This document shows, one piece after another, positions 1 through 64,000 of a DNA stretch of 64,000 bases. Both the position numbers and the translations under genes were made by a program. Below the pieces are notes generated by a model that worked only from the letters and a program-made list of their open reading frames with translations, was not told where the DNA came from and did no database searches. How positions within the stretch are numbered: position 1 is the first letter of the stretch; each line of letters begins with the position of its first letter. Source of the stretch: Roseibacillus persicicus (GTDB lineage Bacteria; Verrucomicrobiota; Verrucomicrobiia; Verrucomicrobiales; Akkermansiaceae); contig NZ_BMXI01000007.1 of NCBI RefSeq assembly GCF_014651675.1, positions 62,001-126,000 on the forward strand, given 5' to 3'.

Positions 1-365
<365 letters not shown>

Positions 366-401
366 CCTCCCCGAATAACTACCTAATACGAATTACGATT
401 T

Positions 402-4589
<4,188 letters not shown>

Positions 4590-4620
4590 GGGCTGAGGCC
4601 AATCGCTTCTCAGAATTTTC

Positions 4621-4654
4621 AATCCGGTTTCCGAAAGGAAACCGGATTTTTTTC
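4621..4654 (+). terminator. Intrinsic terminator of rpoBC
   Basis: A perfect 12-bp inverted repeat (4621-4632 with 4637-4648) encloses a GAAA tetraloop and is followed directly by a run of T residues. It lies 31 bases after the rpoC stop and before the next gene. Confidence 0.95.
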
Positions 4655-4691
4655 TGCTTGTGATTGAGGGTGATTCCCGGAATCTCACAAG

Positions 4692-6101
4692 GTGAAGAAA
4701 ATTTTTCTATTCCTCTTGCTGTCGGCCTCCTTGTCTTTGGGACAGGAAGATATCCAAAGTCTCTTGGTAGAGGGGATTCAGTCTCAACCCGACGTCTTTG
4801 AGCAGGTGGCTTTGGGTCAAGTTGGAGAGGCCAGTTCTTTCACTGTTTCCTTGGGGGATCCTGCTCTTACCTTGAAGGAAGGTTCCGTGTTTGACGGCTT
4901 TCGGTTCGTTGCTCCAAAGAATTCCGGGAAGCTGGATTTCGTTTGGTACTTCAATGCGCCAGGCCATTGGAAGGGTTGGTATCTCTGTCCGGTGGAAGGG
5001 GATTTCCGTCGGAGCTTCAAGAGTTGGCTAAAGGGAGACAAAGTCTACGAGGGCGTAGATGGTAAGGCTGAAGAGGGACGGCTCCGGATTCTCCAAACTT
5101 TGCAAGCGGGTTACTTTGAGGAGGGGAAAGAGTATGTGATGTGGTTTAGTCGCAACGAGGAGGGTGAGGACTCTCCGGTGAAGGGGAAGATCGCATTCAT
5201 GCCGGCCAAGGGGGAACGATGGGATTATGAAGCAATCGAAGACGCTCTGGGACTCGTGCCCCTTCCTGCTCTAGAACAAGTGAAAGCACTTAAATCAAAA
5301 GGAGGAGAGATCTTGCTTAATGAGAAATTCTTTGACCCCGCGTATGGTGCCGGACGGATCGACTCTGCTTTTTTCACTCTTAGGCAGACTAAAAACCTGG
5401 AGGGCGGCTTCTTCATTACGATGCAAATCGAGGTCCCGGCTTGTGAATCGGAGCCATTGATTGCTGATATAATCGAGACCCATGGACCTGCCGATTTTGT
5501 GCAGACCGCTGCAGAAGAAAAGAAACTCGCTGAGTTCAGAGGAGGTGATCCCGACGCCGTAGAATTGGGAAAAACGACTTATTACTACGACTATTTCGGG
5601 TTCGAAGTGATGGGAGGAAAGGTTCAGCGAGTGGTGTCACAGGCGAGTGACTTCTCAACGCTCAATCCTGAAAAAGAAGGGTGGTCCTATGGAGGTCTCG
5701 CGAAGCAAAATCTAACGACTTTCTATCACGGAGAGAAAGAAGTGGGCCGGCTCTACTATTTTCGAGAAGGCGGCAAGAAAGTGGTTGTTGCGGTGGAGCC
5801 TCCAGCTGGAAAGTATCGAAACAAGTTGGGAACCATCGAGTATTTTGGAGATGGACGATGGACTGAAACCAGTCTTTTTCCTGATGAGAGTGTGGCCCGG
5901 GTTTTGCGATATGAGGCTCACCAACTGGCGGGGCAGGCGGAAGGATTCTATCGGGGTGGAGGGAAGAGTTTTGTTGCCTCCTACCGGGCTGGTATCCTCG
6001 ATGGCAAACTCGTTGAATTTCGTGAGGATGGCACGGTCGAAAGAGAACGGGAGTTTGCCCAAGGCGAATTGATGGAAGAGAAAGAAGAGAAAGCGGAGTG
6101 A
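4692..6101 (+). CDS. Secreted protein of unknown function with MORN-like C-terminus
   Basis: A 469-residue protein of unrecognised family. The GTG start gives a short lysine-led signal peptide with a leucine-rich core, ending around Ser-Leu-Gly-Gln near residue 18, so export is likely. The central part has no motif I can name. The last about 90 residues contain spaced Gly-Tyr/Phe-Tyr-x-Gly-Gly and Asp-Gly-x-Leu-Val-Glu-Phe phrases like the YwqK/MORN-type repeats found in bacterial surface proteins. A lysine/glutamate-rich tail closes it. The gene follows the rpoBC terminator, so it probably has its own promoter. It converges with the esterase-like gene at 6128 with only 26 bases between stops. 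The start is not supported by a strong ribosome binding site. Confidence 0.75.
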   Translation: MKKIFLFLLLSASLSLGQEDIQSLLVEGIQSQPDVFEQVALGQVGEASSFTVSLGDPALTLKEGSVFDGFRFVAPKNSGKLDFVWYFNAPGHWKGWYLCPVEGDFRRSFKSWLKGDKVYEGVDGKAEEGRLRILQTLQAGYFEEGKEYVMWFSRNEEGEDSPVKGKIAFMPAKGERWDYEAIEDALGLVPLPALEQVKALKSKGGEILLNEKFFDPAYGAGRIDSAFFTLRQTKNLEGGFFITMQIEVPACESEPLIADIIETHGPADFVQTAAEEKKLAEFRGGDPDAVELGKTTYYYDYFGFEVMGGKVQRVVSQASDFSTLNPEKEGWSYGGLAKQNLTTFYHGEKEVGRLYYFREGGKKVVVAVEPPAGKYRNKLGTIEYFGDGRWTETSLFPDESVARVLRYEAHQLAGQAEGFYRGGGKSFVASYRAGILDGKLVEFREDGTVEREREFAQGELMEEKEEKAE

Positions 6102-6127
6102 CTAAAGAGTCCGCCGACATGGCTCGA

Positions 6128-9100
6128 TTATTCGTAGACTTTCAGCCGGATAAAGAGCTTACCATTGGCCTCTTCGCCCGGAGTCAGAATGACGGGAGTG
6201 GCGGACTCGCTTGTTAAAATTGCGAAGGGAGGATCGCTCCATGTGATGAGGTCCGTGGAGAGAAGGATTTCGTAGGACACTCCAGGTCGGATATTGTTGA
6301 AGTCGTAGACCGCACCAGCTTCGTCATAGCTCAGGGAGGGAAGCCCTGATGGGTCCTGCTGAAGGGGGTTCATGCCTAGGGCAAACTCCAGGAAGTTCAC
6401 GACGAGGTCGCCGTCGGGGTCGCCTTCGAAGCTCTGGTCATCGCTCGGGCCCCAGAGAATTTCGTTCTTCCAGAGATAGTAGCCAGTAGGCTCTCCTTCG
6501 ACCGTGATGCTCACGTTGGCGAGGTTCGAGGTCAGGCTTCCCGTGGATTCAGTGGCCTCGTAGGCGAACGAGTCGGTGCCCGCAAAACCCGCCTCTGGTG
6601 TATAGGTGAATGAACCATCGGGAAGGATGCTCAATGAACCATGGGCTGGGGGTGTCACCAAGTTGGTCGCGAGAGTGTCCAAGTTGAGATCGAAATCATT
6701 GGCGAGGACTCCACTTGGAGGAACTGTCAGGACGGAATCTCGCGCGACGGAGTAGGCATCGGAATTCGCTGTAGGAGCCCAAGCAGAGAGGCCAGGGAGG
6801 TCCCACGAGTCGGTACGGAAGGGGGCGGCGGGGAGGTCGCTGCTGTTTATTAGATTCACAGTATCGGCGAGATATGGAGCCCAAGCGTAACGCACAGCCA
6901 CGGGGTTGGGTACCGAGTCGGAGCGAATCAGGACTGAGTTCCCACTAACCGAGGAAGATGTTGTCGGGTAGAAGACTTGGTCTGACCCTGCGATTTCGAA
7001 AGCGGCTGGTCCAACTCTGCCACCAGTCCCCAGGCCGTCAGCATTTGTGAAGTTGATGGTAACGATATTGCCGTCGACAGACATTGAGTCATAGGTCGGT
7101 CCATGCGCTTCGATGGCTTCGCCGAGGGCATACTTTCTCGCAAGGAGAGCCAAGCGGGCGCCAATCGGTTCCTTGTCGGTGGGGTGAATGTTGTTCAGGA
7201 GCCCGGTATCGATGGAGACTGAATAGAAGGCGTTTTCCAACTCGTCTAGGGTATCCCCTTGAACCTCCCGGAACCAAGGCCATTGCTCCTGTCTGAAGGA
7301 AGGAAGTTGGACGCCGAGAAATGGAATGCTCCCTTGGTCGAATCGCTCGCGGTATTCCTTGACCAGTCGAGGGAAGGTTTCCCGATATTGCGCAATATTG
7401 TTAATCTCCCCGGCATTCGCTTCACCTTGATACCAGATGAAGCCTGAGATCCCAAAGTTCACCAGGGGGTGAATCATCTGATTGTAAAGTATGTTGGGCC
7501 GGGTGCGGATGAAGATGTCGGCATCATTATTACCTCTTGTCCAACCAGATGATAAAATCCCGTTGATCGCATCTTCGTTGGAAGAATAGCCCAAGTTTGT
7601 TGCCCGGGTAGCGACCGGTGTCCCCGCATTATATTCGCTCAAGCTCTGGTAAAGTCCGAGCATGCCCTCGAAGTGAGGAAGCTCCTCTGCCTGTTCGAGA
7701 GGAAGCCAGCCCTCAATGGAGCTGCTGCCATAGGCTGCCCAAATGATTCCCACCGGAGCATCAGTGGCTGCATGAAGCTGGCTTGCAAAGACTGAGCCGA
7801 TAGCCGTCCAGCTGGAGGCTGTGCTATTGGCCAGCCAGGCCGAGTCTTGAAAATCTGCCTCTGTTAGAGAAGCGTCCTGAGTGGCCTTCAGACAACGGAT
7901 TTCGTCGTTGCCAGCGATTTCATTAATGTAGGTAGTCTTCCAGTCCGCCATTTGGTTGAGGGTATAGACCATGTTGGATTGCCCGAAGCAGAGCCACACA
8001 TCACCGTAGAGAATGTCCGAGATGGTTTCGCTGTCCGAACCGTTGGTAACCGTCAAGCTGAAGGGACCGCCTGCAGGGTGAGCGGGGAGCTCGACCACCC
8101 AGTCTCCCTGTCCGTCCACCGTGCCAGTGACAGTGGAGCTATCCACGGAGACCGAAACCGATGTAAGTGGTTCTCCTTTTCCCCAAACTTTGACGGCTTT
8201 GTCTCTTTGCAGAATCATCCGGTCTTGGAAGGGGGAACCAAGTTGTAGTGGCGGTTCAACCAGAATGCTCGCCGTTGGTGCGGGATTGCTGGTGTTGTAA
8301 TTGCGAGGTTGAACGCTTGCATCCGCGTAGGAGTAAACCGAGATAAAGTATTCGCCACCCGGCACATTGATTGAGATGGGAACTCCTGGATAGAGACCGC
8401 TATGAGCCACATATCCGCCGCCTACGGAATAGCCGCTTCCGAAGTCAAGGTCGGCAGTGTAGTTCGTGCCATCGATTGGCAAACCTGGTGCAGAACCCTC
8501 GCTTATGATCACGAGAGCCCCGCTTGAGCTCACTTCATCAGTCCAAGAGACTGAAATCGTGGAAGAGTCTGCTGCCTCGATCGTCAGGTTGCTCGCGGGG
8601 TTGGGTTCGGTGAGAAAAGATGCTGCCGGTGAGTAGACGGTTCCTTCGGTCGAATTGGTTGCATATGCCGCGAAGTTATAGACCGTGGCTGGAGACAAGC
8701 CTGAGCGGGAATCGCTTACTGTGGTCGGGGTGTTGCTCACTGCGCCCAGGGTGGTGGGTAGATCTCCCAGGGAACCGCCATTCTCCCACAAGCTGGTGCC
8801 ATGTTCCGTGATCCCACTGCCTCCGGAAATGGTGGCTCCCAGGGTTGCGGCAGCTGTAGTGACGTTGGACACGACCGGGTTGTCGAGGAAGAGAACATTG
8901 CCAGCGCTTGCGGGAGTTCCCTGGATGAAATAGTTCATTCCACGACTGGAGTTCGAGTGACCTGAGGTCGTTATCGAGAGCCGCCCTCCGGAATTTCCTT
9001 CCAGATGCTGGAGGCGATCGGGACTGGTTCCGCTTGAGGGATCGTAGGTGAGGAAGAAACCAAAGTCAGAGTTTTCATTAACCAAAAGGGGAGTGGATAG

Positions 9101-9619
9101 CTCTAAAGTGATGAACTGATTGTCCCCGATGAGTCCATCGAGCGTAAAAACTTCGGTGTAGAGGGGAGTGACTGAGGTTCCTTTGTAAAAGGTGCTATCA
9201 GTAGCGAGATGGCCTTCTCCGCTTGTCCATTGAGCCGAGGTTCCCTCGAAGATTCTCAGAGTTAGTGAGTCGTTTGCAAAGGTCGCGGCGACGTCTTTTT
9301 GAAAAGTAATGGCAGAGATCTCGAAAGCCGTGCCCGTTCCTTCTCCCAAGCTGAATAGCTGACCTCTCGCATGGTTTGCGTTACCGGTAATGGGGGCGGG
9401 CGCAGTGTTGGTGAGAGGGAAGAGCGAGGTGTTGATCAGTCCTCCACTCACGGAGTCTAAGATTTCGCTATTGGGAGCCGAGCCGGATATGATGACATCC
9501 GCTGCCGCAGGAGTGAAAGGTGCTGATAGAGCGAGTATCATCGCGAGGACCTGAAAATGGGGGGCAGAGCTTAGGATGTCCTTTAGGTCTATCAGTTTGT
9601 TTGGGAGAGTGGGATTCAT
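6128..9619 (-). CDS. Large secreted SGNH esterase, sialate O-acetylesterase-like, with Ig-like domains
   Basis: A multidomain extracellular carbohydrate esterase of about 1163 residues. The frame is open to 9865, but ATG at 9619 puts a hydrophobic export segment ending at AAA-DV near residue 40, so I prefer it. Order: an N-terminal beta domain (about 40-235), one or two fibronectin/Ig-like modules, a SGNH hydrolase core, a cadherin/VCBS-like Ig module (about 950-1035), and a verrucomicrobial C-terminal beta module. In the core, GQSNM carries the candidate nucleophile Ser548. The GxIWYQGEAN block and His812 in NNIHPTDK complete the family pattern of sialate O-acetylesterases, which remove acetyl groups from sugars. 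The N-terminal domain is closely similar to the short PEP-CTERM protein at 12466-13233. No PEP-CTERM tail is seen here. Substrate is inferred only from family. Confidence 0.88.
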   Translation of the reverse strand: MNPTLPNKLIDLKDILSSAPHFQVLAMILALSAPFTPAAADVIISGSAPNSEILDSVSGGLINTSLFPLTNTAPAPITGNANHARGQLFSLGEGTGTAFEISAITFQKDVAATFANDSLTLRIFEGTSAQWTSGEGHLATDSTFYKGTSVTPLYTEVFTLDGLIGDNQFITLELSTPLLVNENSDFGFFLTYDPSSGTSPDRLQHLEGNSGGRLSITTSGHSNSSRGMNYFIQGTPASAGNVLFLDNPVVSNVTTAAATLGATISGGSGITEHGTSLWENGGSLGDLPTTLGAVSNTPTTVSDSRSGLSPATVYNFAAYATNSTEGTVYSPAASFLTEPNPASNLTIEAADSSTISVSWTDEVSSSGALVIISEGSAPGLPIDGTNYTADLDFGSGYSVGGGYVAHSGLYPGVPISINVPGGEYFISVYSYADASVQPRNYNTSNPAPTASILVEPPLQLGSPFQDRMILQRDKAVKVWGKGEPLTSVSVSVDSSTVTGTVDGQGDWVVELPAHPAGGPFSLTVTNGSDSETISDILYGDVWLCFGQSNMVYTLNQMADWKTTYINEIAGNDEIRCLKATQDASLTEADFQDSAWLANSTASSWTAIGSVFASQLHAATDAPVGIIWAAYGSSSIEGWLPLEQAEELPHFEGMLGLYQSLSEYNAGTPVATRATNLGYSSNEDAINGILSSGWTRGNNDADIFIRTRPNILYNQMIHPLVNFGISGFIWYQGEANAGEINNIAQYRETFPRLVKEYRERFDQGSIPFLGVQLPSFRQEQWPWFREVQGDTLDELENAFYSVSIDTGLLNNIHPTDKEPIGARLALLARKYALGEAIEAHGPTYDSMSVDGNIVTINFTNADGLGTGGRVGPAAFEIAGSDQVFYPTTSSSVSGNSVLIRSDSVPNPVAVRYAWAPYLADTVNLINSSDLPAAPFRTDSWDLPGLSAWAPTANSDAYSVARDSVLTVPPSGVLANDFDLNLDTLATNLVTPPAHGSLSILPDGSFTYTPEAGFAGTDSFAYEATESTGSLTSNLANVSITVEGEPTGYYLWKNEILWGPSDDQSFEGDPDGDLVVNFLEFALGMNPLQQDPSGLPSLSYDEAGAVYDFNNIRPGVSYEILLSTDLITWSDPPFAILTSESATPVILTPGEEANGKLFIRLKVYE

Positions 9620-9850
9620 GCAGGATTGAATTTTGGAACGAGCGAACGGGATGAGGTTGTTCGCAATTGGAGTGGAAAGGGGGAAGAAGTTAAGTAGGGA
9701 AGACCACTTGTCCAAAAATTTTGGATTGGGTGGGAAGCAATGAGCGGGCAGCCAGGGTGTCCGCAAGCGGTTGGGGAGGAGTCGAGTGGGATAAAGGGGA
9801 AAGGAGGCAACTCCTCGGGAATTGGACGGAGCGGCCTTCGCTATGAATTC

Positions 9851-9882
9851 AAGCGCCTTTCCCATGAGCGGGAAAGGCGCTT
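9851..9882 (-). terminator. Strong hairpin, possible terminator of the LamG gene
   Basis: A perfect 13-bp inverted repeat (9851-9863 with 9870-9882) with a 6-base loop lies between the esterase-like and LamG genes. No T run follows on either strand, so it may be a processing or stabilising hairpin, or a weak terminator. Confidence 0.5.
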
Positions 9883-9935
9883 GTCGAAATGAGGTCTACC
9901 AGACATCTGGGAAGTGATGTCTGAAAGCCAGGCAA

Positions 9936-12125
9936 TCAATTAATACTCTCAACCCGATAATATTCGGCGAGATTGCCAATTCCAGGGACGGTGGCAGAAC
10001 CTGTGCCGTCAGGTGCGGTGAAAATCGTGACGTTTGTTGGTTCAAAAGTAACGAGATCTTCAGAAAAATAGATTTCATACTCGGTCTCGGGTGAAGCCAT
10101 AATTTCAATCGTGAAGTCGATTCCCAAGGCTCCAGGATCAGCGGACCAGTCTGTGATCTCAATCGGCCCCGGAGGGCTGTCGACGATGACAGTCACAAAT
10201 TTGGTAAAGGGACCGCCAGGGCCAGCAACTTTCAACTCGTAGGTCGTGGTGCTTGCCGGGCTCAACGTCACGCTGGTTTCAGTCATGGTGGTTGTTTCAG
10301 TCCCGTCGTCTAGAGAAACCCCCGTCGCGGAATCGCCAACTTTCCAGCTGAGCGTCACAGACTCGCCAAGAGTGATGGTCTCTGCATCAGCGTTGAAACC
10401 AAGTAGTGGGTCAGCTCCTGCGATAAATGCTGTCGCATGAGTTTCAATTTGTGTGGGCGTGAGTGCTTCTTCAAAGACTGCCGTTTCGTCCAGCCAGTCC
10501 AGCCAGGAAGGGTCTCCAAGAATCTGAGTCGCTCCAATCACCCAGTTGCCTACATTTGGTCCAACAGTCCCTACGGTGACGGGAGTGCCGTAGAGTTCTC
10601 CATCGATATAGATGGCCGCTTCGCCGCCTCCATTGACCTCATCCGCAGTAAAGACGTAATGGACGAGACAGCTGGTGTCGCTGGGGAAGGCATCAATCTC
10701 CGTCAAGTTGTCGAGAGTTCCATCGATGAAGGTTCTGAACCTTTCGTGCTTGCCAAAGATACTTGCTCCGCTTCCTGTTCCATTGGTCATGGAAAGAAGG
10801 TTTCTCGTGTTCGCATTGGGAACAGTTCCCGATACATTGAGAACGGAGACAAAGGAGAAGCTCGCGCTCATCTCGGAGGTCGCAGGGGAGAGAATGTATC
10901 TCGCGCCTGACGAAGGGCTGAAGTCCGCTGCATTCTGCATTCCGCCGGGAGCCGGGCTGGTTCCGAAGGTCAAGCTTTCGGAAAAGTCGTTGGTGTGGAA
11001 ACCATTTCCCGAGGAGTCCCGCAGGAAGGTCGTGCCAGTCTCTTCTTCATAACGGTAGTAGAACAATGGAGAGTCTGCCTTGATGGCCAGGCTGAAGGCG
11101 TTGTCGGCGGCTTCCTCTGCGGGGTCGATCACGGTGACCTCGGTGCTCTCGCTCAATGGCGCGGGAATCCCGGAACGAGATGCGGTAACCGTGTAAGTGC
11201 TCAAATCCATCGGAGGAGCTTCGGTGAAGACCACGATTCCGTCGTTGTCAGTGTCCAACGCCAACAAATCCACCGCAGAGTTGGCAGGGGTATCCAATGT
11301 CGCAGTGGTAGCTGATGCATCGAAGGTAATGTTAAAGTCCACGGGGACGCTGAGGTCGTAGACTGCAGCGGCAGTGGTGATCGTGGGAGCATCAAACTGG
11401 GTGCTATTGGTGGTCAGGGTGACGCTCTGAATCACGTTGTCTTGTGACCCTTGGGTTCTTGCTTTGAAGAAGTAGGTCTGCGTCAGATCGATAACAGTCA
11501 TTCCCGAACCAGAGATGGCACCGTAGGTATAGGTATAGCTTCCGTCTGGTCCAACATCGAGCACGAGAGTCTGAGCTGAGCCCGTCGCGAAGGTGATGGC
11601 ATTGAGCAAGGACGCCTCGCCAGACACCGCATCCAGATCCCACTCAATGAGACCTTCGTCGGCGGATCCATTCCTAAGGCCGAGGCTGAAGCCAATGCCG
11701 TCAGAGAGAGGGGTTTCTCCCGATGTGGCGAAGAGGTTGTTCTTTGTATCCAATTCGTCGGAGACCATCCCGAAGCTGAAGTGATTGGACGGATAGGGGT
11801 TGCCTGGAAGATTCGACGCCATGTCGAATGTCACTTCCAAGGTGAAGCCGTTACTCACGTTGAAAGAGTTCTCGCTTCGGAAAGTCGTGATTTGGCCGCC
11901 GGAAGTGGCAACGCCGGAGGAGAGACCCTCGTTGTCATCGTCATCATCATTCCAAGCAAAAGAACCGGAGGCATTGTTAAAGGTTTCGACGATTCCGCCT
12001 CCACCGGTTCCGTTGTTGGTAGTCAATCCGTCTTCGTCGAAGGAGTCTTCGTAGACAACCTGGCCAGAAGCAGGTCCAATGATGCCGAGCATCATAAGCA
12101 ACAGTTTATTTGATTTAGTTTTCAT
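9936..12125 (-). CDS. Secreted LamG/concanavalin-like lectin-domain protein
   Basis: A 729-residue exported protein with a signal peptide (MKTKSNKLLLMMLGIIGPASG). Residues about 20-245 form a beta-rich segment typical of extracellular lectin-like folds. About 345-580 is a LamG-like domain (FYYRYEEETGTTFLRDSSGNG through the IYIDGELYG and LDWLDETAVFEEALT phrases), a jelly-roll that usually binds glycans. About 585-665 is an Ig-like module (ITLGESVTLSWKV...STTTYELKV). The last about 65 residues are the C-terminal beta module common in verrucomicrobial secreted proteins (YEIYFSEDLVTFEPT...EYYRVESIN). No catalytic motif is visible, so binding or structure is more likely than hydrolysis. It lies between the esterase-like gene and the PEP-CTERM gene on the same strand, with about 315-340 bases on each side, so it may be transcribed separately. 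Confidence 0.85.
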   Translation of the reverse strand: MKTKSNKLLLMMLGIIGPASGQVVYEDSFDEDGLTTNNGTGGGGIVETFNNASGSFAWNDDDDDNEGLSSGVATSGGQITTFRSENSFNVSNGFTLEVTFDMASNLPGNPYPSNHFSFGMVSDELDTKNNLFATSGETPLSDGIGFSLGLRNGSADEGLIEWDLDAVSGEASLLNAITFATGSAQTLVLDVGPDGSYTYTYGAISGSGMTVIDLTQTYFFKARTQGSQDNVIQSVTLTTNSTQFDAPTITTAAAVYDLSVPVDFNITFDASATTATLDTPANSAVDLLALDTDNDGIVVFTEAPPMDLSTYTVTASRSGIPAPLSESTEVTVIDPAEEAADNAFSLAIKADSPLFYYRYEEETGTTFLRDSSGNGFHTNDFSESLTFGTSPAPGGMQNAADFSPSSGARYILSPATSEMSASFSFVSVLNVSGTVPNANTRNLLSMTNGTGSGASIFGKHERFRTFIDGTLDNLTEIDAFPSDTSCLVHYVFTADEVNGGGEAAIYIDGELYGTPVTVGTVGPNVGNWVIGATQILGDPSWLDWLDETAVFEEALTPTQIETHATAFIAGADPLLGFNADAETITLGESVTLSWKVGDSATGVSLDDGTETTTMTETSVTLSPASTTTYELKVAGPGGPFTKFVTVIVDSPPGPIEITDWSADPGALGIDFTIEIMASPETEYEIYFSEDLVTFEPTNVTIFTAPDGTGSATVPGIGNLAEYYRVESIN

Positions 12126-12414
12126 TTTGAATTGTGGGAGGGGGAGTCTGAAATCCTTCTCGAAGAGCGTGTTCGAGCGGTATTTGAGAAGGGTGCAAAG
12201 AACGGCGAATTCTTGGAGCCAGCCGCGCGATAGGTATGGGCTGCGTCTGATTCTTCGGCTTTGGGCACTCTCGAATCTTCATCCAGATTTTTCTGATAGG
12301 AGGAAAAGCGATAGGCTGTTCTCTGCTTTGATGGTTCTAAAGTGGGCTGGGGCAAGTGATTGTTTGTGGGACTGAAGGGGGAGAAAAAGAGGCGTTGTCA
12401 AAGAGCCTCTTGAA
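12126..12414. other. Non-coding gap upstream of the LamG gene
   Basis: No convincing gene is seen here. It should hold the leftward promoter of the LamG protein gene. Short open frames on both strands are low-complexity and have no export signal or motif. Confidence 0.5.
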
Positions 12415-12440
12415 AAGCCTCCTCCCAATTGAGGAGGCTT
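12415..12440 (-). terminator. Intrinsic terminator of the PEP-CTERM gene
   Basis: A perfect 10-bp inverted repeat (12415-12424 with 12431-12440) with a 6-base loop lies 25 bases past the stop of the leftward gene at 12466. On the minus strand it is followed by TTTTC. Confidence 0.75.
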
Positions 12441-12465
12441 GAAGATTTGATCGGAAGCTAACTTC

Positions 12466-13233
12466 CTAGCGTCGACGGCGGGCAAAGGCGAAACCTCCAA
12501 GAGCCAGGAGAGCGAGTGAACTTGGCTCAGGGATTGCGGTTCCAGTGATGTAGAAGTCCATCCCTCGCGTTCCCACTCCTCCATGTGCTGTAGTCGTGAT
12601 GGAGAATCGTTGTCCACCCACGTTCTGGTTCTCCGAATACCCAAAGCGATCGGGGTTAGTGCCTAGAGAAGGGTCATAGGTCAGAAAGAACCCAAAGTCG
12701 CTGCTTTCGTTAACAAGGATTGGAGTGTTGAGGACGAAAGTAACAAACGAATCGTTTGAAATGAGCCCGTCAACGGTGAACGCCTCGGAATAAAGAGGAG
12801 TGACGGTTGTCCCTTCATAGAAGGAAGAGCTAGCAACGGTGTGACCCGTTCCAGTGGTGAACTCCGTTTCGGTACCTTCGAAAACGAACAAGGTGATGGT
12901 ATCGGAACTGAAAGTCTGATTGCCACTCTTAACAATGCTAATTGCTGTGATTTCGAAGCCGGTGCCAGTTCCATCAGGGAGTGAGAAGAATTCGCCTCGA
13001 GCGTGATTGTTATTTCCCACGATGGGAGAGGGCGCGGTTCCGGTGAGAGGGAACAAGTTCGAATTGATGTTGCCGTTGGGGTTGAAGGAGGTGATGATGT
13101 CCGTGCTAGGCTCGGTTGCCGATACAACAACAGCTCCCGAAGCCGATCCCAGCATGGCGGCCGTAGCCAATGTTGTTGAGGCGAGTAGCCATGAATTGTC
13201 AGGTTTCTTGTGTAGGTTTTTCAGTATTTTCAT
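12466..13233 (-). CDS. PEP-CTERM sorting-domain surface protein (block A)
   Basis: A 255-residue exported protein with an N-terminal signal segment (about residues 14-33, ending SASGA). It has one beta domain (about 35-230) and a classical PEP-CTERM tail: IPEPSS, a hydrophobic stretch and a terminal Arg cluster (ARRRR). In known systems this tail is recognised by an exosortase that removes it during attachment or secretion; no exosortase gene is in this window. The beta domain shares long identical phrases with the N-terminus of the esterase-like protein at 6128-9619, for example NHARG, the SDFGFFLTYDPS block and the RG-M-F/Y-I-x-GT end. It is divergent from the regulator at 13407, with 173 bases between them holding a palindrome at 13314. 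Function beyond surface display is unknown. Confidence 0.92.
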   Translation of the reverse strand: MKILKNLHKKPDNSWLLASTTLATAAMLGSASGAVVVSATEPSTDIITSFNPNGNINSNLFPLTGTAPSPIVGNNNHARGEFFSLPDGTGTGFEITAISIVKSGNQTFSSDTITLFVFEGTETEFTTGTGHTVASSSFYEGTTVTPLYSEAFTVDGLISNDSFVTFVLNTPILVNESSDFGFFLTYDPSLGTNPDRFGYSENQNVGGQRFSITTTAHGGVGTRGMDFYITGTAIPEPSSLALLALGGFAFARRRR

Positions 13234-13313
13234 AAATTTGACAATTTATATGTGGTTAATTAGCAGTTTTTGAAACAAACCCGTTGGAGTGAACCTTTGG
13301 ATTAGTTCAAATC

Positions 13314-13335
13314 ACATCTGCTCAGTAGCAGGTGT
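13314..13335. promoter_or_regulatory. Imperfect palindrome, candidate operator between divergent genes
   Basis: Half-sites ACATCTGCT (13314-13322) and AGCAGGTGT (13327-13335) form a 22-bp palindrome with one mismatch. It is central in the 173-base gap between the PEP-CTERM gene and the regulator. A second, perfect 10-bp palindrome (CCCTGCAGGG, 13382-13391) lies 15 bases before the regulator start. Dimeric GntR-type regulators bind such sites, often at their own promoter; binding here is inferred. Confidence 0.45.
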
Positions 13336-13406
13336 AATGCCTAGAAGCTCAGTCTCGAGATCAAATTGTCTTGCCTCTAACCCCTGCAGGGTGATAGATT
13401 TCTCGC

Positions 13407-14501
13407 GTGAAGCGAATTCGTATTCTCTCTGCAGTAGAACAGGTTGCGGCACATCTGAGGACTCAGGTTGCCCAGCGAACTTTCGGAAATTCGTTGCCTG
13501 GAGTGAACTGGTTGGCTGCTGAGCTGGGCGTCAATCACAAGACGGTGGTAGCCGCCTTGAAGTTGTTGGAGGACGAAGGGCTGATCCTGAATCAGGGGCC
13601 CAGACGTAAACGCATTGTGGCTGGAATCACGAGTGACGGCCCGCGTCCGATGCAAATTTGCTTCCTTCTTTACGAGCAGTCCGACCGGGAAACGTCCTTT
13701 TTTGTAGAGATGCAGCATGCGCTCATGGATGCGGGGCACACCGTTGTCTACAGCGCCAAGAGTCTGACGGAAATGAAGATGAATGTGACGACCGTGGAGC
13801 GCTTGGTCAGGAAGTCAGAGGTCGATGCCTGGGTGATCGTTGCGGGATCGCGGGAGATTTTGGAATTCTTTGCGGAGCATTCGGCTCCGTCCTTTGCTCT
13901 TTTTGGTCGGCGCCATAGCTTGGCAATTGCGTCGGCGGGACCCAATACAGAAGCCGCATTTGCGGATGCAATCAATCACCTCATCGCGAATGGTCATCGA
14001 CGGATCGTGAAGATTTGCCGAAGCGAGCGACGTAAGCCGAGCCCGGGATGGAGTGAGAGGTCTTTCCTCGAAATTTTGCGGAAAAACCGGATTCCGGTCG
14101 GTGATTATAACCTGCCGGACTGGGAAGAGTCCGCAAACGGTCTGCGAGATTTGCTGAAATCTTTATTCAACGTCACTCCTCCGACGGCCATCATCGTGGA
14201 CGAGGCGATGCATTTCATTGCGATATTGCAATATCTGGGGTCGATCGGCCTACGGGTTCCAGAGGATATTTCGATGTTTTGCGCAGAGTTCGAGCCCAAC
14301 TTCCGCTGGTGCAACCCGTCGGTGGCACACCTGCACTGGGATTCCAATCAAGGCGTCAGAAGAATTCTTCGATGGGCTTCCCGGGTGAGTCAAGGGAAGG
14401 TCGATACCCGGCAGACGATGATTCCTGCCAAGTTCATCTCCGGCGGGACCGTCGGCCCCGCCCCTGGTTTCATTCCTCCCGAGGCGAGGGTTCCCCGTTG
14501 A
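13407..14501 (+). CDS. GntR-type transcriptional regulator with LacI-like sugar-binding domain
   Basis: A 364-residue regulator. Residues about 5-70 are a GntR-type winged helix-turn-helix (LPGVNWLAAELGVNHKTVVAAL followed by KLLEDEGLI). The rest is a periplasmic-binding-protein-like domain of the LacI/XylR kind, with a ligand pocket expected between two lobes (GHRRIVKICRSERR; AIIVDEAMHFIAILQYLG; VPEDISMFCAE). Regulators of this fold sense a small sugar or related ligand. The start is GTG. It diverges from the block A surface genes, so it probably controls them, and it is followed by the beta-helix protein on its own strand. It is paralogous to the regulator at 20725-21807, which holds the matching position in block B. 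The target and ligand are inferred from position only. Confidence 0.85.
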   Translation: MKRIRILSAVEQVAAHLRTQVAQRTFGNSLPGVNWLAAELGVNHKTVVAALKLLEDEGLILNQGPRRKRIVAGITSDGPRPMQICFLLYEQSDRETSFFVEMQHALMDAGHTVVYSAKSLTEMKMNVTTVERLVRKSEVDAWVIVAGSREILEFFAEHSAPSFALFGRRHSLAIASAGPNTEAAFADAINHLIANGHRRIVKICRSERRKPSPGWSERSFLEILRKNRIPVGDYNLPDWEESANGLRDLLKSLFNVTPPTAIIVDEAMHFIAILQYLGSIGLRVPEDISMFCAEFEPNFRWCNPSVAHLHWDSNQGVRRILRWASRVSQGKVDTRQTMIPAKFISGGTVGPAPGFIPPEARVPR

Positions 14502-14615
14502 AAGCGGGCTCAAGTTCTTCAACTGCAAGAAACCTGCCGCCTCTGACGTTTACCAGCGCCTCAACCCCCACTCGCTGGCGAAGATCGTCGCAGAGAAAGA
14601 GGTTCCGCTGCAATC

Positions 14616-16133
14616 ATGAATCGTTCGTCCCAATTGATCCTGGTCGTCCTTTTAACCTTTGGTCTGGAAGGGAGAGGCTGGTCGCAAGACTCGCGTCCTG
14701 ATCCGGGTCTCCAGCATCCGGAGAATCCGCCGATGGAAGTGATTGTGCGAGAGGCTCCACCTCTTCCGAAGATTCCCAAGGATTTCGAGATTCGCCCAGG
14801 CTACACTTTAATCGATTCTCTGGAGCAATTCCGTCAGGCTATCAAAAGAGACAATCAGAAGATACGGGTTAAGCCGGGGGTCTATCGGGCCAAGACTGTT
14901 GACCCCCCAGTCAAGCTCCCGCTCGATAATCCGGCCCCGGGAACAGGGCGCTATCGGGGAAAGGGAATGCAGGAGCACATCTTTGCCGTGAATGGGTCGA
15001 ACAACTTCTTCGACCTGCGGGGCGTGGTCTTCGAGACACCGGTCTCGCTGCAAGGGAAGTTGTCTCGTCGTCCCCATGTTTCGGACTCCTGGCATATCAA
15101 TGGGGCGAACAACGTGTTCATTGGTGGCTTTTTTCAGAACGTTCTCGATCAGCCATATCCCGAATTTCAAGTCACCAACAACGAGTTCGAGGTCTGTGGA
15201 GACCGCAATCGCTTCTATGACTGCACCTTTGTGATCAGGGGGTCTGTTCCTTACGGTTATTCTGATTTCTATGGAAAAGGTGGTCCTAACTTCGGGCGAC
15301 TGAATAAGCACTGCTTTATGTCCATCGATCATGCCAATGGCACGGAACTAGTGCGTTGCCGGGTCTTTCAACAGTCATTCGGACACTGTGTTCACTTTCA
15401 CACTGTTGATGGAGTCTTGATTGAGGATTGCGCTTTCACCGGAGCGCTGAGGCCAACTAATGATATCTTTAAGGAGAAAGTTGGGAGAGCCGTGGATTAC
15501 GATTACAAGATGATGTATCGCAAAGAGCAACCGATTCCCCGGGACCTGATGATTCCTTTGGTCGAAGACGGAATCCGCTCTTATGACAACGTGCGCAATA
15601 TAACGGTTATCAATACCACGGTGGAGAGAATGCGGGGAGCGGTGCAATTGCTCTGTGGAGGTGACGTCATCCTCAAGAATGTGACTGTTCGTGAGGCGGG
15701 GGATTTTTCTTTTGATGTTTCGGTAGGAAATGGTGGGAAGGTTCTATTGGAGAATTGTCGCAGCGATTTGGCCTATAACCCGGTCTTCAATCTGATGCGT
15801 GGAGAGCTGCCCAGGAATGCGCGCTATGAGGTTGCCATCATGAGCCCGCCAGAAGGGGCCAGGCCGACGCCTCGAACCAGCCTGGGCATTATCAGCGGTG
15901 AACGCTGCGAGTTTGTTTTGAAAGACGAGACGAGTCGCCCAATTCCGGCAGACGTGAACTTTCTAACCTGCGGAGGCCATCGAAGGCCTTTGGTCGATTC
16001 CGTGGTCGAAAACCAAACTTCCGCTCGCCTGATTCTCAATGACAATGTCCGGAACTGCACGATTCGATCGCTCGGTCCGGTGGAGGACAATGGGAAAGAT
16101 AACAGAATTCTAACCCTCAATTCGAAGGATTGA
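14616..16133 (+). CDS. Secreted right-handed parallel beta-helix protein
   Basis: A 505-residue protein with a signal peptide (about residues 1-23, ending GRGWSQ). The body has repeated short strands with NN/GxxNxF turns: NGSNNFFDLRGVVF, NGANNVFIGGFFQN, CGDRNRFYDCTFVI, TELVRCRVF and GVLIEDCAF. These fit a right-handed beta helix of the pectate-lyase/Pbl superfamily, as in polysaccharide lyases, epimerases and their non-catalytic relatives. An N-terminal segment (YTLIDSLEQFRQAIKRDNQK followed by IRVKPGVYR) matches the usual cap of such helices. I cannot assign a catalytic site. It lies 114 bases after the regulator and is likely cotranscribed with it, which makes it a candidate target enzyme of block A. 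Confidence 0.82.
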   Translation: MNRSSQLILVVLLTFGLEGRGWSQDSRPDPGLQHPENPPMEVIVREAPPLPKIPKDFEIRPGYTLIDSLEQFRQAIKRDNQKIRVKPGVYRAKTVDPPVKLPLDNPAPGTGRYRGKGMQEHIFAVNGSNNFFDLRGVVFETPVSLQGKLSRRPHVSDSWHINGANNVFIGGFFQNVLDQPYPEFQVTNNEFEVCGDRNRFYDCTFVIRGSVPYGYSDFYGKGGPNFGRLNKHCFMSIDHANGTELVRCRVFQQSFGHCVHFHTVDGVLIEDCAFTGALRPTNDIFKEKVGRAVDYDYKMMYRKEQPIPRDLMIPLVEDGIRSYDNVRNITVINTTVERMRGAVQLLCGGDVILKNVTVREAGDFSFDVSVGNGGKVLLENCRSDLAYNPVFNLMRGELPRNARYEVAIMSPPEGARPTPRTSLGIISGERCEFVLKDETSRPIPADVNFLTCGGHRRPLVDSVVENQTSARLILNDNVRNCTIRSLGPVEDNGKDNRILTLNSKD

Positions 16134-16150
16134 GTCTGTCCAAGGAGTGA

Positions 16151-16552
16151 GTGGAAAACGACTGCGCTCTTGTAATCGTCGGGCACAGGAGTGCGCTTCA
16201 GACTTCTCCTGTGAAGAACATTGCGCAAATCAGTCCAACTACCCGAAGGCTTCAGAATCCATCCACTGAGGCAGTTACGATACGGGGCTATCCATCGGGC
16301 ACGAAGTCTCGTCCAGCAGCCGATCGTGAGGTCGTTGGGTTGATCTGGGGATTTACTATCTTGGCGTTGGTTTTCCTATGGCTTTTGGCTGCGCCTCTGT
16401 ATGCCTTGGTTGCTCTGCCGGTGCTCCCGTTTCTCTCCTCAATTCAGATCTCATTATCGAGAATAGGTGGCTCGATGGTCTGGGCCTGGTTCTTGGCGGT
16501 TTCGCATGGTGTCTTTTGTTCGGTGGTTCTCTATTTTGCGCTGCTGGCTTAG
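16151..16552 (+). CDS. Possible small membrane protein
   Basis: An open frame of 133 residues (GTG start) in an otherwise empty stretch. The C-terminal half has two strong hydrophobic segments: residues about 62-92, starting VVGLIWGFTILALVFLWLLA, and about 108-132. The first about 55 residues look unlike a structured protein, so a later start is possible. No family is recognised. A second, overlapping frame (16378-16566) also carries a hydrophobic stretch, so the coding assignment is not secure. It ends about 55 bases before the terminator of the leftward beta-strand repeat gene. Confidence 0.38.
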   Translation: MENDCALVIVGHRSALQTSPVKNIAQISPTTRRLQNPSTEAVTIRGYPSGTKSRPAADREVVGLIWGFTILALVFLWLLAAPLYALVALPVLPFLSSIQISLSRIGGSMVWAWFLAVSHGVFCSVVLYFALLA

Positions 16553-16605
16553 TCCTCAGAGAATGAGCGAAGAAAAAGGTGGTTCCGCCTCAACAGGAAT
16601 TGAAA

Positions 16606-16632
16606 AGGCCGCTCTGCCAAGCAGAGCGGCCT
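16606..16632 (-). terminator. Intrinsic terminator of the beta-strand repeat gene
   Basis: A perfect 12-bp stem (16606-16617 with 16621-16632) with a 3-base loop lies 38 bases past the leftward stop at 16671. On the minus strand it is followed by TTTTCA. Confidence 0.85.
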
Positions 16633-16670
16633 GAGTCGAGACCAGTCAGTCTAACGAAGGATTCTCAATT

Positions 16671-19600
16671 CTAGTTCGACTCGGGGAAGGTGTTGCCAGC
16701 GGGAACGATGGCGAAGAAGGCTTTGGTTGCACCGATGTCGTCGACTACAAAGGGTTGCTCGGAAGTGATTCCCTCTGCGATAGGTGCTCCCCAGAGGTTC
16801 AAGTCGCTGGAGGTATAGATATCAACCGGTCCGCTTGAGCTGAAGGTGAGGGTTGCCTTTCGACCAGCATTGGTTCCGGGTTCGGTTGTGAGGGTCACCT
16901 CTTCGATAGAGGTCGTTCCTCCAACCCCGACGCCAGTGATGATGGAATCGTCATCAGTCGTGGGGGTGACGGGGAGGCTGGACCCCGCAAAGTTGAGAGT
17001 TCCTCCTCCCTTGACCGTAATAGCCGCCGTCGCCGTTTCAAAGGCACCTCCAGTCAGGTCGCCGGCAAAAGAGGCGGTCGAACCGGTTGGCACATAAAAG
17101 GTCAAGGCTCCCCCCGACCATGTGACGTTGTTTGCAATGGTGACGATGTCAGAATTCGAGGCTGAACCAGCGATGAAGCCAAACTCAGCATCGGTGGTAA
17201 CTTCTACCAGCGCACCCATGGCGGGGATTGCGGAGGAACCGTCCAAAAGCAGGCAACCCCCGTCAACAAAAGTGGGGCCGGTGTAAATGTTGACTCCGCT
17301 CAAAACCATGGTCCCGGCCCGTGCTTTCCCAACTCCTCCCACTGCTTCTGCTGCATCTTCGAGCTGTGCACTGACAATGAGGTCGGGCCCGTTGTCCGAG
17401 CTTACGTCTTCAACGTCGAAGTAATAGGTGTCACTCAGTCCAATTCCTGATGTGAACGGTCCAATCTGGGAGAGTCCGCTCCCTTCAACGAGGACATCTC
17501 CATTGAGCTGGGCGTTCTCGTCATCGAAGTTAAGTGGACTAGTGGCAGTCCAAGTCGAGCCATTCCGCAAGGTTAGGTTCCCGATATGAGAATGCGTCCC
17601 GCCGGATTGGAGTAGGGTGGAATTGTCGATGGTGATGCGACCATCGATTACCTCTCGTACGATGGTGTTGGTCGCTGCGATTTCCAGGGTGGAACCTCCG
17701 GATACCGTCACGTTAGAAGAGTTAGGGATCGGTGTGGTAAAGGCCAGGCCCAATGTCGCGACGGACCCATTGCTAATCAGGGTCTCACCAGTGAAGAAGT
17801 TGGAACTATTCAGCGAAACTGAGCCGCCACCATTGATCGTTAGCCCGCCAGAACCCGAGATAGGATTTCCAGTGACAATATAGTCGAATCCCGCGGTGTT
17901 GCTGAATAGGGTTTGAAGTGGGGATACGGTATCGAGGATCGTGATAGGCAATTCTCCCGGACTCGAAAAGGCAACGTCGCTGAGATGGGCTTCGAAGTTG
18001 TTGTAGAATTGGCTGGGTGAAGAAGCATTTAACCAATCTGTCTCCACTCCCAGGCTCCACTCTCCAGCACCGGAAGCATTACTATAGGTCAGGGTAGTAT
18101 TGCTTTCGGCAGCTAGGTCAATTGTAACGGAAATGACTCCGGTGGTAGGGTCGTGGTTCCAAGTTTGAACTGCGGGTGAAAGACCATAGGCGGTCAAATT
18201 CGTTCCGACCGTGCCGGTCACTGAATCCGCCGTCATCACCTCGTAGACACCGTTGCTGGAAATCGCGGGGACAAAGTTCACGTAGTTCTCAGTCCCTGTT
18301 AGAATGAGTTCGTCTACCGCAAGTGGTGTTCCGAGATCATCAATGGTCAGGGTGCTGGCTCCATCAGCGGGTGAGGAAGCAAGGGTCAGGCTGCCAATCG
18401 TTTCCTCATTGCCTGCCAATTCGAGAGTGGAACCAGTAATGGAGACTGTGGAGGAATTGGGAAGATTTTCCATGGGGAGAGCGACATCGGAAGCCAATCG
18501 CAGCGTGGCTCCATCCGTAACCGTCCAACTCTGGGAGGCCGCGGTATTGGCTCCGCCCAGTTCGAAAGTTCCTTCGCTAATTGTCGTGGTGCCGGTGTAG
18601 GAGAGGATTTCGGTTGCTCCGGTGGTGCTGGATGTTGCTCTGAGGAGTCCGGGACCGGTCTTGACCAGACTTCCAGTTCCCACAATTGGATTTCCGAAGA
18701 GATACAGCGTGCCATCACATTCGATCGTGCTGGTGGTTGCGTCGGCTAGTGTGATCGGAACGGTATTTGCAGGCCACAGATAGAGAATTTGGTCCTCCAC
18801 ATCTAAAGTTCCACCGTTCAAGTTGATTGGCACACTCGAGTCTTGTCCGGCATTTCCGCTCACAAAGCGGAAGGTGCCTCCCTCGGCGATATTGACTTCA
18901 GAGGCATTGCGGAAGGCCGTGCTGTTTCCTGCAAGCTCGAGCACTCCTTCATTAATCTGAATCACACCGTTGACCGGGAGGGAGTTGTCAGGGACTTGCA
19001 GAGTGGCCACCCCTGAGCCGTTCTTTGTGAGACCGTTTAACGAACTGAATTTGCCCGCAAGAGTGTAGTCGAGGAGGCTGTTGTCGAAGGTGACGGAGGA
19101 GGGGAAGGTTGTGGTCGGAATCTCCACAACTCCGGAAAAAGCAGGGTCCGGGCTGTCGTCGAACAACACATTGTCACTTCCCTGGAAGGTGTTGTCAGAA
19201 GAGTTCCAATTAGAATCGGTTCCGTTCGTTTCCCAAATGTCGGAGTCAGTCGCTGTCCAGGTGATGTTTTCAAACCGGGTTCCGGTTGCGGTGCCATTGA
19301 CAATGAGTCCGCCGTTGGCGGCAGCGAGATCGGCCCAGCGGTCGGGACCCGCATTGTCGACGAAGTAGATCCGAAAGGTGATAGCCTCGGTGACCGATCC
19401 CAAGCTCGAGATGTCGAAGAGAAAGTTGGCCGAACTCGTATTGGTTTGCGTCTGGCTTGCGAGCTCAGTCGCAAAGTTGTCCACGCTAGTGCGCACGATA
19501 CCGGTATAGCCGTCGTCGTCGTTCATTCCTCCATACGAGTTCAGCTGATAGCTAATCGACTCAAAGGTGATCTCCCCATTCTGCGGAGGGGTGATGGTGA

Positions 19601-19889
19601 ACTCGGTATAGCCTCCCACCTCAGCATCATATTCCCCCGCAGGGCTGAACCTGTTTGAAATCTCGCCAGGCCATACTGAACCTGCATTGGTAACGGTGGC
19701 TTGATTGATTCGTGCAATTCGGCTTCCTGCAACACCCAAGGTTGCCAAGCTGGGGGCGGGTGTTTGCGAGCTCCGGAAGAACTCGCTATCCGTTGCTTCT
19801 CCCGGGATGGGAAGCCATTGCACAAGAACATCTCCTTGGGTGATTCCGCTTGTTAGCAGAACGAGTGACAGACTTTTCTTCAGTTTCAT
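16671..19889 (-). CDS. Large autotransporter-type beta-strand repeat surface protein
   Basis: A 1072-residue exported protein with a signal peptide (MKLKKSLSLVLLTSGITQG). Residues about 20-200 are a globular beta domain closely similar to the short PEP-CTERM protein just upstream at 19908-20600. The rest is an array of imperfect repeats of the autotransporter-associated beta-strand kind (for example GLTKNGSGVATLQVPDNS, INEGVLELAGNS, VLSGVNIYTGPTFVDGG), expected to form a long solenoid. The end is a short Ser-Gly-rich C-terminal beta module (VDIYTSSDLNLWGAP) without a PEP-CTERM tail and without an outer-membrane barrel. Such proteins are common in Verrucomicrobiota and are thought to be surface or matrix proteins; no enzyme motif is visible. 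It follows the short protein by 18 bases, so the two are surely cotranscribed. Confidence 0.88.
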   Translation of the reverse strand: MKLKKSLSLVLLTSGITQGDVLVQWLPIPGEATDSEFFRSSQTPAPSLATLGVAGSRIARINQATVTNAGSVWPGEISNRFSPAGEYDAEVGGYTEFTITPPQNGEITFESISYQLNSYGGMNDDDGYTGIVRTSVDNFATELASQTQTNTSSANFLFDISSLGSVTEAITFRIYFVDNAGPDRWADLAAANGGLIVNGTATGTRFENITWTATDSDIWETNGTDSNWNSSDNTFQGSDNVLFDDSPDPAFSGVVEIPTTTFPSSVTFDNSLLDYTLAGKFSSLNGLTKNGSGVATLQVPDNSLPVNGVIQINEGVLELAGNSTAFRNASEVNIAEGGTFRFVSGNAGQDSSVPINLNGGTLDVEDQILYLWPANTVPITLADATTSTIECDGTLYLFGNPIVGTGSLVKTGPGLLRATSSTTGATEILSYTGTTTISEGTFELGGANTAASQSWTVTDGATLRLASDVALPMENLPNSSTVSITGSTLELAGNEETIGSLTLASSPADGASTLTIDDLGTPLAVDELILTGTENYVNFVPAISSNGVYEVMTADSVTGTVGTNLTAYGLSPAVQTWNHDPTTGVISVTIDLAAESNTTLTYSNASGAGEWSLGVETDWLNASSPSQFYNNFEAHLSDVAFSSPGELPITILDTVSPLQTLFSNTAGFDYIVTGNPISGSGGLTINGGGSVSLNSSNFFTGETLISNGSVATLGLAFTTPIPNSSNVTVSGGSTLEIAATNTIVREVIDGRITIDNSTLLQSGGTHSHIGNLTLRNGSTWTATSPLNFDDENAQLNGDVLVEGSGLSQIGPFTSGIGLSDTYYFDVEDVSSDNGPDLIVSAQLEDAAEAVGGVGKARAGTMVLSGVNIYTGPTFVDGGCLLLDGSSAIPAMGALVEVTTDAEFGFIAGSASNSDIVTIANNVTWSGGALTFYVPTGSTASFAGDLTGGAFETATAAITVKGGGTLNFAGSSLPVTPTTDDDSIITGVGVGGTTSIEEVTLTTEPGTNAGRKATLTFSSSGPVDIYTSSDLNLWGAPIAEGITSEQPFVVDDIGATKAFFAIVPAGNTFPESN

Positions 19890-19907
19890 AGTGTTCTGGG
19901 AATAGGA

Positions 19908-20600
19908 TTATTTCCTGCGGCGAGAAAGCAAGGCGATGGAGCTAAACGAAAGAAGAAGAACGGCTGAAGGCTCGGGGATGCTGACGACATCACCCGAGAT
20001 GATGAGACCCGTGGTCGTGGATGTGTCACTGCCGTCCAGATCGAACCAGGCGTTCCCTCCAGCCTGAGCATTGTCGACCGCATAGATCCTGAAGGTTGTT
20101 GGGCTGTCGACTCCTTGTAGAGCGCTGATGTCGATTACGAAGGTGTCAGCAGAAGAGTCGGTAATGGTCTGGGAGCCGAGGTCGGTCGCAAATCCGTCAG
20201 TGCTGGTGCGCACGTATACCGTGTATCCATCCGCGTTGTTCATTCGTCCGTAGGTGTTGGTGCTATAGCTCAGGCTTTCGAGGTTGACCTGATAGCCGCT
20301 CGCAGGTGCGATTGCAAACTCGGTGTATTCGCTGGTGTCAAAGGACTGGGAGGCGAGTCCGGGATAGCGTATTCCAGCGTTCGTAAAGGAGTTTGCCGGG
20401 ACGCGAGCTAAGGTGGAGACAACCAGGTTGGCGGCTGCTTCCGAGGGGCTGGGAGTATCAGACCCTGAGTCGTAGCTCGTGCCCTCAGGGAGTGCAGTGC
20501 TGACCGGAGTCCATCGAGCGAGAGTTGCGCCCGAGAGGGTGTTGACGCTGAGAAACAGCAAGGTGGAAGAGTTGGCGAGAAGTCGATTTTTGGAATTCAT
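19908..20600 (-). CDS. PEP-CTERM sorting-domain surface protein (block B)
   Basis: About 230 residues, from ATG at 20600; a TTG start at 20612 is also in frame. The N-terminal hydrophobic segment ends near TLSGA. One beta domain follows, then the PEP-CTERM tail SIPEPSA, a hydrophobic run (VLLLSFSSIALL) and SRRRK. The tail predicts exosortase processing. The ectodomain closely matches the N-terminal domain of the large neighbour at 16671-19889: TEF-I-P, the ES-SY-N-YG-MN-DGYT block, VRTS-D-FAT, FRIY-VDNA and a GLI-x-G end. It is the first gene of the leftward unit and is divergent from the regulator at 20725. The shared domain suggests the two proteins recognise the same partner or assemble together. 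Confidence 0.92.
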   Translation of the reverse strand: MNSKNRLLANSSTLLFLSVNTLSGATLARWTPVSTALPEGTSYDSGSDTPSPSEAAANLVVSTLARVPANSFTNAGIRYPGLASQSFDTSEYTEFAIAPASGYQVNLESLSYSTNTYGRMNNADGYTVYVRTSTDGFATDLGSQTITDSSADTFVIDISALQGVDSPTTFRIYAVDNAQAGGNAWFDLDGSDTSTTTGLIISGDVVSIPEPSAVLLLSFSSIALLSRRRK

Positions 20601-20631
20601 GGATATTGGCAACTTACCGTTTGCAGCAATT

Positions 20632-20675
20632 AGAGGACCAGAGGGTGTCCTCTCGTGGTGAGTTGCTCTGGTCCT
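20632..20675. promoter_or_regulatory. Overlapping alternative inverted repeats between divergent genes
   Basis: Two inverted repeats share bases and cannot form together. AGAGGAC (20632-20638) pairs with GTCCTCT (20647-20653), and AGGACCAGAG (20634-20643) pairs perfectly with CTCTGGTCCT (20666-20675). They lie between the PEP-CTERM gene and the divergent regulator. They could be a two-site operator on DNA, or a switching leader in the leftward transcript. Confidence 0.5.
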
Positions 20676-20724
20676 TTTCTGGAACCAGTTGACATTTTGA
20701 AGGATTAGGCCTTGTTAGTAGGGA

Positions 20725-21807
20725 ATGAAGAAGGTCGGAGTGGAAAGACGGTATCTGGCGACGACTGCCGCCCGCCATCTTGCAAACTTGATTCAAGAGG
20801 GGGTGTATCTCGAGTCCCTGCCTGGCGAGCGACGGCTGGCCAAGGACCTGGGGGTGGGGAGGAATGCTTGCCGAAGTGCCTTGGAGGAGCTTGAAATCCA
20901 AGGCCTTATTTCGGAGGCCAAGCCAGGATGTCAGCGAAGAATTCTGGATCGTGCGCAAGAGAAGAAGTCAAAGACTTTGCTTCATCTCTACAGTGCCTAT
21001 TCCGAGAAACAAGAGGTCGAGCGACGGCTTTTTCAGCGAGAGGGAGAACTTTGGGAGCAGGCGATGGGACCTTGTCGTCATCAACGAGTAGACTTTCAAA
21101 AGACAAAAAATGCTCAACGGATTCTTGAAAAAATAGTGCAGCAAACAGAGGCCGACGCACTCTTTCTTTCCTCTCCAACCTCCCCATGGATACAGGGTGC
21201 CGATGAGCTGCAGCTTCCTGTTTTCTGCAGCGGAGGAGAGTTCTCGAAGAGTATCCCAAAGTTTCTAACAGGCGCTGCTCATGATTTCGTGAGTGAGGTC
21301 GAAAGGGCATTGAGTCGACTCAAGGCATTGGGTCACCGGAAGGTCTTGGTCACGGTTTCCAAGGAGCGGTCTTTTCTGGTTCAGTCCACGATCGAATCCT
21401 TTTGCCGGAAGCAGAATTACCAAGGTGACCGTCATATGCTCGAGTCCTGGTTTCCGGTCTTTGATGCTTCCGACAAAGAAAAGAATATGCAGATGTGGAA
21501 GGAGGCAATCTCTCGAAGCAAGCCTACAGCGGTGATCGTTCCAGGCTCGTCAATGTTGGTTTCGCTCTACATGTTCTGCTTTCGCGAGCAGGTCAGAATT
21601 CCGGAGGAACTCTCGGTGATTTGTTTGGAGCACAACGACTTGTTAAGTTGGATGTCCCCGATTCCTGTGACAATGCGCTATCCCGAAGAGCAAGCTTTGC
21701 GGATTTTTGTCAACTGGATGAACGGTGGCCTCGTTTCATCCGGTCTTCACTATCTGAGCTTGGAGCAAACTTCTGGAGGGGAGAGCGTCCGAGCCCTTGC
21801 TGAGTAG
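20725..21807 (+). CDS. GntR-type transcriptional regulator with LacI-like sugar-binding domain (second copy)
   Basis: A 360-residue regulator paralogous to the one at 13407. The N-terminal winged helix (residues about 10-75) carries LPGERRLAKDLGVGRNACRS followed by ALEELEIQGLI, the canonical GntR pattern. The C-terminal part is a LacI/XylR-like effector domain (SRLKALGHRKVLVTVSKERS; TAVIVPGSSMLVSLYMFCF; IPEELSVICLEHNDLLSWM). It is divergent from the block B surface genes and precedes the prepilin-like giant protein gene, separated by about 330 bases. Placement like that of the block A regulator suggests local control of the flanking surface genes; the effector is unknown. Confidence 0.85.
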   Translation: MKKVGVERRYLATTAARHLANLIQEGVYLESLPGERRLAKDLGVGRNACRSALEELEIQGLISEAKPGCQRRILDRAQEKKSKTLLHLYSAYSEKQEVERRLFQREGELWEQAMGPCRHQRVDFQKTKNAQRILEKIVQQTEADALFLSSPTSPWIQGADELQLPVFCSGGEFSKSIPKFLTGAAHDFVSEVERALSRLKALGHRKVLVTVSKERSFLVQSTIESFCRKQNYQGDRHMLESWFPVFDASDKEKNMQMWKEAISRSKPTAVIVPGSSMLVSLYMFCFREQVRIPEELSVICLEHNDLLSWMSPIPVTMRYPEEQALRIFVNWMNGGLVSSGLHYLSLEQTSGGESVRALAE

Positions 21808-22135
21808 TGGTGCTCTGAAGAATTGTCATTTTGGGATTCGCTGTCGGGGCCTGAAGTTGCTGGATTTGATCTTCCGTTTGAGTCACATCCCAAGTGACCC
21901 GGTAGGCTTCTCGAGCTGCGGATTATTTTTTGGGTTCTCCTGAGTTGTTCTGCTTAAGGGAGATCGATGTTTGAGTGTCGTAAACTCTCGAATTTATGTG
22001 TTTGGTTAAAAACTGGTACGTATCTTGCAGTCAATTGTTCTGCGATTGCTAGTGTCGGCTAGCTTCCGGAACAGAGGTTTCGAGAGTATCAATCAGGTCA
22101 GATACCTCCTTCTTCCTCTTTCACCAAATAATAAG
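21808..22135. other. Non-coding gap before the prepilin-like gene
   Basis: No supported gene. The frame of the downstream protein is open back to 22025, but that extension has no conserved look. It likely holds the promoter of the 22136 gene. Confidence 0.5.
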
Positions 22136-25100
22136 ATGAAAGGAAAACGTTTAAGTTTTCGGGCCGAAAAAGGGTTCTCCTTAGTAGCAGTAGTTAGCAT
22201 GATGGTCTTGCTGTCATTGTTGGCGTTGGGGCTTCTTGGGTTGAGTGCCATGGTGCTTCGAGGGCGGGAAGCCAACTCGGCCCAATTGGAGGCGCGGGCG
22301 AATGCTCGCTTGGCGCTACAGATGGCCATTGCCCAGTTGCAGCGAACGGCCGGACCCGATCAACGGGTTACCGCCTCTGCCGCTTTCGCAGGGAACGGTT
22401 ATCCGGAGCAGTGGACTGGCGTGTGGCGAACGGGGGAGGAAGTGGATGGATCGCTCATGCCCGCCGTTGGCTATGGTTCGGATTGGGGGACTACCAAGTC
22501 GTTCAAGGATAGAAGAGAGAGCGTGACCTCTTGGCGGAGCGATTGGTTTCTCGAACCTTTGGTCACAAATGTTTCGAATTCATCGCCTGAAGCGGTTTCG
22601 TCTCTGGCCTCGGCGACCGACTCGCTACCTGCTGTCGAGGTCCCGCTGTTAGGGATTGGGCAATCCGGTGCGCTTGGTTGGTGGACCGATGACCGTTCGC
22701 AACGCACCAGCGTGGCCCCGGGGCGAAATGCCGATAGCGTGGGCGAGGAAGCATTTGCGAGTGCGCCGCGGCACGATTCCGGAGCTCTCGTTGAAGAGAA
22801 GTGGGAGACCGATTTCTTTCGCGATAGTCATGAGCGGGAATTGACTGTTACTGATCAGAGTCTGGCTCTCGCGGCCAGCACCTCACCCCTGCCGGCCCAG
22901 TCACAGGCGGTGGCACGCTCCTACGGACTTTTCACCGACTCTGTTTTTGGTGGATTGAAAGGAGACCTGACTCGCTTTGTGGAATCGGAAGGGCAGGTTT
23001 TTGGCCGTGATGAGGAACTGGGGTTGGCGGGGATCGATGCCTCGGCGTCCATGTTATCTGAGAAATTTCATGAATCTTCGGGGCCGAAATGGCAGCGCCT
23101 ACGTTCCTGGTTTCAGTTATCCCGAACAGGTAGTTCCTCGGGGTTGACCTCGATGGAGGCTGAAAATACGCGAGTCGCTCGCAAGGCCTTTGGAGGGGAA
23201 GGCTATTCCGTGGATGCGATGGCTTCTCTGGAACAGCCTGTCCATCCGATGGTGGTCGATGCGGGGTTCCATTGGGATTTCACCCCGGAGGATGAGACGG
23301 GGAGTTCGTTCTATTGCCACATTTATCCGCGGGTGTCCTTGTGGAATCCATACAATACCCAGCTGACTAGCGAGCCGATGGTGATCCTGATGCCCAAGCA
23401 TATTGATAGCGGCGGGGGCTTGTCCGTGGAGGTGAGTTTGCGGGGGCAAGTTGAGATCATTCCAACGGTTGTGCGGGGTTGGGGAGAGCAGTTTCGAACT
23501 GCGGGTAGTCCGACAGAGCACTATTTCATGTTCACTATCGAGCCCACGACTTTCGAAGCGGGCGAATGTCTGGTGTTCACTCCAAAGGTAAATGCCCGGG
23601 TCGGGATGCAGCCCTACGACGATCGAGTCGTTTCGCGAAATATTCTAACCGCGAACCAACCGGTGGGCCCCGAAAATTTCACCCTGAGCCTGCAGTCTCG
23701 CAATAGCCTCTTGCAGCAGCGCTTGGCGAGGGGGGCGACCGTTACCCGGTATATTTCGACGCCTTGGGACAGTCAGAACTATCAGAATGCGCTGCACTGG
23801 AATCCCAAGCCCTTTCTCCTAAAGCAAGGGACGGCGGGTAACATGACCTCCCGCGATGTGATGACGCGGGAAAGTCACGCGACTTTACAACGGCTCTATG
23901 TGAATGATGGAGGTGCGGGGGAGGACTACTTTGCGGAATCAGGGAAGCGGGCGGGCTATATCCGCATGTATCCGGGGTGGAGCAACGATGCCGAGAACAA
24001 CGGATCCGAGTGGGGGACCTTTGCGAGCAACCCCAACCGTCATCCTCCCCGCCGGTGGCACTATCGCGTCCATCTCAGTTGGTTGGATGACATTGAGGAG
24101 TTGCGAGTCGTCGGGCGGATCAACAATCCGCAGCCTCCTTATGAAGCCGCAGTTATGGCCGATTGGAATCCGATCGCGTCGGTGGTGTGTCGCACGCCTT
24201 CGACCTACCTGCGCGAGCACTTCGATTTGCATGTGGGACCTTGGTATCGATGTAAGGCCGCCCACGATGCCCATGGTGGTTTGCAAAATTGGGGGGTCTT
24301 TATTGAAGGTAAGGCCAGAGGCTGTCCGAACGCGAACCCTCTCGACTTTGCCAGTGAATTGGCCTTTCCCGTGATCGACCTTCCGAGTCGGAACCTTCCT
24401 CTCCAATCGCTGGGGCAACTGAGGCATGCGCCACTTTCTCCTTGGCTTTGGCATCCGCTGCGAATCGTCGGAAACTCGCGTCCCTCGCTTCATGCGACTG
24501 CCGATGAGACTTCCTTACCCACCATTGCACAGACCCGCAATCCATGGACCCGGACGGTAGTTCAGACCGATGCGGTCTTCGATGATCTGGTGCAATCCGA
24601 TGATCATAAAGACGTGTTGCTCTACGATATTAGCCATGAGGTGAACCGGCGTCTCTGGGACTCCTACTTCGCCTCCTCATGGGAAGAGGACTTTGACGAG
24701 GAGTTGAACAAACTTCCGAACGCTCTTTATCGGCCGCACCCGACTCTTCGCGCGGATAAGGATTTGATGGAGACTGGCAGTGGGAGGCAGGCTCTTTCAT
24801 TCTGGCTACCGGCGTACCTGCTAGTGAATGAAGGAGCATTCAACGTGAACACTCTTTCAACGGAATCATGGCTAGCCTTCTTGAGTGGAATGAAGGATGT
24901 GAGCCGCCCTTCTTCCAACGGGCAGGAGATGGCGGCCAGTCATCCTTTTTCTCGCTTTCGTCAGCCTCTTGAAGAGAGTGGTTTTTGGGGTGGCGGGGTA
25001 GGCCTGGATGATTCCCAACTCTCCACGCTTTCCTCGGCTTTGGTGGAAGTGGTGAGAGAACGAGGTCCCTTTTTGGGAGTGTCGGATTTTGTCAACCGCC

Positions 25101-25636
25101 GTCTGAGTAAGGACGAGACTCAATCACGCGCCGGCGCTTTGGATGAGGCGATCCAAAGGGCTTCTCTCCGCTATGAGGAAGGGCGTGATTTTCTCAATAT
25201 GGCCACGGACCAAGATTCGGCAGTGCCACCGCGGCAACGATTGACGCAAGAGCACAACGCCGAGTGGCTGCTCGATGGGGCCCCAGGTATATTGGAACAA
25301 AGCGATATCCTCGAACCTCTGGGCGGGACCCTTTGTGCTAGAGGTGACACGTTTCGCATTCGCGCCACCGGGATTTCCAAGGATGAAAGTGGACGGATTC
25401 TCGCTCAGGTCTACTGCGAGGCCACCGTGGTGCGCAGCCCGGAGTATTTGTTGGCGGGCGACCTGACCGAGCCTGGTTCGTCCACCGAACCCAACTCCGC
25501 ATTGCTTCGACCCTATCTCGAAAACGAAAGCGACTCCACCTTGCAAGCGAATCCTGATATGCATCCGTTGAACCTAAAATATGGCCGACGTTTTGAAGTT
25601 CTTGATTTCAGGTGGCTAACTCCTTCCGAAATATAA
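22136..25636 (+). CDS. Prepilin-like giant protein resembling Verru_Chthon cassette protein A
   Basis: About 1166 residues from ATG at 22136. The N-terminus has a basic leader ending in Lys-Gly, followed by FSLVAVVSMMVLLSLLALGL, the pattern cleaved and N-methylated by prepilin peptidases. Position +5 is Ala, not the usual Glu, as in GspK-like minor pseudopilins. A helix of ANARLALQMAIAQLQRTAGP type follows, then a very large exported domain. This layout resembles the verrucomicrobial Verru_Chthon cassette protein A family, whose role is unknown; assignment is from memory of the family. Cassette proteins B, C and D are not nearby. A 240-residue secreted protein follows 3 bases after the stop. 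The long ectodomain is rich in Trp and Pro and lacks known enzyme motifs. Confidence 0.72.
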   Translation: MKGKRLSFRAEKGFSLVAVVSMMVLLSLLALGLLGLSAMVLRGREANSAQLEARANARLALQMAIAQLQRTAGPDQRVTASAAFAGNGYPEQWTGVWRTGEEVDGSLMPAVGYGSDWGTTKSFKDRRESVTSWRSDWFLEPLVTNVSNSSPEAVSSLASATDSLPAVEVPLLGIGQSGALGWWTDDRSQRTSVAPGRNADSVGEEAFASAPRHDSGALVEEKWETDFFRDSHERELTVTDQSLALAASTSPLPAQSQAVARSYGLFTDSVFGGLKGDLTRFVESEGQVFGRDEELGLAGIDASASMLSEKFHESSGPKWQRLRSWFQLSRTGSSSGLTSMEAENTRVARKAFGGEGYSVDAMASLEQPVHPMVVDAGFHWDFTPEDETGSSFYCHIYPRVSLWNPYNTQLTSEPMVILMPKHIDSGGGLSVEVSLRGQVEIIPTVVRGWGEQFRTAGSPTEHYFMFTIEPTTFEAGECLVFTPKVNARVGMQPYDDRVVSRNILTANQPVGPENFTLSLQSRNSLLQQRLARGATVTRYISTPWDSQNYQNALHWNPKPFLLKQGTAGNMTSRDVMTRESHATLQRLYVNDGGAGEDYFAESGKRAGYIRMYPGWSNDAENNGSEWGTFASNPNRHPPRRWHYRVHLSWLDDIEELRVVGRINNPQPPYEAAVMADWNPIASVVCRTPSTYLREHFDLHVGPWYRCKAAHDAHGGLQNWGVFIEGKARGCPNANPLDFASELAFPVIDLPSRNLPLQSLGQLRHAPLSPWLWHPLRIVGNSRPSLHATADETSLPTIAQTRNPWTRTVVQTDAVFDDLVQSDDHKDVLLYDISHEVNRRLWDSYFASSWEEDFDEELNKLPNALYRPHPTLRADKDLMETGSGRQALSFWLPAYLLVNEGAFNVNTLSTESWLAFLSGMKDVSRPSSNGQEMAASHPFSRFRQPLEESGFWGGGVGLDDSQLSTLSSALVEVVRERGPFLGVSDFVNRRLSKDETQSRAGALDEAIQRASLRYEEGRDFLNMATDQDSAVPPRQRLTQEHNAEWLLDGAPGILEQSDILEPLGGTLCARGDTFRIRATGISKDESGRILAQVYCEATVVRSPEYLLAGDLTEPGSSTEPNSALLRPYLENESDSTLQANPDMHPLNLKYGRRFEVLDFRWLTPSEI

Positions 25637-25639
25637 AAT

Positions 25640-26362
25640 ATGTTAAAAGCGTTCACCGTCCTTTGCCTGTCAGTTCTTTCTCTCGCCGCTGAAGAAGCCA
25701 AGCGACCGATTTGGGTTGCGGCAGTGGGTGATCCGCCAGTGGCAAAATTGAAAGTGGTAGAAGAGTACGGCTTCCGAGGATACAAGCCCGAGGAGATTGA
25801 TCCCAAGTTACAATTTCCTAGGCAGTGGTCACTCTCGGCCGGAGGGGCTTCAGAATCCTTGGAGCTCAAGTTGAATCATCCGGCCATTCGCCTCGATTTG
25901 CCTGCTAGCGCTACCAGTTTGGAATTGGGGCTGGAGGGGGAAGCCACCTTGACTCACTTCCAGCTAACAAGTCGGCCTACCCTCATCGTCATTTACAATC
26001 CGGCTTCAGACAAATCGTGGCGCAAGGGGGTTGAGGCATTGGCGATTCCCTTGGAAGACCGAAGTGGATCAGCTCTGGAAACAACCTTGCTGAATCTGGC
26101 GCCAGTTTCTCTTCACTACCTGGGCTCATCTGGAAAGCCCGCCACCCTGGCGTCGCATAAATGGATACCTGCGAAAGTTCCTCGTGAAAAGGGGAGTCAG
26201 GTGGCATCTCTACCAATCTTGGCAAAGGTTGAAAAACGGGAAGTACGTCTGGTCGTGACCGACTATCGTGGAGTCTCTTCTTGGAAACCGGTGACTGTTA
26301 TCACTCCGGTCTTCAATGCGGCTCGGCCTCGGCTGCGTTCTTCGGTTCTTTACTTGCAGTAG
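25640..26362 (+). CDS. Secreted protein of unknown function, partner of the prepilin-like protein
   Basis: A 240-residue protein with a signal peptide (MLKAFTVLCLSVLSLAA). No family is recognised. It is predicted mostly beta, with a Val- and Leu-rich core and no Cys. Its start lies 3 bases after the stop of the prepilin-like gene, so translation is probably coupled and the two proteins likely act together, for example as a periplasmic chaperone or surface partner. The C-terminus (VVTDYRGVSSWKPVTVITPV) has no anchor. Nothing else nearby hints at the function. Confidence 0.7.
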   Translation: MLKAFTVLCLSVLSLAAEEAKRPIWVAAVGDPPVAKLKVVEEYGFRGYKPEEIDPKLQFPRQWSLSAGGASESLELKLNHPAIRLDLPASATSLELGLEGEATLTHFQLTSRPTLIVIYNPASDKSWRKGVEALAIPLEDRSGSALETTLLNLAPVSLHYLGSSGKPATLASHKWIPAKVPREKGSQVASLPILAKVEKREVRLVVTDYRGVSSWKPVTVITPVFNAARPRLRSSVLYLQ

Positions 26363-26458
26363 GTCTTTCTCTGCGTCTAAAGAGCTGTGTTCGAACAAGT
26401 CGATTGTGTTAAAAGGTGGAGAGCAAAGAAGCCGTGGTTGGTTCCTAACGGGTCCGGC

Positions 26459-27454
26459 TTAGAGCGAGGTGCCTTCGAGAGGTGGTTTTTCGTCACGAAA
26501 GTTTTCGACATTGGCGAGCGTGACCCGGGCGATTTCCGCGAGCGCTTCCCGGGTCAGAAAGGCTTGATGAGCGGTGATGAGAACATTGGGAAAGGTCATC
26601 AGCCGGGCGAGCTTGTCGTCTTGTAGAATGGTGCCGGACTTGTCTTCGAAGAAGATGCCTTCCTCCTCCTCGTAGACATCGAGGGCGACGCCTCCCAAGT
26701 GTCCGGACTTGAGAGCTTGGATGAGGGCTTCGCTCTCGATCAATTTACCTCGGCTGGTGTTGACGAGGTAGACACCCTGTTTCATGCGCGGAATGGTGTC
26801 CGCATCGAGGATATGGTAGGTGTCGTCTGTTAGAGGAAGATGCAGACTCACGATGTCGCTTTGGGTTAGCAGGTCCTGCAGGGTGGTGTAGCGCACTCCG
26901 GTATCATCGGCCCACTGGTGGTTGGGGTAGGCGTCGTGAGCGATTACCTTGCAATTGAAGCCTTGAAAGATGCCTGCGGTGACTCGTCCAATCTTGCCCG
27001 TGCCCAAGATGCCAACGGTCTTCTCGTTGAGGTCAAAGCCGACCAAACCGTTGAGGGAAAAGTTTTGTTCGCGAACCCGATTGTAGGAGCGGTGAACCTT
27101 GCGATTGAGCGTCATGAGGAGCGCCAGCGTATGTTCCGCTACCGCATGAGGAGAGTAAGCCGGGACCCGCACTACCGAGAGGCCTAGCTCCTTGGCGGAG
27201 TCCAGATCGAGATTGTTAAAGCCTGCGCATCGCATCGCTAGCATCTTGACGCCCTGCCCGACAAGGGCCTTGAGGCAAGCTCGGTCGAGCTGGTCGTTGA
27301 CGAATGCACAGACTGCGGACGCTCCGCTAGCCGTTGAGGCGGTTTCCTCCGAGAGCCGAAAATCGTAGAACACAAGCTCCAGTTCAGTTCCCTCCACGGC
27401 CTTTTCGAATGCTTCGCGGTCATAGGCTTTGGCGTCATAAAAAGCGACCTTCAT
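26459..27454 (-). CDS. ldhA: D-lactate dehydrogenase (2-hydroxyacid dehydrogenase family)
   Basis: Fermentative NAD-dependent D-lactate dehydrogenase reducing pyruvate to D-lactate in the cytoplasm, 331 residues, normal length. The Rossmann nucleotide site is GILGTGKIGR (residues 148-157) with Asp174 at the end of the second strand, which selects NAD over NADP. The catalytic Arg235 (VNTSRG), Glu264 (DVYEEEEG) and His296 (TAHQAFLT) sit at the same residue numbers as in well-studied lactobacillar enzymes. It is flanked by an uncharacterised gene and a divergent thioredoxin-fold gene, with no linked pathway genes, so regulation cannot be inferred. Other 2-hydroxyacid substrates are possible, but the C-terminal VEYE-like D-LDH signature favours lactate. 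Confidence 0.93.
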   Translation of the reverse strand: MKVAFYDAKAYDREAFEKAVEGTELELVFYDFRLSEETASTASGASAVCAFVNDQLDRACLKALVGQGVKMLAMRCAGFNNLDLDSAKELGLSVVRVPAYSPHAVAEHTLALLMTLNRKVHRSYNRVREQNFSLNGLVGFDLNEKTVGILGTGKIGRVTAGIFQGFNCKVIAHDAYPNHQWADDTGVRYTTLQDLLTQSDIVSLHLPLTDDTYHILDADTIPRMKQGVYLVNTSRGKLIESEALIQALKSGHLGGVALDVYEEEEGIFFEDKSGTILQDDKLARLMTFPNVLITAHQAFLTREALAEIARVTLANVENFRDEKPPLEGTSL

Positions 27455-27600
27455 GGCCCGAATGCTGGATGCGAAATAGCCGACTGCAAGGCCAAACCGT
27501 TGCGGTTCAAAGATTGCAGCGAGCGAAGCCGAGAACTGGGAGTCCGGGAAAGCGATGAATGTTGACCCAAACGATTATCTGAACTTATATCGCATTCATT

Positions 27601-28641
27601 ATGGTTCAACTGCGCTCTTCAAATGTTCTAACGGGTTTGCTTTCTTTATTCGTGAGCTTTTCTGCCTTCGCTGCTCCGCAACCTCCTCCCTTCATTGATT
27701 CGATCAGTTGGAATACCGGAAAGGAGAGTCCTTCCCTAGAGGCACTCAATGGTAAATCGGTAGTGGTTGTGTTTTTTCAGGATTGGTGTCCGATCTGTAA
27801 CAAATGGTCGGGTCAATTTTTTAAGCAGGTGGAGAAGGCCTACGGGGACGATCCTCGGGTGACCCTTGTTGCTCTCAAGACTGATGGAGGCAGTTTGAGT
27901 GATGCGCTTGGTTACTTGGATAGACGCACGGATACCGGGCGTTGGATTGTGGGCGTGGATGAAAACGCCAGCTATTATCGTCAAGCCACTGGAGATGATA
28001 AGCTCTATTACTTTATGGCTGTGGCGCCAGATGGTTCAGTCCGCAAGATAGATAAGGCGGGGATGTTCTATGGCAAGGAAGCGAACAAGGAGTTTATCCT
28101 TGCGAGTGACAAACTGAGAAAAGAATTGGTCGAGGGTGCTAAACCTCTGATGACCCTCGATCCTCCCTTGGACCCGGTGCTGCAGCCCGCGATTCAGCTC
28201 GCGGAGCAAGGATTGTTTCTCAGCGCACTGAACAGCGTGTCCAAGCAGGCCAATGCGTCTCATCTGAAGGAAGACGTCGGTCGCTTTCGACTGCGTATCG
28301 CCGAGTTACTTGGTTCTGCCATCGCTCGCTATGAAAAGGCGATTGAGGATGAGTCCAACGAGAATCGTTTTTTGGTCTATTTGTCCTTACGTAAGATTGA
28401 GGAAGACTTTGGCCGTTCGGCTCAAGGTCAGGCCGCGGGTCAATTGGCATCCAAATATTCGAGCAGTTCCTGGGTTCGTAATGAGGAGGCTGCCTTGAAA
28501 GACTATCAGTCGATTATGAAACGGGCGGCTCGTGCCGACGACGAACGCTCTCGCGAGCGAGTGGCCAAAGCCCTGGTCAAGTTTGCCGAGAAGTATCCAG
28601 GAACCTACTATGGGCGGCTGGCTACACCGACCAAGAAGTAG
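27601..28641 (+). CDS. Secreted thioredoxin-like protein
   Basis: A 346-residue exported protein with a signal peptide (about residues 1-25, ending AFAAP). Residues about 35-150 form a thioredoxin fold with the redox motif WCPIC (Cys63, Cys66) in VVVVFFQDWCPICNKWSGQF, so it may reduce or form disulfides in the periplasm. The rest (about 165-345) is helical, perhaps tetratricopeptide-like, and is unlike the short TlpA/DsbE proteins; it may bind partners. Two Cys separated by Pro-Ile is a common TlpA-type variant. It diverges from ldhA, sharing the 146-base region between them, and converges with the hexosaminidase with 31 bases between stops. Confidence 0.82.
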   Translation: MVQLRSSNVLTGLLSLFVSFSAFAAPQPPPFIDSISWNTGKESPSLEALNGKSVVVVFFQDWCPICNKWSGQFFKQVEKAYGDDPRVTLVALKTDGGSLSDALGYLDRRTDTGRWIVGVDENASYYRQATGDDKLYYFMAVAPDGSVRKIDKAGMFYGKEANKEFILASDKLRKELVEGAKPLMTLDPPLDPVLQPAIQLAEQGLFLSALNSVSKQANASHLKEDVGRFRLRIAELLGSAIARYEKAIEDESNENRFLVYLSLRKIEEDFGRSAQGQAAGQLASKYSSSSWVRNEEAALKDYQSIMKRAARADDERSRERVAKALVKFAEKYPGTYYGRLATPTKK

Positions 28642-28672
28642 GGACTCGAGCTTCCGTAGATGGAGTCGATCC

Positions 28673-31114
28673 TCATTCGGTGTAGGCTCGCACCTCGACA
28701 AGATGAAGGCCGGGGTTGGCGCTGTTGTGGAGCATCGTGACTCGGATATAGCGAGAGATCAGTGGGTCGAATTCGTGTGTGAAACCTTTGTCGGTAGCCG
28801 GCTCGGTGTTTTTGCTGAAGTCCACCACTTCATTCCAATTTTCCCCATCCAACGAGAGTTCTACCTTGTATTGATAGTGGCGATTGCCGTCCCAGTAGGT
28901 GATGACTTGAATGCGTTTCAGGACCTGTGATGCTTCCAGATCGATCTGCATCCATTGTGGAGCTCCGCCCGACCCGTCCCAATGAAAGTCCCGGTCAACA
29001 ATGCCATCGACCGCATAGCTCGCTTTCCCATTGGGTTCGGCGCTGGAGGCGTTCACAGGTTTGTTGGTTGTGAGGTTGGTTTCAGCGTCGATCTGGACAA
29101 AAGACCGCCGCCAGACTGCTCCTCTGGCTTGCTTGTCTGGAGCAAAGTATCGCGCGCTAATGACCCCGGAAGTGGTGAGGGTAACGGGCCCCTGGTATTC
29201 GGGTGAATCTCCGTTCGGTTGCGAGCCATCCAGAGTGTAGCGAATGGTGCCCGATTCAATAGGAGTGGAGAGAGAAATGGTGACTTGGTCTCCAAACTGG
29301 GTGCGGTGCTCGCCACGGCCAGCTTCGTCGTGAGGGACATTCATGAGAAGGCCGTCGACTTCGCCCTGGACCGGATGGAGCTCGAATGGCCGAGTGGCAA
29401 TGAAGCCCAGTTTTTTGCCGCTGGAGTCGAAGGCTTGAGCACGAACAACCTGGCTTTCATTCAAGACCAGAGGCTCGGTGAATTGAGGGGAGTCGATGCT
29501 GGGAGGGGTGCCGTCGAGGGTGTAGTGAATCACACTGTCTTGGACCAGAGGCTCCAATCGCAGGGTGAGTTGGTCGCCGAAGTGATTTTCCCGGTTGTAG
29601 AAGGGGCCGACGTAGTCGGGATCTGTTAGGCCCTCAGTCCGAAAGTTGAGCGGGCGAATGAGTTTTTGCAGGACTTGATCGGTGTGTTCGAATCGATTGG
29701 CAAAATGCTCGTAGGGCAGCTTGCCGTCGGGAGTCCAGAAACGTTCGCAGAGGGGAGCGAGGCGAAGACGAATCCCGGGAATCTGCATTTCGTCGCGAGA
29801 CTCCCAAGAACACATCATGCCGCCGATGATGCGATTGTTAGGATAGGTTTCCAGTTGAATAGGGGTGTAGGAGGGCGCCACCTTCCAATGGTTTTCCCAC
29901 CGAAACATATTCCAGCCATAAATATACTCCGGGTTCCATCTCTTTCCGGGAGTGAGGTAGGTGGGTTTCCAAGAGACATTGAGAATCGTATAGCCGTTGT
30001 CCAAGAGGGACTGGGGGTGCTGATAGAGGGTTTCCCAAGCCATCACGATGATGTCCTTTGGGATGGAGACTTTGCGACTTCCGGTGCCGTGAAAGCTCTC
30101 CCACATAACGGTTTGCTTGCCCCTGGACTTGATGTGCTCATTCATGCGGACGATGAACTCGAGGAAGAGATCGTGGACGTTGTCGTAGCCCTTGTTCTTA
30201 ATCGCCTCGATCGCGAGTTCGTCTTTTTCCAAAGCTCCAAAGTAGGCCTCGTCGGCCCCAATGTGGAAGTAGGGGGAGCTCTGAAACACCTCCATCATCT
30301 CATCCGCGATGGTGAACATGGCCTTGTATACTTCTTCTTTGCCAAGGTGGATGACCGAAAGTCCGGGGCGTCCAAAGAGCTCTGGCATGGCCACCCGCAT
30401 CGCGGTAGTGTGGGCGGGGGCGTCAAATTCCGGCACAATGGTAACCCCTCGGGCGTCGGCAAAAGCCACAAGCTCCTTGAGTTCAGCCTGGGTAAAGTGC
30501 CGTCCTGGGGTCGCCAGCTTGGGGTAGGCCTTGCTCTCGAAGGTGAAGGATTGATCGTCGGTTAGATGCAGTTGCAGGAAGTTAACCTTGTAAAGGCGGC
30601 AGAGCATTACGCACTGATAAAGGGTGTCGATGGTGTGGGGCTGCCTGGCTACATCGACCATGAGTGAGCGATAGCTGCTGTGAGGATGGTCCCTGATAAT
30701 GAGTTTAGGGATGAAGTACCGCTTGCCGCTTTCCTTCAAGCCTTGGAGGAAACTGCTCGAGGCTTGCGCGAGACTTTTGTAGTTGCCTGCGGTGATGACG
30801 ACTTGGTCGTCGACCTGCAAAACGTATTTCTCGCCCGTAAGGGTCGGATCCAATCGTAGAACGATATCTCCGTTTTGCGGAGGCGTTCCAGCAACCGCGA
30901 GCGTTTGGGAGCTGATTTGGAAAAGTTCTTGGGAAAGAACTTGGGCCAGAGGTTCGAGCTCTTTCGCGGTGAAGATAATGCGGGCATTGGACTCCAGGGA
31001 GAATTCCCCGGAGTTGATCTTCACCTCTTGGGGCCAAGGGATGATGTCCACCTGCGGAGAGCTTTGGGCCGTCAGTTGGCAGAGGGAAAATAAGAGAGCG
31101 AGCAATGTCTTCAT
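28673..31114 (-). CDS. Beta-N-acetylhexosaminidase, GH20, with chitobiase-type and discoidin domains
   Basis: An exported exo-beta-N-acetylhexosaminidase of about 813 residues that removes terminal GlcNAc or GalNAc from chitin or glycan chains. The ATG at 31114 gives a signal peptide (MKTLLALLFSLCQLTAQ); an upstream in-frame start at 31258 does not. Order: N-terminal GH20b-like domain, GH20 barrel with the catalytic Asp288-Glu289 in HIGADEAYFG (substrate-assisted mechanism), then two chitobiase C-terminal-like repeats (HYTLDGTPPSIDSPQF and RYTLDGSQPNGDSPEY), then an F5/8-type discoidin domain at the C-terminus. The last modules are likely glycan-binding. It faces a trehalase-like gene across a divergent region, suggesting linked sugar use. 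Confidence 0.95.
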   Translation of the reverse strand: MKTLLALLFSLCQLTAQSSPQVDIIPWPQEVKINSGEFSLESNARIIFTAKELEPLAQVLSQELFQISSQTLAVAGTPPQNGDIVLRLDPTLTGEKYVLQVDDQVVITAGNYKSLAQASSSFLQGLKESGKRYFIPKLIIRDHPHSSYRSLMVDVARQPHTIDTLYQCVMLCRLYKVNFLQLHLTDDQSFTFESKAYPKLATPGRHFTQAELKELVAFADARGVTIVPEFDAPAHTTAMRVAMPELFGRPGLSVIHLGKEEVYKAMFTIADEMMEVFQSSPYFHIGADEAYFGALEKDELAIEAIKNKGYDNVHDLFLEFIVRMNEHIKSRGKQTVMWESFHGTGSRKVSIPKDIIVMAWETLYQHPQSLLDNGYTILNVSWKPTYLTPGKRWNPEYIYGWNMFRWENHWKVAPSYTPIQLETYPNNRIIGGMMCSWESRDEMQIPGIRLRLAPLCERFWTPDGKLPYEHFANRFEHTDQVLQKLIRPLNFRTEGLTDPDYVGPFYNRENHFGDQLTLRLEPLVQDSVIHYTLDGTPPSIDSPQFTEPLVLNESQVVRAQAFDSSGKKLGFIATRPFELHPVQGEVDGLLMNVPHDEAGRGEHRTQFGDQVTISLSTPIESGTIRYTLDGSQPNGDSPEYQGPVTLTTSGVISARYFAPDKQARGAVWRRSFVQIDAETNLTTNKPVNASSAEPNGKASYAVDGIVDRDFHWDGSGGAPQWMQIDLEASQVLKRIQVITYWDGNRHYQYKVELSLDGENWNEVVDFSKNTEPATDKGFTHEFDPLISRYIRVTMLHNSANPGLHLVEVRAYTE

Positions 31115-31440
31115 AGAACGTTTACAGATGTGGCGGCACGCCGCGGCCAAGAAGTAGGATACCAATTTCACTTCGTCGAGGGGAACGAAGCGTGATTGAA
31201 TTGTACAATTTCTGGCTAAATAATCCTTTGGGCCTGATGTGGGCGCGAATGCTGGCAACTCTGTCGCGAGCCTTGCATGGAAGAGAGCACGCGAGAGCCC
31301 AATCCGAGGAAGAGTGGGGTTTTGCGGTATTCAATTTATGAACACCTAAAATCAGATTTGTCTTTTCACCCTGTGGAAAGAAGTCTCTTGGAATCAAACA
31401 AGCTGCTTCTTTGGGCGGTGTTGGTGAATAGAAATTGGTT
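31115..31440. promoter_or_regulatory. Divergent control region between the GH20 and trehalase-like genes
   Basis: The region lacks a clear gene if the downstream CDS starts at 31441. The downstream frame is open from 31277, so the start may lie further upstream. No clear palindrome is seen. Confidence 0.4.
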
Positions 31441-32698
31441 TATGAATGGCGAGCTTATGACCTCTCTTCCGCTGCAAGAGTTATTGAGAAACGCGCCCTC
31501 GGCTGGCGATATTGCGGAAAGATTTTCGCTCCTGTTAGAGCCGCTCAAGAAGCGGGTAGTGAGGGAGCCGGCGGGGTGCTTGAGCTACCCATATCTCATT
31601 CCCTCCGGGTTCTATCAGCAAATGTGGGATTGGGACGGCTTTTTTATGGGGTGTCACTTTGCTCACCAGGGGCAAGCCGACAAGCTGAAGCATTGGGTCC
31701 TCAACTTTCTGGATCATGTTGAAGATGACGGTCACGTGTCGGGGTGTATTACCCCCGAGGGGCCTCGTGAGATTATGGGGCGGTTTTCGGCGAAGCCATT
31801 TCTGTCTCAAGGAGCCTGGATCGCCAGCAAAGCTGAGGGAGGTGACGTTTCCTGGCTAAAGGACCAATACCAGGGGCTCTGCCGAGTCTTGAATTATCGG
31901 ATTCATAATCAACGTGATGAAGAATCGGGGCTCTATTTCTGGATGAACGCGATGCAGAGCGGCGCCGACAACAACCCTGCCCTGAACTATGATGGCGAGG
32001 ATCCCCGGTCATACCTGGCATGTGATATCAGTGCCTATCAGGTTCGTGAGCTCGAAGCGCAATCGCTTATTGCAGGAGCGCTGGGCTTGGAAAGTGAGGC
32101 CGCCGAATGGAAGGAGTCGGCAGAACAATTGCGTGCCGCAATTCTTGATAAACTCTGGTGTCCGGAGGACCAGGCTTTCTACAATATCGATCGCGAGACG
32201 GGTCAGCTCTATCGTCGGATGAGCTATTCGTCCTTCGTTCCTTTGTTCGCCAAATTGGCCCCTGAGGAGGATGGACGAGCAATGATTAAGCGCTATCTTC
32301 TCACTGAAGAGCATATGAAGTCGCCCTTTGGATTTCGTTCTCTTTCTCGTTCGGATCCGGACTATAATAATGAGAATATTATCATTCCTTTTTCCAACTG
32401 GCAGGGACCGGTGTGGCCGATAGCCAATTATCTTTATTCTGTTGCACTTCATCACTATGGGTTCGAGGCCGAGAATGAATGGCTCGCCGTCGTGCAGGGG
32501 ACTCTGCTTGCCGATGATATTGAGAAGTATGGCACGATGCACGAGAACTACGATGCTGAAACCGGTGCGCCACTGGCTCCGTCCCATGATCATCGAACCC
32601 CGGAGGGGGATATCGTGGGGTTCGTCAGTTGGAATCTTTGTATCGAGAATCTCCTGGAAGGAGTGGTCAATGATCGGTGGATGTTGCTTGACCTTTGA
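31441..32698 (+). CDS. Trehalase/GH63-like (alpha/alpha)6-barrel glycoside hydrolase
   Basis: A cytoplasmic-looking glycosidase of the (alpha/alpha)6 toroid class (MGH1/trehalase/GH63-like), about 418 residues from ATG at 31441. The frame is open from 31277, giving a 473-residue form, and the true start is not certain. Family motifs seen include MWDWDGFFMGCHFAHQGQ, the QGAWIAS and EAQSLIAGALG helices, and the C-terminal NENIIIPFSNWQGPVWPIAN and ETGAPLAPSHDHRT blocks. Such enzymes typically cleave alpha-linked glucose or mannose disaccharides; the exact substrate cannot be told here. No signal peptide is visible. It diverges from the GH20 gene. Confidence 0.82.
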
Positions 32699-32774
32699 TT
32701 CGGCTCATTGGCGGGGAGGGACCCTCTAATGTTCTGCTTTTCGATGTTGTTCTTTTCGCGCGCCAAGGTATGGC

Positions 32775-33065
32775 TTGGACGAGAGAAAGGTGAGGTATTG
32801 GTATCAGTCGGAGGAAGATGAGTTGACCACGGTGGATTACTTCATCGAGGTCGAGCGGGAGGAGAAGTCTGTCCTTTGGGGATTCCATCCCCGGTTGCCA
32901 AAGGGAATGCATTCCAAGAAGGGAGATGAGATGGGGCTGGGAAGTGACCACTCCAATAGACGGCAGTCCTTTTCGGAATTTCTCACCGCACCTTATCAGA
33001 CGGTTTCGCCGGAGCTGAAGGAAAAGCTTATCGCGGAGATGGGCGAGGAGCCTGGACCATTCTGA
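32775..33065 (+). CDS. Small protein of unknown function
   Basis: A 96-residue protein, basic and acidic residues mixed, with no recognised family. The start is probably TTG, preceded by AAGG 6 bases upstream; a GTG at 32790 is an alternative. It lies between the trehalase-like gene and the aminotransferase, about 75 bases after the former, so it may be cotranscribed. The sequence has a plausible fold (RYWYQSEEDELTTVDYFIEV, then VLWGFHPRLPKG) and no Cys. Confidence 0.55.
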   Translation: MDERKVRYWYQSEEDELTTVDYFIEVEREEKSVLWGFHPRLPKGMHSKKGDEMGLGSDHSNRRQSFSEFLTAPYQTVSPELKEKLIAEMGEEPGPF

Positions 33066-33234
33066 ATTCTCTCTCGCTGAGAATGGGACGCGTTCTTCTG
33101 GTTTTCTCCGTTAAATTGAAGAGGCCGAATCGGTTACTTGCTGGAGAAGTTGACTGGCCTCGGGGAGAATTTCCTGGGGTGCAGCCGGATTTCAGTCTTT
33201 TCAACGGCGCTTCCTCTGGTCACTTTTCCGCCAC

Positions 33235-34107
33235 ATGGAAAGAATGATTTGGTTGGACGGGAAGATTGTCCCGGAGGCAGAGGCGAAAGTCTCAGTTTTT
33301 GATCACGGCCTGTTGTATGGAGACGGGATTTTCGAAGGAATTCGTTTTTACAATGGTCGGGTCTTTCGTTTGGAGGAACACACCAAGCGTCTTTTCCTTT
33401 CTGCCAAAGCGATTCTGTTGAAGCTCCCTTGGACCGAGGATGAGGTGAATGCGGCCGTTTGCGACGCGATTCGGGCAAACAAGCTGCAGGATGGCTACGT
33501 CCGTTTGGTCATTACGCGTGGAGTGGGGGGATTGGGGCTGAATCCCTACCTCTGCGATACTCCCTCGATGTTCATCATTGCCTCCACCATCAGTCTGTAT
33601 CCTGCAGAGCATTACGAAAATGGTTTGGAGTTGATTACCTGCGGAACCCGTCGGCCCACCCCTGGTTCTTTGAGTCCACAGGTGAAGTCTTTGAATTATC
33701 TGAACAATGTCATGGCAAAGGCCGAGGCCATCAAGGCGGGTTGCGTGGAGGGCTTGATGCTCAACGAGCATGGCTACGTTGCGGAATGCACCGGGGACAA
33801 CCTCTTTTTGGTGAAGAACGGGAAGGTGCTGACCCCTCCGGTGAGTGATGGCTCTTTGGACGGGATCACCCGTCAGGTCATCTTCGAACTCTGTGAAGAG
33901 GCAGGGTTGTCGATTGAAGAGAAAACGCTGACTCGATACGATATCTTCACTGCGGACGAATGTTTCCTAACGGGGACGGCCGCTGAGGTGATTCCTGCTA
34001 CCAAGCTGGATGAAAGGGAGATTGGCGACGGCAAGCCCGGGCCAGTTACCCGGCAGCTGATCACCGCTTTCAAGGCTCTGACTCAGTCGACGGGAACTCC
34101 GTTTTGA
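33235..34107 (+). CDS. ilvE: Branched-chain amino acid aminotransferase
   Basis: A class IV pyridoxal-phosphate aminotransferase, 290 residues, the usual length, that exchanges amino groups between glutamate and the 2-oxo acids of valine, leucine and isoleucine. PLP is bound to Lys151 in the KSLNYLNNVMAKAEA motif. The signature continues with GLMLNEHGYVAECTGDN (Glu184), and the N-terminal FDHGLLYGDGIFEGIRFYNG is characteristic. It is the last step in branched-chain amino acid synthesis and the first in their breakdown. The gene lies 82 bases upstream of mcsA, with no other ilv or leu genes nearby, so linkage to McsAB is unexplained. A related D-amino-acid aminotransferase or aminodeoxychorismate lyase is less likely. 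Confidence 0.92.
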   Translation: MERMIWLDGKIVPEAEAKVSVFDHGLLYGDGIFEGIRFYNGRVFRLEEHTKRLFLSAKAILLKLPWTEDEVNAAVCDAIRANKLQDGYVRLVITRGVGGLGLNPYLCDTPSMFIIASTISLYPAEHYENGLELITCGTRRPTPGSLSPQVKSLNYLNNVMAKAEAIKAGCVEGLMLNEHGYVAECTGDNLFLVKNGKVLTPPVSDGSLDGITRQVIFELCEEAGLSIEEKTLTRYDIFTADECFLTGTAAEVIPATKLDEREIGDGKPGPVTRQLITAFKALTQSTGTPF

Positions 34108-34188
34108 GCAAAGTCGAAAACTTGTTCCGCAGATGGCGCGGATTTTCTTTTCGAAATCCTGCGTGGCAGGGCTAAGCTAAAGGAAGAG

Positions 34189-34722
34189 ATGAAGTGCCAA
34201 AACTGCCAAGAGAAAGCCACTGTGCATTTCACACAGTTGGAAAACGGCCAGATGAACAAGATGTCGTTCTGCGAAAGCTGTGCTGCCGCGGAGGGAATCA
34301 TGGATCTGTCTGGTTTTGGGCTCGCTGATTCGGTCTTGAGCGCGGGGTCAGATGAGACAAAAGGAAGCGACAATGGTGACCAGTGTCCCGGGTGCGGCTT
34401 CACGCGAAGCAAGTTTCAGCAAACCGGGCGATTGGGCTGCAGTCAGTGCTATTTGACCTTTTCCGACGATATTTTAGCCCGCTTGGGTCCGATGCACCGG
34501 GGTCTACGCCATCTAGGCAAGCACCCCGAGGGCTTCACTGGAGATGCTTTTTCCGAGCGTCTTCTGGCTGAATGTGAAGAGCGTTTGGCTGAAGCCGTGG
34601 CTGCCGAGAATTACGAAGAGGCTGCCCGGATTCGCGACGAGATTCGACAGCTGTCCCAGACTTTGGAATCGGTTCCGACGAGTTCGGAAGCTTCCGCTGA
34701 AAATGGAGACTCTGCACCATGA
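34189..34722 (+). CDS. mcsA: McsA-like zinc protein, activator of protein arginine kinase
   Basis: A 177-residue zinc protein of the McsA family. In Bacillus it activates and partners the arginine kinase McsB and links it to ClpC. Two pairs of zinc ligands are seen: Cys3/Cys6 with Cys28/Cys31, and Cys66/Cys69 with Cys84/Cys87. The C-terminus holds a UVR motif (about residues 124-155: LAECEERLAEAVAAENYEEA then ARIRDEIRQL), the UvrB/UvrC-type coiled hairpin. The middle has low-complexity Ser/Asp. Its last codons overlap mcsB by 4 bases, so translation is probably coupled. Confidence 0.9.
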   Translation: MKCQNCQEKATVHFTQLENGQMNKMSFCESCAAAEGIMDLSGFGLADSVLSAGSDETKGSDNGDQCPGCGFTRSKFQQTGRLGCSQCYLTFSDDILARLGPMHRGLRHLGKHPEGFTGDAFSERLLAECEERLAEAVAAENYEEAARIRDEIRQLSQTLESVPTSSEASAENGDSAP

Positions 34723-35840
34723 TGCGTTTTTCTACTTTATTAAAGAATCCCGCCGATTGGATGGCGAATGATGACGAGTCGAACTCGGTGGTTTTGACCA
34801 GCCGGGTCCGTCTGGCGCGGAATATTGCCGGAGAGCCGTTTCCCGGCTGGGCTAAGAAGGAGGAGCGGGTTGCCGTTTTGGAGAGAGTGAGGGGAGAAGT
34901 TGAGGCCTTGCCCGGAATGAAAGGGGCTTTTTCCCATGGGTTGGAAGATTTGAGCTCGGTTCAAAAGCAGGTTCTTGTGGAGCGCCATTTGATCAGTCGG
35001 GAGCAGGCGGCGCGAAGCGAGGGCAGCGCGGCGATTGTGAACCGCAAGCAGACCTTCAGCCTGATGTTGAACGAAGAGGACCATCTCCGGATGCAATCCA
35101 TTCGGGCGGGGTTGAGTCTCACGAAGGCTTTTGAAAAGCTCTCGAATTTGGAGACGGAACTTTCTCGCAAGGTTCCCTTCGCCTTCGATGGGCGTCTGGG
35201 GTATTTAACCGCTTGTCCCACCAACGTCGGGACGGGGATGCGGGCCTCTGCGATGCTGCATCTCCCGGGCTTGGTCCTGTCGGACGAGGTCGGCCCGGTT
35301 CTGCAAGGGGTGGCCCGATTGCGCCTGGCGGTTCGTGGCTTTTATGGCGAAGGCACGGAATCCTTGGGTAATCTTTTTCAGGTCTCCAATCAGTCGACCC
35401 TGGGAGAGTCGGAGGGAGAAATTATCAGTCGTTTGGAACGTGTCATTCGCGACGTTGAAACCCACGAACTGAATGCGCGTCAGCGTCTGATGGAGAACGA
35501 CCCCCAGATGATTCTTGATCAGGTGGGGAGAGCCTATGGCGTGCTGAAATACTCTCACATCATCGCTTCGAAGGAGGCGCTTAACCTTTTGTCCCTGCTA
35601 CGGTTGGGGGCGGAACTTGGGTTTTTTGAAAAAGGGCTACGGCGGGTCTGCGATCTGCTTTTGATGGATATCCAACCTGCGCACCTCCAACTCCATACCG
35701 GCAAGAAGCTGGACGCCGAATCCCGGGACTCCATTCGCTCAGAAATCATCCGGGGTCGGTTGCAAACTCTCGAACCCCCTGCTATAAATCCTTCAACACT
35801 AAAAGAGCGGAAAGATTCCGCTGAAAACAAAGATGAATAA
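34719..35840 (+). CDS. mcsB: Protein arginine kinase McsB
   Basis: An ATP:guanido phosphotransferase-fold kinase, 373 residues, that phosphorylates arginine residues of proteins; in Bacillus this marks them for ClpCP. The nucleotide core is seen around the NEEDHLR motif (residues 118-124). The family-specific active-site Cys166 lies in [19 protein letters not shown]. The N-terminal SSRVRLARN-type block appears as [12 protein letters not shown]. The gene overlaps mcsA by 4 bases and clpC by 8, giving a tight three-gene operon. The upstream regulator gene ctsR, which usually heads it in Firmicutes, is absent. Arg/creatine kinases of animals are longer and lack the neighbours seen here. Confidence 0.94.
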
Positions 35841-38346
35841 CTTCACTCCCAGAGCCCAGCAAGTGCTGGCCTTGGCCCGCAAAGAGGCGGACCGATTCAA
35901 CCACAATTACGTGGGAACTGAGCACCTTTTGCTAGGGCTCATCAAACTTGGACAAGGGGTGGCCGTCAGCGTGTTGGAGCGCCTGGGCCTTGACCTCGAC
36001 ACCGTCCGTATGGAGGTGGAAAAGGAAGTGGGCACTGGCCCCGACACCAAGATTACTGGAAGCGTGGCGTATACACCACGCGTTAAGAAAGTGCTCGCCT
36101 TAGCCAACAAAGAAGCGAAATCCCTGAATCATTCCTACGTGGGCACCGAGCACTTGCTGCTTGGCTTGCTGCGCGAAGGGGAGGGCATTGCGGCCCGAGT
36201 ATTGCAGCGTTTGGAAGTCGATATCCAGAGCACCCGGAACGAGATTTTGGCGGAAATTGACCCCAATTTCGCTCCCGATGACGATGATCTTTTTGAGGAA
36301 TTTGATTCCGATGCAGATGACGACGACGATGAGGATGAAGAGGACGGCGAAGGAAAGAGCAAGACTCCGGCCTTGCGGGCTTTCGGCCGCGATCTGACCA
36401 AATACGCCCGCGAGGGAAAGTTGGATCCTGTAATTGGACGGGCTTCGGAGATCGAGCGCGTGATCCAAATTCTTTGCCGCCGCACCAAGAACAATCCGGT
36501 CTTGGTCGGTGAGGCCGGGGTCGGGAAGACCGCGATCGTAGAAGGTTTGGCACAGGAGATTTCGTCTGGAAATGTCCCTGAAATCTTGCGCGAGAAAAAG
36601 GTCATCACTCTCGACCTCGCCCTGATGGTTGCGGGCACGAAGTACCGTGGGCAGTTCGAAGAGCGAATCAAGGCTGTCATGGATGAGATTCGTAAAGTGG
36701 GGAACGTGATTCTCTTTATTGACGAACTTCACACCATCGTGGGAGCAGGCTCGGCGGAAGGAGCGATGGACGCTTCCAACATTATCAAGCCCGCCCTGAG
36801 TCGCGGGGAGTTGCAGTGTGTTGGGGCGACTACTTTGAACGAGTTCCGCAAATTTATTGAGAAGGATGCCGCTCTGGAGCGCCGCTTCCAGAAGGTGAAG
36901 GTTGAAGAGCCTTCCGCTGAAGATGCGGTTGCGATTCTGAAAGGCTTGCAGGAGAAGTATGAGTCCCATCACAAGGTGCACTACACCGAGGATGCCATCG
37001 AAGGCGCGGTGAAGCTGAGTGCGCGTTATTTGACCGACCGTTACCTGCCGGATAAAGCCATCGACATCGTGGATGAAGCGGGTGCGAAAGCCCGCATCAG
37101 CACCATGACCCGTCCTCCAGCCATCAAGGACATGGAGAAGGCAATTGAGGAAATTCTCAAAAGCAAAACCGAGGCCATTGCAGAACAGGACTTTGAAAAG
37201 GCGGCCGCTCTCCGCGACGAGGAGAAAGCTGCGAAGAAGGATCTGGAAGACACCATCGAGAACTGGAAAGCCGACTCCGAGGAAAAGGTCGTGGACGTTG
37301 ACGAGGATGACGTAATGGCTGTGGTCTCGAAGTGGACTGGAGTTCCTTTGCAGCGAATGGAGAAGGCCGAAGCGGGCAAGCTCCTGAAAATGGAGGAAGA
37401 ACTTCGCGAGCAAGTCATTGGTCAGGACCCCGCAGTGGAGGCTATCTCGAAGGCGCTTCGTCGCTCTCGGGCCGACCTCAAGGATCCCAAGCGTCCCATC
37501 GGTTCGTTCTTGTTCCTGGGCCCAACTGGGGTGGGTAAAACCTATTTGGCCCGCAACTTGGCTGAATTCATGTTCGGTGATGCGGATGCTCTCATCCAGT
37601 TGGACATGTCGGAATACATGGAAAAATTCACCTCCAGCCGCCTAATCGGCTCGCCTCCCGGCTACGTCGGTCACGAAGAAGGAGGCCAGTTGTCCGAAGC
37701 AGTTCGACGCAAGCCTTACTCCGTGGTTCTTTTTGACGAGGTTGAGAAGGCTCATCCTGACGTGATGAATCTTTTGCTCCAGATTCTCGAAGAAGGCACT
37801 TTGACCGACAGCCAGGGACGCAAAATTGACTTCCGAAATACCATTATCATTCTGACTTCCAATGTCGGCGCGAGCACGATCAAGAAGCAGACTTCATTGG
37901 GTTTCAATGCCATGACTGCGGAAGATGGTGGCTTTGACGAGATGAAGGCTAAGATTCTGGAAGAGTCGAAGAAGCACTTCCGGCCTGAATTCCTCAACCG
38001 TCTTGATGAGCAGGTGGTTTTCCACACTCTGGAAAAACCGGTGCTCAGCCAGATTGTCGATTTGGAAGTCTCCAAGCTTGAGGCCCGTCTCAAGGAACGC
38101 GAAATGGAGATTGAGATCGCCAGCGATGCCCGCGACTTCCTGATTGAGAAAGGTTATGATACCGAATACGGAGCGCGCCCAATGCGTCGTGCCGTGGAAC
38201 GGTATCTCGAAGATCCTCTGGCAGAGGCCCTTCTGCGTGGGGACGTCAAGAATGGAGATTTCATCGAGGTTTCCCTCGTTAAGGACGCCAAGGAACTCAC
38301 CTTCAAGCCCAAGAAAAAGAAGAAGGAGCCCAAGGCGGCGGTCTAA
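35833..38346 (+). CDS. clpC: ATP-dependent Clp protease ATP-binding subunit ClpC
   Basis: An AAA+ Hsp100 unfoldase, 837 residues, that threads substrates into ClpP. Two Clp N-repeats occupy about residues 1-145. The first AAA module has Walker A GEAGVGKT (226-233); the second has GPTGVGKT with Lys569. A UVR motif in the middle (about 450-470, [15 protein letters not shown]) binds McsB or adaptors. Between the N-domain and the first ATPase lies an acidic run (residues about 149-176, mostly Asp/Glu), longer than in Bacillus ClpC. The C-terminus is lysine-rich ([11 protein letters not shown]). It is third in the mcsA-mcsB-clpC operon and is followed by a strong terminator. No clpP is in the window. 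Confidence 0.97.
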
Positions 38347-38371
38347 TTTTCTCGGAGCGAATTGATTTATC

Positions 38372-38417
38372 ACTCCCTGGATTTCGAGCAAGCGTCTCGA
38401 ATTTCAGGGAGTTTTTT
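38372..38417 (+). terminator. Intrinsic terminator of mcsA-mcsB-clpC
   Basis: A long stem with outer arms ACTCCCTG (38372-38379) and CAGGGAGT (38405-38412) and inner arms around a 7-base loop, followed by six T residues. It lies 25 bases past the clpC stop. Confidence 0.93.
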
Positions 38418-38617
38418 ATGGGGTATGGCGCGTGTCGAAGTTTGAGTTTCTTGGTCTGATTCGTGGGTGGTGAATAGGCAAATAGTGGCCTGCCGTGAGA
38501 CCGATGAGGTCCAAACAGAGCGATTGCTTGGAGAGGAGGGCGCAGAAACGGCAAATCTTACTCGCTATGCCGATTTTCCGACTTGTGGCCTCTTGCCGAG
38601 CGGGACAGGGTTTTGCC

Positions 38618-40345
38618 ATGTTTCATAAAGGATTATTTGGTTTCCTATTTCTGTTTCTTTCGGCGGTCTCCGCGAGCGCCGAATCAGTCAGTGAAAAGAT
38701 GGATGGCTTTCTGGAGCCAATTGCGACCACCGCTGATAAGATTGTCTTCTACTCGATTCCGCTGGGCAATGGCAACAGTGCTCCAATTGTCCTGATCCTG
38801 CTGGCGGTGACAGCTATTTTTCTGACAATCTATTTCAAGTTTATCAACTTGAGAGCCTTCGGTCTTGCGGTTCGGACGGTGAAGGGGAAGTATTCCAAGG
38901 ACGACGACCCGGGGCAGATCACTCACTTCCAGGCGCTCGCCACCGCGCTTTCTGCTACCGTTGGCTTGGGGAATATCGCCGGTGTGGCGGTTGCGATCGG
39001 AATTGGGGGGCCGGGCGCGGTATTCTGGATGGTGGTAATGGGTTTCCTAGGGATGAGCTCAAAGTTCACCGAGTGCACCCTTGGGGTGCGCTATCGTAAA
39101 ATCGACTCCGAAGGAAAGGTCCATGGGGGTGGAATGCGCTATCTTCAGGAGGGACTGAAGGAACGGGGTTTTGCCGGTTTAGGAAAGGGCTTGGCCATCT
39201 TCTTCGCCATTGCCTGTGTGGGGGGCGCTTTGGGCGCAGGCAACATGTTCCAGATGAACCAATCGGCTCAACAGGTGACCGAAACATTTGGTGTTTTCAG
39301 TGGCGGGGGTGAGTGGAAGTTGGGTGTGATTGTCGCTATTGCAGTGGGTGCGGTCATTCTTGGAGGTATCGTATCGATTGCCCGGGTCACGGCCTTTTTG
39401 GTTCCGTTCATGACCATTATTTATGTGATCGCCTGTATCGTGGTTTTGTTTGGTTATGCGGGTCAGATTCCAGCGGCCTTGGGGACCATCGTGAGCGAAG
39501 CATTTTCTCCAGAAGCAGGGATTGGCGGTTTCATCGGAGGTTTGATTCAAGGGATCAAACGAGGGGTTTTCTCCAACGAGGCCGGCCTCGGTTCTGCGGC
39601 GATTGCCCATGCTCCCGTCAAAACCCGCAAGCCCGCGAGTGAAGGGGTGGTAGCGCTTTTGGAACCCTTTATCGACACTGTGGTGATTTGCCTCATGACC
39701 GCGTTGGTCATTGTGGTAACTGGAGTTTGGAAAGTGGATGCAAGTTTGGCCGGGGAAGCGACGATCTACTCCGCGCCCGATGCCTCTTCCGAGGTGGTGA
39801 AGACTCTGGAAGCGAGCGATCTGGTGAAGGTCGACAAAAGTATTGCGGAAGTGAAGAAAGCCGGAGAAGAGTGGGTTCCTGTTCACACTCAGGAGGGTAC
39901 GGAAACCGGCTTTATCGCATTGGACTCGCTGGTTGACCGTACGGGTTGGTCGGGCGGAATTTGGCTGACCTCACGTTCGTTTGGCTCGGTGATTTCCTGG
40001 TTCCCTTATGTGCTCACTATTGCAGTGGTGCTCTTTGCTTTTTCCACCATGATCTCTTGGTCTTATTATGGCGAACAAGCCATCGACTACCTCTCGGGGA
40101 GTAACAAGATTGCCATCCTGATCTATAAAATCATCTTCTGCATCTGCGTCGTTCTTGGTGCGGGCGCTTCGCTGCAGAACGTTTTGAAGCTGTCCGATGC
40201 CATGTATTTTGCGATGGTGATGCCCAATTTGATTGGCCTCTATTTCCTTCTTCCAGTGGTTAAAAAGGAGCTCGCGAGCTTCCAGGATTTTGCCAAGCGG
40301 GTAGACGAGGGCGCAAGCTTGGACGAGGCGGAGGAAGCGGAGTAA
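38618..40345 (+). CDS. Alanine/glycine:cation symporter (AGCS family) with SH3-like insertion
   Basis: A sodium- or proton-coupled amino acid importer of the AGCS (AlsT/DagA) family in the inner membrane, about 575 residues from ATG at 38618; the frame is open from 38495. An N-terminal signal-like segment (LFGFLFLFLSAVSASA) precedes the core. Family motifs: ALATALSATVGLGNIAGVAVAIGIGGPGAVFW, GGGMRYLQEGL and GGLIQGIKRGVFSNEAGLGSA. Odd: between the helix ending VTGVWK and the LTSRSFGSVISW block, where relatives have a short loop, there is about 65-70 residues resembling an SH3b-like domain (ATIYSAPDASSEVVKTLEAS to EWVPVHTQEGTETGFIALDSL), probably outside the membrane. Its stop overlaps the helicase start by one base, so the two are cotranscribed. 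Confidence 0.92.
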   Translation: MFHKGLFGFLFLFLSAVSASAESVSEKMDGFLEPIATTADKIVFYSIPLGNGNSAPIVLILLAVTAIFLTIYFKFINLRAFGLAVRTVKGKYSKDDDPGQITHFQALATALSATVGLGNIAGVAVAIGIGGPGAVFWMVVMGFLGMSSKFTECTLGVRYRKIDSEGKVHGGGMRYLQEGLKERGFAGLGKGLAIFFAIACVGGALGAGNMFQMNQSAQQVTETFGVFSGGGEWKLGVIVAIAVGAVILGGIVSIARVTAFLVPFMTIIYVIACIVVLFGYAGQIPAALGTIVSEAFSPEAGIGGFIGGLIQGIKRGVFSNEAGLGSAAIAHAPVKTRKPASEGVVALLEPFIDTVVICLMTALVIVVTGVWKVDASLAGEATIYSAPDASSEVVKTLEASDLVKVDKSIAEVKKAGEEWVPVHTQEGTETGFIALDSLVDRTGWSGGIWLTSRSFGSVISWFPYVLTIAVVLFAFSTMISWSYYGEQAIDYLSGSNKIAILIYKIIFCICVVLGAGASLQNVLKLSDAMYFAMVMPNLIGLYFLLPVVKKELASFQDFAKRVDEGASLDEAEEAE

Positions 40346-42366
40346 TGGCGCGCGATTATCAACTGCAGCAGCCGGAGCGAAAGGGGACTTCGGGGATCGA
40401 CTACAAGGCCGCTCTGAACGAGGAGCAATATGCGGCAGTGACCTCGCCGCCTGGGGCGGCGCTAGTCATTGCGGGAGCAGGCTCGGGAAAGACCCGGACA
40501 CTGACCTACCGGGTGGCCTATCTGTTGGACCAAGGAGTCGACCCCAAGGACATCCTCCTGCTCACCTTTACCAACAAGGCTTCTCGCGAAATGCTGGAGC
40601 GGGTTAAGGAACTGGTTCCTCAGGATCTTTCGACCCTCTGGGGCGGGACCTTCCACTCGATCGGCAACCGTATTTTGCGTCGTCATGCGGATGAAATCGG
40701 GTTCACCCGGTCATTTTCCATTCTCGATCGTGATGACCAGAAGTCCTTGATGAATACCGTGGTTGCGGAATGCGAGATCGATACCAAGACCCGGCGTTTT
40801 CCCAAGGCTGACGTGCTGGCCAGCATGTTCTCCATGATGCGCAACACGGGAGAGACTCTCGAAGAAATTATCGAAATTCGCTATCCCTACTTCGAAGAGT
40901 GGGGCGAGGAAATTGCGCGCGTAGAGCAGAGATACGCGGAGAAGAAGCACGAAGTCAACTCGATGGATTTCGATGACCTGTTAGTTCTGACTCTTGAGCT
41001 TTTGCAAAAGAACGAAGAGTTGCGGCACCTCTATCAGAAGCGGTTTCGCTACGTCCTGGTCGATGAGTTTCAAGATACCAACCACGTGCAAAGCGCGCTT
41101 ATCGAATTGTTGGTGGAACGACACAAGAGTCTCATGGTCGTCGGAGACGATGCCCAGTCGATCTATTCATGGCGGGGTGCCGATATGGAAAATATTCTCG
41201 GCTTTCCCGACCGTTTCGAGGGAGCCAAGGTCTTCAAAATCGAGACCAATTATCGCAGTGTCCCCGAGATTCTCGACCTTTCCAACAGCGCTATTCGAGC
41301 GAATACGCGTCAGTTTCACAAAACTCTGCGCTCTTCCCGCGAAGCTGGTTCGGCACCTCCGGCTCTTGTTCCGGTGGAAGACCCGACAACCCAGGCCCAG
41401 TTTGTGGCCCAGCGGATTCTCGAGCTTCGCGATGAGGGGGTGGAGTTGGAGGAAATGGCAGTTCTCTATCGGGCGCACCATCAGAGTCTCGAGGTTCAAA
41501 TGGAGCTCACCAACCGGGGAATCCCGTTTCAGGTCACCAGCGGGCTGCGCTTCTTTGAACAAGCGCATATCAAGGATGTGGCGGCCTTCATTAGGCTCGT
41601 CGTCAATCGTAAGGATGAGGTTAGCTTCAAGCGTATGGCCCTAATGCTCCCCGGAGTGGGGGCGAAAGGGGCTGACAAGCTGTGGGCCGCCTGGCGTAAG
41701 ACCGGATGGGGTGAAATGGAGAAGCCGCCGGAGAAGTTTTCTGACAAGCTGCTGGAATTCTCGGTGCCGAAGAAAGCGGCAAGCCATTGGGAACAGTTGG
41801 CGTATGTCCTGGATGAGCTTGTCAACAACGGCGACTTCGCCCGTCCGTCCGAAATGATCTATTCCATTCTGGAGGGAATCTACGATGAGGTCTTGCAGGC
41901 CAATTTTGAAAATTACGATAACCGCCGGGCGGATGTGGAGCAATTGATGAGCTACGCCGAGACTTTTGATGATATCGAAGAGTTCCTGGCTCAACTTTCT
42001 CTCATGGGATCGGTCGATGGAGAACCGACAGGAAAGAAAGAAGAGATCGACCCCGAGCAAATCACCTTGTCCTCCATTCATCAGGCCAAGGGATTGGAGT
42101 ATAAAGTCGTCTTTGTGATTTGGCTCACGGATGGAATGTTTCCAAACGGTCGAATCATCGAGTCCGGTGATGAGGGGCAGATGGAGGAGGAGCGTCGGCT
42201 CTTCTACGTGGCCATCACTCGCGCGAAGGATGAACTTTACCTCATCTATCCCCAGATCAATCCGCGGAGCTATACTGGGGATGTCATCCAGCGCCCCTCG
42301 CGCTTCCTGGAAGATTGTCCCGATGAGATGATGGAAGAGTGGCGCGTGGGTGGGGGAGGTTGGTAG
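40345..42366 (+). CDS. UvrD/PcrA/Rep-family ATP-dependent DNA helicase
   Basis: A superfamily 1A 3'-5' DNA helicase of the UvrD/PcrA/Rep class, 673 residues, acting in repair or replication restart. Motif I is GAGSGKT (44-50, Lys49); DEFQDT is motif II; VVGDDAQSIYSWRGA is motif III. Motif IV-VI phrases follow: VFKIETNYRS, SSIHQAKGLEYKVVFV and EERRLFYVAITRAKDELYL. It is shorter than E. coli UvrD (720 residues) and lacks its C-terminal tail, so Rep- or PcrA-like use is possible; I do not choose a symbol. It is translationally coupled (TAATG) to the symporter gene, an unexpected pairing. Confidence 0.95.
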   Translation: MARDYQLQQPERKGTSGIDYKAALNEEQYAAVTSPPGAALVIAGAGSGKTRTLTYRVAYLLDQGVDPKDILLLTFTNKASREMLERVKELVPQDLSTLWGGTFHSIGNRILRRHADEIGFTRSFSILDRDDQKSLMNTVVAECEIDTKTRRFPKADVLASMFSMMRNTGETLEEIIEIRYPYFEEWGEEIARVEQRYAEKKHEVNSMDFDDLLVLTLELLQKNEELRHLYQKRFRYVLVDEFQDTNHVQSALIELLVERHKSLMVVGDDAQSIYSWRGADMENILGFPDRFEGAKVFKIETNYRSVPEILDLSNSAIRANTRQFHKTLRSSREAGSAPPALVPVEDPTTQAQFVAQRILELRDEGVELEEMAVLYRAHHQSLEVQMELTNRGIPFQVTSGLRFFEQAHIKDVAAFIRLVVNRKDEVSFKRMALMLPGVGAKGADKLWAAWRKTGWGEMEKPPEKFSDKLLEFSVPKKAASHWEQLAYVLDELVNNGDFARPSEMIYSILEGIYDEVLQANFENYDNRRADVEQLMSYAETFDDIEEFLAQLSLMGSVDGEPTGKKEEIDPEQITLSSIHQAKGLEYKVVFVIWLTDGMFPNGRIIESGDEGQMEEERRLFYVAITRAKDELYLIYPQINPRSYTGDVIQRPSRFLEDCPDEMMEEWRVGGGGW

Positions 42367-42549
42367 GCTCTTCCGTGTCGACTTTTTAGAGGAGAGAGCA
42401 GGGAAGGTTGCTGTGGGTAAAAATCTTCAGCGTATACCAAGAGGCAATCATCCGTGGGGCTTTTACAATGCAGAAAAATGGCGTTGGAAAGTGCTCCATG
42501 AGAAGACGCAGGGCTTGAGTTTAGTGGCATGGTGCGCGAAAAGAACGTC

Positions 42550-43914
42550 ATGAAGCGTGAGTTGATTCGGCGGGTTTTGGCGAGTGAGAGCGAGAGGGAG
42601 AACGTCTCGGTAGCGGGCTGGGTGCGCACCCGGCGCGATGCCAAGGGGTTTTCCTTTTTGGAGGTGAATGATGGGTCCTGTTTGGGCAGTTTGCAGGTGG
42701 TCGTGGATGAGGGCATTCCGGGCTCGGAGGACCTTAAGCGGATGTTGACCGGCAGCTCGGTCAGCCTGGTCGGTGAACTGGTGGCTTCCCCGGCCAAAGG
42801 ACAGACTTGGGAAATGCGGGCAACTACGATCACTCTAGTAGGTGAGGCTCCCGAGGACTATCCTCTCCAGAAGAAACGGCACTCGGCAGAATTCATGCGC
42901 GAGATTGCTCACTTGCGTCCCCGCGCGAATCTCTACGGAGCGATTTTCCGTGTTCGGAGCCAGCTGACCCAGGCAGTGCATCGCTTTTTCGCGGAGCGGG
43001 ATTTTGTGAACGTGCACACTCCAATTCTAACAGCCAGCGATTGTGAAGGAGCCGGCGAGATGTTTCGAGTCACCACTCATGACCCTATGAAGGGGGGAGG
43101 GAAGCCCGAGGATGACTTTTTCGAAAAGGCTGCCTACTTGACCGTGAGCGGTCAGTTGGAAGGGGAGACCTTCGCTTGCGCGCTCTCTAACATCTATACC
43201 TTCGGCCCGACTTTCCGCGCCGAGAATTCGAACACCTCGCGTCACGCGGCCGAGTTTTGGATGATTGAGCCTGAAATCGCATTTTGCGATTTGGAAGGGG
43301 ACATGGAGCTGGCGGAAGACTTCGTCAGAGCCATGGTGCGCGAGGTGGTGGAGGAAATGCCTGAGGACTTTGCATTGTTTGCCAACTTTGTGGACAAAGG
43401 TTTGCGGGAGCGCTTGCAACAGGTCCTGGAACAGCCTTTCGTCAGGGTGTCCTACACTGATGCGGTGGAAATCCTCGAGAAGAGTGGCGCCACTTTCCAA
43501 TATCCGGTTGCTTGGGGAGAGAATCTGCAGAGCGAGCACGAGCGCTATTTGACCGAAAAGCATTTCAAGGCACCAGTTACGGTTTTCAATTATCCCAAGA
43601 CCATCAAGCCGTTCTATATGCGTCAGAATGACGATGATCGGACCGTTGCGGCGATGGACCTATTGGTCCCCGGCATTGGCGAGCTGATCGGAGGCAGTCA
43701 GCGGGAGGAACGCTATGACCGACTGAAGGCCAAGATGGACGAGGAGGGCCTGAGCGAGGGGTATGATTGGTACTTGGAGCTGCGGAAGTTCGGAAGCGTT
43801 CCTCACGCAGGTTTCGGCTTGGGCTTTGAGCGCTTGATCATGTTTGTAACGGGCGTGGGCAATATCCGTGACGTCATTCCTTTCCCCCGCACGCCGGGAA
43901 ACTGCGATTTCTAG
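42550..43914 (+). CDS. asnS: Asparagine--tRNA ligase
   Basis: Class IIb aminoacyl-tRNA synthetase that charges tRNA-Asn, 454 residues. The N-terminal OB-fold anticodon-binding domain is seen ([20 protein letters not shown] then EVNDGS). The catalytic domain has motif 2 ([20 protein letters not shown]) and motif 3 ([15 protein letters not shown]). [10 protein letters not shown] is typical of AsnRS rather than AspRS, as is the [12 protein letters not shown] block, so charging of Asn is favoured. A GTG at 42529 is in frame upstream, but ATG at 42550 fits the family start. It follows the helicase by 180 bases and precedes the Old Yellow Enzyme; no shared operon can be claimed. Confidence 0.97.
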
Positions 43915-43999
43915 GGCTCGGTCAGGTTTTATGAAAAAATCGCTGGCCTTTCTCCAGAAAGGTTCGAGTTTTCGACTCCGCTCGGCGGACTGAAACGTT

Positions 44000-45052
44000 G
44001 TGAATCATTTTACGCCTACCATGTTGTTCGAGCCTGTGAAAATGGGCGCACTCGAGTTGCCAAATCGAATTGTGATGGCTCCGCTCACGCGTTGCAGGGC
44101 GAGCGAGGGGCGGGTCCCCAATGCGATGATGGCGGAATACTATTCTCAGCGATCCGGGGCTGGGTTGATTCTTTCGGAAGCCACTTCGATCTGTCCCATG
44201 GGGGTCGGCTATCCCAATACCCCCGGCATTTGGTCGGAGGCACAGGTGGAGGGGTGGAAGCTCGTCACTGATGCGGTGCATGCTGCTGGTGGCAGGATTG
44301 TCCTGCAGTTGTGGCATGTGGGCCGGATTTCCGACCCTCTTTACCTCGACGGCCGTTTGCCGGTTGCCCCGAGTGCGATTGCCCCGGAGGGACATGTCAG
44401 CCTGGTGCGACCGAAGAAGAAGTTCGAGACCCCGCGGGCCCTGGAGCTGGAAGAGATTGCGGAAGTGATTGAGGCCTATCGCAAAGGTGCTGAAAACGCC
44501 AAGAGAGCTGGCTTTGATGGGGTGGAACTACATGGCGCCAACGGGTATCTGCTGCAGCAGTTTCTGTTGGAAAGCTCGAATCATCGTACGGACGATTATG
44601 GAGGCTCGGTCGAGAACCGAGCCCGTCTGATGTGCGAGGCAGTGGATGCCGCGATTTCGGTTTGGGGGCCGGAGCGAGTGGGGCTGCATCTCTCTCCATC
44701 CAAGGAAGGAGAACGGGAATTTCGCTATCTCGCGGAGGAAATGAAGCAAAGGAAAATCGCCTTCATCTTCGCCCGCGAGCCCATCGAAGACTCCCGATTG
44801 GGAGGGGAGCTCAAGGAGCTCTTTGGCGGGCCTTTCATCGTTAACCAAGAACTGAGTATGGAGGTCGCTAGCCAACTTCTTGAGAGCGGACAAGCGGATG
44901 CCGCTTCCTGGGGACGACTTTTCATTGCCAATCCTGATTTGGTTCAGAGGTTTGTTAGTGGGGCGGCATTGAATGAGCCGAGAGAGGAGCTTTTCTATAG
45001 CGAAGGCCCGGATGGCTACACGGATTATCCAACCCTCGAGGAGGTTGGGTAG
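44000..45052 (+). CDS. Old Yellow Enzyme-family NADH:flavin oxidoreductase
   Basis: An FMN-dependent ene-reductase of the Old Yellow Enzyme (NemA-like) family, 350 residues, cytoplasmic; it reduces activated C=C bonds of aldehydes, ketones or nitro compounds with NAD(P)H. The TIM barrel starts LFEPVKMGALELPNRIVMAP. FMN and substrate residues are seen at Gln103 and His106, and at His178/Asn181/Tyr183 in LHGANGYLLQQFL, then RTDDYGGSVENRAR. The GTG start is preceded by a short region without a clear binding site. It converges with the small gene at 45061, 8 bases apart. The physiological substrate cannot be told from sequence. Confidence 0.93.
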   Translation: MNHFTPTMLFEPVKMGALELPNRIVMAPLTRCRASEGRVPNAMMAEYYSQRSGAGLILSEATSICPMGVGYPNTPGIWSEAQVEGWKLVTDAVHAAGGRIVLQLWHVGRISDPLYLDGRLPVAPSAIAPEGHVSLVRPKKKFETPRALELEEIAEVIEAYRKGAENAKRAGFDGVELHGANGYLLQQFLLESSNHRTDDYGGSVENRARLMCEAVDAAISVWGPERVGLHLSPSKEGEREFRYLAEEMKQRKIAFIFAREPIEDSRLGGELKELFGGPFIVNQELSMEVASQLLESGQADAASWGRLFIANPDLVQRFVSGAALNEPREELFYSEGPDGYTDYPTLEEVG

Positions 45053-45060
45053 GCTATAGA

Positions 45061-45450
45061 CTAGTGTTTACTGTGAAAGCTGAAGACCGCAGGGTCATGG
45101 AGCCAAATTTCGTCTAAAAAGGCGAAAACCCGCGCAGCCAGCGGAGTGGCTATGACCTCTTCGCGAGCAAAAACACGTTGGCCTTTCTCCAGTTTCCAAT
45201 CGTAGTCGGCCTCACTGACGACCATGAAGGATTCGACTTCGAATTTGTAAAGAACACTGACGAAAGCCTCTGACCCGGGGAGCACAATGAGAAACGCCAT
45301 TCCATGCCGGGGGCCGTTTTCGGTCCAACGGGCGATGTAGAGCGCTTCCGATTGGTCGGCGAGAACCGCAGTGCCGGTTGACGTGTAGGTGTGATTGCCG
45401 CAGCAGGAGCATTCACCTTGTCGAATGCTCTGCTGGGCGAGAATTGGCAT
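45061..45450 (-). CDS. Small protein of unknown function
   Basis: A 129-residue protein with a Cys pair near the N-terminus (GECSCCGNH, three Cys), possibly metal-binding. No family is recognised. It has a short C-terminal histidine-rich tip (FSFHSKH). It is only 12 bases downstream of the Tat-exported isomerase gene on the same strand, so it is likely cotranscribed. Confidence 0.6.
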   Translation of the reverse strand: MPILAQQSIRQGECSCCGNHTYTSTGTAVLADQSEALYIARWTENGPRHGMAFLIVLPGSEAFVSVLYKFEVESFMVVSEADYDWKLEKGQRVFAREEVIATPLAARVFAFLDEIWLHDPAVFSFHSKH

Positions 45451-45462
45451 ACTTGGGCGAGG

Positions 45463-46338
45463 CTATGCGAGTTCCTTGCGCACTTTTTCCAAGAGGGCCT
45501 TGGTCAGCATGACGCCTTCGTCTTCGCTGTGCTTCTTGCCTTCATATTCAACGCCAACGTAGCCGTGGTAGTTGGCCTTGAGCACGAGTTCCATTGCTTT
45601 CTTGAAGTCAGTTTGCACTTCGTTGCCCGCGCTGTCGAACTCGCGAGATTTTGCCGAGACTCCTTTTGCGAAAGGCATCAGGTCGCGGATACCCTGATAG
45701 CGGTCGTATTCGTGGAAGTTGCCAAAGTCAGGAAGGGAGCCGCAATTCGGGAGGTTCACTGCGGTAAGAACATCGGAGAGCCACTTGCCGTTGGAAGAAT
45801 TTCCCCCGTGGTTTTCGACGATGATGTTGATGTCGTGATCCGCGGCGAAGGTGGAGAGTTTGTGCAAGCCGTCGGTCACTTGCTTGGCCGCTTCCTCCGG
45901 AGAGCCGTCGCCGTAGGCGTTGACCCGAATCGAATGACAGCCAAGGGTCTTGGCTGCGGTGACCCAGCGCTTGTGCTTGTCGACAGTCTTGTTGCGACCT
46001 TCTTCGGTTTTGGCTCCGATGCTGCCCTCGCCATCGATCATGATGAGCACATTTGTCATCCCGAGGTCATTGACCCTTTGATTGAGGTCGGCGAGGTAGG
46101 CCGCGTCTTCGGCTTTGTCTTTGAAGAACTGGTTCACGTACTCCAGCGCATTGATGCCGTAGGTTTCTTTCGTGTATTTGGGCCAATCGAGGTTGGTCAA
46201 CTTGCCAGCCTTCAGCGCGCGATGGTTGGACCATTGGGCGAGAGAGATTTCGAAAAGCGGCTTCTTGGCGTTTTGTCCAAAAAGAGAGGGAGTCAGAGAA
46301 GCGGCTGCTGCGGTTGTGAGGAAGTGGCGACGGTTCAT
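45463..46338 (-). CDS. Tat-exported sugar-phosphate isomerase/epimerase-like TIM barrel
   Basis: A 291-residue AP-endonuclease-2/xylose-isomerase-like TIM-barrel protein. The N-terminus MNRRHFLTTAAAASL is a twin-arginine signal, so the folded protein is exported. The metal- and sugar-binding residues typical of the fold are visible around GEGSIG, HSIRVNAYGDGS, IIVENHGGNSSN, LPDFGNFHEYDR and YVGVEYEG. Such exported members are frequent in Verrucomicrobiota and Planctomycetes, where they may handle sugar derivatives; the reaction here is unknown. A hydroxypyruvate isomerase or myo-inositol catabolic enzyme are other possibilities. It is upstream of the small gene at 45061 and divergent from the DUF1549 gene at 46538. 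Confidence 0.85.
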   Translation of the reverse strand: MNRRHFLTTAAAASLTPSLFGQNAKKPLFEISLAQWSNHRALKAGKLTNLDWPKYTKETYGINALEYVNQFFKDKAEDAAYLADLNQRVNDLGMTNVLIMIDGEGSIGAKTEEGRNKTVDKHKRWVTAAKTLGCHSIRVNAYGDGSPEEAAKQVTDGLHKLSTFAADHDINIIVENHGGNSSNGKWLSDVLTAVNLPNCGSLPDFGNFHEYDRYQGIRDLMPFAKGVSAKSREFDSAGNEVQTDFKKAMELVLKANYHGYVGVEYEGKKHSEDEGVMLTKALLEKVRKELA

Positions 46339-46537
46339 ATTTGCAAGAGCCTAAACGGAGGCTTCGCCCAATTTCGAACGAAAATTTTGTCTAATCGGAA
46401 GAAACCGACAAATCCTTAGTCGGCAGTCTATTAACTTAATTCGTCAACCAAGGCCTTCCGCCCGCGCGAAATTAAAGAATTCTCGGCAATTCGAGAAAAA
46501 GACTCTAATTTAAAGCAACGTAATTCGTAATATTCAA

Positions 46538-48454
46538 ATGATGAACAAATCCATGCTCATGAGTAGCCTCGCGGCGATAGCCCTCTTGCCGGGGCAGCTG
46601 CTGGCTCAGAAACCACTCGCACCCAAGGACGATCCTGAGTTTCTCAAGAAGTCGGCCTTGATGGTCGATCGTCATGTTGCCTCTCTCTATAAGACGAAGA
46701 AGCTCCCGGTTCCTGATGTGGTGGATGATCCAACATTTCTGCGCCGTAGTTTTCTCGTGGCAGCAGGCCGCATTCCAAATTTGGAAGAGGCCCGCGCTTT
46801 TCTAGAGATTGAGGATTCGGACAAGCGCGAAGCTTTGGTGACTTATTTGATGGGTTCCGATGGATATCGCAGCCACATGACCAACTGGGTTTTGGATATC
46901 TTGCGTGCCCAAGACAATTTCGACCGTGGTGACGCGGCTCCGTATCTGGAATTCGTTCATAGTTCAGTCGCGGAGAACAAGCCTTGGGACGTCATGACCC
47001 GTGAGCTGCTTGCCTCGAAGGGGGCCTTGTGGAGCGAGGGCAATGGTGCAGTCGGTTATTTCGTGCGCGACAAGGGCATGGAGCTGGACAATTTGTCGAA
47101 CACAATGCGGATTTTCACCGGCACGCGGATGGAGTGTGCGCAGTGTCACGATGATCCGTTTGGAGAGTATGAGCGCATGGACTTCTACCACTTGGCCGCA
47201 TTTGTTTCCGGTCAGCGGGAAATCAATCGTGGACCTTGGGATCAGGTTTGGCGCGAGGTGAGAGATGCGAAGGAGGAGCGCAGTGAGTTTGGGGAGTTGA
47301 TGCGTTGGTTGGGTGACAACATCCACTACGCAACCTTGGGCGGAGGCGGAAATGGCCGCATCAAATTGCCAAATGATTATCAGTATCGCGATGGTGACCC
47401 GGGCGAGATGATCGGAGGCAAGACTCCCTTCGGCGACCGCAAGCGCACCTCGGATCGCAAAGACGCGGGAGACTCACGCGCGACTTTTGCGGAGTGGATT
47501 TCATCAACCGATAATCCACGCTTCAATGCCACTATCGTCAATCGGATGTGGCAGCGGGTAATGGGGCGGGGGATTTGGGAACCTGTCGATGAGTATAAGG
47601 AGCCCGAGGATACAGTCGCTCCAGCTTTGGTGAAAGACCTCGTCAAGCTGATGCAGACCCTTGAATATGACGTGAAGGCGTTTCAGAACGTGCTTCTTTT
47701 GACCCGGACCTTCCAGTTTGCCGCCAATTCTCAAGCCTTTGATGCAGGTGTTCCCCAGTCCTTCAACGGGCGTCAGCTCGAGCGCATGACTGCAGAGCAG
47801 GTCTGGGACTCAATGGTGACTTTGGTGAAAGGCAATCCCGACGCCCTGCCCAAGCGTAAATTTGGAAACGGAATCTATTACAATGGCAAAAATGTATTGG
47901 GCGGAGAAAAAACCATGGCTGAGTTGGCCGAGGAGCTTCTCGCCATCAAGTCGGCCGGTGAATACCGCCAATATGTCAACGAGCTGCTGAAGAATATGAA
48001 GTATGGCAGCGGCAAAAAGGACAAGAAGATGGAGTCCATGGATATGATGGCCAGAGCTGGTCGCCCGGGACCTGCCAACGGTATGGCCCGAGCCTCCGAA
48101 TTGGCTTCGCCAGCCCCCGAGGGCCACTTCTTGCGCCAGTTCGGGCAATCGGACCGCATCCTGTTGGACTCGGCGACTAACGAAGCCAACATGGCCCAAG
48201 TTCTTTCCCTGATGAATGGGCATGTCGAGAAGATGGTTGTCAGCAATGACAATTCCGCTCTCTACAAGGCCCTCGAAGCAGGAAGCAGTGACCGCGATAA
48301 GGTCCGCTATCTCTACTACGCCGTTCTGGGTCGTCCGCCATCGGATGATGAGATGAAGTTGCTGATGCGCGATGTCATCGACGGAACCGACGGAAGTTAT
48401 CGCAATTTGGCCTCGGCACTCCTGTCGACGCACGAGTTTTTATTCATTCAGTAA
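46538..48454 (+). CDS. DUF1549-type exported protein with c-type haem motif
   Basis: A 638-residue exported protein of the planctomycete/verrucomicrobial DUF1549 (with DUF1553-like C-terminus) type. Signal peptide about residues 1-23 (ending LLAQK). A CxxCH haem-binding motif, CAQCHDDPFG (Cys200, Cys203, His204), suggests covalent haem. Other typical blocks: PTFLRRSFLVAAGRIPNLEE, DSRATFAEWISSTDNPRFNA with IVNRMWQRVMGRGI, and the C-terminal LYYAVLGRPPSDDE. Relatives are often 700-1000 residues; this is a short form lacking the N-terminal cytochrome module. It precedes the DUF1501 gene by 27 bases, the usual pairing, and is presumably a periplasmic redox partner for it. The function of the pair is not known. 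Confidence 0.92.
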   Translation: MMNKSMLMSSLAAIALLPGQLLAQKPLAPKDDPEFLKKSALMVDRHVASLYKTKKLPVPDVVDDPTFLRRSFLVAAGRIPNLEEARAFLEIEDSDKREALVTYLMGSDGYRSHMTNWVLDILRAQDNFDRGDAAPYLEFVHSSVAENKPWDVMTRELLASKGALWSEGNGAVGYFVRDKGMELDNLSNTMRIFTGTRMECAQCHDDPFGEYERMDFYHLAAFVSGQREINRGPWDQVWREVRDAKEERSEFGELMRWLGDNIHYATLGGGGNGRIKLPNDYQYRDGDPGEMIGGKTPFGDRKRTSDRKDAGDSRATFAEWISSTDNPRFNATIVNRMWQRVMGRGIWEPVDEYKEPEDTVAPALVKDLVKLMQTLEYDVKAFQNVLLLTRTFQFAANSQAFDAGVPQSFNGRQLERMTAEQVWDSMVTLVKGNPDALPKRKFGNGIYYNGKNVLGGEKTMAELAEELLAIKSAGEYRQYVNELLKNMKYGSGKKDKKMESMDMMARAGRPGPANGMARASELASPAPEGHFLRQFGQSDRILLDSATNEANMAQVLSLMNGHVEKMVVSNDNSALYKALEAGSSDRDKVRYLYYAVLGRPPSDDEMKLLMRDVIDGTDGSYRNLASALLSTHEFLFIQ

Positions 48455-48481
48455 TCAAATTTAAAAAAGGAAGACCAACCC

Positions 48482-49798
48482 ATGAAAAACAACGAATTTA
48501 ATAAGGCCGACGAATTGGGTCGCCGCCAGTTTATGATCAATGCCGCTCGCTCTTACTTGGGAGTGACCGTGGCTCCGATGTTAGGCGCGACCCTGGCCAC
48601 GCCTGCCTTTGCTCAATCGGTCAAAGGGGGGCGAAAGGCTGCGGAGCATGTCATTTTCCTGAATATGGCAGGAGGCATGAGCCACTTGGACACCTTCGAC
48701 TTGAAGCCTGGTAGAGACGTGCAGGGTCCCGTGGAAGGGATCTCTACCGCCGGTGATTTTCAGCTTTCGCAGTATTTGCCCAAGACTGCCGAGGTTGCGG
48801 ATAAGATGTGTGTGATCAACTCAATGACCTCCACGCAGGGAGCTCACGAGCAGGGGCAATACATGCTTCACAGCAGTTACTCCCAGCGGGGCACCATCAC
48901 GCACCCCTCAATCGGTTCCTGGGTCGTCCGGCTCAAGGGGCGCAAGAACGAGACTCTGCCCGGCTTTGTTTCGGTCGGTGGAAATCCCAAGAATGCTTCC
49001 TCAGGTTTCATGGGGGCCGAGTTCGCCGGAGTTCCTCTTGGACGGGCAAATGAGGGGCTCAAGGATTCCAAGCGGGCTCACTCGGTGAGTGCCGAGGATT
49101 TCGACAAGCGCTTGGCGATAGCGGATGCTCTCAACAAAAAATTCCACGAGAAGTATAACGTCCCACAGGTCAAAGCCTATGAAAGCCTCTACGACGAGGC
49201 GGTCAAGCTGATGAATAGTGCGGACTTGAAGGCCTTCGACATCAATCAAGAGCCTGGCAATACTCGCGCCAAGTATGGAACCGACAACTTCGGTCAGGGG
49301 TGTTTGTTAGCTCGTCGTTTGGTGGAGTCCGGGGTGCGTTTCGTGGAGGTGACCTTGGGCGGCTGGGACACTCACTATGACAACTTCACCGCCGTGGAAG
49401 CCCGTGCGGCCGTGCTCGATAGAGGGTACTCGGCTCTCATGAAGGACTTGGAGGCCAAGGGCTTGCTCGATAGTACAATTGTGGTGATTGCGACTGAATT
49501 TGGACGTTCGCCCAATATCGTGGCCGAGCACAACAGCGGGCGGGATCACCACCCGGCCTGCTTCAGTGCGGTCATCTCGGGTGGCGGGGTGCAGGGTGGA
49601 ATCAAGTATGGAAAGTCCGACAAAAACGGAAACCGTCCAGACGAGAATCCGGTCACCCTTCAAGATCTCAACGCGACCATCGGCTATGCTCTCGGGCTCG
49701 ATCACTCGCAGGTTATCTACTCACCCAGCGGGCGGCCATTCCGTCTGGGTGGTGCTGACAAGGACCTGGGCACGCCCATTACATCCATCTTCAGCTGA
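48482..49798 (+). CDS. DUF1501 exported protein
   Basis: A 438-residue member of the DUF1501 family, related to alkaline-phosphatase/sulfatase-fold proteins. It has a twin-arginine signal (RRQFMINAARSYLGVTVAP, Arg14-Arg15). Typical blocks: LNMAGGMSHLDTFDLKPGR, VTLGGWDTHYDNF and VIATEFGRSPN with HNSGRDHHPACFSAVISGGG. It sits 27 bases after the DUF1549 gene and is followed by a terminator, so the two form a closed operon. Family members are exported and of unknown activity; the His/Asp blocks suggest metal binding. Confidence 0.95.
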   Translation: MKNNEFNKADELGRRQFMINAARSYLGVTVAPMLGATLATPAFAQSVKGGRKAAEHVIFLNMAGGMSHLDTFDLKPGRDVQGPVEGISTAGDFQLSQYLPKTAEVADKMCVINSMTSTQGAHEQGQYMLHSSYSQRGTITHPSIGSWVVRLKGRKNETLPGFVSVGGNPKNASSGFMGAEFAGVPLGRANEGLKDSKRAHSVSAEDFDKRLAIADALNKKFHEKYNVPQVKAYESLYDEAVKLMNSADLKAFDINQEPGNTRAKYGTDNFGQGCLLARRLVESGVRFVEVTLGGWDTHYDNFTAVEARAAVLDRGYSALMKDLEAKGLLDSTIVVIATEFGRSPNIVAEHNSGRDHHPACFSAVISGGGVQGGIKYGKSDKNGNRPDENPVTLQDLNATIGYALGLDHSQVIYSPSGRPFRLGGADKDLGTPITSIFS

Positions 49799-49823
49799 GT
49801 GAGTTTGGCGTAACGGTTTTTTC

Positions 49824-49861
49824 ACTCCTTTCCTGCTTTTGCGGGAAAGGAGTTTTTTTTG
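49824..49861 (+). terminator. Intrinsic terminator of the DUF1549-DUF1501 pair
   Basis: A 13-bp stem (49824-49836 with 49841-49853, one wobble) with a TTTT loop, followed by a run of T residues, 25 bases past the DUF1501 stop. Confidence 0.93.
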
Positions 49862-49915
49862 TGCAACTCTGAGCTTGGAAGTCTCCCACGGCTGATGAGC
49901 TGGGTGCCTGCTGGG

Positions 49916-50524
49916 CTACTGGAGAAAGTTCTTCAGCAGCTGTAAGCCGGTGTGCTGACTTTTCTCCGGATGAAACTGGGTCGCGAACAAATTGCCTTTC
50001 CGCACAGACGAGGCGAAAGGGAAGCCATAGTCTGTGGTGGAGGCAATGACATCTGAGTCCAAGGGGTGGGGATAGAAGGAATGGACAAAGTAGAAATAAG
50101 GATCGGGTTCCAAATCCTTCCAAATGGGATCGGCTGGATCCGTCGGCTGTGCTGTATTCCAGCCCATGTGCGGCACCTTCAGGCCCATGTCGGCAGGGAA
50201 GCGTTCAACCTTTCCTTCTAGAATGCCCAAACCGGGAGTCTCGGGGCTTTCTTCCGAGCCTTCGAAGAGAAGTTGATAGCCAATGCAAATTCCAAAAAAG
50301 GGTTTGTCCGCTTCCAACCATTCTTTCAAAGGCTCAACCAAGCCTCGCTCTTCCATGTTGCGCATGGAGTCGCCAAACGAGCCTTGCCCCGGAAAAGCCA
50401 GATGGGTGAGTCCTTCGAAATCCTCAGGCTTCGACACGTTCCGGGGCTGAACTCCGAGGAATTCGAGAGCGCGAACCAGTGAGCGGAGATTGCCTCCGCC
50501 ATAGTTGATTACACCAAGTTCCAT
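49916..50524 (-). CDS. hisH: Imidazole glycerol phosphate synthase, glutaminase subunit
   Basis: Class I glutamine amidotransferase subunit, 202 residues, that supplies ammonia to HisF for making imidazole glycerol phosphate in histidine synthesis. The catalytic triad is visible: Cys80 in FFGICIGYQLL, and His185 and Glu187 in ATQFHPEKSQ. The N-terminal GVINYGGGNLRSL and the oxyanion segment PGQGSFGDSM are typical. It follows hisB by 6 bases. hisF is not in the window. Confidence 0.97.
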   Translation of the reverse strand: MELGVINYGGGNLRSLVRALEFLGVQPRNVSKPEDFEGLTHLAFPGQGSFGDSMRNMEERGLVEPLKEWLEADKPFFGICIGYQLLFEGSEESPETPGLGILEGKVERFPADMGLKVPHMGWNTAQPTDPADPIWKDLEPDPYFYFVHSFYPHPLDSDVIASTTDYGFPFASSVRKGNLFATQFHPEKSQHTGLQLLKNFLQ

Positions 50525-50530
50525 TACAGA

Positions 50531-51118
50531 TTAAAGTACGGCCTTGGTGCTGGGAATTGCTCCTTCTTGACGGGGATCAATGGTCACCGCGACTCGAATC
50601 GAGCGAGCGAGCGCCTTGAAGATCGCCTCCGCGATATGATGCCCGTCCCGGCCAGCCAAGAGGTCCACGTGAATATTCGCCCGCAGGTTGGATGCGACTG
50701 CGCGGAAAAACTCTTCGACCAGGGTGAAGGGCATGTTTGGCGCGGAAGCAGTGTCGGCAGGCGGGTTGAACGCGAGATAGGGGCGGTTGCTGAGATCGAC
50801 CACCACTCGGGCCAGAGTCTCGTCCATTGGGACATATGAGTGCCCATAACGTTGAATCCCAGCCTTGTCACCAAGAGCCTCGCGAATGGCATCTCCCAAG
50901 ACGATTCCGGTATCTTCAATCGTGTGGTGCCCGTCGACCTCGATGTCTCCGTCAACCGAGACCTCCAGGTCGATGAGGGAGTGCTTCGAGAACAAGGTCA
51001 GCATGTGATCGAAGAATGGAATGCCAGTATCGATCTCGCTTTGGCCTGTCCCGTCGAGGTTCAGGGAGAGAGCGATCTTGGTTTCCGCGGTTTCGCGGTT
51101 CAATGAGGATTCTCGCAT
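50531..51118 (-). CDS. hisB: Imidazoleglycerol-phosphate dehydratase
   Basis: Manganese-dependent dehydratase, 195 residues, converting imidazole glycerol phosphate to imidazole acetol phosphate in histidine synthesis. Metal-binding motifs: FFDHMLTLFSKHS and DGHHTIEDTGIVLGDAIREA, then LAGRDGHHIAEAIFKAL, the two repeated halves of the fold. It is the monofunctional form; no phosphatase domain is fused. The start ATG directly abuts the stop of the upstream secreted-protein gene, so the three genes form one tight leftward unit with hisH. Confidence 0.97.
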   Translation of the reverse strand: MRESSLNRETAETKIALSLNLDGTGQSEIDTGIPFFDHMLTLFSKHSLIDLEVSVDGDIEVDGHHTIEDTGIVLGDAIREALGDKAGIQRYGHSYVPMDETLARVVVDLSNRPYLAFNPPADTASAPNMPFTLVEEFFRAVASNLRANIHVDLLAGRDGHHIAEAIFKALARSIRVAVTIDPRQEGAIPSTKAVL

Positions 51119-52252
51119 TTACTCGGCAGTCTCGGTCTCTTCGCTATCAGCCTCTTCTTCTTCCCCGGCTTCCTCCTCGGCAGGAGGGTTGTTGATAGTG
51201 GGATCGAAGCGGTCGATTAGGGCGTCGAGGTAGCTCTCTTCCACTCCCGCTTCGTCCAAAGCGTCGAGGATAGGTTCGAGGGCTTCCTTGTCTTTCTCGC
51301 CAGCTGCGGTCCAGCCCTTGCGGTAAAGTTCTCCCACGTCTTCAAACTCTTTGAGCTCGGCTTCGACTGCCTCCAGTCTCTCGGCTTCGTCCTCAAGAGC
51401 ATCCAAAGTGCTCTCAATTGATTCCGCGTTGCGGGTGTCAACGGTGAACCAGGTCTGCTCTTCGTCCTCCTCCTTGGTCCAGAGACGTTCGAAAGTAGAT
51501 TTCCGCTGTTCCTCTGCCTGGAGGGCCCGTTGGCGGTCACTGGCAGGGAGGCGTTCCAGCGCTGCGAGACGGCGCTCTTCCCTGGCGTCGAAGCCGTTCA
51601 GTTCCGAGGAGAGCAACTTGGTGTAAGTTCCGACCACGGCCTTGATGAGAGGAAGGGACTCACGATGGGCCTTGGTCCCAAAGAATTTGCGCTCTAAATT
51701 GTCATAGCTGCGGAGAGCTCCCAGATAAGATCGGGCTTCCACGAGGTCCTTGAATTCCTTGGCCGCGCTGCTCGCATCCACAGCGAGCGCATTTTCTTCC
51801 CGCTCTTCAGCGCTCATGAGGCCTGATTTTTCCATCGAAGTCTTCACTCCTCCTTTGGCGATGAACTCACGCTCGGCTTTCAATTCCCGCAGCATCTTGC
51901 TGGCCTTTGTGCCGGCGGAGGTCAACTTGTGCGCCAAAAGGAAGGACTCGATTTTTTTGATGCGAGCATCGTATTCCTTCAGCGAGAGATACGGAGGAGC
52001 GGGGGCCAATCCCGCAATATTGTCCTCAAAGATTGTGTCGGACTCGTTAACGATCTCAACATCAGCCACTTCGGAGCGCTTGATAGTGCGTCGTTCCTTA
52101 ATGGATTTGGTGACGTTGACTTCGAGGACGTATTCTTCGAGAGATTTCTCGAGAATCTGGGCGTCGAGCTTGGTGCCGTCCTTCAAAGTGATGATATCAG
52201 CCACAGCTGGCACTGCGAGAGCGACAAAAAGCGAGGTTGTGAGGATTTTCAT
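51119..52252 (-). CDS. Secreted coiled-coil protein of unknown function
   Basis: About 377 residues from ATG at 52252, giving a signal peptide (MKILTTSLFVALAVPAVA); the frame is open to 52360. The N-terminal about 60 residues (IITLKDGTKLDAQILEKSLE through RTIKRSEVADVEIV) are a small beta domain of a type seen in secreted proteins of the phylum. The remainder is charged and helical, rich in Glu and Lys, likely coiled coil, ending in an acidic tail. No family is recognised. Its stop directly abuts the hisB start, so it shares the operon with hisB and hisH without an evident link to histidine synthesis. Confidence 0.75.
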   Translation of the reverse strand: MKILTTSLFVALAVPAVADIITLKDGTKLDAQILEKSLEEYVLEVNVTKSIKERRTIKRSEVADVEIVNESDTIFEDNIAGLAPAPPYLSLKEYDARIKKIESFLLAHKLTSAGTKASKMLRELKAEREFIAKGGVKTSMEKSGLMSAEEREENALAVDASSAAKEFKDLVEARSYLGALRSYDNLERKFFGTKAHRESLPLIKAVVGTYTKLLSSELNGFDAREERRLAALERLPASDRQRALQAEEQRKSTFERLWTKEEDEEQTWFTVDTRNAESIESTLDALEDEAERLEAVEAELKEFEDVGELYRKGWTAAGEKDKEALEPILDALDEAGVEESYLDALIDRFDPTINNPPAEEEAGEEEEADSEETETAE

Positions 52253-52424
52253 AGGTGTTGGAGTTGCGTAATAGAAATGTCTGCCAAAATGGCCGGCACG
52301 AAAAGGGGAAATTGGTTTCTGAGGATGATTTTGAGTCACGCCGCCGACTTGCCCGCGCAAATAGAACTCTCGAAAGCCTTGCGGTGTCTTTTGGATGTCT
52401 TAATGATTTTTCCGTAACGAATTC

Positions 52425-54407
52425 ATGAGCGACGAAGAAAACCGAAGTCACGAGCACACCAGTCTGGGCGATATGTACAAGGACTATTTCGTCCTCTACT
52501 CCAGCTACGTGATCCTTGAGCGTGCGGTGCCTCACCTGTTGGATGGCTTGAAGCCGGTTCAGCGCCGAATTCTGCATGCGATGCGCAACATCGATGATGG
52601 GCGCTATACCAAGGTCGCCAACATTGTGGGCGATACCATCAAGTATCATCCCCATGGTGATGCGGCGATTAAAGATGCGATTGTCGGCCTGGGCCAGAAG
52701 GAGTTGCTCATTGATACGCAAGGGAACTGGGGCAACGTCTTGACTGGAGACCCTGCTGCTGCGGCCCGATACATCGAGGCCCGGCTCACTCCCTTCGCAC
52801 TCGAAATCGCCTTTAATCCCAAGACGACGGATTGGACTCTTAGCTACGACACGCGCAACAAGGAGCCGGTGACCTTGCCGGTGAAATTTCCTCTTTTACT
52901 GGCTCAGGGCGCAGAGGGAATTGCAGTGGGATTGGCGTGTAAAATTCTGCCTCATAATTTCAACGAACTTCTGGATGCATGCATTGCAGCCCTGCGCAAA
53001 CAACCATTCGAGCTGCTACCTGATTTTCCAACAGGTGGAGTGCTCGATGCGAGCGACTATCGGGACGGCCTGAGAGGAGGGCGCTTGCGGGTTCGCGCAA
53101 AGATTTCGATTGAAAAAAATAGGCAGCTTAGAATCACGGAGGTGCCGTTCGGGGTCACCACCAAGAGCCTCGCGGAATCGATTGTCTCGGCGAATGAAAA
53201 GGGGAAAATCAAGATTACCAAGGTGGAGGATTACACTGCGGCGACTGCTGACATCGTGGTCCAGCTTCCCACTGGCATCGATCCTGAGAACGCTCGCGAT
53301 GCCCTCTTTGCCTTCACTGATTGTGAAGTCTCAATCTCACCCAATGCCTGCGTTATTCGGGAAGACAAGCCGGCCTTTATTGGAGTAAGCGAGATCTTGA
53401 AAGCCTGTGCCTTCCGCACCCGCGACCTTTTGGAGATGGAGCTCCAAATCAGACTTGGGGAGCTTCAGGACAAATGGCACTTTAGCTCGCTGGAGAAAAT
53501 TTTCATCGAGAACCGGATCTATCGCGACATTGAGGAGTGCACGACTTGGGAAGCGGTTATCGAAGCCATTGATACCGGCCTGGAGCCCTTCAAGAAATTG
53601 CTGCGCAGGGAGGTGACCCGCGACGACATTATTCGCCTGACCGAAATTAAGATTAAGCGAATCTCCAAATACGATTCGTTCCGCGCGGACGAGGAGATTA
53701 AGGGGTATGAGAACGAAATCGATGAGGTTGAAAAGAACCTGCGCAATCTCACTCGCTACAGTGTCCGTTACTTCGAGGGGCTGAAAAAGAAATATGGCAA
53801 GGGTCGGGATCGGCGAACTGAATTGAGAGAGTTCGAGGCTGTCAACCGCTCGCAGGTCGTCGCCATTACCGAGACTCTCTATCTGGACCGTAAAAACGGA
53901 TTTGCCGGTTGGGGGCTGAAGAAGGAAGAGGTGATCGCCAAGTGTTCGAGATTGGACGATGTTCTCACCATTTTGTCTGACGGAAAAATGCAGGTCAGTA
54001 AGATTTCTGAAAAGGCCTTCGTCGGCAAGCGCCCCCAGCACATCGCCATCTTTCGCAAGGACGAGGAGAAGATCTACTCCATCATCTATCGGGAGGGGCG
54101 CGACGGTCCCATCCTGGCCAAGAGGTTCCGAATTGGAGGAGTTACCCGCGACAAGGAGTATTCTCTCACCAAAGGGGGAGCAGGAACGCGGATCCTCTAT
54201 TTTGCGGTTCACGACAGCGAAGAGGAAAGCGCGGCTAACATGGTGGTTGTTCATATGAAGGCGGCCCTGCGGCTGCGAAATCTAAGCCGTCCATTTCAAT
54301 TTGGAGAGATCGCCATCAAGGGGCGCGGGGTGCGGGGGAACGTCGTTACGAAGCATGCCGTAGACCGGATTGTCAGAGCTCCCAAGGATTCCAAAGAGGT
54401 TGAATAA
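52425..54407 (+). CDS. parC: DNA topoisomerase IV/gyrase A-type subunit
   Basis: Type IIA topoisomerase A subunit, 660 residues, that cuts and re-joins DNA; pairs with a ParE/GyrB ATPase not in this window. The catalytic tyrosine is Tyr116 in AAARYIEARLT. Typical blocks: LERAVPHLLDGLKPVQRRIL, IKYHPHGDAAI and LLAQGAEGIAVGLACKILPH. A GyrA-type assignment is possible, but the C-terminal domain is only about 180 residues, without the full six-blade pinwheel and GyrA box, which favours ParC. It lies divergent from the secreted-protein-hisBH unit, with 172 bases between. Confidence 0.9.
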   Translation: MSDEENRSHEHTSLGDMYKDYFVLYSSYVILERAVPHLLDGLKPVQRRILHAMRNIDDGRYTKVANIVGDTIKYHPHGDAAIKDAIVGLGQKELLIDTQGNWGNVLTGDPAAAARYIEARLTPFALEIAFNPKTTDWTLSYDTRNKEPVTLPVKFPLLLAQGAEGIAVGLACKILPHNFNELLDACIAALRKQPFELLPDFPTGGVLDASDYRDGLRGGRLRVRAKISIEKNRQLRITEVPFGVTTKSLAESIVSANEKGKIKITKVEDYTAATADIVVQLPTGIDPENARDALFAFTDCEVSISPNACVIREDKPAFIGVSEILKACAFRTRDLLEMELQIRLGELQDKWHFSSLEKIFIENRIYRDIEECTTWEAVIEAIDTGLEPFKKLLRREVTRDDIIRLTEIKIKRISKYDSFRADEEIKGYENEIDEVEKNLRNLTRYSVRYFEGLKKKYGKGRDRRTELREFEAVNRSQVVAITETLYLDRKNGFAGWGLKKEEVIAKCSRLDDVLTILSDGKMQVSKISEKAFVGKRPQHIAIFRKDEEKIYSIIYREGRDGPILAKRFRIGGVTRDKEYSLTKGGAGTRILYFAVHDSEEESAANMVVVHMKAALRLRNLSRPFQFGEIAIKGRGVRGNVVTKHAVDRIVRAPKDSKEVE

Positions 54408-54492
54408 AGCTTTCAAGTTTCAAACTGTTAAGAAACATAAATTAATTTGAGAATTCACTTGAACACCTGTTCATCCGTGTTAATTTCCCGCC

Positions 54493-54642
54493 ATGACAAA
54501 GTTCAAATGGAGGCTGCGGTTGTGGTGGGTTCGGATGCGTGTGGGAATCCTCAAAAAGCGATTGGTCGCGATTCAGCGCCGCATGGCGGGTCGGGACAAA
54601 CAAATTTTGGCACATCAGATGGATCTGCCATTGCACAGTTAG
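54493..54642 (+). CDS. Possible small basic protein
   Basis: ATG at 54493 opens a 49-residue frame, ending TAG. The product is very basic with a Trp-rich amphipathic start (MTKFKWRLRLWWVRMRVG) and could bind nucleic acid or membrane. A longer overlapping frame at 54447-54731 looks random. The small frame sits just before the hairpin at 54659. Evidence is composition and position only. Confidence 0.3.
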   Translation: MTKFKWRLRLWWVRMRVGILKKRLVAIQRRMAGRDKQILAHQMDLPLHS

Positions 54643-54658
54643 TTCGGTTAAATAAGGC

Positions 54659-54698
54659 CGTTCCCGCCATTCCTATGAATTTAGGGGTGGCGGGAACG
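54659..54698 (+). promoter_or_regulatory. Strong hairpin in the leader before the secretin gene
   Basis: A perfect 10-bp stem (CGTTCCCGCC, 54659-54668, with 54689-54698) surrounds a symmetrical internal loop and a 4-bp inner stem (CCTA/TAGG) with a 6-base loop. Few T residues follow, so it may not be a simple terminator. It lies 48 bases before the secretin start and may control it or end the small upstream transcript. Confidence 0.6.
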
Positions 54699-54746
54699 TA
54701 TTTGACTGTTTATAACCGCGCGAAGCATTAGTAATTCCAAGCGATT

Positions 54747-57143
54747 TTGAAAAAAAGCGGTCTTAAAAACCGGACGATATGTACGTCCTTAGTCTCGGTT
54801 GTTCTAGGCGGTATGACTTTAAGTCTACCCGGACAATCAGTGGTGCAGCAGGAGCTGGAGCGTCGTCGCGATAACGTGATTGCTGCAGAGGAAGCGATTA
54901 TGGCAGGCGACGACGCCTACCAAAAATCGGACTTCCAAGAAGCGGTATCCAAGTATCGCGAAGCCTTTGCCAAAGTTCCTGCCGGTGATAAGACGGACAA
55001 GTTTCGAGAGGCGGCTCGTGAACGCTATGCGCAGGCCGCAGTGCAAGCTGCCCGCGTGATGAATAGGCAGGGAGATCGTCAAGGTGCAATCGAGATGGTC
55101 GATGAAGTCTTGGGGAAGGATGTTTTTCCCGAGTATTTTCCAGCTCAAAAGCTCAGAGCTCAGTTGGACGATCCGATTCGTTCAAATCCCTCCGCTACGG
55201 AAGAGCATGGCCAGAATATTGATGAGGTGCGTCGTCTCCTTTATCAGGCTGAGGGAGCTTACAATTTAGCTGATTTTGACCAGTCGATGGCCCTCTATAA
55301 TAAGGTGCTTGTGATCGACCCTTACAACAAGGCGGCTCGTCGCGGGTTGGAGCGAAACAATTCCCGGATTTCAGACTACGCTGATGCCGCCCGTGACCAC
55401 ACTCGGGCGGAATTGATTTCACAGGTAGATTCCCAGTGGGAGTTGAAGAAGAACCAGGATGTTCAGGTCGCCGACGGGATTGTGACCGAAGGGGCGGCTG
55501 GAGGAACTTTTGGTATAAGCGGGGCCAATCAGATCGAAGCCAAGCTAGACAATATCATCGTTCCTTTCGTTGATTTTGAGGAGACTTCTTTGGTCGAGGC
55601 TGTTGAATTCTTGGAAGGCCAGTCGCGGGCTTTGGATCCGGAGATCATGGAGGAGAACAAGGGCATCGATTTCGTCATGAATATGGGTTCCGGCAACTCT
55701 CCTGAAATCGACGAGCTTCTCCAGCGTCGATTCTCATTCCGTTTGCGGAATGTGCCTCTTCGTCAGGTGGTTGAATATGTAACTCGCCAGTCGGGAACTT
55801 CGTTTCGGGTAGACTCTTATGCCGTGGTGATTCAGCCTGCTTCGGGGCTGACTGATGATGTCGTTGTGAAGCGCTATCAAGTGCCACCTAATTTTCTGAG
55901 CCAGACATCAGGGAGTGTCGCGGATAGCGATCCTTTCGGGTCAGACAGCGGTGGAGGCGGGACGCTTGCCCCCCGTTTGACGGCGCGTGAATATCTGGAA
56001 AATGCCGGAGTTCCTTTTCCCGACGGTAGCAGTGCGAGCTACAATTCCAGTTTGGGCCAGTTGGTTGTGAAGACCACAGAAGCCGGACACGACGAAGTTC
56101 GCGGGATTGTGGACGCCTTGAATTTGCAAGAGCCGATCGCGGTGGTGATCGAGACCAAGATTGTTCGGGTGAGTCAAGAGAACCTCGAAGAGTTTAACGT
56201 AGATGTTGCGATTCAGAATCTTGAGGCTTCCGGGGATCTCGTTGTCGGAGGCGGCACGGTTGGGAATGGTCGTCAGAGTGATTACTACGGAGGCAACCCC
56301 ATTACCTCCGGTCTCCGGAGTGGTGATTTCGCCACCTCTGGTGACGCGATCGAGACCGTTCTCAATGACGAAGGAGGGGCGAGTCTCAATTCCGCGCCTG
56401 GATTTCTTTCCATGCTGGGCATTGCCAACGACCATGCGGTTTCCGTTCTTTTGAGAGGGCTGAACCAGAAAAAAGGAACTGATATCTTGTCTCAACCTTC
56501 GGTGGTAACCCGTTCCGGACAGCAAGCTATCGTGGAGTCGACCCGCGAGTTGATTTACCCAACCGAGTATGAACCACCAGAGCTTCCGAACTCCGTGGGT
56601 GCGACATTGATTGATATCAACACGGGGATCGAGACTGATGCCGGAAGTTCTTTTTCCGCTACCCCTTCACACCCAACTGCGTTCGAGACTCGCAAGCTTG
56701 GAACTTTTCTCGAAGTTCAACCGACGGTTAGCGCGGATCGTACTTACGCTGATCTGGCCTTTAACCTCAATATTGAGGAGTTTCTCGGGTTCATCAATTA
56801 TGGAGAGCCGATTCAAGGGGGAAGTTCGACGCCGGATTTCGGAATCATTGGAGCAGGCTCTTCGATCTCAGGGGAGGTGACTTCGAATGATATTTTGATG
56901 CCTCTTTTCAATGTCGTTCGACTGAATACCAATATCTCGGTCGGCACGGGTGAGACTATACTCCTTGGAGGAGTTCTCAATGAGAAGGTCGAGATGGTGG
57001 AAGATAAGGTTCCTGTTCTTGGGGATGTTCCTTTTCTTGGTAAGCTTTTCAGATCAGACGCCTTACAGCGTAATAAGAGCGTGGTGATGGTGTTTGTGAC
57101 CGTTCGAATCGTTGACCCTGCGGGCAATCCGGTACAGAAGTAG
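54747..57143 (+). CDS. Outer-membrane secretin (GspD/PilQ-type, Amuc_1098-like)
   Basis: A 798-residue outer-membrane channel protein of the type II/IV secretin superfamily. TTG start gives a signal peptide (MKKSGLKNRTI...LPGQ). Residues about 40-230 are tetratricopeptide-like (GDDAYQKSDFQEAVSKYREA and GAYNLADFDQSMALYNKVLV), followed by STN/N-type modules and the secretin core at about 560-795, with the VPVLGDVPFLGKLFRS signature. This arrangement resembles the Akkermansia Amuc_1098 pilus secretin; in that genome the genes Amuc_1099-1102 are adjacent, and they are missing here. The gene leads a unit with an AsmA-like protein (35 bases later) and an ATPase. It therefore looks like an orphan secretin with new partners. 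The exported substrate is unknown. Confidence 0.88.
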   Translation: MKKSGLKNRTICTSLVSVVLGGMTLSLPGQSVVQQELERRRDNVIAAEEAIMAGDDAYQKSDFQEAVSKYREAFAKVPAGDKTDKFREAARERYAQAAVQAARVMNRQGDRQGAIEMVDEVLGKDVFPEYFPAQKLRAQLDDPIRSNPSATEEHGQNIDEVRRLLYQAEGAYNLADFDQSMALYNKVLVIDPYNKAARRGLERNNSRISDYADAARDHTRAELISQVDSQWELKKNQDVQVADGIVTEGAAGGTFGISGANQIEAKLDNIIVPFVDFEETSLVEAVEFLEGQSRALDPEIMEENKGIDFVMNMGSGNSPEIDELLQRRFSFRLRNVPLRQVVEYVTRQSGTSFRVDSYAVVIQPASGLTDDVVVKRYQVPPNFLSQTSGSVADSDPFGSDSGGGGTLAPRLTAREYLENAGVPFPDGSSASYNSSLGQLVVKTTEAGHDEVRGIVDALNLQEPIAVVIETKIVRVSQENLEEFNVDVAIQNLEASGDLVVGGGTVGNGRQSDYYGGNPITSGLRSGDFATSGDAIETVLNDEGGASLNSAPGFLSMLGIANDHAVSVLLRGLNQKKGTDILSQPSVVTRSGQQAIVESTRELIYPTEYEPPELPNSVGATLIDINTGIETDAGSSFSATPSHPTAFETRKLGTFLEVQPTVSADRTYADLAFNLNIEEFLGFINYGEPIQGGSSTPDFGIIGAGSSISGEVTSNDILMPLFNVVRLNTNISVGTGETILLGGVLNEKVEMVEDKVPVLGDVPFLGKLFRSDALQRNKSVVMVFVTVRIVDPAGNPVQK

Positions 57144-57178
57144 CCTTTGGTTAGTTATCTGACCAACAGCCCCCGTCG

Positions 57179-58633
57179 ATGAACAAGAATTCAACCGAGA
57201 AAAATACCTACTCCGTCGACGAGATGATGGAGAAGCTGCGCGAAGGCGATCGCGAGAAGCGCGAGGAAGGCGAATTAGTCACTCGCGAGGACGGGACCCA
57301 AGTCCTTCGTGTGAAAAAGCGTAAGCGGCGCAGTAAGCAAAAAAAGGAAGAAGAGGCGAAGCGTCGCAAGAGGAATCTGGTGCTTCGAACTTTTGCTCTC
57401 ATTGCGATACCTTTGCTCTTGGGTTTAGGTATTGTTCTCCAACTGGTCAGATTCCATAGTCCTGGATTTTCCAAGGGTGTAGTTGCAGCGGTCTGGGAAA
57501 AGACGGGAGCAAATGCGAAAATCAACCGATTGAGCCCGCTGGGGACCAAGGTTACCGCGCAGTCACTCACTTTGGCTTGGCCAGATGATTCTCCTCTCGA
57601 GCAAGTCAAGGCGACCACGGTTTCAGGGGATTTGAGTCTCACTTCGTTCGTAACCGGTCGATTGGGAGGCGAGGAGCTTGGTTCCGAAAAAGGGTATTTG
57701 CTCACTTCCGGCCGAAAGGATCGGAAGGTCAGCCAACCGAAAGGGGAAGCCGCGAATCTGGTAGGTTTCAAGCGCTATACAAGTGACAATTTCTCATTTT
57801 ATTTCGGAAAAGTGAATTCGCCCTTCCGCTTGGAAAACTCGCGGGTGCGTTTCATTCCCACCGCCTATTCCCGTCAGTTGCATCTCACGGGCGGCAGCCT
57901 AATTTCTGGTTCTTGGGGCGAAGTCCCCTTGAAGCGAGGAACAATCGAATTTCTGGAGAACACTATGAGGGTGGTCTCCCTCCGGTTTGAGGAAGAGCAA
58001 AGGCATCTTATTTTCTCAGGCGATTTGGACTTGGCTGACTCTTTCCACAGCCTCTCGGTGGAGGTCGTCGAGGGCAACGTCGGGAACGTCGGAGGCTACG
58101 GATACGAAAGATTCTTCGAAAGTGATTTGGCTGGTTCGACCGGAACTTTGACTTTCCGTCCCTGGAATATTGAGAGTCACGAGGTAACGATTTCAGCGAA
58201 GCCAGAATACCTGACTCTTAAGAATCTGCCTTTTCTGAGTGTTTTGGAAGAGTTGTATGGCGATGCTCGTTTCCAAAACTTTGAGTTCGAACTCGAGAAC
58301 TCTTTCGATATTGTCAGAAGTTCGAAAGGGTCGGAAATCAAGAATTTGGATCTACTGGAGCTAGGAATTCTTGCCGTTAAAGGAAATCTCAGGGTAGAGG
58401 GTCGAGAGTTAAAGGGAAATCTAAAGGTTGGCCTCAATGCTCATAAGAAGCTCTCTCTCCGTAACGCGCAGCGTGATGAGTTGTTCAGCAAGGGCAAACT
58501 GGAGAGTGGATTCTTCTGGTTCGATGTTGAGCTCAGCGGTTCGGTTGAAGTTCCGAGGGACAATTTTTCAAGTTATCTTCAAGCGGGGCCAAATGCCAGC
58601 GATGAGGATTTGTTCGAGCAGTTGACCCGCTAA
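57179..58633 (+). CDS. Membrane-anchored AsmA-like protein of unknown function
   Basis: A 484-residue protein. The N-terminal about 65 residues are cytoplasmic and strongly basic and coiled (KREEGELVTREDGTQVLRVK, then KRKRRSKQKKEEEAKRRKRN). One transmembrane helix follows (about 68-92, VLRTFALIAIPLLLGLGIVL). The rest is exported and beta-rich, with repeating LRV..L.G-type strands reminiscent of AsmA-like proteins that bridge the envelope. The family assignment is weak. It begins 35 bases after the secretin and may link it to the inner membrane, taking the place of a GspC- or PilP-like connector. Confidence 0.7.
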   Translation: MNKNSTEKNTYSVDEMMEKLREGDREKREEGELVTREDGTQVLRVKKRKRRSKQKKEEEAKRRKRNLVLRTFALIAIPLLLGLGIVLQLVRFHSPGFSKGVVAAVWEKTGANAKINRLSPLGTKVTAQSLTLAWPDDSPLEQVKATTVSGDLSLTSFVTGRLGGEELGSEKGYLLTSGRKDRKVSQPKGEAANLVGFKRYTSDNFSFYFGKVNSPFRLENSRVRFIPTAYSRQLHLTGGSLISGSWGEVPLKRGTIEFLENTMRVVSLRFEEEQRHLIFSGDLDLADSFHSLSVEVVEGNVGNVGGYGYERFFESDLAGSTGTLTFRPWNIESHEVTISAKPEYLTLKNLPFLSVLEELYGDARFQNFEFELENSFDIVRSSKGSEIKNLDLLELGILAVKGNLRVEGRELKGNLKVGLNAHKKLSLRNAQRDELFSKGKLESGFFWFDVELSGSVEVPRDNFSSYLQAGPNASDEDLFEQLTR

Positions 58634-58803
58634 TGTGCTAAAGCCATTGGTGGCAGTTCGCTCCCCCAGTACGCTCTTTCCTAGCGAGGGCTTATTGTTT
58701 GTTCCGTTTGCCATGGTGGTGTCTCGACGGATTAGTACGCCATTCGAGCTTGCGGCGAGACCCTCTTTCCAAAAAACTCCCCATAGCGAAAAGCCTTTTC
58801 CCC

Positions 58804-61242
58804 ATGTCCGATTTCAACAAGCAGCCGACCCTATTCGAAGTATTTGGGCGCACTACAACCCCCACGGTTCCAGAGATTAATGAGGAGGCGCTCGATACTC
58901 TGACCAATGTTCTCACCTCCTCGGGAGATGATTTGGGAAAGGTTGTTCTGTTGCGGTCGCCGCGTGCAGGATATGGCAAAACCCTTCTTTTGCAGTCTGT
59001 TAGCAACCGCCTCAATGAGACCTTTCGCTTTCTGGCGGTGGAACCCAGTGGGGGTGGACGAATTGATGGCGAGGTGGTTCTCGAAAGTGTGTTGCGACAG
59101 CTGTCTGAGGTTCTGCCAGCTTCCGGCGGTTTGACCGAATTCGATCTCTTCGCTCGCAAGCTACTGGCGATTGGATTGAAGCCACTGCTCATCAGCGGGG
59201 AAATTCCCAGTCATGATCGCGAAGGTGCACTCTTTGCGATTGAGAATCGTCCCATTGAGACTTTCGATTTTCATCACCAACAAGCAGCTACAGCCCATTG
59301 GACTCAGGCCAACTTTGAGGTTCTTGGTCCGCGCTTGGCCTCAGAGCTCAGTGAGATTTCACGCTGCACTCTACGTGGGTGCGCCTATTGGGTGGATTTG
59401 CTGTTTCGCTATGCCACCACTCCACCGGAAAAGGTCGAACGAACCCGACTGCTTACCGAAGCTGTATTTGGCGACCTACCAGGGCAGGGGAGTAGTGGCG
59501 CTGAAGAGCGGTTGCAGAGTTTGTTTGCGCTGTTGGGTCTGGTTGAGCCTGTTGTTTTGGTCTTTGACGAAACGGAAGGTTTGTCCAATCAGCCGGAGGC
59601 AGGGCTTCGCGTGGCAGCCTTTATCGTTCAACTTCGTCAAGCGTGTCCGAGTCTGACAGTGATTCTCAGTGTCAACGAAGACGTTTGGGAGACCGGATTG
59701 AAGCCTCTCATGCCTGGCGGTCTGGAAGACCGGTTGACGGAATACGAAGTGTCATTGAGCGCTCTGAAACGGAGTGAGGCTGACACTCTCCTGGAGAGCC
59801 GGTTCGGGAGGGAAGCATCTTTGGTCCGCGAAGCAATGTCTTGGCCTGAGCCTCTCTCGGCCCGTGGGGTTCTCCGGGAAGCGGCCCTTGCCGTCCGCAA
59901 ACTTTCTCAAGAAGCAGCTTTCGTTGAAGATGAAGAACCGCCCTCGGAGCCTGTGAGCCGGGGAGTGATGCCACCCCCTTTGGATAGTGTTCTTTCTCCA
60001 GAAGTTGAGCAAAGACTTGAACCAAGCACCGCCTTTGAGGCCGAGGCAATTCCGTCCGGAGAGGCTTCTCCTCGCTCGAAGGACGAGGATTCAATTCCAG
60101 TTGAACCTTCTGGAGAGCCGACTTTCGCAGATCCATTCCGTGAAGTAGCGCAAGAAGAGCAAAGCTCTCCTGTTGAGCAACCGGCGCTCGTAGAAGAACA
60201 AGTTGCTGAACCCGAAAGATCACCGTTCGAAATTGTGCCTGAGGGCACGACTTCGAGCAATGAACCTGCAGAAAATATCGCTGCTCCTGAAGTTGCCCCC
60301 GAAGATCCTTTCGCAGATGCTGGAAATTCTGATTTTGCCTCCAGCCCCAAGGTGAATCCGGGCGAGTGGTCGGCCGAAACTGCGATGAAGCAGTTTGCTG
60401 CCGCTCAGCCAGAGGCTCGTCCTTCCCAAGAATCTGCAGAAGCTTCCGGCAGGCCTTCAGAAGTCGAAACGAAAAGTCCGTTCGATTTGGTTGAACCTGA
60501 GGTTGAGTCCTCTCCCGCGCCTGCGGAGCCGAGAGCCGCTTCAGTTGAGCCGAGTCCTTTCCAAGTGCTCAAGGAGGAAAAGGAACGTGCCGAAGCGGAA
60601 GTTCGCGAGCAAATGTCGTTCCCGGCAAATAGCGCTGGGAGTTCGACGGGGGAAGCATCTTCTCCGTTTTCCGTTAGTCAGCCCGCGGTACCAGCTCAAC
60701 CGCCTGTCGAGGCTTCGCCTCCCGCTGCCTCCTCCCAATCTGATCACCCCGGCAACAATTCACCTTTCAGCATCAACAAGTCCTATTCGTCCGAACCATC
60801 TGTGAAAATGACGGAGGAGGAGGAAAGGATGCCGACAACAAGCGCTGCTAGCGTGGAGTCGCCCTTCGCAGCTGTTCGGGAAGAGCGCGCGGTTGAGAAG
60901 ACTGCTGACTCTGTGAACTCTCAGGCTTTGTCTCCAACACTTCCGGATCGCGAAGAGCCGGCTCCGCAGCCTCATTCGGTTCCACCCCAGCTGCCAGCCG
61001 AGGAGAGACCCTCATTTGAAGAAACATCTCAACCAGCTCCAGTCTCGGAGTCGTCGTCTCCTGCGTCAGCAGATCCGGCTAGAGAATCAGCCTTCGCCGC
61101 AACGTCACCCTTTGCAGCAGCTCCTACTTCAGCCAAGGATGTCCAAGCTCCTGCCGAGAGCGCAAGCTCGGGGCAAGATACCTCCGAAGTTGAAGAGCTG
61201 TTGAGCCAATTCAAAAAGCGATTTGGGCAGCCAGGCTCATAA
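58804..61242 (+). CDS. AAA-type ATPase with disordered [S/D]PF-repeat tail
   Basis: About 812 residues from ATG at 58804; the frame is open from 58699 without a conserved look. The N-terminal about 370 residues hold an AAA/STAND-like ATPase: degenerate P-loop RSPRAGYGKT (51-60, Pro in place of Gly at the first position) and Walker B VLVFDETEG with Asp255-Glu256. The C-terminal half is low-complexity Pro/Ser/Glu and almost certainly disordered. It carries nine copies of a short motif, [S/D]-P-F followed by mostly hydrophobic residues, starting at residues 443, 473, 501, 558, 584, 620, 653, 686 and 768. A short predicted helix (EVEELLSQFKKRFG) closes the protein. No family is recognised. It follows the AsmA-like gene, so a role with the secretin is possible. 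Confidence 0.8.
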   Translation: MSDFNKQPTLFEVFGRTTTPTVPEINEEALDTLTNVLTSSGDDLGKVVLLRSPRAGYGKTLLLQSVSNRLNETFRFLAVEPSGGGRIDGEVVLESVLRQLSEVLPASGGLTEFDLFARKLLAIGLKPLLISGEIPSHDREGALFAIENRPIETFDFHHQQAATAHWTQANFEVLGPRLASELSEISRCTLRGCAYWVDLLFRYATTPPEKVERTRLLTEAVFGDLPGQGSSGAEERLQSLFALLGLVEPVVLVFDETEGLSNQPEAGLRVAAFIVQLRQACPSLTVILSVNEDVWETGLKPLMPGGLEDRLTEYEVSLSALKRSEADTLLESRFGREASLVREAMSWPEPLSARGVLREAALAVRKLSQEAAFVEDEEPPSEPVSRGVMPPPLDSVLSPEVEQRLEPSTAFEAEAIPSGEASPRSKDEDSIPVEPSGEPTFADPFREVAQEEQSSPVEQPALVEEQVAEPERSPFEIVPEGTTSSNEPAENIAAPEVAPEDPFADAGNSDFASSPKVNPGEWSAETAMKQFAAAQPEARPSQESAEASGRPSEVETKSPFDLVEPEVESSPAPAEPRAASVEPSPFQVLKEEKERAEAEVREQMSFPANSAGSSTGEASSPFSVSQPAVPAQPPVEASPPAASSQSDHPGNNSPFSINKSYSSEPSVKMTEEEERMPTTSAASVESPFAAVREERAVEKTADSVNSQALSPTLPDREEPAPQPHSVPPQLPAEERPSFEETSQPAPVSESSSPASADPARESAFAATSPFAAAPTSAKDVQAPAESASSGQDTSEVEELLSQFKKRFGQPGS

Positions 61243-61309
61243 ATTCGGCTGCTAATTTTCTTCCAAGATGGGCTTCCTGCTATCAAACTCGGACCCTGCT
61301 TAAGCAACC

Positions 61310-61384
61310 GTCCCCGTAGTTCAACGGATAGAACACGGGTTTCCTAAACCTGAGATCCAAGTTCGATTCTTGGCGGGGACGCCA
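61310..61384 (+). tRNA. tRNA-Arg (anticodon CCT)
   Basis: Acceptor arms GTCCCCG (61310-61316) and CGGGGAC (61374-61380) pair fully. The D arm, anticodon loop TTCCTAA with anticodon CCT (reads AGG) and T arm CCAAG/CTTGG with loop TTCGATT are all visible. CCA is encoded at 61382-61384. Confidence 0.97.
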
Positions 61385-61641
61385 GCAGTTTTTTGGTTGG
61401 TTTCGTTTTGTTAGCAAGGTGGAGCTGGCTTTTCTGCACACGTTTTTTCAGATGGCTTCGAGTCCAGGGGAGTAGCTTGCTGAAAATTTTGGTCATTGTG
61501 AGCTCTGATTTTCTACTTGGAACAAGGATTGTGAGCGGTGGGACAAAGAAACCTGAAAAAGTTATCAAAATGGTCTTGCACCGAACCGGAACTGAGTTAA
61601 CTTCCGCCTCCGGCGACGAGAGAAACCGGAACCAACAAAAT
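61385..61641. other. Gap between the two tRNA genes
   Basis: No supported gene. A long frame through here runs into the initiator tRNA and is not believed. Confidence 0.5.
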
Positions 61642-61718
<77 letters not shown>

Positions 61719-61722
61719 ACTG

Positions 61723-61764
61723 AAGGCCCTTAAGTTTAAAAGCTTAAGGGCCTTCTCCTTTTTA
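61723..61764 (+). terminator. Intrinsic terminator after the initiator tRNA
   Basis: A 12-bp stem (61723-61734 with 61743-61754) with an A/T-rich loop is followed by a pyrimidine run ending in five T residues. Confidence 0.9.
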
Positions 61765-62118
61765 TGAGGAAGGGTGGGCATCGGGTGGCGGATCAGGCCG
61801 AGCCAGCAAAGGTAGGGGAGAGTATCCGAGTTTGAGTATCTATTTTCCGCTCAGCTATTCGCCAGTTTCACTGGCTTTTGCTGGAGCTCATCGACCGGAG
61901 AGATGAATTGGTGTCGTGCCGACTCGGTGGGAAGCATTTGTGGGCAGCTTGACCACGGCCTGGAGGTGATACTCGGGTTCTTGGCGGTTTTAGACCTATC
62001 AATTGCTTGCAGCTCTTGACTCTTCGAAGGGGTAGGTTTTTCTAACAGACTATTGAGAGGTGCTCCAGAAGGAGGTGTCATCGGAAAGCAAGCCCCAAGT
62101 GGGAGTCTCTACCTGAAA
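61765..62118. other. Non-coding gap
   Basis: No supported gene, RNA or repeat was found in this stretch between the tRNA terminator and the leftward PEP-CTERM unit. Confidence 0.5.
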
Positions 62119-62148
62119 AAGCCGCAACCTGATGAGAGGCTGCGGCTT
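62119..62148 (-). terminator. Intrinsic terminator of the right-end PEP-CTERM gene
   Basis: AAGCCGCA (62119-62126) pairs with TGCGGCTT (62141-62148), with inner CCT/AGG pairing. On the minus strand five T residues follow. It lies 35 bases past the stop at 62184. Confidence 0.85.
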
Positions 62149-62183
62149 GAGAGGATTGGTGCCAAGTCTGTTAGCCTCTTAGT

Positions 62184-63233
62184 TTAATCTCTGTGACGGC
62201 GGAGGCCGAGGCCAATGAGAGCGAGGCCACCAAGAAGAGCGGCGGAAGGTTCGGGAATGGAGGTGAGTTGAACTTGCAGGTTGTTTCCTGAAATTTGGCT
62301 CATCCAGCCCGCATTGACTGCATCAACGCTCAGGGTTGGGGCGCCGGTTACGGTGCCTTCCCAAGTCATCACTGTGTGCCAGATGTCGGGAGTGGCTCCG
62401 CCGAGATCGTAAGGATCCAAGATTGAACCTGCGGCAAATGTCGCATTGCCTTGCAAGCCGGCCCCGTCGTCATCGACGTCGTCGATCAGAATCGTAGTCA
62501 TGCCTCCGGCATCAATTCCGGTGCGGAGAACTCCGCCGCTAGCTTGCTCCCAATTGCCATCCAGGCTGGCTGAGGAGCCGATTCCGATCGTGATTGGCGC
62601 GCTGCCGGCGACATGAAAAGTGCCGCCACCGAAGATCTCGACGTCATTGCGGTTGATGAAAGAGCCCGCCGTGATGTTGATCGTTCCGGTGCCAGAAAAC
62701 CCGAGCTCGAGGCCGCCTCTTCCCAGAATCAGGTCGCCACCATTGACGTTGATGGTCCCGCTGGAATCGGCGGCACTACCCACCACAATTCGCCCTGCCT
62801 CAAGGTTTGTGGTGCCACTCACAATATTAAGTATACTGTGCTTGTTAGCCCGCGTGCCGACATTCGCGCTGCTGCTGTTGGTCGCTCGGATGGTGTTGCC
62901 TACACCTTGGTCCAGAGTGAGAGTGTGGGTGCCGCTATCAGCACCTGCGTTGCTTTCACCCATCAGCAGGCGTGCAAGACGATACTCGGTTGAACTATGC
63001 AATAGGTTGTTGGAGTCCAAATAACTCCAAGTCCCCGCATTCAAGGTGACATCGGAATCTCCCACTATGAGGATGTTGGAAGCGTTGCTTGCTGGAACGC
63101 TATCGCCGAGCCAGTTGTCGGGATCTTCCCAAGAGGTGCCGTCTCCATCGCCAGTGAATGTGTCCGCGTGGGCCGCCATACTGGTGAGGAGAACCCCCGC
63201 GAAGGTTGCGGTTTTTCTATATTTGTATTTCAT
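62184..63233 (-). CDS. PEP-CTERM beta-strand repeat surface protein (third locus)
   Basis: A 349-residue exported protein with a signal peptide (MKYKYRKTATFAGVLLTSMA ending HA). The body carries short beta repeats like a small pseudo-autotransporter (VTLNAG, LTLDQGVGNTI, TINVNGGDLILGRGGLELG, GTINITAG, GTFHVAGSAPI). The end is IPEPSAALLGGLALIGLGLR followed by RHRD, a PEP-CTERM tail. It is directly downstream (29 bases) of another large beta-strand repeat protein on the same strand, again a small tagged protein beside a large untagged one, though here the order is reversed and no shared globular domain is visible in the part seen. Confidence 0.9.
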   Translation of the reverse strand: MKYKYRKTATFAGVLLTSMAAHADTFTGDGDGTSWEDPDNWLGDSVPASNASNILIVGDSDVTLNAGTWSYLDSNNLLHSSTEYRLARLLMGESNAGADSGTHTLTLDQGVGNTIRATNSSSANVGTRANKHSILNIVSGTTNLEAGRIVVGSAADSSGTINVNGGDLILGRGGLELGFSGTGTINITAGSFINRNDVEIFGGGTFHVAGSAPITIGIGSSASLDGNWEQASGGVLRTGIDAGGMTTILIDDVDDDGAGLQGNATFAAGSILDPYDLGGATPDIWHTVMTWEGTVTGAPTLSVDAVNAGWMSQISGNNLQVQLTSIPEPSAALLGGLALIGLGLRRHRD

Positions 63234-63262
63234 CTTATCTTTTTAGGTTATTGGGTAGAATG

Positions 63263-64000
63263 TTAATTTGTCGTCAAACTAGCTTGAACGCGGACGAAGA
63301 GTTTCTCCTCGGTCGGCAAGGTCGAGAGGGTGACGTCGACCGTTTGGTTGCCATTTCCATCTGTCACCCCTGCGGTCTGAGTTGCACCTGCATCCAAGGT
63401 CCAGTCGTCTGCTTCCAGCGTCGTGGAGGTGTAGACGGAGTAGGAGAGCTCTGTGCCCAGGGCGGGGTCGCGGCGGGTATAGCTGAAAGTGCCGCTGGAT
63501 CTATCGAGAACCATCTTGATGGGGTTCAGTGAACTTGCGTTGTTTGGCTCAAGTCCAAAAGCATACTCCTCAAAGTTGGAGAGACCATCGTTGTCGTCAT
63601 CGTCGCTTGCTTCGCCTGTTAGGCCAAATCCGACCGCCCAAGTATCGTAGTCGCCTCCATCAACGGGGTCAGAGGTGACAATGAGATGTCCTGTTCCTGA
63701 GAAGTGGGTGTCGTCCTGATTGGCCGCACCCGAGGAGGTGCTACCGTAGGTTCCGGCTGCCACTTGCACCCCATCGATGAAGAGCTTGTCGACGGTATCA
63801 CCCACTCCATGAGTGAGTTCAAGGTTGGCCGCGTTTGCAGATAGAGTGTTGTCGATGATGACGCTGGATGAATCCGCGAGAAAGGGGGTCGCAAGACTCA
63901 AGGTTCCATCATGAATGGTCGTGTTTCCGGTATAGGTGTTTGCTCCGGTCAGCACTTGGACGGTCGCTCCCGTGGAGGCTGCATCACCCAGTTGGAGGTT
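63263..64000 (-). CDS. Autotransporter-type beta-strand repeat protein, C-terminal fragment
   Basis: The C-terminal 245 residues of a large exported protein whose start lies beyond the right edge; the frame stays open to 64000. The visible start, NLQLGDAASTGATVQVLTG then ANTYTGNTTIHDGTLSL, is a textbook autotransporter-associated repeat unit. A low-complexity Asp linker (EASDDDDNDGLSNFEEYAFG, a calcium-binding-like thrombospondin-type-3 or dockerin-like phrase) and a C-terminal beta module (LSYSVYTSTTLEADDWTL ... LFVRVQASL) end it, similar to the ends of the esterase-like protein at 6128. No PEP-CTERM tail. Confidence 0.85.
   Translation of the reverse strand, partial: NLQLGDAASTGATVQVLTGANTYTGNTTIHDGTLSLATPFLADSSSVIIDNTLSANAANLELTHGVGDTVDKLFIDGVQVAAGTYGSTSSGAANQDDTHFSGTGHLIVTSDPVDGGDYDTWAVGFGLTGEASDDDDNDGLSNFEEYAFGLEPNNASSLNPIKMVLDRSSGTFSYTRRDPALGTELSYSVYTSTTLEADDWTLDAGATQTAGVTDGNGNQTVDVTLSTLPTEEKLFVRVQASLTTN

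Follow-up and report, generated by a model that had tools for sequence, protein, structure and literature searches.

A small PEP-CTERM protein and its large untagged neighbour share one domain in Roseibacillus persicicus, and such matched pairs are enriched in its genome

One locus of Roseibacillus persicicus encodes, side by side, a small protein that carries a PEP-CTERM sorting tail and a large protein with a repeat region, and both appear to start with the same domain. Why would neighbouring genes issue one domain under two different endings, and is the arrangement a habit of the genome or an accident of this locus? PEP-CTERM proteins number dozens per genome, and Haft 2006 describes them as a very diverse set that rarely resembles proteins already known (PMC1569441). 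The locus was analysed within a window of 64,000 nucleotides, by which we mean the whole stretch of DNA that was studied, and within the 5.28-Mb genome.

The pair and its surroundings

The features of the pair, here called block B, are as follows.

19908..20612, minus strand: S234, small PEP-CTERM protein, one domain B plus sorting tail (ORF, TIGR02595)
19992..20531, minus strand: domain B of S234, residues 28-207 (BLASTP, jelly-roll model)
19911..19982, minus strand: PEP-CTERM sorting tail of S234, residues 211-234 (TIGR02595; model helix 215-232)
16671..19889, minus strand: L1072, large untagged partner, domain B, then beta-strand repeats, then CT (ORF, 1072 aa)
19293..19835, minus strand: domain B of L1072, residues 19-199 (BLASTP)
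17250..17318, minus strand: TIGR02601/PATR beta-strand repeat of L1072, residues 858-880
16671..16937, minus strand: CT domain closing L1072 (start approximate)

S234 is 234 aa long if it starts at a TTG and 230 aa if it starts at the ATG at 20600, which is the likelier start and the position where the earlier note ends the pair. It has a signal-like N-terminus, a PEP motif, a hydrophobic helix and a basic end, the same layout as in the PEP-CTERM/exosortase (EpsH) sorting system of Haft 2006 (PMC1569441). The tail scores 18.4 bits against TIGR02595 (cut-off 16) and 23.1 bits in the genome search, and Pfam PF07589 falls slightly under its cut-off. Two exosortase genes (PF09721 matches above cut-off) are present in the genome. 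From its tail and these genes S234 is predicted to be a PEP-CTERM sorted protein, and it would be cleaved and sorted as such.

BLASTP aligns S234 with the N-terminus of L1072 at 40% identity over 204 aa (E 2e-37), which bears out the earlier note's claim that the two share a domain. The matching regions are residues 28-207 of S234 and 19-199 of L1072, and mature S234 thus consists almost wholly of the shared domain. L1072 lies downstream on the same strand after a gap of 18 bp. It lacks a PEP-CTERM tail and has no recognised enzyme domain; its beta-strand repeat is over the cut-off of TIGR02601 and slightly under that of Pfam PATR. The genes are bounded by a terminator and by a divergent regulator.

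16606..16632, minus strand: strong terminator hairpin of 12 pairs (9 G-C), 3' of L1072
20725..21807, plus strand: regulator head-to-head with S234, GntR helix-turn-helix (HTH) plus Peripla_BP_3
20634..20675, no strand: inverted repeat AGGACCAGAG/CTCTGGTCCT between S234 and the regulator, tentative operator

The operator stays tentative because a count of the motif across the window gave no excess over chance.

The window holds a second such arrangement, block A.

12466..13233, minus strand: S255, block A small PEP-CTERM protein
6128..9865, minus strand: L1245, block A large partner, domain A plus SASA esterase plus CT
13407..14501, plus strand: block A head-to-head GntR/Peripla_BP_3 regulator

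S255 and L1245, with one gene in between, match over 211 aa at 54% identity by BLAST, so the domain sharing that the earlier note saw in block A is real. It was also right that the block B domain is unrelated to it: BLAST found no similarity between the two domains, and the match between S234 and S255 is the 23-residue tail only. The idea that blocks A and B arose from one duplication was rejected on the same ground. A third matched couple (C1:91929) also faces a Peripla_BP_3 protein; the genome has 11 such proteins, and three of them are thus head-to-head with a matched pair.

Matched pairs across the genome

The whole genome has 81 PEP-CTERM matches. The sample consisted of 67 stretches of at most 20 kb around nearly all of these matches, plus the window, for a total of 1.36 Mb and 1056 ORFs; the ORFs were called mechanically, and a proper gene finder might alter individual counts a little. 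After seven tails found by pattern were added, the tested set comprised 81 tagged genes 150-400 aa in length. Ten of them had, no more than three genes away, an untagged homologue that was longer by a factor of 1.5 or more. Among size-matched untagged controls from these stretches the count was 1 of 451 (Fisher p 4e-8), and among those controls with a signal-like N-terminus it was 0 of 193 (p 3e-6). Among all tagged/untagged homologous pairs, 13 of 18 were within three genes of each other, and in 2000 shuffles of gene order the mean number of neighbouring pairs was 0.09 and the maximum 3. The shuffled-order check proposed in the earlier note is therefore strongly positive in this genome. Similarly, phmmer matches at E<=1e-3 were found for 19 of 305 neighbouring couples and for 15 of 50077 distant ones. 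Simple tandem duplication would have no such preference for tagged genes.

With weaker matches included, twelve tagged genes have a partner. In each of the twelve couples both genes are on one strand, with gaps of 11-107 bp where they are immediate neighbours. The couples' identities lie between 27 and 73%, the shared domains show no similarity from one couple to another, and the match takes in about the whole mature small protein in 11 of the 12 (coverage 0.83-1.10). The large partners include two sulfatases and one SASA esterase; the others carry PATR, TSP3 or a legume-type lectin domain or are unassigned, a list that fits the proposed pairing of a small sorted protein with a large repeat or enzyme protein. 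These sulfatase, esterase and lectin neighbours offer a guilt-by-association route to the ligands of PEP-CTERM proteins.

Domain B, the CT domain and relatives

Within the 5.28-Mb genome, domain B occurs in S234 and L1072 only. Its predicted structure is a beta jelly roll (pLDDT 73.5), and the best structural match is the carbohydrate-binding module (CBM) of a pectate lyase, at Z 8.8. Many of the other good matches are CBMs as well (CBM27, CBM36 and CBM6), along with unrelated jelly rolls, and Foldseek places the SGBP-B chain 7kwc among its matches (E 1.6e-3). The NCBIfam choice-of-anchor models gave no match to domain B. The structural match is middling, and it is suggestive of a putative sugar-binding, CBM-like module.

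A second shared domain, which the earlier note missed, closes most of the large partners. This domain, CT, is a C-terminal beta domain of 70-90 residues with the loose signature Y-x4-S-x-DL-x-x-W ... F-[YVF]-R-[VL] (SxDLxxW...FYRV). In the sampled regions 48 proteins match it, 38 of them at the extreme C-terminus, and none of the 48 has a PEP-CTERM tail. Ten of the 13 partner links lead to a CT-terminated protein; the matched partners without CT are 562710, 444274 and 579756. The profile finds CT in 52 of 58 relatives, mostly on large ORFs, with up to 68 copies per genome and 54 in this one. Among the CT proteins scanned, no Pfam or NCBIfam model covers the domain and no NCBIfam type IX secretion (T9SS) tail model matches. 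The CT structure model (pLDDT 66.7) has Ig/FN3-like matches only, with Z up to 6.0, and the T9SS domain 5hfs among them scores 4.9, no better than FN3. CT resembles the C-terminal domains of type IX secretion in being a small Ig-like end domain on many large secreted proteins, but differs from them in lacking a match to the T9SS tail models. From its position and distribution, CT may be a sorting or secretion module, an alternative to the PEP-CTERM tail, and domain B is found with both endings. Should CT prove to be a sorting signal, roughly 50 large secreted proteins of this genome would bear it.

CT genes also neighbour small PEP-CTERM genes more generally. An immediate co-directional CT neighbour was found for 18 of the 81 small tagged genes and for 8 of 446 untagged controls (p 2e-10). 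Ten of 20 such couples have no detectable shared domain. One of them joins the gene at 62184-63233 to a CT gene at 63263; this couple had been considered as a third matched pair and was rejected when no shared domain was found.

The relatives give a mixed picture. G036, a one-contig genome of the same family, was the only relative tested identically (60 stretches fetched, plus one more), and 0 of its 48 small tagged genes have a longer untagged neighbouring homologue; large proteins there bear the tag themselves, with 15 tagged proteins of 400 aa or more in its sample and 3 in that of this genome. Particular domains do recur as pairs in two other genera. In G011 and G064, which belong to one genus other than the window's, the order is a PEP-CTERM protein with domain B, a CotH protein with a CT end, and a protein with two B copies and CT; partners with two tandem B copies occur in G011, G064 and G113. 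The trio of another couple, C4, keeps its order in G031 (ORFs of 347, 1032 and 1414 aa), where the match to the small protein reaches residue 317 of 319, through the tail. In other genera, gene order is conserved for both the C4 trio and the B cluster, at identities of about 30-55%. In G047, an ECF sigma factor gene (Sigma70_r2/r4) is followed by three genes in a row that encode a distant relative of domain B. Their products are a FecR-type protein of 494 aa (weak FecR match, B-like C-terminal region), a PEP-CTERM protein and a SASA esterase; the PEP-CTERM protein and the esterase match at 83% identity over 210 aa. Outside this genome the C8 pair was not found. The earlier note proposed a general rule and named absence of enrichment in related genomes as what would count against it. 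That absence is what G036 presents, yet pairs recur in G011, G064, G047 and G031, so the rule is real but restricted to certain lineages.

For domain B itself, a single-protein search of genome contigs gave no match, and the search with alignment A2 gave two loci, on the G064 and G011 contigs. The B-domain tree places the L1072 copy with the tagged ones and sets the untagged copies from G011, G064 and G113 apart; an AU test does not reject a single origin of the untagged copies (p 0.21). A fusion of domain B with the 1045-1051-aa neighbour of G011 and G064 was considered as the source of L1072 and rejected, because that neighbour is a CotH/LTD protein with no similarity to L1072.

Possible roles of the pairs

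Each pair may be an inducible operon for targeting a glycan, in which one binding domain is made twice, in a small sorted protein and in a large effector. The switch would be a one-component regulator (here the one at 20725) that has a sugar-type effector domain and turns on the co-transcribed genes. The first product, a single jelly-roll substrate-binding domain with a PEP-CTERM tail, would be exported, processed by one of the two exosortases, and then shown at the cell surface or released near it. The second product would join that binding domain to an effector part, which may be a sulfatase, a SASA esterase, beta-strand repeats or a lectin, and would exit by another route, usually with a CT end. 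Through the common domain, both products would reach one ligand. Surface retention is not a given, since ZepA, a cyanobacterial PEP-CTERM protein, was found in the exoproteome (PMC10957091).

This reading draws on the enrichment, the close co-strand spacing, the terminator and the exosortase genes, on the sulfatase, SASA and legume-lectin partners together with the CBM-like jelly-roll model, and on the B-like domain that G047 places on FecR-type, PEP-CTERM and SASA proteins. The Peripla_BP_3 regulators point the same way, both those facing pairs here and those facing PEP-CTERM genes with domain B in G012 (two loci) and G097. Weighing against it are the middling Z and pLDDT of the domain B model, the lack of an enzyme domain in L1072, the lack of pairs in G036, and the Peripla_BP_3 regulators, which face only 3 of the 12 couples. 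It is the favoured reading, though on balance we judge that it could equally be right or wrong.

The pairs might instead be the leftovers of neutral local duplication and domain shuffling, with tags that differ by accident and a common strand that reflects local origin, and with no functional pairing. The domain families are all different and several, such as that of the C8 pair, are private to this genome; the spread of identities is consistent with repeated independent events, and G036 has no pair at all. However, untagged genes of the same size are almost never paired, signal-like ones included, there are only two tagged/tagged neighbour couples, and the conserved order of the C4 trio and the B cluster across genera also argues against this account, which seems unlikely. 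A different thought is that the domain associates with itself, and the exosortase-sorted small protein anchors the large untagged one at the surface through a code private to each pair. Such docking would suit a small protein that is little more than the shared domain and a tail, an unrelated domain for every pair, and partners without tags; the predicted fold, though, is nearer to carbohydrate-binding modules than to known docking modules, and the tandem B copies of G011, G064 and G113 suit multivalent ligand binding equally. We consider docking quite unlikely.

A broader habit could also be at work, in which PEP-CTERM and CT genes share operons as one envelope programme and domains are exchanged secondarily by recombination between neighbours. 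The excess of CT neighbours and the couples without a shared domain agree with this, but it leaves unexplained both the match across nearly the whole mature small protein and the matched partners without CT, and it seems improbable. The glycan-targeting operon can also be extended into a two-address scheme. Each operon would issue a private recognition domain in an exosortase-sorted short form and a long effector form, CT would be an undescribed sorting or secretion module of Verrucomicrobiales, and in some species a sensor would share the domain, which would thereby act as a specificity code for sensing, capture and attack. This extension is speculative, and we hold it to be rather unlikely.

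Bacteroidota polysaccharide utilisation loci encode a small surface glycan binder together with degradative enzymes and a sugar-type regulator. The pairs resemble these loci in the small binder, the co-encoded enzymes and the regulator, and differ in that binder and effector have a single domain in common. PEP-CTERM sorting, choice-of-anchor domains, CBM-bearing sensors and surface glycan binders are all already known. Matched tagged and untagged pairs within operons, over unrelated domains, were not found in the literature searched, which included few subscription journals; the PEP-CTERM paper (PMC1569441), as far as searched, describes no untagged neighbour that shares the ectodomain, unlike what is seen at this locus. 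Choice-of-anchor domains (NCBIfam, for example NF038128) likewise combine one ectodomain with differing C-terminal endings, but here both endings occur on neighbours in the same operon, repeatedly and with unrelated domains. In Clostridium thermocellum, CBMs sit on the RsgI anti-sigma sensors of sigma-I biomass sensing (PMC4711584). The G047 locus may be analogous, as its FecR-type protein, encoded next to an ECF sigma factor, has an ectodomain in common with a secreted enzyme. The pair in the window differs in that the regulator it faces is of the GntR/Peripla_BP_3 type.

The C-terminal domain and the sorting tail

CT, the uncharacterised C-terminal domain of most large partners, is Ig/FN3-like, sits nearly always at the protein terminus and is carried by many large secreted proteins. 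It was found in 52 of the 58 relatives searched, and no protein in the sample was seen with both CT and a PEP-CTERM sorting tail. Copies in the window lie at 6128-6430, 9936-10202, 16671-16937 and 63263-63580, the last within the second of two genes 29 bp apart:

62184-63233, further PEP-CTERM gene
63263-63955, CT-ended beta-strand-repeat gene, continuing beyond the window edge

No common domain was detected between their products. Elsewhere, four clustered and related small proteins (300, 235, 273 and 308 aa) have endings which alternate between PEP-CTERM and CT (L066:7840-11316, which is G000:C1:334839-338315).

Tagged proteins in the window's genome are nearly all 165-375 aa, unlike those of G036, from the same family, where the tails are often on proteins >400 aa (L142-L201).

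B-like domains in another genus

G047 encodes, consecutively (L137:7298-12804), an ECF sigma factor, a FecR-type protein, a PEP-CTERM protein and a SASA esterase. The latter three have a B-like domain in common, at 58-83% identity, and may form a sensor-binder-enzyme set.

Surroundings of B-domain genes

Inverted repeats with a common TGGTCC core (window 20632-20677; L129:10628-10648) sit in divergent promoter regions of genes for B domains with PEP-CTERM tails in two genera. They are a possible operator for the regulator.

Large proteins (1136-1203 aa) with similar-looking C-termini (GRRFEVL.. / GRSFRIS..) adjoin B-domain loci in three genomes:

window 22025-25636
L130:10877-14395
L137:3792-7202

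The window's protein had no match in Pfam or NCBIfam; its N-terminal region is hydrophobic and pilin-like.

Follow-up and report, generated by a model that had tools for sequence, protein, structure and literature searches.

In type II secretion systems (T2SS), the gene of the secretin GspD (PulD) may lie beside that of GspN (PulN), a protein with a single inner-membrane helix and a periplasmic AsmA-like beta-groove (PMC12802150, 2025). This pairing offers a precedent for the surface display of lipoproteins, in which the AsmA-like part is accessory and occurs in some lineages only (PMC12802150). Inner-membrane anchored grooves of repeating beta-strands are also found in TAM (TamA-TamB), YhdP and YdbH, and TAM too has an outer-membrane partner. 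A different kind of secretin is represented by the Amuc_1098 family, to which the "PilQ" of Akkermansia muciniphila belongs and whose gene stands beside those of MUL2, a pilus-like system discussed for the Akkermansiaceae (PMC13174399). In a search of the literature, no paper was found that links A. muciniphila with the term "AsmA family". As described below, a locus of Roseibacillus persicicus, a member of the Akkermansiaceae, brings together a secretin of the Amuc_1098 family and an AsmA-like protein.

The DNA analysed here, hereafter called the window, is a stretch of 64,000 nucleotides that corresponds to C7:62001-126000 of the 258-kb contig C7, within a searched genome of 5.28 Mb. The three open reading frames of the first-pass annotation were confirmed on the forward strand (3/3) at the same positions, and their features are collected in Table 1. 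Upstream of them lies a topoisomerase-IV-A-like gene, whereas the minus strand downstream encodes a PEP-CTERM protein (window positions 62184-63233) and the last part of a large reading frame that is rich in repeats and autotransporter-like (63263-64000). The closest named relative at the locus is Roseibacillus ishigakijimensis, with 67% identity in the secretin.

Table 1. Features of the secretin locus, in positions of the window
Feature	Positions	Strand	Basis or remark
SEC2, second Amuc_1098-family outer-membrane secretin, 798 aa	54747..57143	+	NF042912, Pfam Secretin; TTG start
Secretin domain, residues 572-790	56460..57116	+	Pfam PF00263, E 3.9e-26
AsmA-like single-pass inner-membrane protein, 484 aa	57179..58633	+	AlphaFold model, fold matches; starts 35 bp past the secretin
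Cytoplasmic tail of the AsmA-like protein, residues 1-65	57179..57373	+	column information, alignment
Single transmembrane helix of the AsmA-like protein, residues ~66-92	57374..57454	+	KD 2.58; model helix H54-92
Periplasmic beta-groove of the AsmA-like protein, residues 112-460	57512..58558	+	model strands, amphipathicity
Soluble AAA+ ATPase, ORC/Cdc6/TnsC/STAND type, 812 aa from ATG	58804..61242	+	Walker A/B, fold matches
Disordered ATPase tail with nine [S/D]PF motifs and C-terminal motif VEELLSQFKKRFG	59932..61239	+	motif count against shuffles; homologues

The secretin of the locus, SEC2, begins with a hydrophobic, signal-peptide-like N-terminus, followed by a TPR-like region and the secretin barrel. 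It scores 852.5 bits against NCBIfam NF042912 (Amuc_1098 family type IV pilus outer-membrane protein), above the cut-off of 750, and falls with 92.4 bits below the cut-off of 351.35 of the GspD model TIGR02517; it scores far under the PilQ model as well. A second NF042912 member is found in the same genome on contig C2 (L096:9831-12437), where it scores higher than SEC2 (1124 bits) and closes the gene order Amuc_1102, Amuc_1101/PilM, Amuc_1100, Amuc_1099, Amuc_1098, each gene being matched by its own NCBIfam model, as in the MUL2 locus. Further secretins are encoded in a T2SS-like operon on C6, with a T2SSK domain and GspD as the best secretin model (its 247 bits do not reach the cut-off of 351), and in a type IV filament operon on C1 with GspE, GspF and a prepilin. 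Because of the C2 copy and these additional loci, SEC2 is a diverged paralogue of the Amuc_1098 pilus-type secretin and not the only secretin of the genome. It resembles that family in passing its curated cut-off and in domain order, but it is a distinct paralogue that forms a clade of its own in the family and has an AsmA-like neighbour, and none of the Amuc_1099, 1100, 1101 (PilM) and 1102 genes accompanies the window copy, these being placed on C2 with a secretin of their own.

In this regard, the first-pass annotation had described an orphan secretin deprived of its usual platform, pilin and GspE/PilB partners. The second part of the claim is borne out, since neither PilM/N/O nor a pilin, GspE or GspF neighbours SEC2, and the genome search gave no GspE or GspF match anywhere on its 258-kb contig; such matches were located on contigs C1, C2, C4, C12 and C15, with one sub-threshold on C5. 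The word orphan must be qualified, the protein being a paralogue of a known pilus secretin in a genome with pilus-like and T2SS-like loci elsewhere. Two observations on the family may be added here. The NF042912 model, an "equivalog", spans two paralogues with different gene contexts, so that both would be named type IV pilus outer-membrane protein. Moreover, contig C20 of G000 (L098:8989-9831) encodes a 280-aa protein that starts with a lipobox-like LNAC and contains only part of a secretin domain, nearest to the Amuc_1098 family; it would be either a lipoprotein derived from a piece of a secretin or the product of a decayed gene.

The pairing of SEC2 with the AsmA-like gene was surveyed in 58 genomes (36 of the family and 22 from other families of the order), each searched for members of the secretin family and for homologues of the single-pass protein. 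By coordinates, the lower-scoring secretin stands directly before the AsmA-like gene and on the same strand in 31 of the 36 family genomes, with G033 as the 32nd and with G006 counted as paired on a partial match. The unpaired genomes differ in what they have kept: G002 has no full secretin of the Amuc_1098 family, G007 and G019 present the MUL2 copy and no second full secretin, and G005 retains the second secretin with the AsmA-like partner missing. The pair also occurs in 5 of the 22 genomes from other families. In G142 (L255), taken here for the type strain of A. muciniphila, it is located at about 1,979,150-1,983,330. Among 80 independently retrieved named loci, the secretin is accompanied by the AsmA-like gene in 52, by MUL2 genes in 24, by neither in 4 (short contigs) and by both in none. 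The gap between the two genes has a median of 33 bp (range -46 to 122; 64 loci), the outer neighbours on both sides vary between genera, and the order is kept over dozens of genera at approximately 32-42% identity for the secretin and 20-30% for the AsmA-like protein. Such a conservation of the secretin-AsmA order is far beyond chance, and the single-pass protein with a large periplasmic part that had been proposed as the partner of the secretin is thus stably paired with it across the family.

On the other hand, the two genes are not inseparable. SEC2 is found without the AsmA-like gene in four Akkermansia genomes (G005, G120, G129, G133), which have a DUF374-like gene directly after the secretin, and SEC2-like copies lacking an AsmA-like neighbour occur in family f4. 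In other Akkermansia, the DUF374 acyltransferase-like gene comes after the AsmA-like one (L255:11350-12075; L270, L271, L272 and L277 compared), and this neighbour may be taken as a hint of a lipid connection. Pairing as a trait of all Verrucomicrobiota was considered and discarded, since in other orders the AsmA-like matches lack the cytoplasmic tail and the MUL2-like locus often carries tandem secretins.

In a tree of 73 secretins, the family copies that are paired with AsmA, those of Akkermansia excepted, form one clade with a support of 100, which was recovered again in a second analysis. The SEC2 copies of Akkermansia are found close to those of MUL2, at the end of a long branch, and a single clade with the other AsmA-paired copies was not rejected (p-AU 0.37). 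MUL2-like loci with two tandem Amuc_1098-type secretins are often seen in other orders and families of the class and also in G050, of the same order (L245-L252, in G119, G155, G136, G132, G089, G126, G131 and G050). In the tree, the AsmA-paired secretin of G050 groups with the second tandem copy. The tandem secretins of other orders and this grouping point, without proving it, to an origin of SEC2 by tandem duplication of the pilus secretin.

Hydropathy of the AsmA-like protein shows a single strong peak, near residue 72, in agreement with a single pass through the inner membrane. Its AlphaFold model (29 homologues; pLDDT 82.5, pTM 0.69) consists of a long N-terminal helix and some 18 serial strands. 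Against the PDB, Foldseek gave only LPD-3 (E 2.1e-4) and TamB (4.4e-4) below 0.001, and a second alignment (VIA) ranked ApoB (Z 7.9), TamB (6.9), LPD-3 (6.3), Vps13 (6.0) and Atg2 (5.6), values that are middling when taken alone, yet mostly name lipid-groove proteins. With regard to sequence, Pfam found no AsmA match in the window protein itself, some of its homologues approached profiles of the AsmA clan at sub-threshold levels in every case (DUF748 0.0016, AsmA 7.5e-4, YhdP 0.092), and PDB sequence searches returned nothing convincing for this protein or for the neighbouring ATPase. The assignment comes from the model, which shows a repeating beta-groove of the AsmA type, and from these weak hits of homologues. 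The strands of the model alternate between hydrophobic and polar residues, as expected of a groove, with an amphipathicity of 2.11 versus 1.26 in shuffled strands (P 0.0005). Arithmetic on the model (strands x 0.48 nm), which is not a measurement, yields a groove of 8-9 nm, which would be too short to cross the periplasm and might perhaps reach the vestibule of the secretin.

The best-conserved part of the protein is however the cytoplasmic tail (residues 1 to ~60/65), with a column information of 2.4-2.75 bits compared to ~1.7 in most of the rest and a motif that reads YSxDEMM ... ELVTRxDGTQVxKVRKRKRRSxQ. A second copy of this tail was not found in the genome. The motif is conserved whether the ATPase gene is adjacent, elsewhere or absent, and because it persists in the latter two situations the tail should bind some other cytoplasmic partner. 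AsmA-like relatives without the tail exist on contigs C9 and C1 of the same genome and across the class. A gene judged by eye to resemble a ribosome hibernation factor adjoins the tail-less paralogue on C9 (L101:3450-5860), and a similar one adjoins the secretin-AsmA pair in G027 (L128:8770-11106).

As for the third gene, its start is most likely the ATG at 58804 and not the TTG at 58699, because homologues begin there. Its product has a P-loop AAA+ domain (residues ~27-376) where Walker A and B and further residues are invariant, and its model (pLDDT 87.6) aligns with Cdc6 (Z 14.9), RdrA (14.1) and TnsC (13.9); Pfam matches to AAA_16, AAA_22, NACHT and STAND all stay below the cut-off in the window protein. 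It shares the domain fold of the ORC/Cdc6, TnsC and STAND-type AAA+ proteins and departs from them in a long disordered tail of 437 residues, 60% of which are P, E, S and A. Nine [S/D]PF motifs are found in the tail against 2.5 expected, a number attained in 0 of 500 shuffles, and the C-terminal motif VEELLSQFKKRFG (VxxLLxQFxxRFG) is common to most close homologues, several of which also share the SPF/DPF repeats. The tail looks like a multivalent scaffold of linear motifs. A motor of the GspE/PilB type was rejected, there being no T2SSE domain (PF00437), in line with the initial view of an ATPase of an unrelated kind with a long disordered tail. Assembly factors of the ExeA/GspA type have a transmembrane helix and a peptidoglycan-binding domain after the AAA domain; this identity was rejected too, since the window protein has no membrane helix, its strongest hydrophobic segments being inside the AAA core, and no peptidoglycan-binding Pfam domain.

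In the family, 12 genomes have the ATPase gene next to the pair, as do 16 of the 80 named loci. It is placed at unrelated sites in G009, G014, G015, G021, G026 and G027, and it is absent from about 16 family genomes, many of which keep the pair, whereas G002 has the ATPase with both secretin and AsmA-like partners missing. The ATPase had been put forward as a third conserved component, with conservation of the three-gene order as one way to check it; this check preserved the secretin-AsmA order and reduced the ATPase to a neighbour in a minority of genomes. Since it is elsewhere or absent in most pair-bearing genomes, and present in G002 without the pair, the ATPase is a facultative neighbour and not a required part, and it probably does not belong to the unit.

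Altogether, we tentatively favour, at somewhat less than even confidence, a two-gene envelope unit in which a dedicated secretin and an accessory AsmA-like groove work like GspD with GspN for lipid-anchored cargo. The secretin would have arisen by duplication from the Verrucomicrobial pilus-type secretin of the Amuc_1098 lineage. A short beta-groove anchored in the inner membrane would, at that membrane, shield or extract the acyl chains of cargo that carries a lipid anchor (or is itself a lipid) and, in contact with the secretin, hand the cargo to its periplasmic vestibule for surface display. The AsmA-like partner, lost from some lineages, would be accessory, and the driving force would come from motors of type IV filaments encoded elsewhere, shared with those filaments, and not by the neighbouring AAA+ protein. 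Lipid-anchored cargo is favoured because anatomy and optionality are the same as in GspD-GspN: in both cases a secretin is combined with a single-pass inner-membrane AsmA-like groove from a neighbouring gene, and in both the groove may be missing, here in the four Akkermansia genomes that keep the secretin. To some extent, the T2SS pair already answers the early impression that the combination was not a recognisable system, an impression that remains valid insofar as this secretin-AsmA unit is uncharacterised. The window pair differs from GspD-GspN in that its secretin is not GspD, its AsmA-like protein has an extra conserved cytoplasmic tail of ~60 residues, and there are no T2SS genes at the locus. 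The T2SSN domain (PF01203) had no match in the R. persicicus genome and exceeded the cut-off in 0 of 115 Verrucomicrobiota genomes, and therefore a likeness in working to GspN is claimed here, not membership. Against such a likeness also count that no motor or pseudopilin gene lies near SEC2 and that AsmA-like proteins elsewhere deal with phospholipid movement without secretins.

The same anatomy admits other functions. The AsmA-like protein could help to assemble or anchor the secretin, in the manner of GspB/OutB or ExeAB, with SEC2 serving the ordinary pilus, MUL2 or another type IV filament; we regard this as rather unlikely, albeit the strongest competitor. Scaffolds fastening a secretin to the cell wall or the inner membrane are indeed known (PMC9239104, PMC4098917), SEC2 belongs to a pilus secretin family, and the tandem secretins of other orders lie inside a MUL2-like locus. 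Furthermore, two adjacent PilT/PilU genes stand beside SEC2 in G033 (L274:7568-9775), and a PilT/PilU pair lies within a few kb of it in G005 (L270:1-2339) and G133 (L272:7268-8999), which might indicate a link with retraction. This PilT link is nevertheless restricted to 3 of more than 100 loci, and in the same genomes MUL2 is served by a dedicated secretin, the two contexts never mixing in the 80 loci. A role in lipid homeostasis, with the AsmA-like protein moving phospholipid outward and the secretin as an outer-membrane dock in the place of TamA, appears unlikely. The predicted AsmA-superfamily fold and the DUF374 acyltransferase-like neighbour in Akkermansia speak for it; no BamA/TamA-family gene was found beside the AsmA-like gene, the adjacent outer-membrane gene being the secretin. 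The arrangement differs from TAM in that a secretin multimer would stand at the outer membrane and in that the groove is far shorter, its ~18 strands falling short of spanning the periplasm alone, and this bridge is further weakened by the other AsmA-like proteins of the genome (C9, C1) and by the loss of the AsmA-like gene in some Akkermansia while SEC2 stays.

The machine of three parts that had been imagined at the outset, with secretin, bridge and an AAA+ motor or scaffold touching the AsmA-like protein at its conserved cytoplasmic tail, seems doubtful. The adjacency of the ATPase gene in a part of the genomes, the strength of conservation of the tail, which suggests a cytoplasmic partner, and the repeated SPF motifs of the ATPase, which could be multivalent, would all suit it, but the fold of the ATPase is that of ORC/TnsC proteins and not of a secretion motor, the motif of the AsmA-like tail is conserved regardless of adjacency, and the distribution of the ATPase described above separates it from the pair. 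Least probable of all, and in our opinion hardly credible, is that secretin and AsmA-like protein act independently and lie together by chance or co-regulation. The genes can certainly be separated, as in the four Akkermansia genomes and in f4, but an order maintained with a short gap at such low AsmA identity, while the outer genes change, is difficult to reconcile with mere neighbourhood.

Returning to the GspD-GspN-like unit, the pilus-type secretin family and the GspD-GspN pairing were already known; what has gone unrecognised so far is a separate SEC2-AsmA unit under the shared name. The curated name of the Amuc_1098 family hides two secretin loci with different partners in almost every Akkermansiaceae genome, that of A. 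muciniphila included. A broader conjecture, to which we assign a low probability, is that of a family-wide lipid conduit without a T2SS, in which a secretin and not a barrel of the TamA/BAM type would form the outer-membrane end of the groove and bring lipids, or proteins with a lipid anchor, to the cell surface in A. muciniphila and related bacteria. Through its pairing with AsmA, the second secretin acquires a ready hypothesis, the surface delivery of lipid-anchored cargo, that can be tested by way of the 2025 work on GspN (PMC12802150). If true, the principle of a secretin plus a beta-groove would be extended beyond the T2SS, in a phylum where the biology of the cell surface is important for the use of mucus and algal glycans.

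Follow-up and report, generated by a model that had tools for sequence, protein, structure and literature searches.

What does a bacterial AAA+ ATPase do with a disordered tail that carries nine spaced [S/D]PF motifs? Eukaryotic trafficking offers the best-known cases of repeated [N/D/S]PF turns that one receptor reads; the ATPase in question is encoded by Roseibacillus persicicus, next to a secretin gene. The window analysed here is the whole 64,000-nucleotide stretch of this genome that contains the locus, and its relevant features are as follows.

54747–57143, plus strand: secretin of the Amuc_1098 family, second copy (NF042912, 852 bits against a cut-off of 750; Pfam Secretin, 3.9e-26)
57179–58633, plus strand: operon partner of 484 aa, with a cytosolic N terminus, one membrane helix (assigned by eye) and a large extra-cytosolic part
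57209–57247, plus strand: N-terminal cytosolic motif YSVDEMMEKLREG of the 484-aa partner, conserved in a 34-member cluster
58804–61242, plus strand: gene for an 812-aa AAA+ ATPase with SPF tail, starting at ATG
58804–59943, plus strand: AAA+ ATPase domain, residues 1–380 (Walker A RSPRAGYGKT, Walker B VLVFDE)
59944–61170, plus strand: disordered tail of the ATPase (AlphaFold2 pLDDT mostly <50; orthologous tails not alignable)
61171–61224, plus strand: conserved C-terminal helix of the ATPase (containing VEELLSQFKKRFGQ; ortholog consensus DRVDDLLRQFRERYGR)
61310–61384: tRNA-Arg (CCT), directly downstream of the ATPase gene
61642–61718: tRNA-Met (CAT), downstream of the ATPase gene

The ATPase, its operon and its tail

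The ATG at 58804 was taken as the start of the ATPase, a longer frame from a TTG at 58699 being without ortholog support. AlphaFold2 models the ATPase domain with pLDDT mostly >90 between residues 30 and 370; both Walker A and Walker B are present, and the P-loop residues and D254 of Walker B are invariant in 26 orthologs. At the N terminus, the ATPase often opens with an [N/D/H]PF..FE.FG element. The AAA+ fold is that of the initiator clade, with Cdc6/Orc1 and TnsC as the best structural matches (VIA-align Z 13–15.6), among them archaeal Cdc6 1fnn (Z 15.6 over 230 residues, rmsd 3.2) and TnsC (Z 14.1). This likeness is one of fold: identity is just 11–21% and, unlike Cdc6/ORC and TnsC, the ATPase is encoded with a secretin rather than with replication or transposition genes, a context that does not suggest DNA binding or a replication or transposition role. 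Sequence searches against the PDB gave P-loop-level matches only, Pfam AAA_16 was matched only below its cut-off, Pfam and NCBIfam supplied no named family, and PADLOC supplied no link to defence.

Two secretins in the genome exceed the Amuc_1098-family cut-off. The higher-scoring one lies at G000:C2:369923-372331 and the window contains the lower-scoring copy, which places the SPF ATPase in a second secretin system. The trio of secretin, 484-aa membrane protein and ATPase recurs in 34 loci, with the membrane protein, which has no real Pfam or NCBIfam match, upstream of the ATPase. Almost every complete ATPase tail has the C-terminal helix, which AlphaFold2 models over residues 790–807 (block-mean pLDDT 82–88). 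Within it, VEELLSQFKKRFG resembles YSVDEMMEKLREG of the 484-aa partner; in the 2.06 Mb of this genome that we surveyed, motifs of this type comprise these two and one unconvincing match. Judged by their likeness, YSVDEMMEKLREG and VEELLSQFKKRFG are probably copies of another short motif, and may bind one partner in common or be two ligands of one site. The nuo genes found downstream of the ATPase in Luteolibacter were judged to be mere neighbours.

The original prediction, made from the window alone, listed seven SPF and two DPF motifs at 60130–61113 in the ATPase tail, and their positions proved exact to the base.

60130–60138, plus strand: DPF motif 1 (DPFREV), among the least certain
60220–60228, plus strand: SPF motif 2 (SPFEIV)
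60304–60312, plus strand: DPF motif 3 (DPFADA), among the least certain
60475–60483, plus strand: SPF motif 4 (SPFDLV)
60553–60561, plus strand: SPF motif 5 (SPFQVL), aligns with SPFQIH of the ortholog G002
60661–60669, plus strand: SPF motif 6 (SPFSVS)
60760–60768, plus strand: SPF motif 7 (SPFSIN), aligns with SPFEIN of G002
60859–60867, plus strand: SPF motif 8 (SPFAAV)
61105–61113, plus strand: SPF motif 9 (SPFAAA), aligns with SPFSVS of G002

The nine motifs are spaced by 26–82 residues and span 328 residues in total. The tail is rich in S, E, P and A and, up to its conserved terminal helix, is predicted to be disordered, with AlphaFold2 mean pLDDT mostly 35–50 over residues ~390–788. Shuffled versions of the tail contain on average 0.52 [SD]PF and at most 5 in 100,000 shuffles, as against the nine observed. 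Seven different codon triplets encode the seven SPF (TCA CCG TTC, AGT CCG TTC, AGT CCT TTC, TCT CCG TTT, TCA CCT TTC, TCG CCC TTC and TCA CCC TTT), so it is the protein sequence that is maintained, and recent duplication of DNA does not account for the motifs. When the full-length ATPase is modelled by AlphaFold2, the motifs stay at low pLDDT and do not dock onto it in cis. The tail also contains an island without SPF, at residues 520–535 (about 60361–60408), which reads GEWSAETAMKQFAAA here and GNWSAQSAVEHFAAS in G002 and is conserved and predicted to form a short helix.

The motif in orthologous tails

The ATPase domain is present in 54 of 78 sampled relatives, and the 80 named ATPase loci are mostly labelled Akkermansiaceae, Roseibacillus, Luteolibacter, Haloferula or Verrucomicrobiales. 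Orthologous tails, the shortest of about 30 aa and the longest of 855 aa, cannot be aligned, and the majority carry the motif, with up to 16 [SNDT]PF in the richest (L034) and 14 in L008 and L039. Motif number is very variable: many Luteolibacter ATPases have 0–2, and tail-less Haloferula copies have none. These low-motif and tail-less proteins indicate that the ATPase's own motifs are dispensable. Homologous ATPases of other families (f2, f3 and f4) were found to have no SPF tails, and their C-terminal region is mostly different.

Pooled across 83 orthologous tails from Akkermansiaceae, SPF is observed 204 times against 12.9 expected and NPF 19 times against 2.2; TPF (15 against 6.6) and DPF (12 against 6.9, a weak enrichment) follow, and APF falls at 14 against 20. 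Because DPF is weakly enriched and NPF strongly, the two DPF in the window are the least certain members of its set. Downstream of the phenylalanine, A, I, V or P is preferred at +2 and V or A at +3, and this ortholog consensus, x-[A/I/V/P]-[V/A], bears out the mostly hydrophobic residues originally noticed after each motif. Some tails contain recent repeats (SPFAPA in L008, SPFVPA in L058), and the L014/L053 tail is an (EAKPVV)n-type array with zero phenylalanine that ends at a contig edge.

Conservation of motif cores and linkers in pairs of ATPases was computed with the C-terminal helix excluded. In the close pair L007–L038, 18/18 core residues are identical and linkers are 36% identical; in L010–L048, the values are 13/15 and 37%. 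More distant pairs have cores out of register, at 33–52% identity. The window ATPase and its nearest congener align at 13/27 core residues, though their motif counts are 9 and 8, and the counts for the window ATPase and two congeners are 9, 8 and 8. As far as these alignments go, positions turn over among distant pairs and number persists, which is the turnover expected of multivalent short motifs.

A Roadblock/MglB-like second carrier

We surveyed 2.06 Mb (39%) of the organism's own genome, comprising 1685 ORFs of at least 80 aa. A DNA-pattern search for SPF clusters gave nothing useful; among the surveyed ORFs, one other only has an [S/N]PF cluster in low-complexity or disordered sequence, and it adjoins a gene for an MglA-like protein.

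L122:18462-19412: second carrier, Roadblock/MglB-like, 316 aa, with motifs NPFASL, SPFAAV, SPFGFA, NPFLSA and SPFTSE
L122:17909-18433, minus strand: MglA-like protein, adjoining the SPF Roadblock-like gene

The second carrier has no domain in common with the ATPase. Its motifs lie in a disordered N terminus, 130–270 aa long in the family (AlphaFold2 pLDDT about 44–56), ahead of a confidently predicted C-terminal domain (residues ~200–299), and its full-length AlphaFold2 model again shows no docking in cis, the motifs keeping low pLDDT. The top 18 Foldseek matches of the C-terminal domain are Roadblock/Ragulator-type domains, and VIA-align gives moderate Z values of 7.9 for archaeal Roadblock3, 7.4 for 3kye and 7.2 for Myxococcus xanthus MglB. 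Pfam Robl_LC7 matches none of 53 close members and nothing in the genome; it rises above its cut-off (24.8 versus 23 bits) in a distant homolog, L335, which the profile of the Roadblock-like family matches at about 5e-16.

Orthologs of this protein contain up to 10 motifs, with the same grammar as the ATPase tails, [S/N]-P-F-x-[V/I/A]-[A/V]: in 55 non-redundant linkers, SPF occurs 235 times against 11.8 expected and NPF 34 times against 2.4, followed by V/I/A at +2 and A/V at +3. Several motifs are in register family-wide around an LPExR element. Among five close pairs, cores are 100% identical in four and 17/18 in the fifth, with linkers at 31–68%, and in the closest pairs S and F are less conserved outside motifs than inside; one more distant pair is not alignable. 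Second paralogs of the protein (L282, L283 and L281, in G132, G133 and G145) have 0–1 motifs.

The original prediction had proposed that orthologs be aligned to see whether cores persist while linkers diverge, and in close pairs of both carriers core identity is 87–100% and linker identity 31–68%; cores do not drift as fast as linkers there. Its reading of the tail as an array of multivalent short linear binding motifs gains support from this conservation and from the recurrence of the motif in an unrelated second protein, a stronger argument for a binding motif than any the prediction could draw on; the role of hub that it also proposed is one that we infer. On this comparative evidence, [S/N]PF is a real, selected short linear motif common to both carriers.

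The two carriers also occur together. Among 178 family genomes at least 90% complete, 86 contain the ATPase and 74 the Roadblock-like protein; the two occur together in 69 and are both missing from 87 (Fisher p 1e-26, uncorrected for relatedness). The genomes sampled from genus g3, taken here to be Akkermansia itself, yielded neither protein. Some Haloferula ATPases lack any tail, yet the Roadblock-like proteins there keep 6–9 motifs. In five genomes in which the ATPase was not detected, the Roadblock-like protein has 0, 1, 1, 5 and 6 motifs, whereas the median is 6 among 47 others; having at most one motif is associated with lack of the ATPase at a Fisher p of 0.004. We take this as no more than a hint of motif loss without the ATPase: at least two of the five genomes are from a single genus, and two, with completeness of about 90%, possibly just miss the gene. 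The number of ATPase motifs does not differ significantly with the presence of the Roadblock-like gene (p 0.12).

The protein adjoining the second carrier matches PDB MglA chains at E 6e-15, and an MglA-like GTPase gene is next to the Roadblock-like gene in about 30 of the 178 genomes, wherever it is strongly detected. Its P-loop is intact in L231 (GQVGAGKS), altered in two congeners (L226 and L227) and lost in this genome (GPTAEEVS), where, to judge from its sequence, the protein is possibly a pseudo-GTPase. In genus g13, most genomes that bear SPF yielded no MglA-like GTPase. As an obligate receptor for the motif it was rejected, since it occurs in about 30 of 178 genomes and the motif-bearing Roadblock-like protein in 74.

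Distant homologs place the Roadblock-like family near pilus genes, with gene names that are our reading of the sequences: L335 lies in a cluster with MglA-, MglB-, PilB- and PilT-like genes, and L331, whose protein has 13 motifs, has pseudopilin and GspF-like genes next to it. The L332 protein has 11 motifs. About 24 kb separate the Roadblock-like gene of this genome from a pilus-type cluster. Long proteins from pilus clusters (L335:2155-5067, minus strand, and L336:6644-9622) have a Roadblock-like C-terminal domain and a repeated [D/P]TPFxxKAxED instead of SPF.

Candidate receptors and other readings of the motif

We somewhat favour the reading in which SPF peptides are multivalent short linear motifs that bind one shallow pocket on a common receptor, gathering both carriers on a secretin/pilus-type machine. 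Each motif would form an N-capped turn or the start of a short helix, in which S or N (sometimes D or T) caps and P follows, F would anchor it, and the small hydrophobic side chains at +2 and +3 would fill out the face presented to a shallow hydrophobic pocket. The AAA+ ATPase and the Roadblock/MglB-like protein, both cytosolic, would present the motif in disordered tails, and through many weak contacts, the avidity of which would be set by the number of motifs, the receptor would gather and regulate them at a machine of secretin/type IV pilus type. That the motifs bind a protein pocket, that one receptor serves both carriers and that a secretin/pilus machine is involved are each what we infer from these patterns. 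Gene context yielded no peptide receptor; the candidates, in order, would be a component of the pilus or secretin, the AAA+ domain itself, with its own tail as competing ligand, and the Roadblock domain. A more specific proposal, which we advance tentatively, is a dedicated EH/NPF-like system in verrucomicrobial bacteria, in which one receptor would read [S/N]PFx[VIA][AV] and couple the AAA+ ATPase of the second secretin to an MglA/MglB-like polarity module.

The second of these candidates can be developed into a closed two-component system, in which the AAA+ domain is the receptor, the ATPase tail a built-in competing ligand and the Roadblock-like protein the partner in trans. Motifs persist in Roadblock-like proteins alongside tail-less ATPases and tend to be lost in genomes that lack the ATPase, the ATPase N terminus often begins with [N/D/H]PF..FE.FG, and there is an analogy in Eps15, whose EH domains bind partner NPF motifs as well as Eps15's own disordered tail (PMC12370899). 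We nevertheless consider this version doubtful, because the full-length AlphaFold2 model contains no docking in cis, and because the ATPase-lacking genomes number five only, represent few independent events and include two that keep 5–6 motifs. It is also unlikely that the phenylalanines are non-specific hydrophobic stickers, as in FG-repeat or condensate tails, that promote self-association without a dedicated pocket. Such stickers would fit the free variation in number and position of the motifs, the richness of both carriers in P, S, A and E, and the weak match of two Roadblock-like orthologs to the Pfam FG-nucleoporin model; but they would keep F and not its SP context, whereas here S or N before P and V/I/A and A/V at +2 and +3 are specified, S and F are less conserved outside motifs in the closest Roadblock-like pairs, and several Roadblock-like motifs are in register across the family.

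That 82–84% of motifs begin with Ser and then Pro might mean that a proline-directed Ser/Thr kinase phosphorylates them and in this way regulates the ATPase, but the second most enriched residue at this position is Asn (8.5-fold and 14-fold), Thr is enriched 2.3-fold or not at all, and the hydrophobic preference at +2/+3 is left unexplained. The order S>>N>T,D before P points to an N-cap turn rather than to phosphorylation because N is not phosphorylatable, and we regard the kinase reading as very improbable. Least probable of all is that the motifs are without function, a chance SPF having been copied by drift and slippage in a low-complexity linker. The tails are of low complexity and a few orthologs (L008 and L058) do have recent repeats, but the seven codon triplets of the seven SPF, the ceiling of 5 in 100,000 shuffles, the independent protein with the same grammar and the conservation of cores above linkers already refute this reading for the family as a whole, as judged by sequence comparison.

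Short peptides shared among partners are familiar in bacteria from the C-terminal tail of SSB and the C-terminal peptide of FtsZ, in each of which one short peptide, present as a single C-terminal copy, is read by several partners; here, by contrast, there are up to 16 internal copies and two unrelated carriers. A literature search for 'SPF motif' in bacteria returned only the unrelated SPF motif of release factors, and we found in the literature no report of this [S/N]PF system and no paper joining Akkermansiaceae with roadblock. The closest likeness is to endocytosis, where EH domains bind NPF motifs of partners and, in competition with these, the tail of the protein to which they belong, as described for Eps15 and Dab2 (PMC12370899). 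The NPF/DPF–EH network has in common with the present system multivalent [N/D/S]-P-F turns in disordered regions and many weak sites. The present system differs in being bacterial, in favouring Ser over Asn, in its requirement for hydrophobic residues at +2/+3 and in its carriers, an AAA+ ATPase and a Roadblock-like protein; by this analogy the likeness is one of convergence, not homology. The receptor need not be an EH domain, since POLE2, a subunit of DNA polymerase epsilon with an unrelated fold, reads the same kind of tripeptide, recognising NPF in a shallow pocket (PMC12808100); POLE2 is a human replication protein, and nothing here points to a homolog of it. Type IV pili of Myxococcus are governed by MglA/MglB polarity modules (for example, PMC9481161 and PMC11580455), and the second carrier resembles these in its Roadblock/MglB-like fold, in the position of its gene beside that of an MglA-like GTPase and in distant homologs encoded with PilB- and PilT-like genes. 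Unlike in Myxococcus, the MglB-like protein here has a disordered SPF-bearing N terminus and the P-loop of the GTPase is degenerate in this genome.

Multivalent short linear motifs are themselves already known; the motif, the carriers and the clade are what differ from the known NPF/DPF network. Together, the motifs of the ATPase and the Roadblock-like protein point to a bacterial peptide-and-receptor wiring system that has not been described before, and work on genus g3, taken as Akkermansia, would have missed both carriers. If the proposal is true, a conserved, clade-wide bacterial counterpart, carried by an AAA+ ATPase and by a Roadblock-like protein next to a Ras-like GTPase, would represent an independent invention of such wiring. 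For Akkermansiaceae, the SPF peptide offers a concrete handle on two proteins of secretin- and pilus-linked loci that have yet to be characterised.
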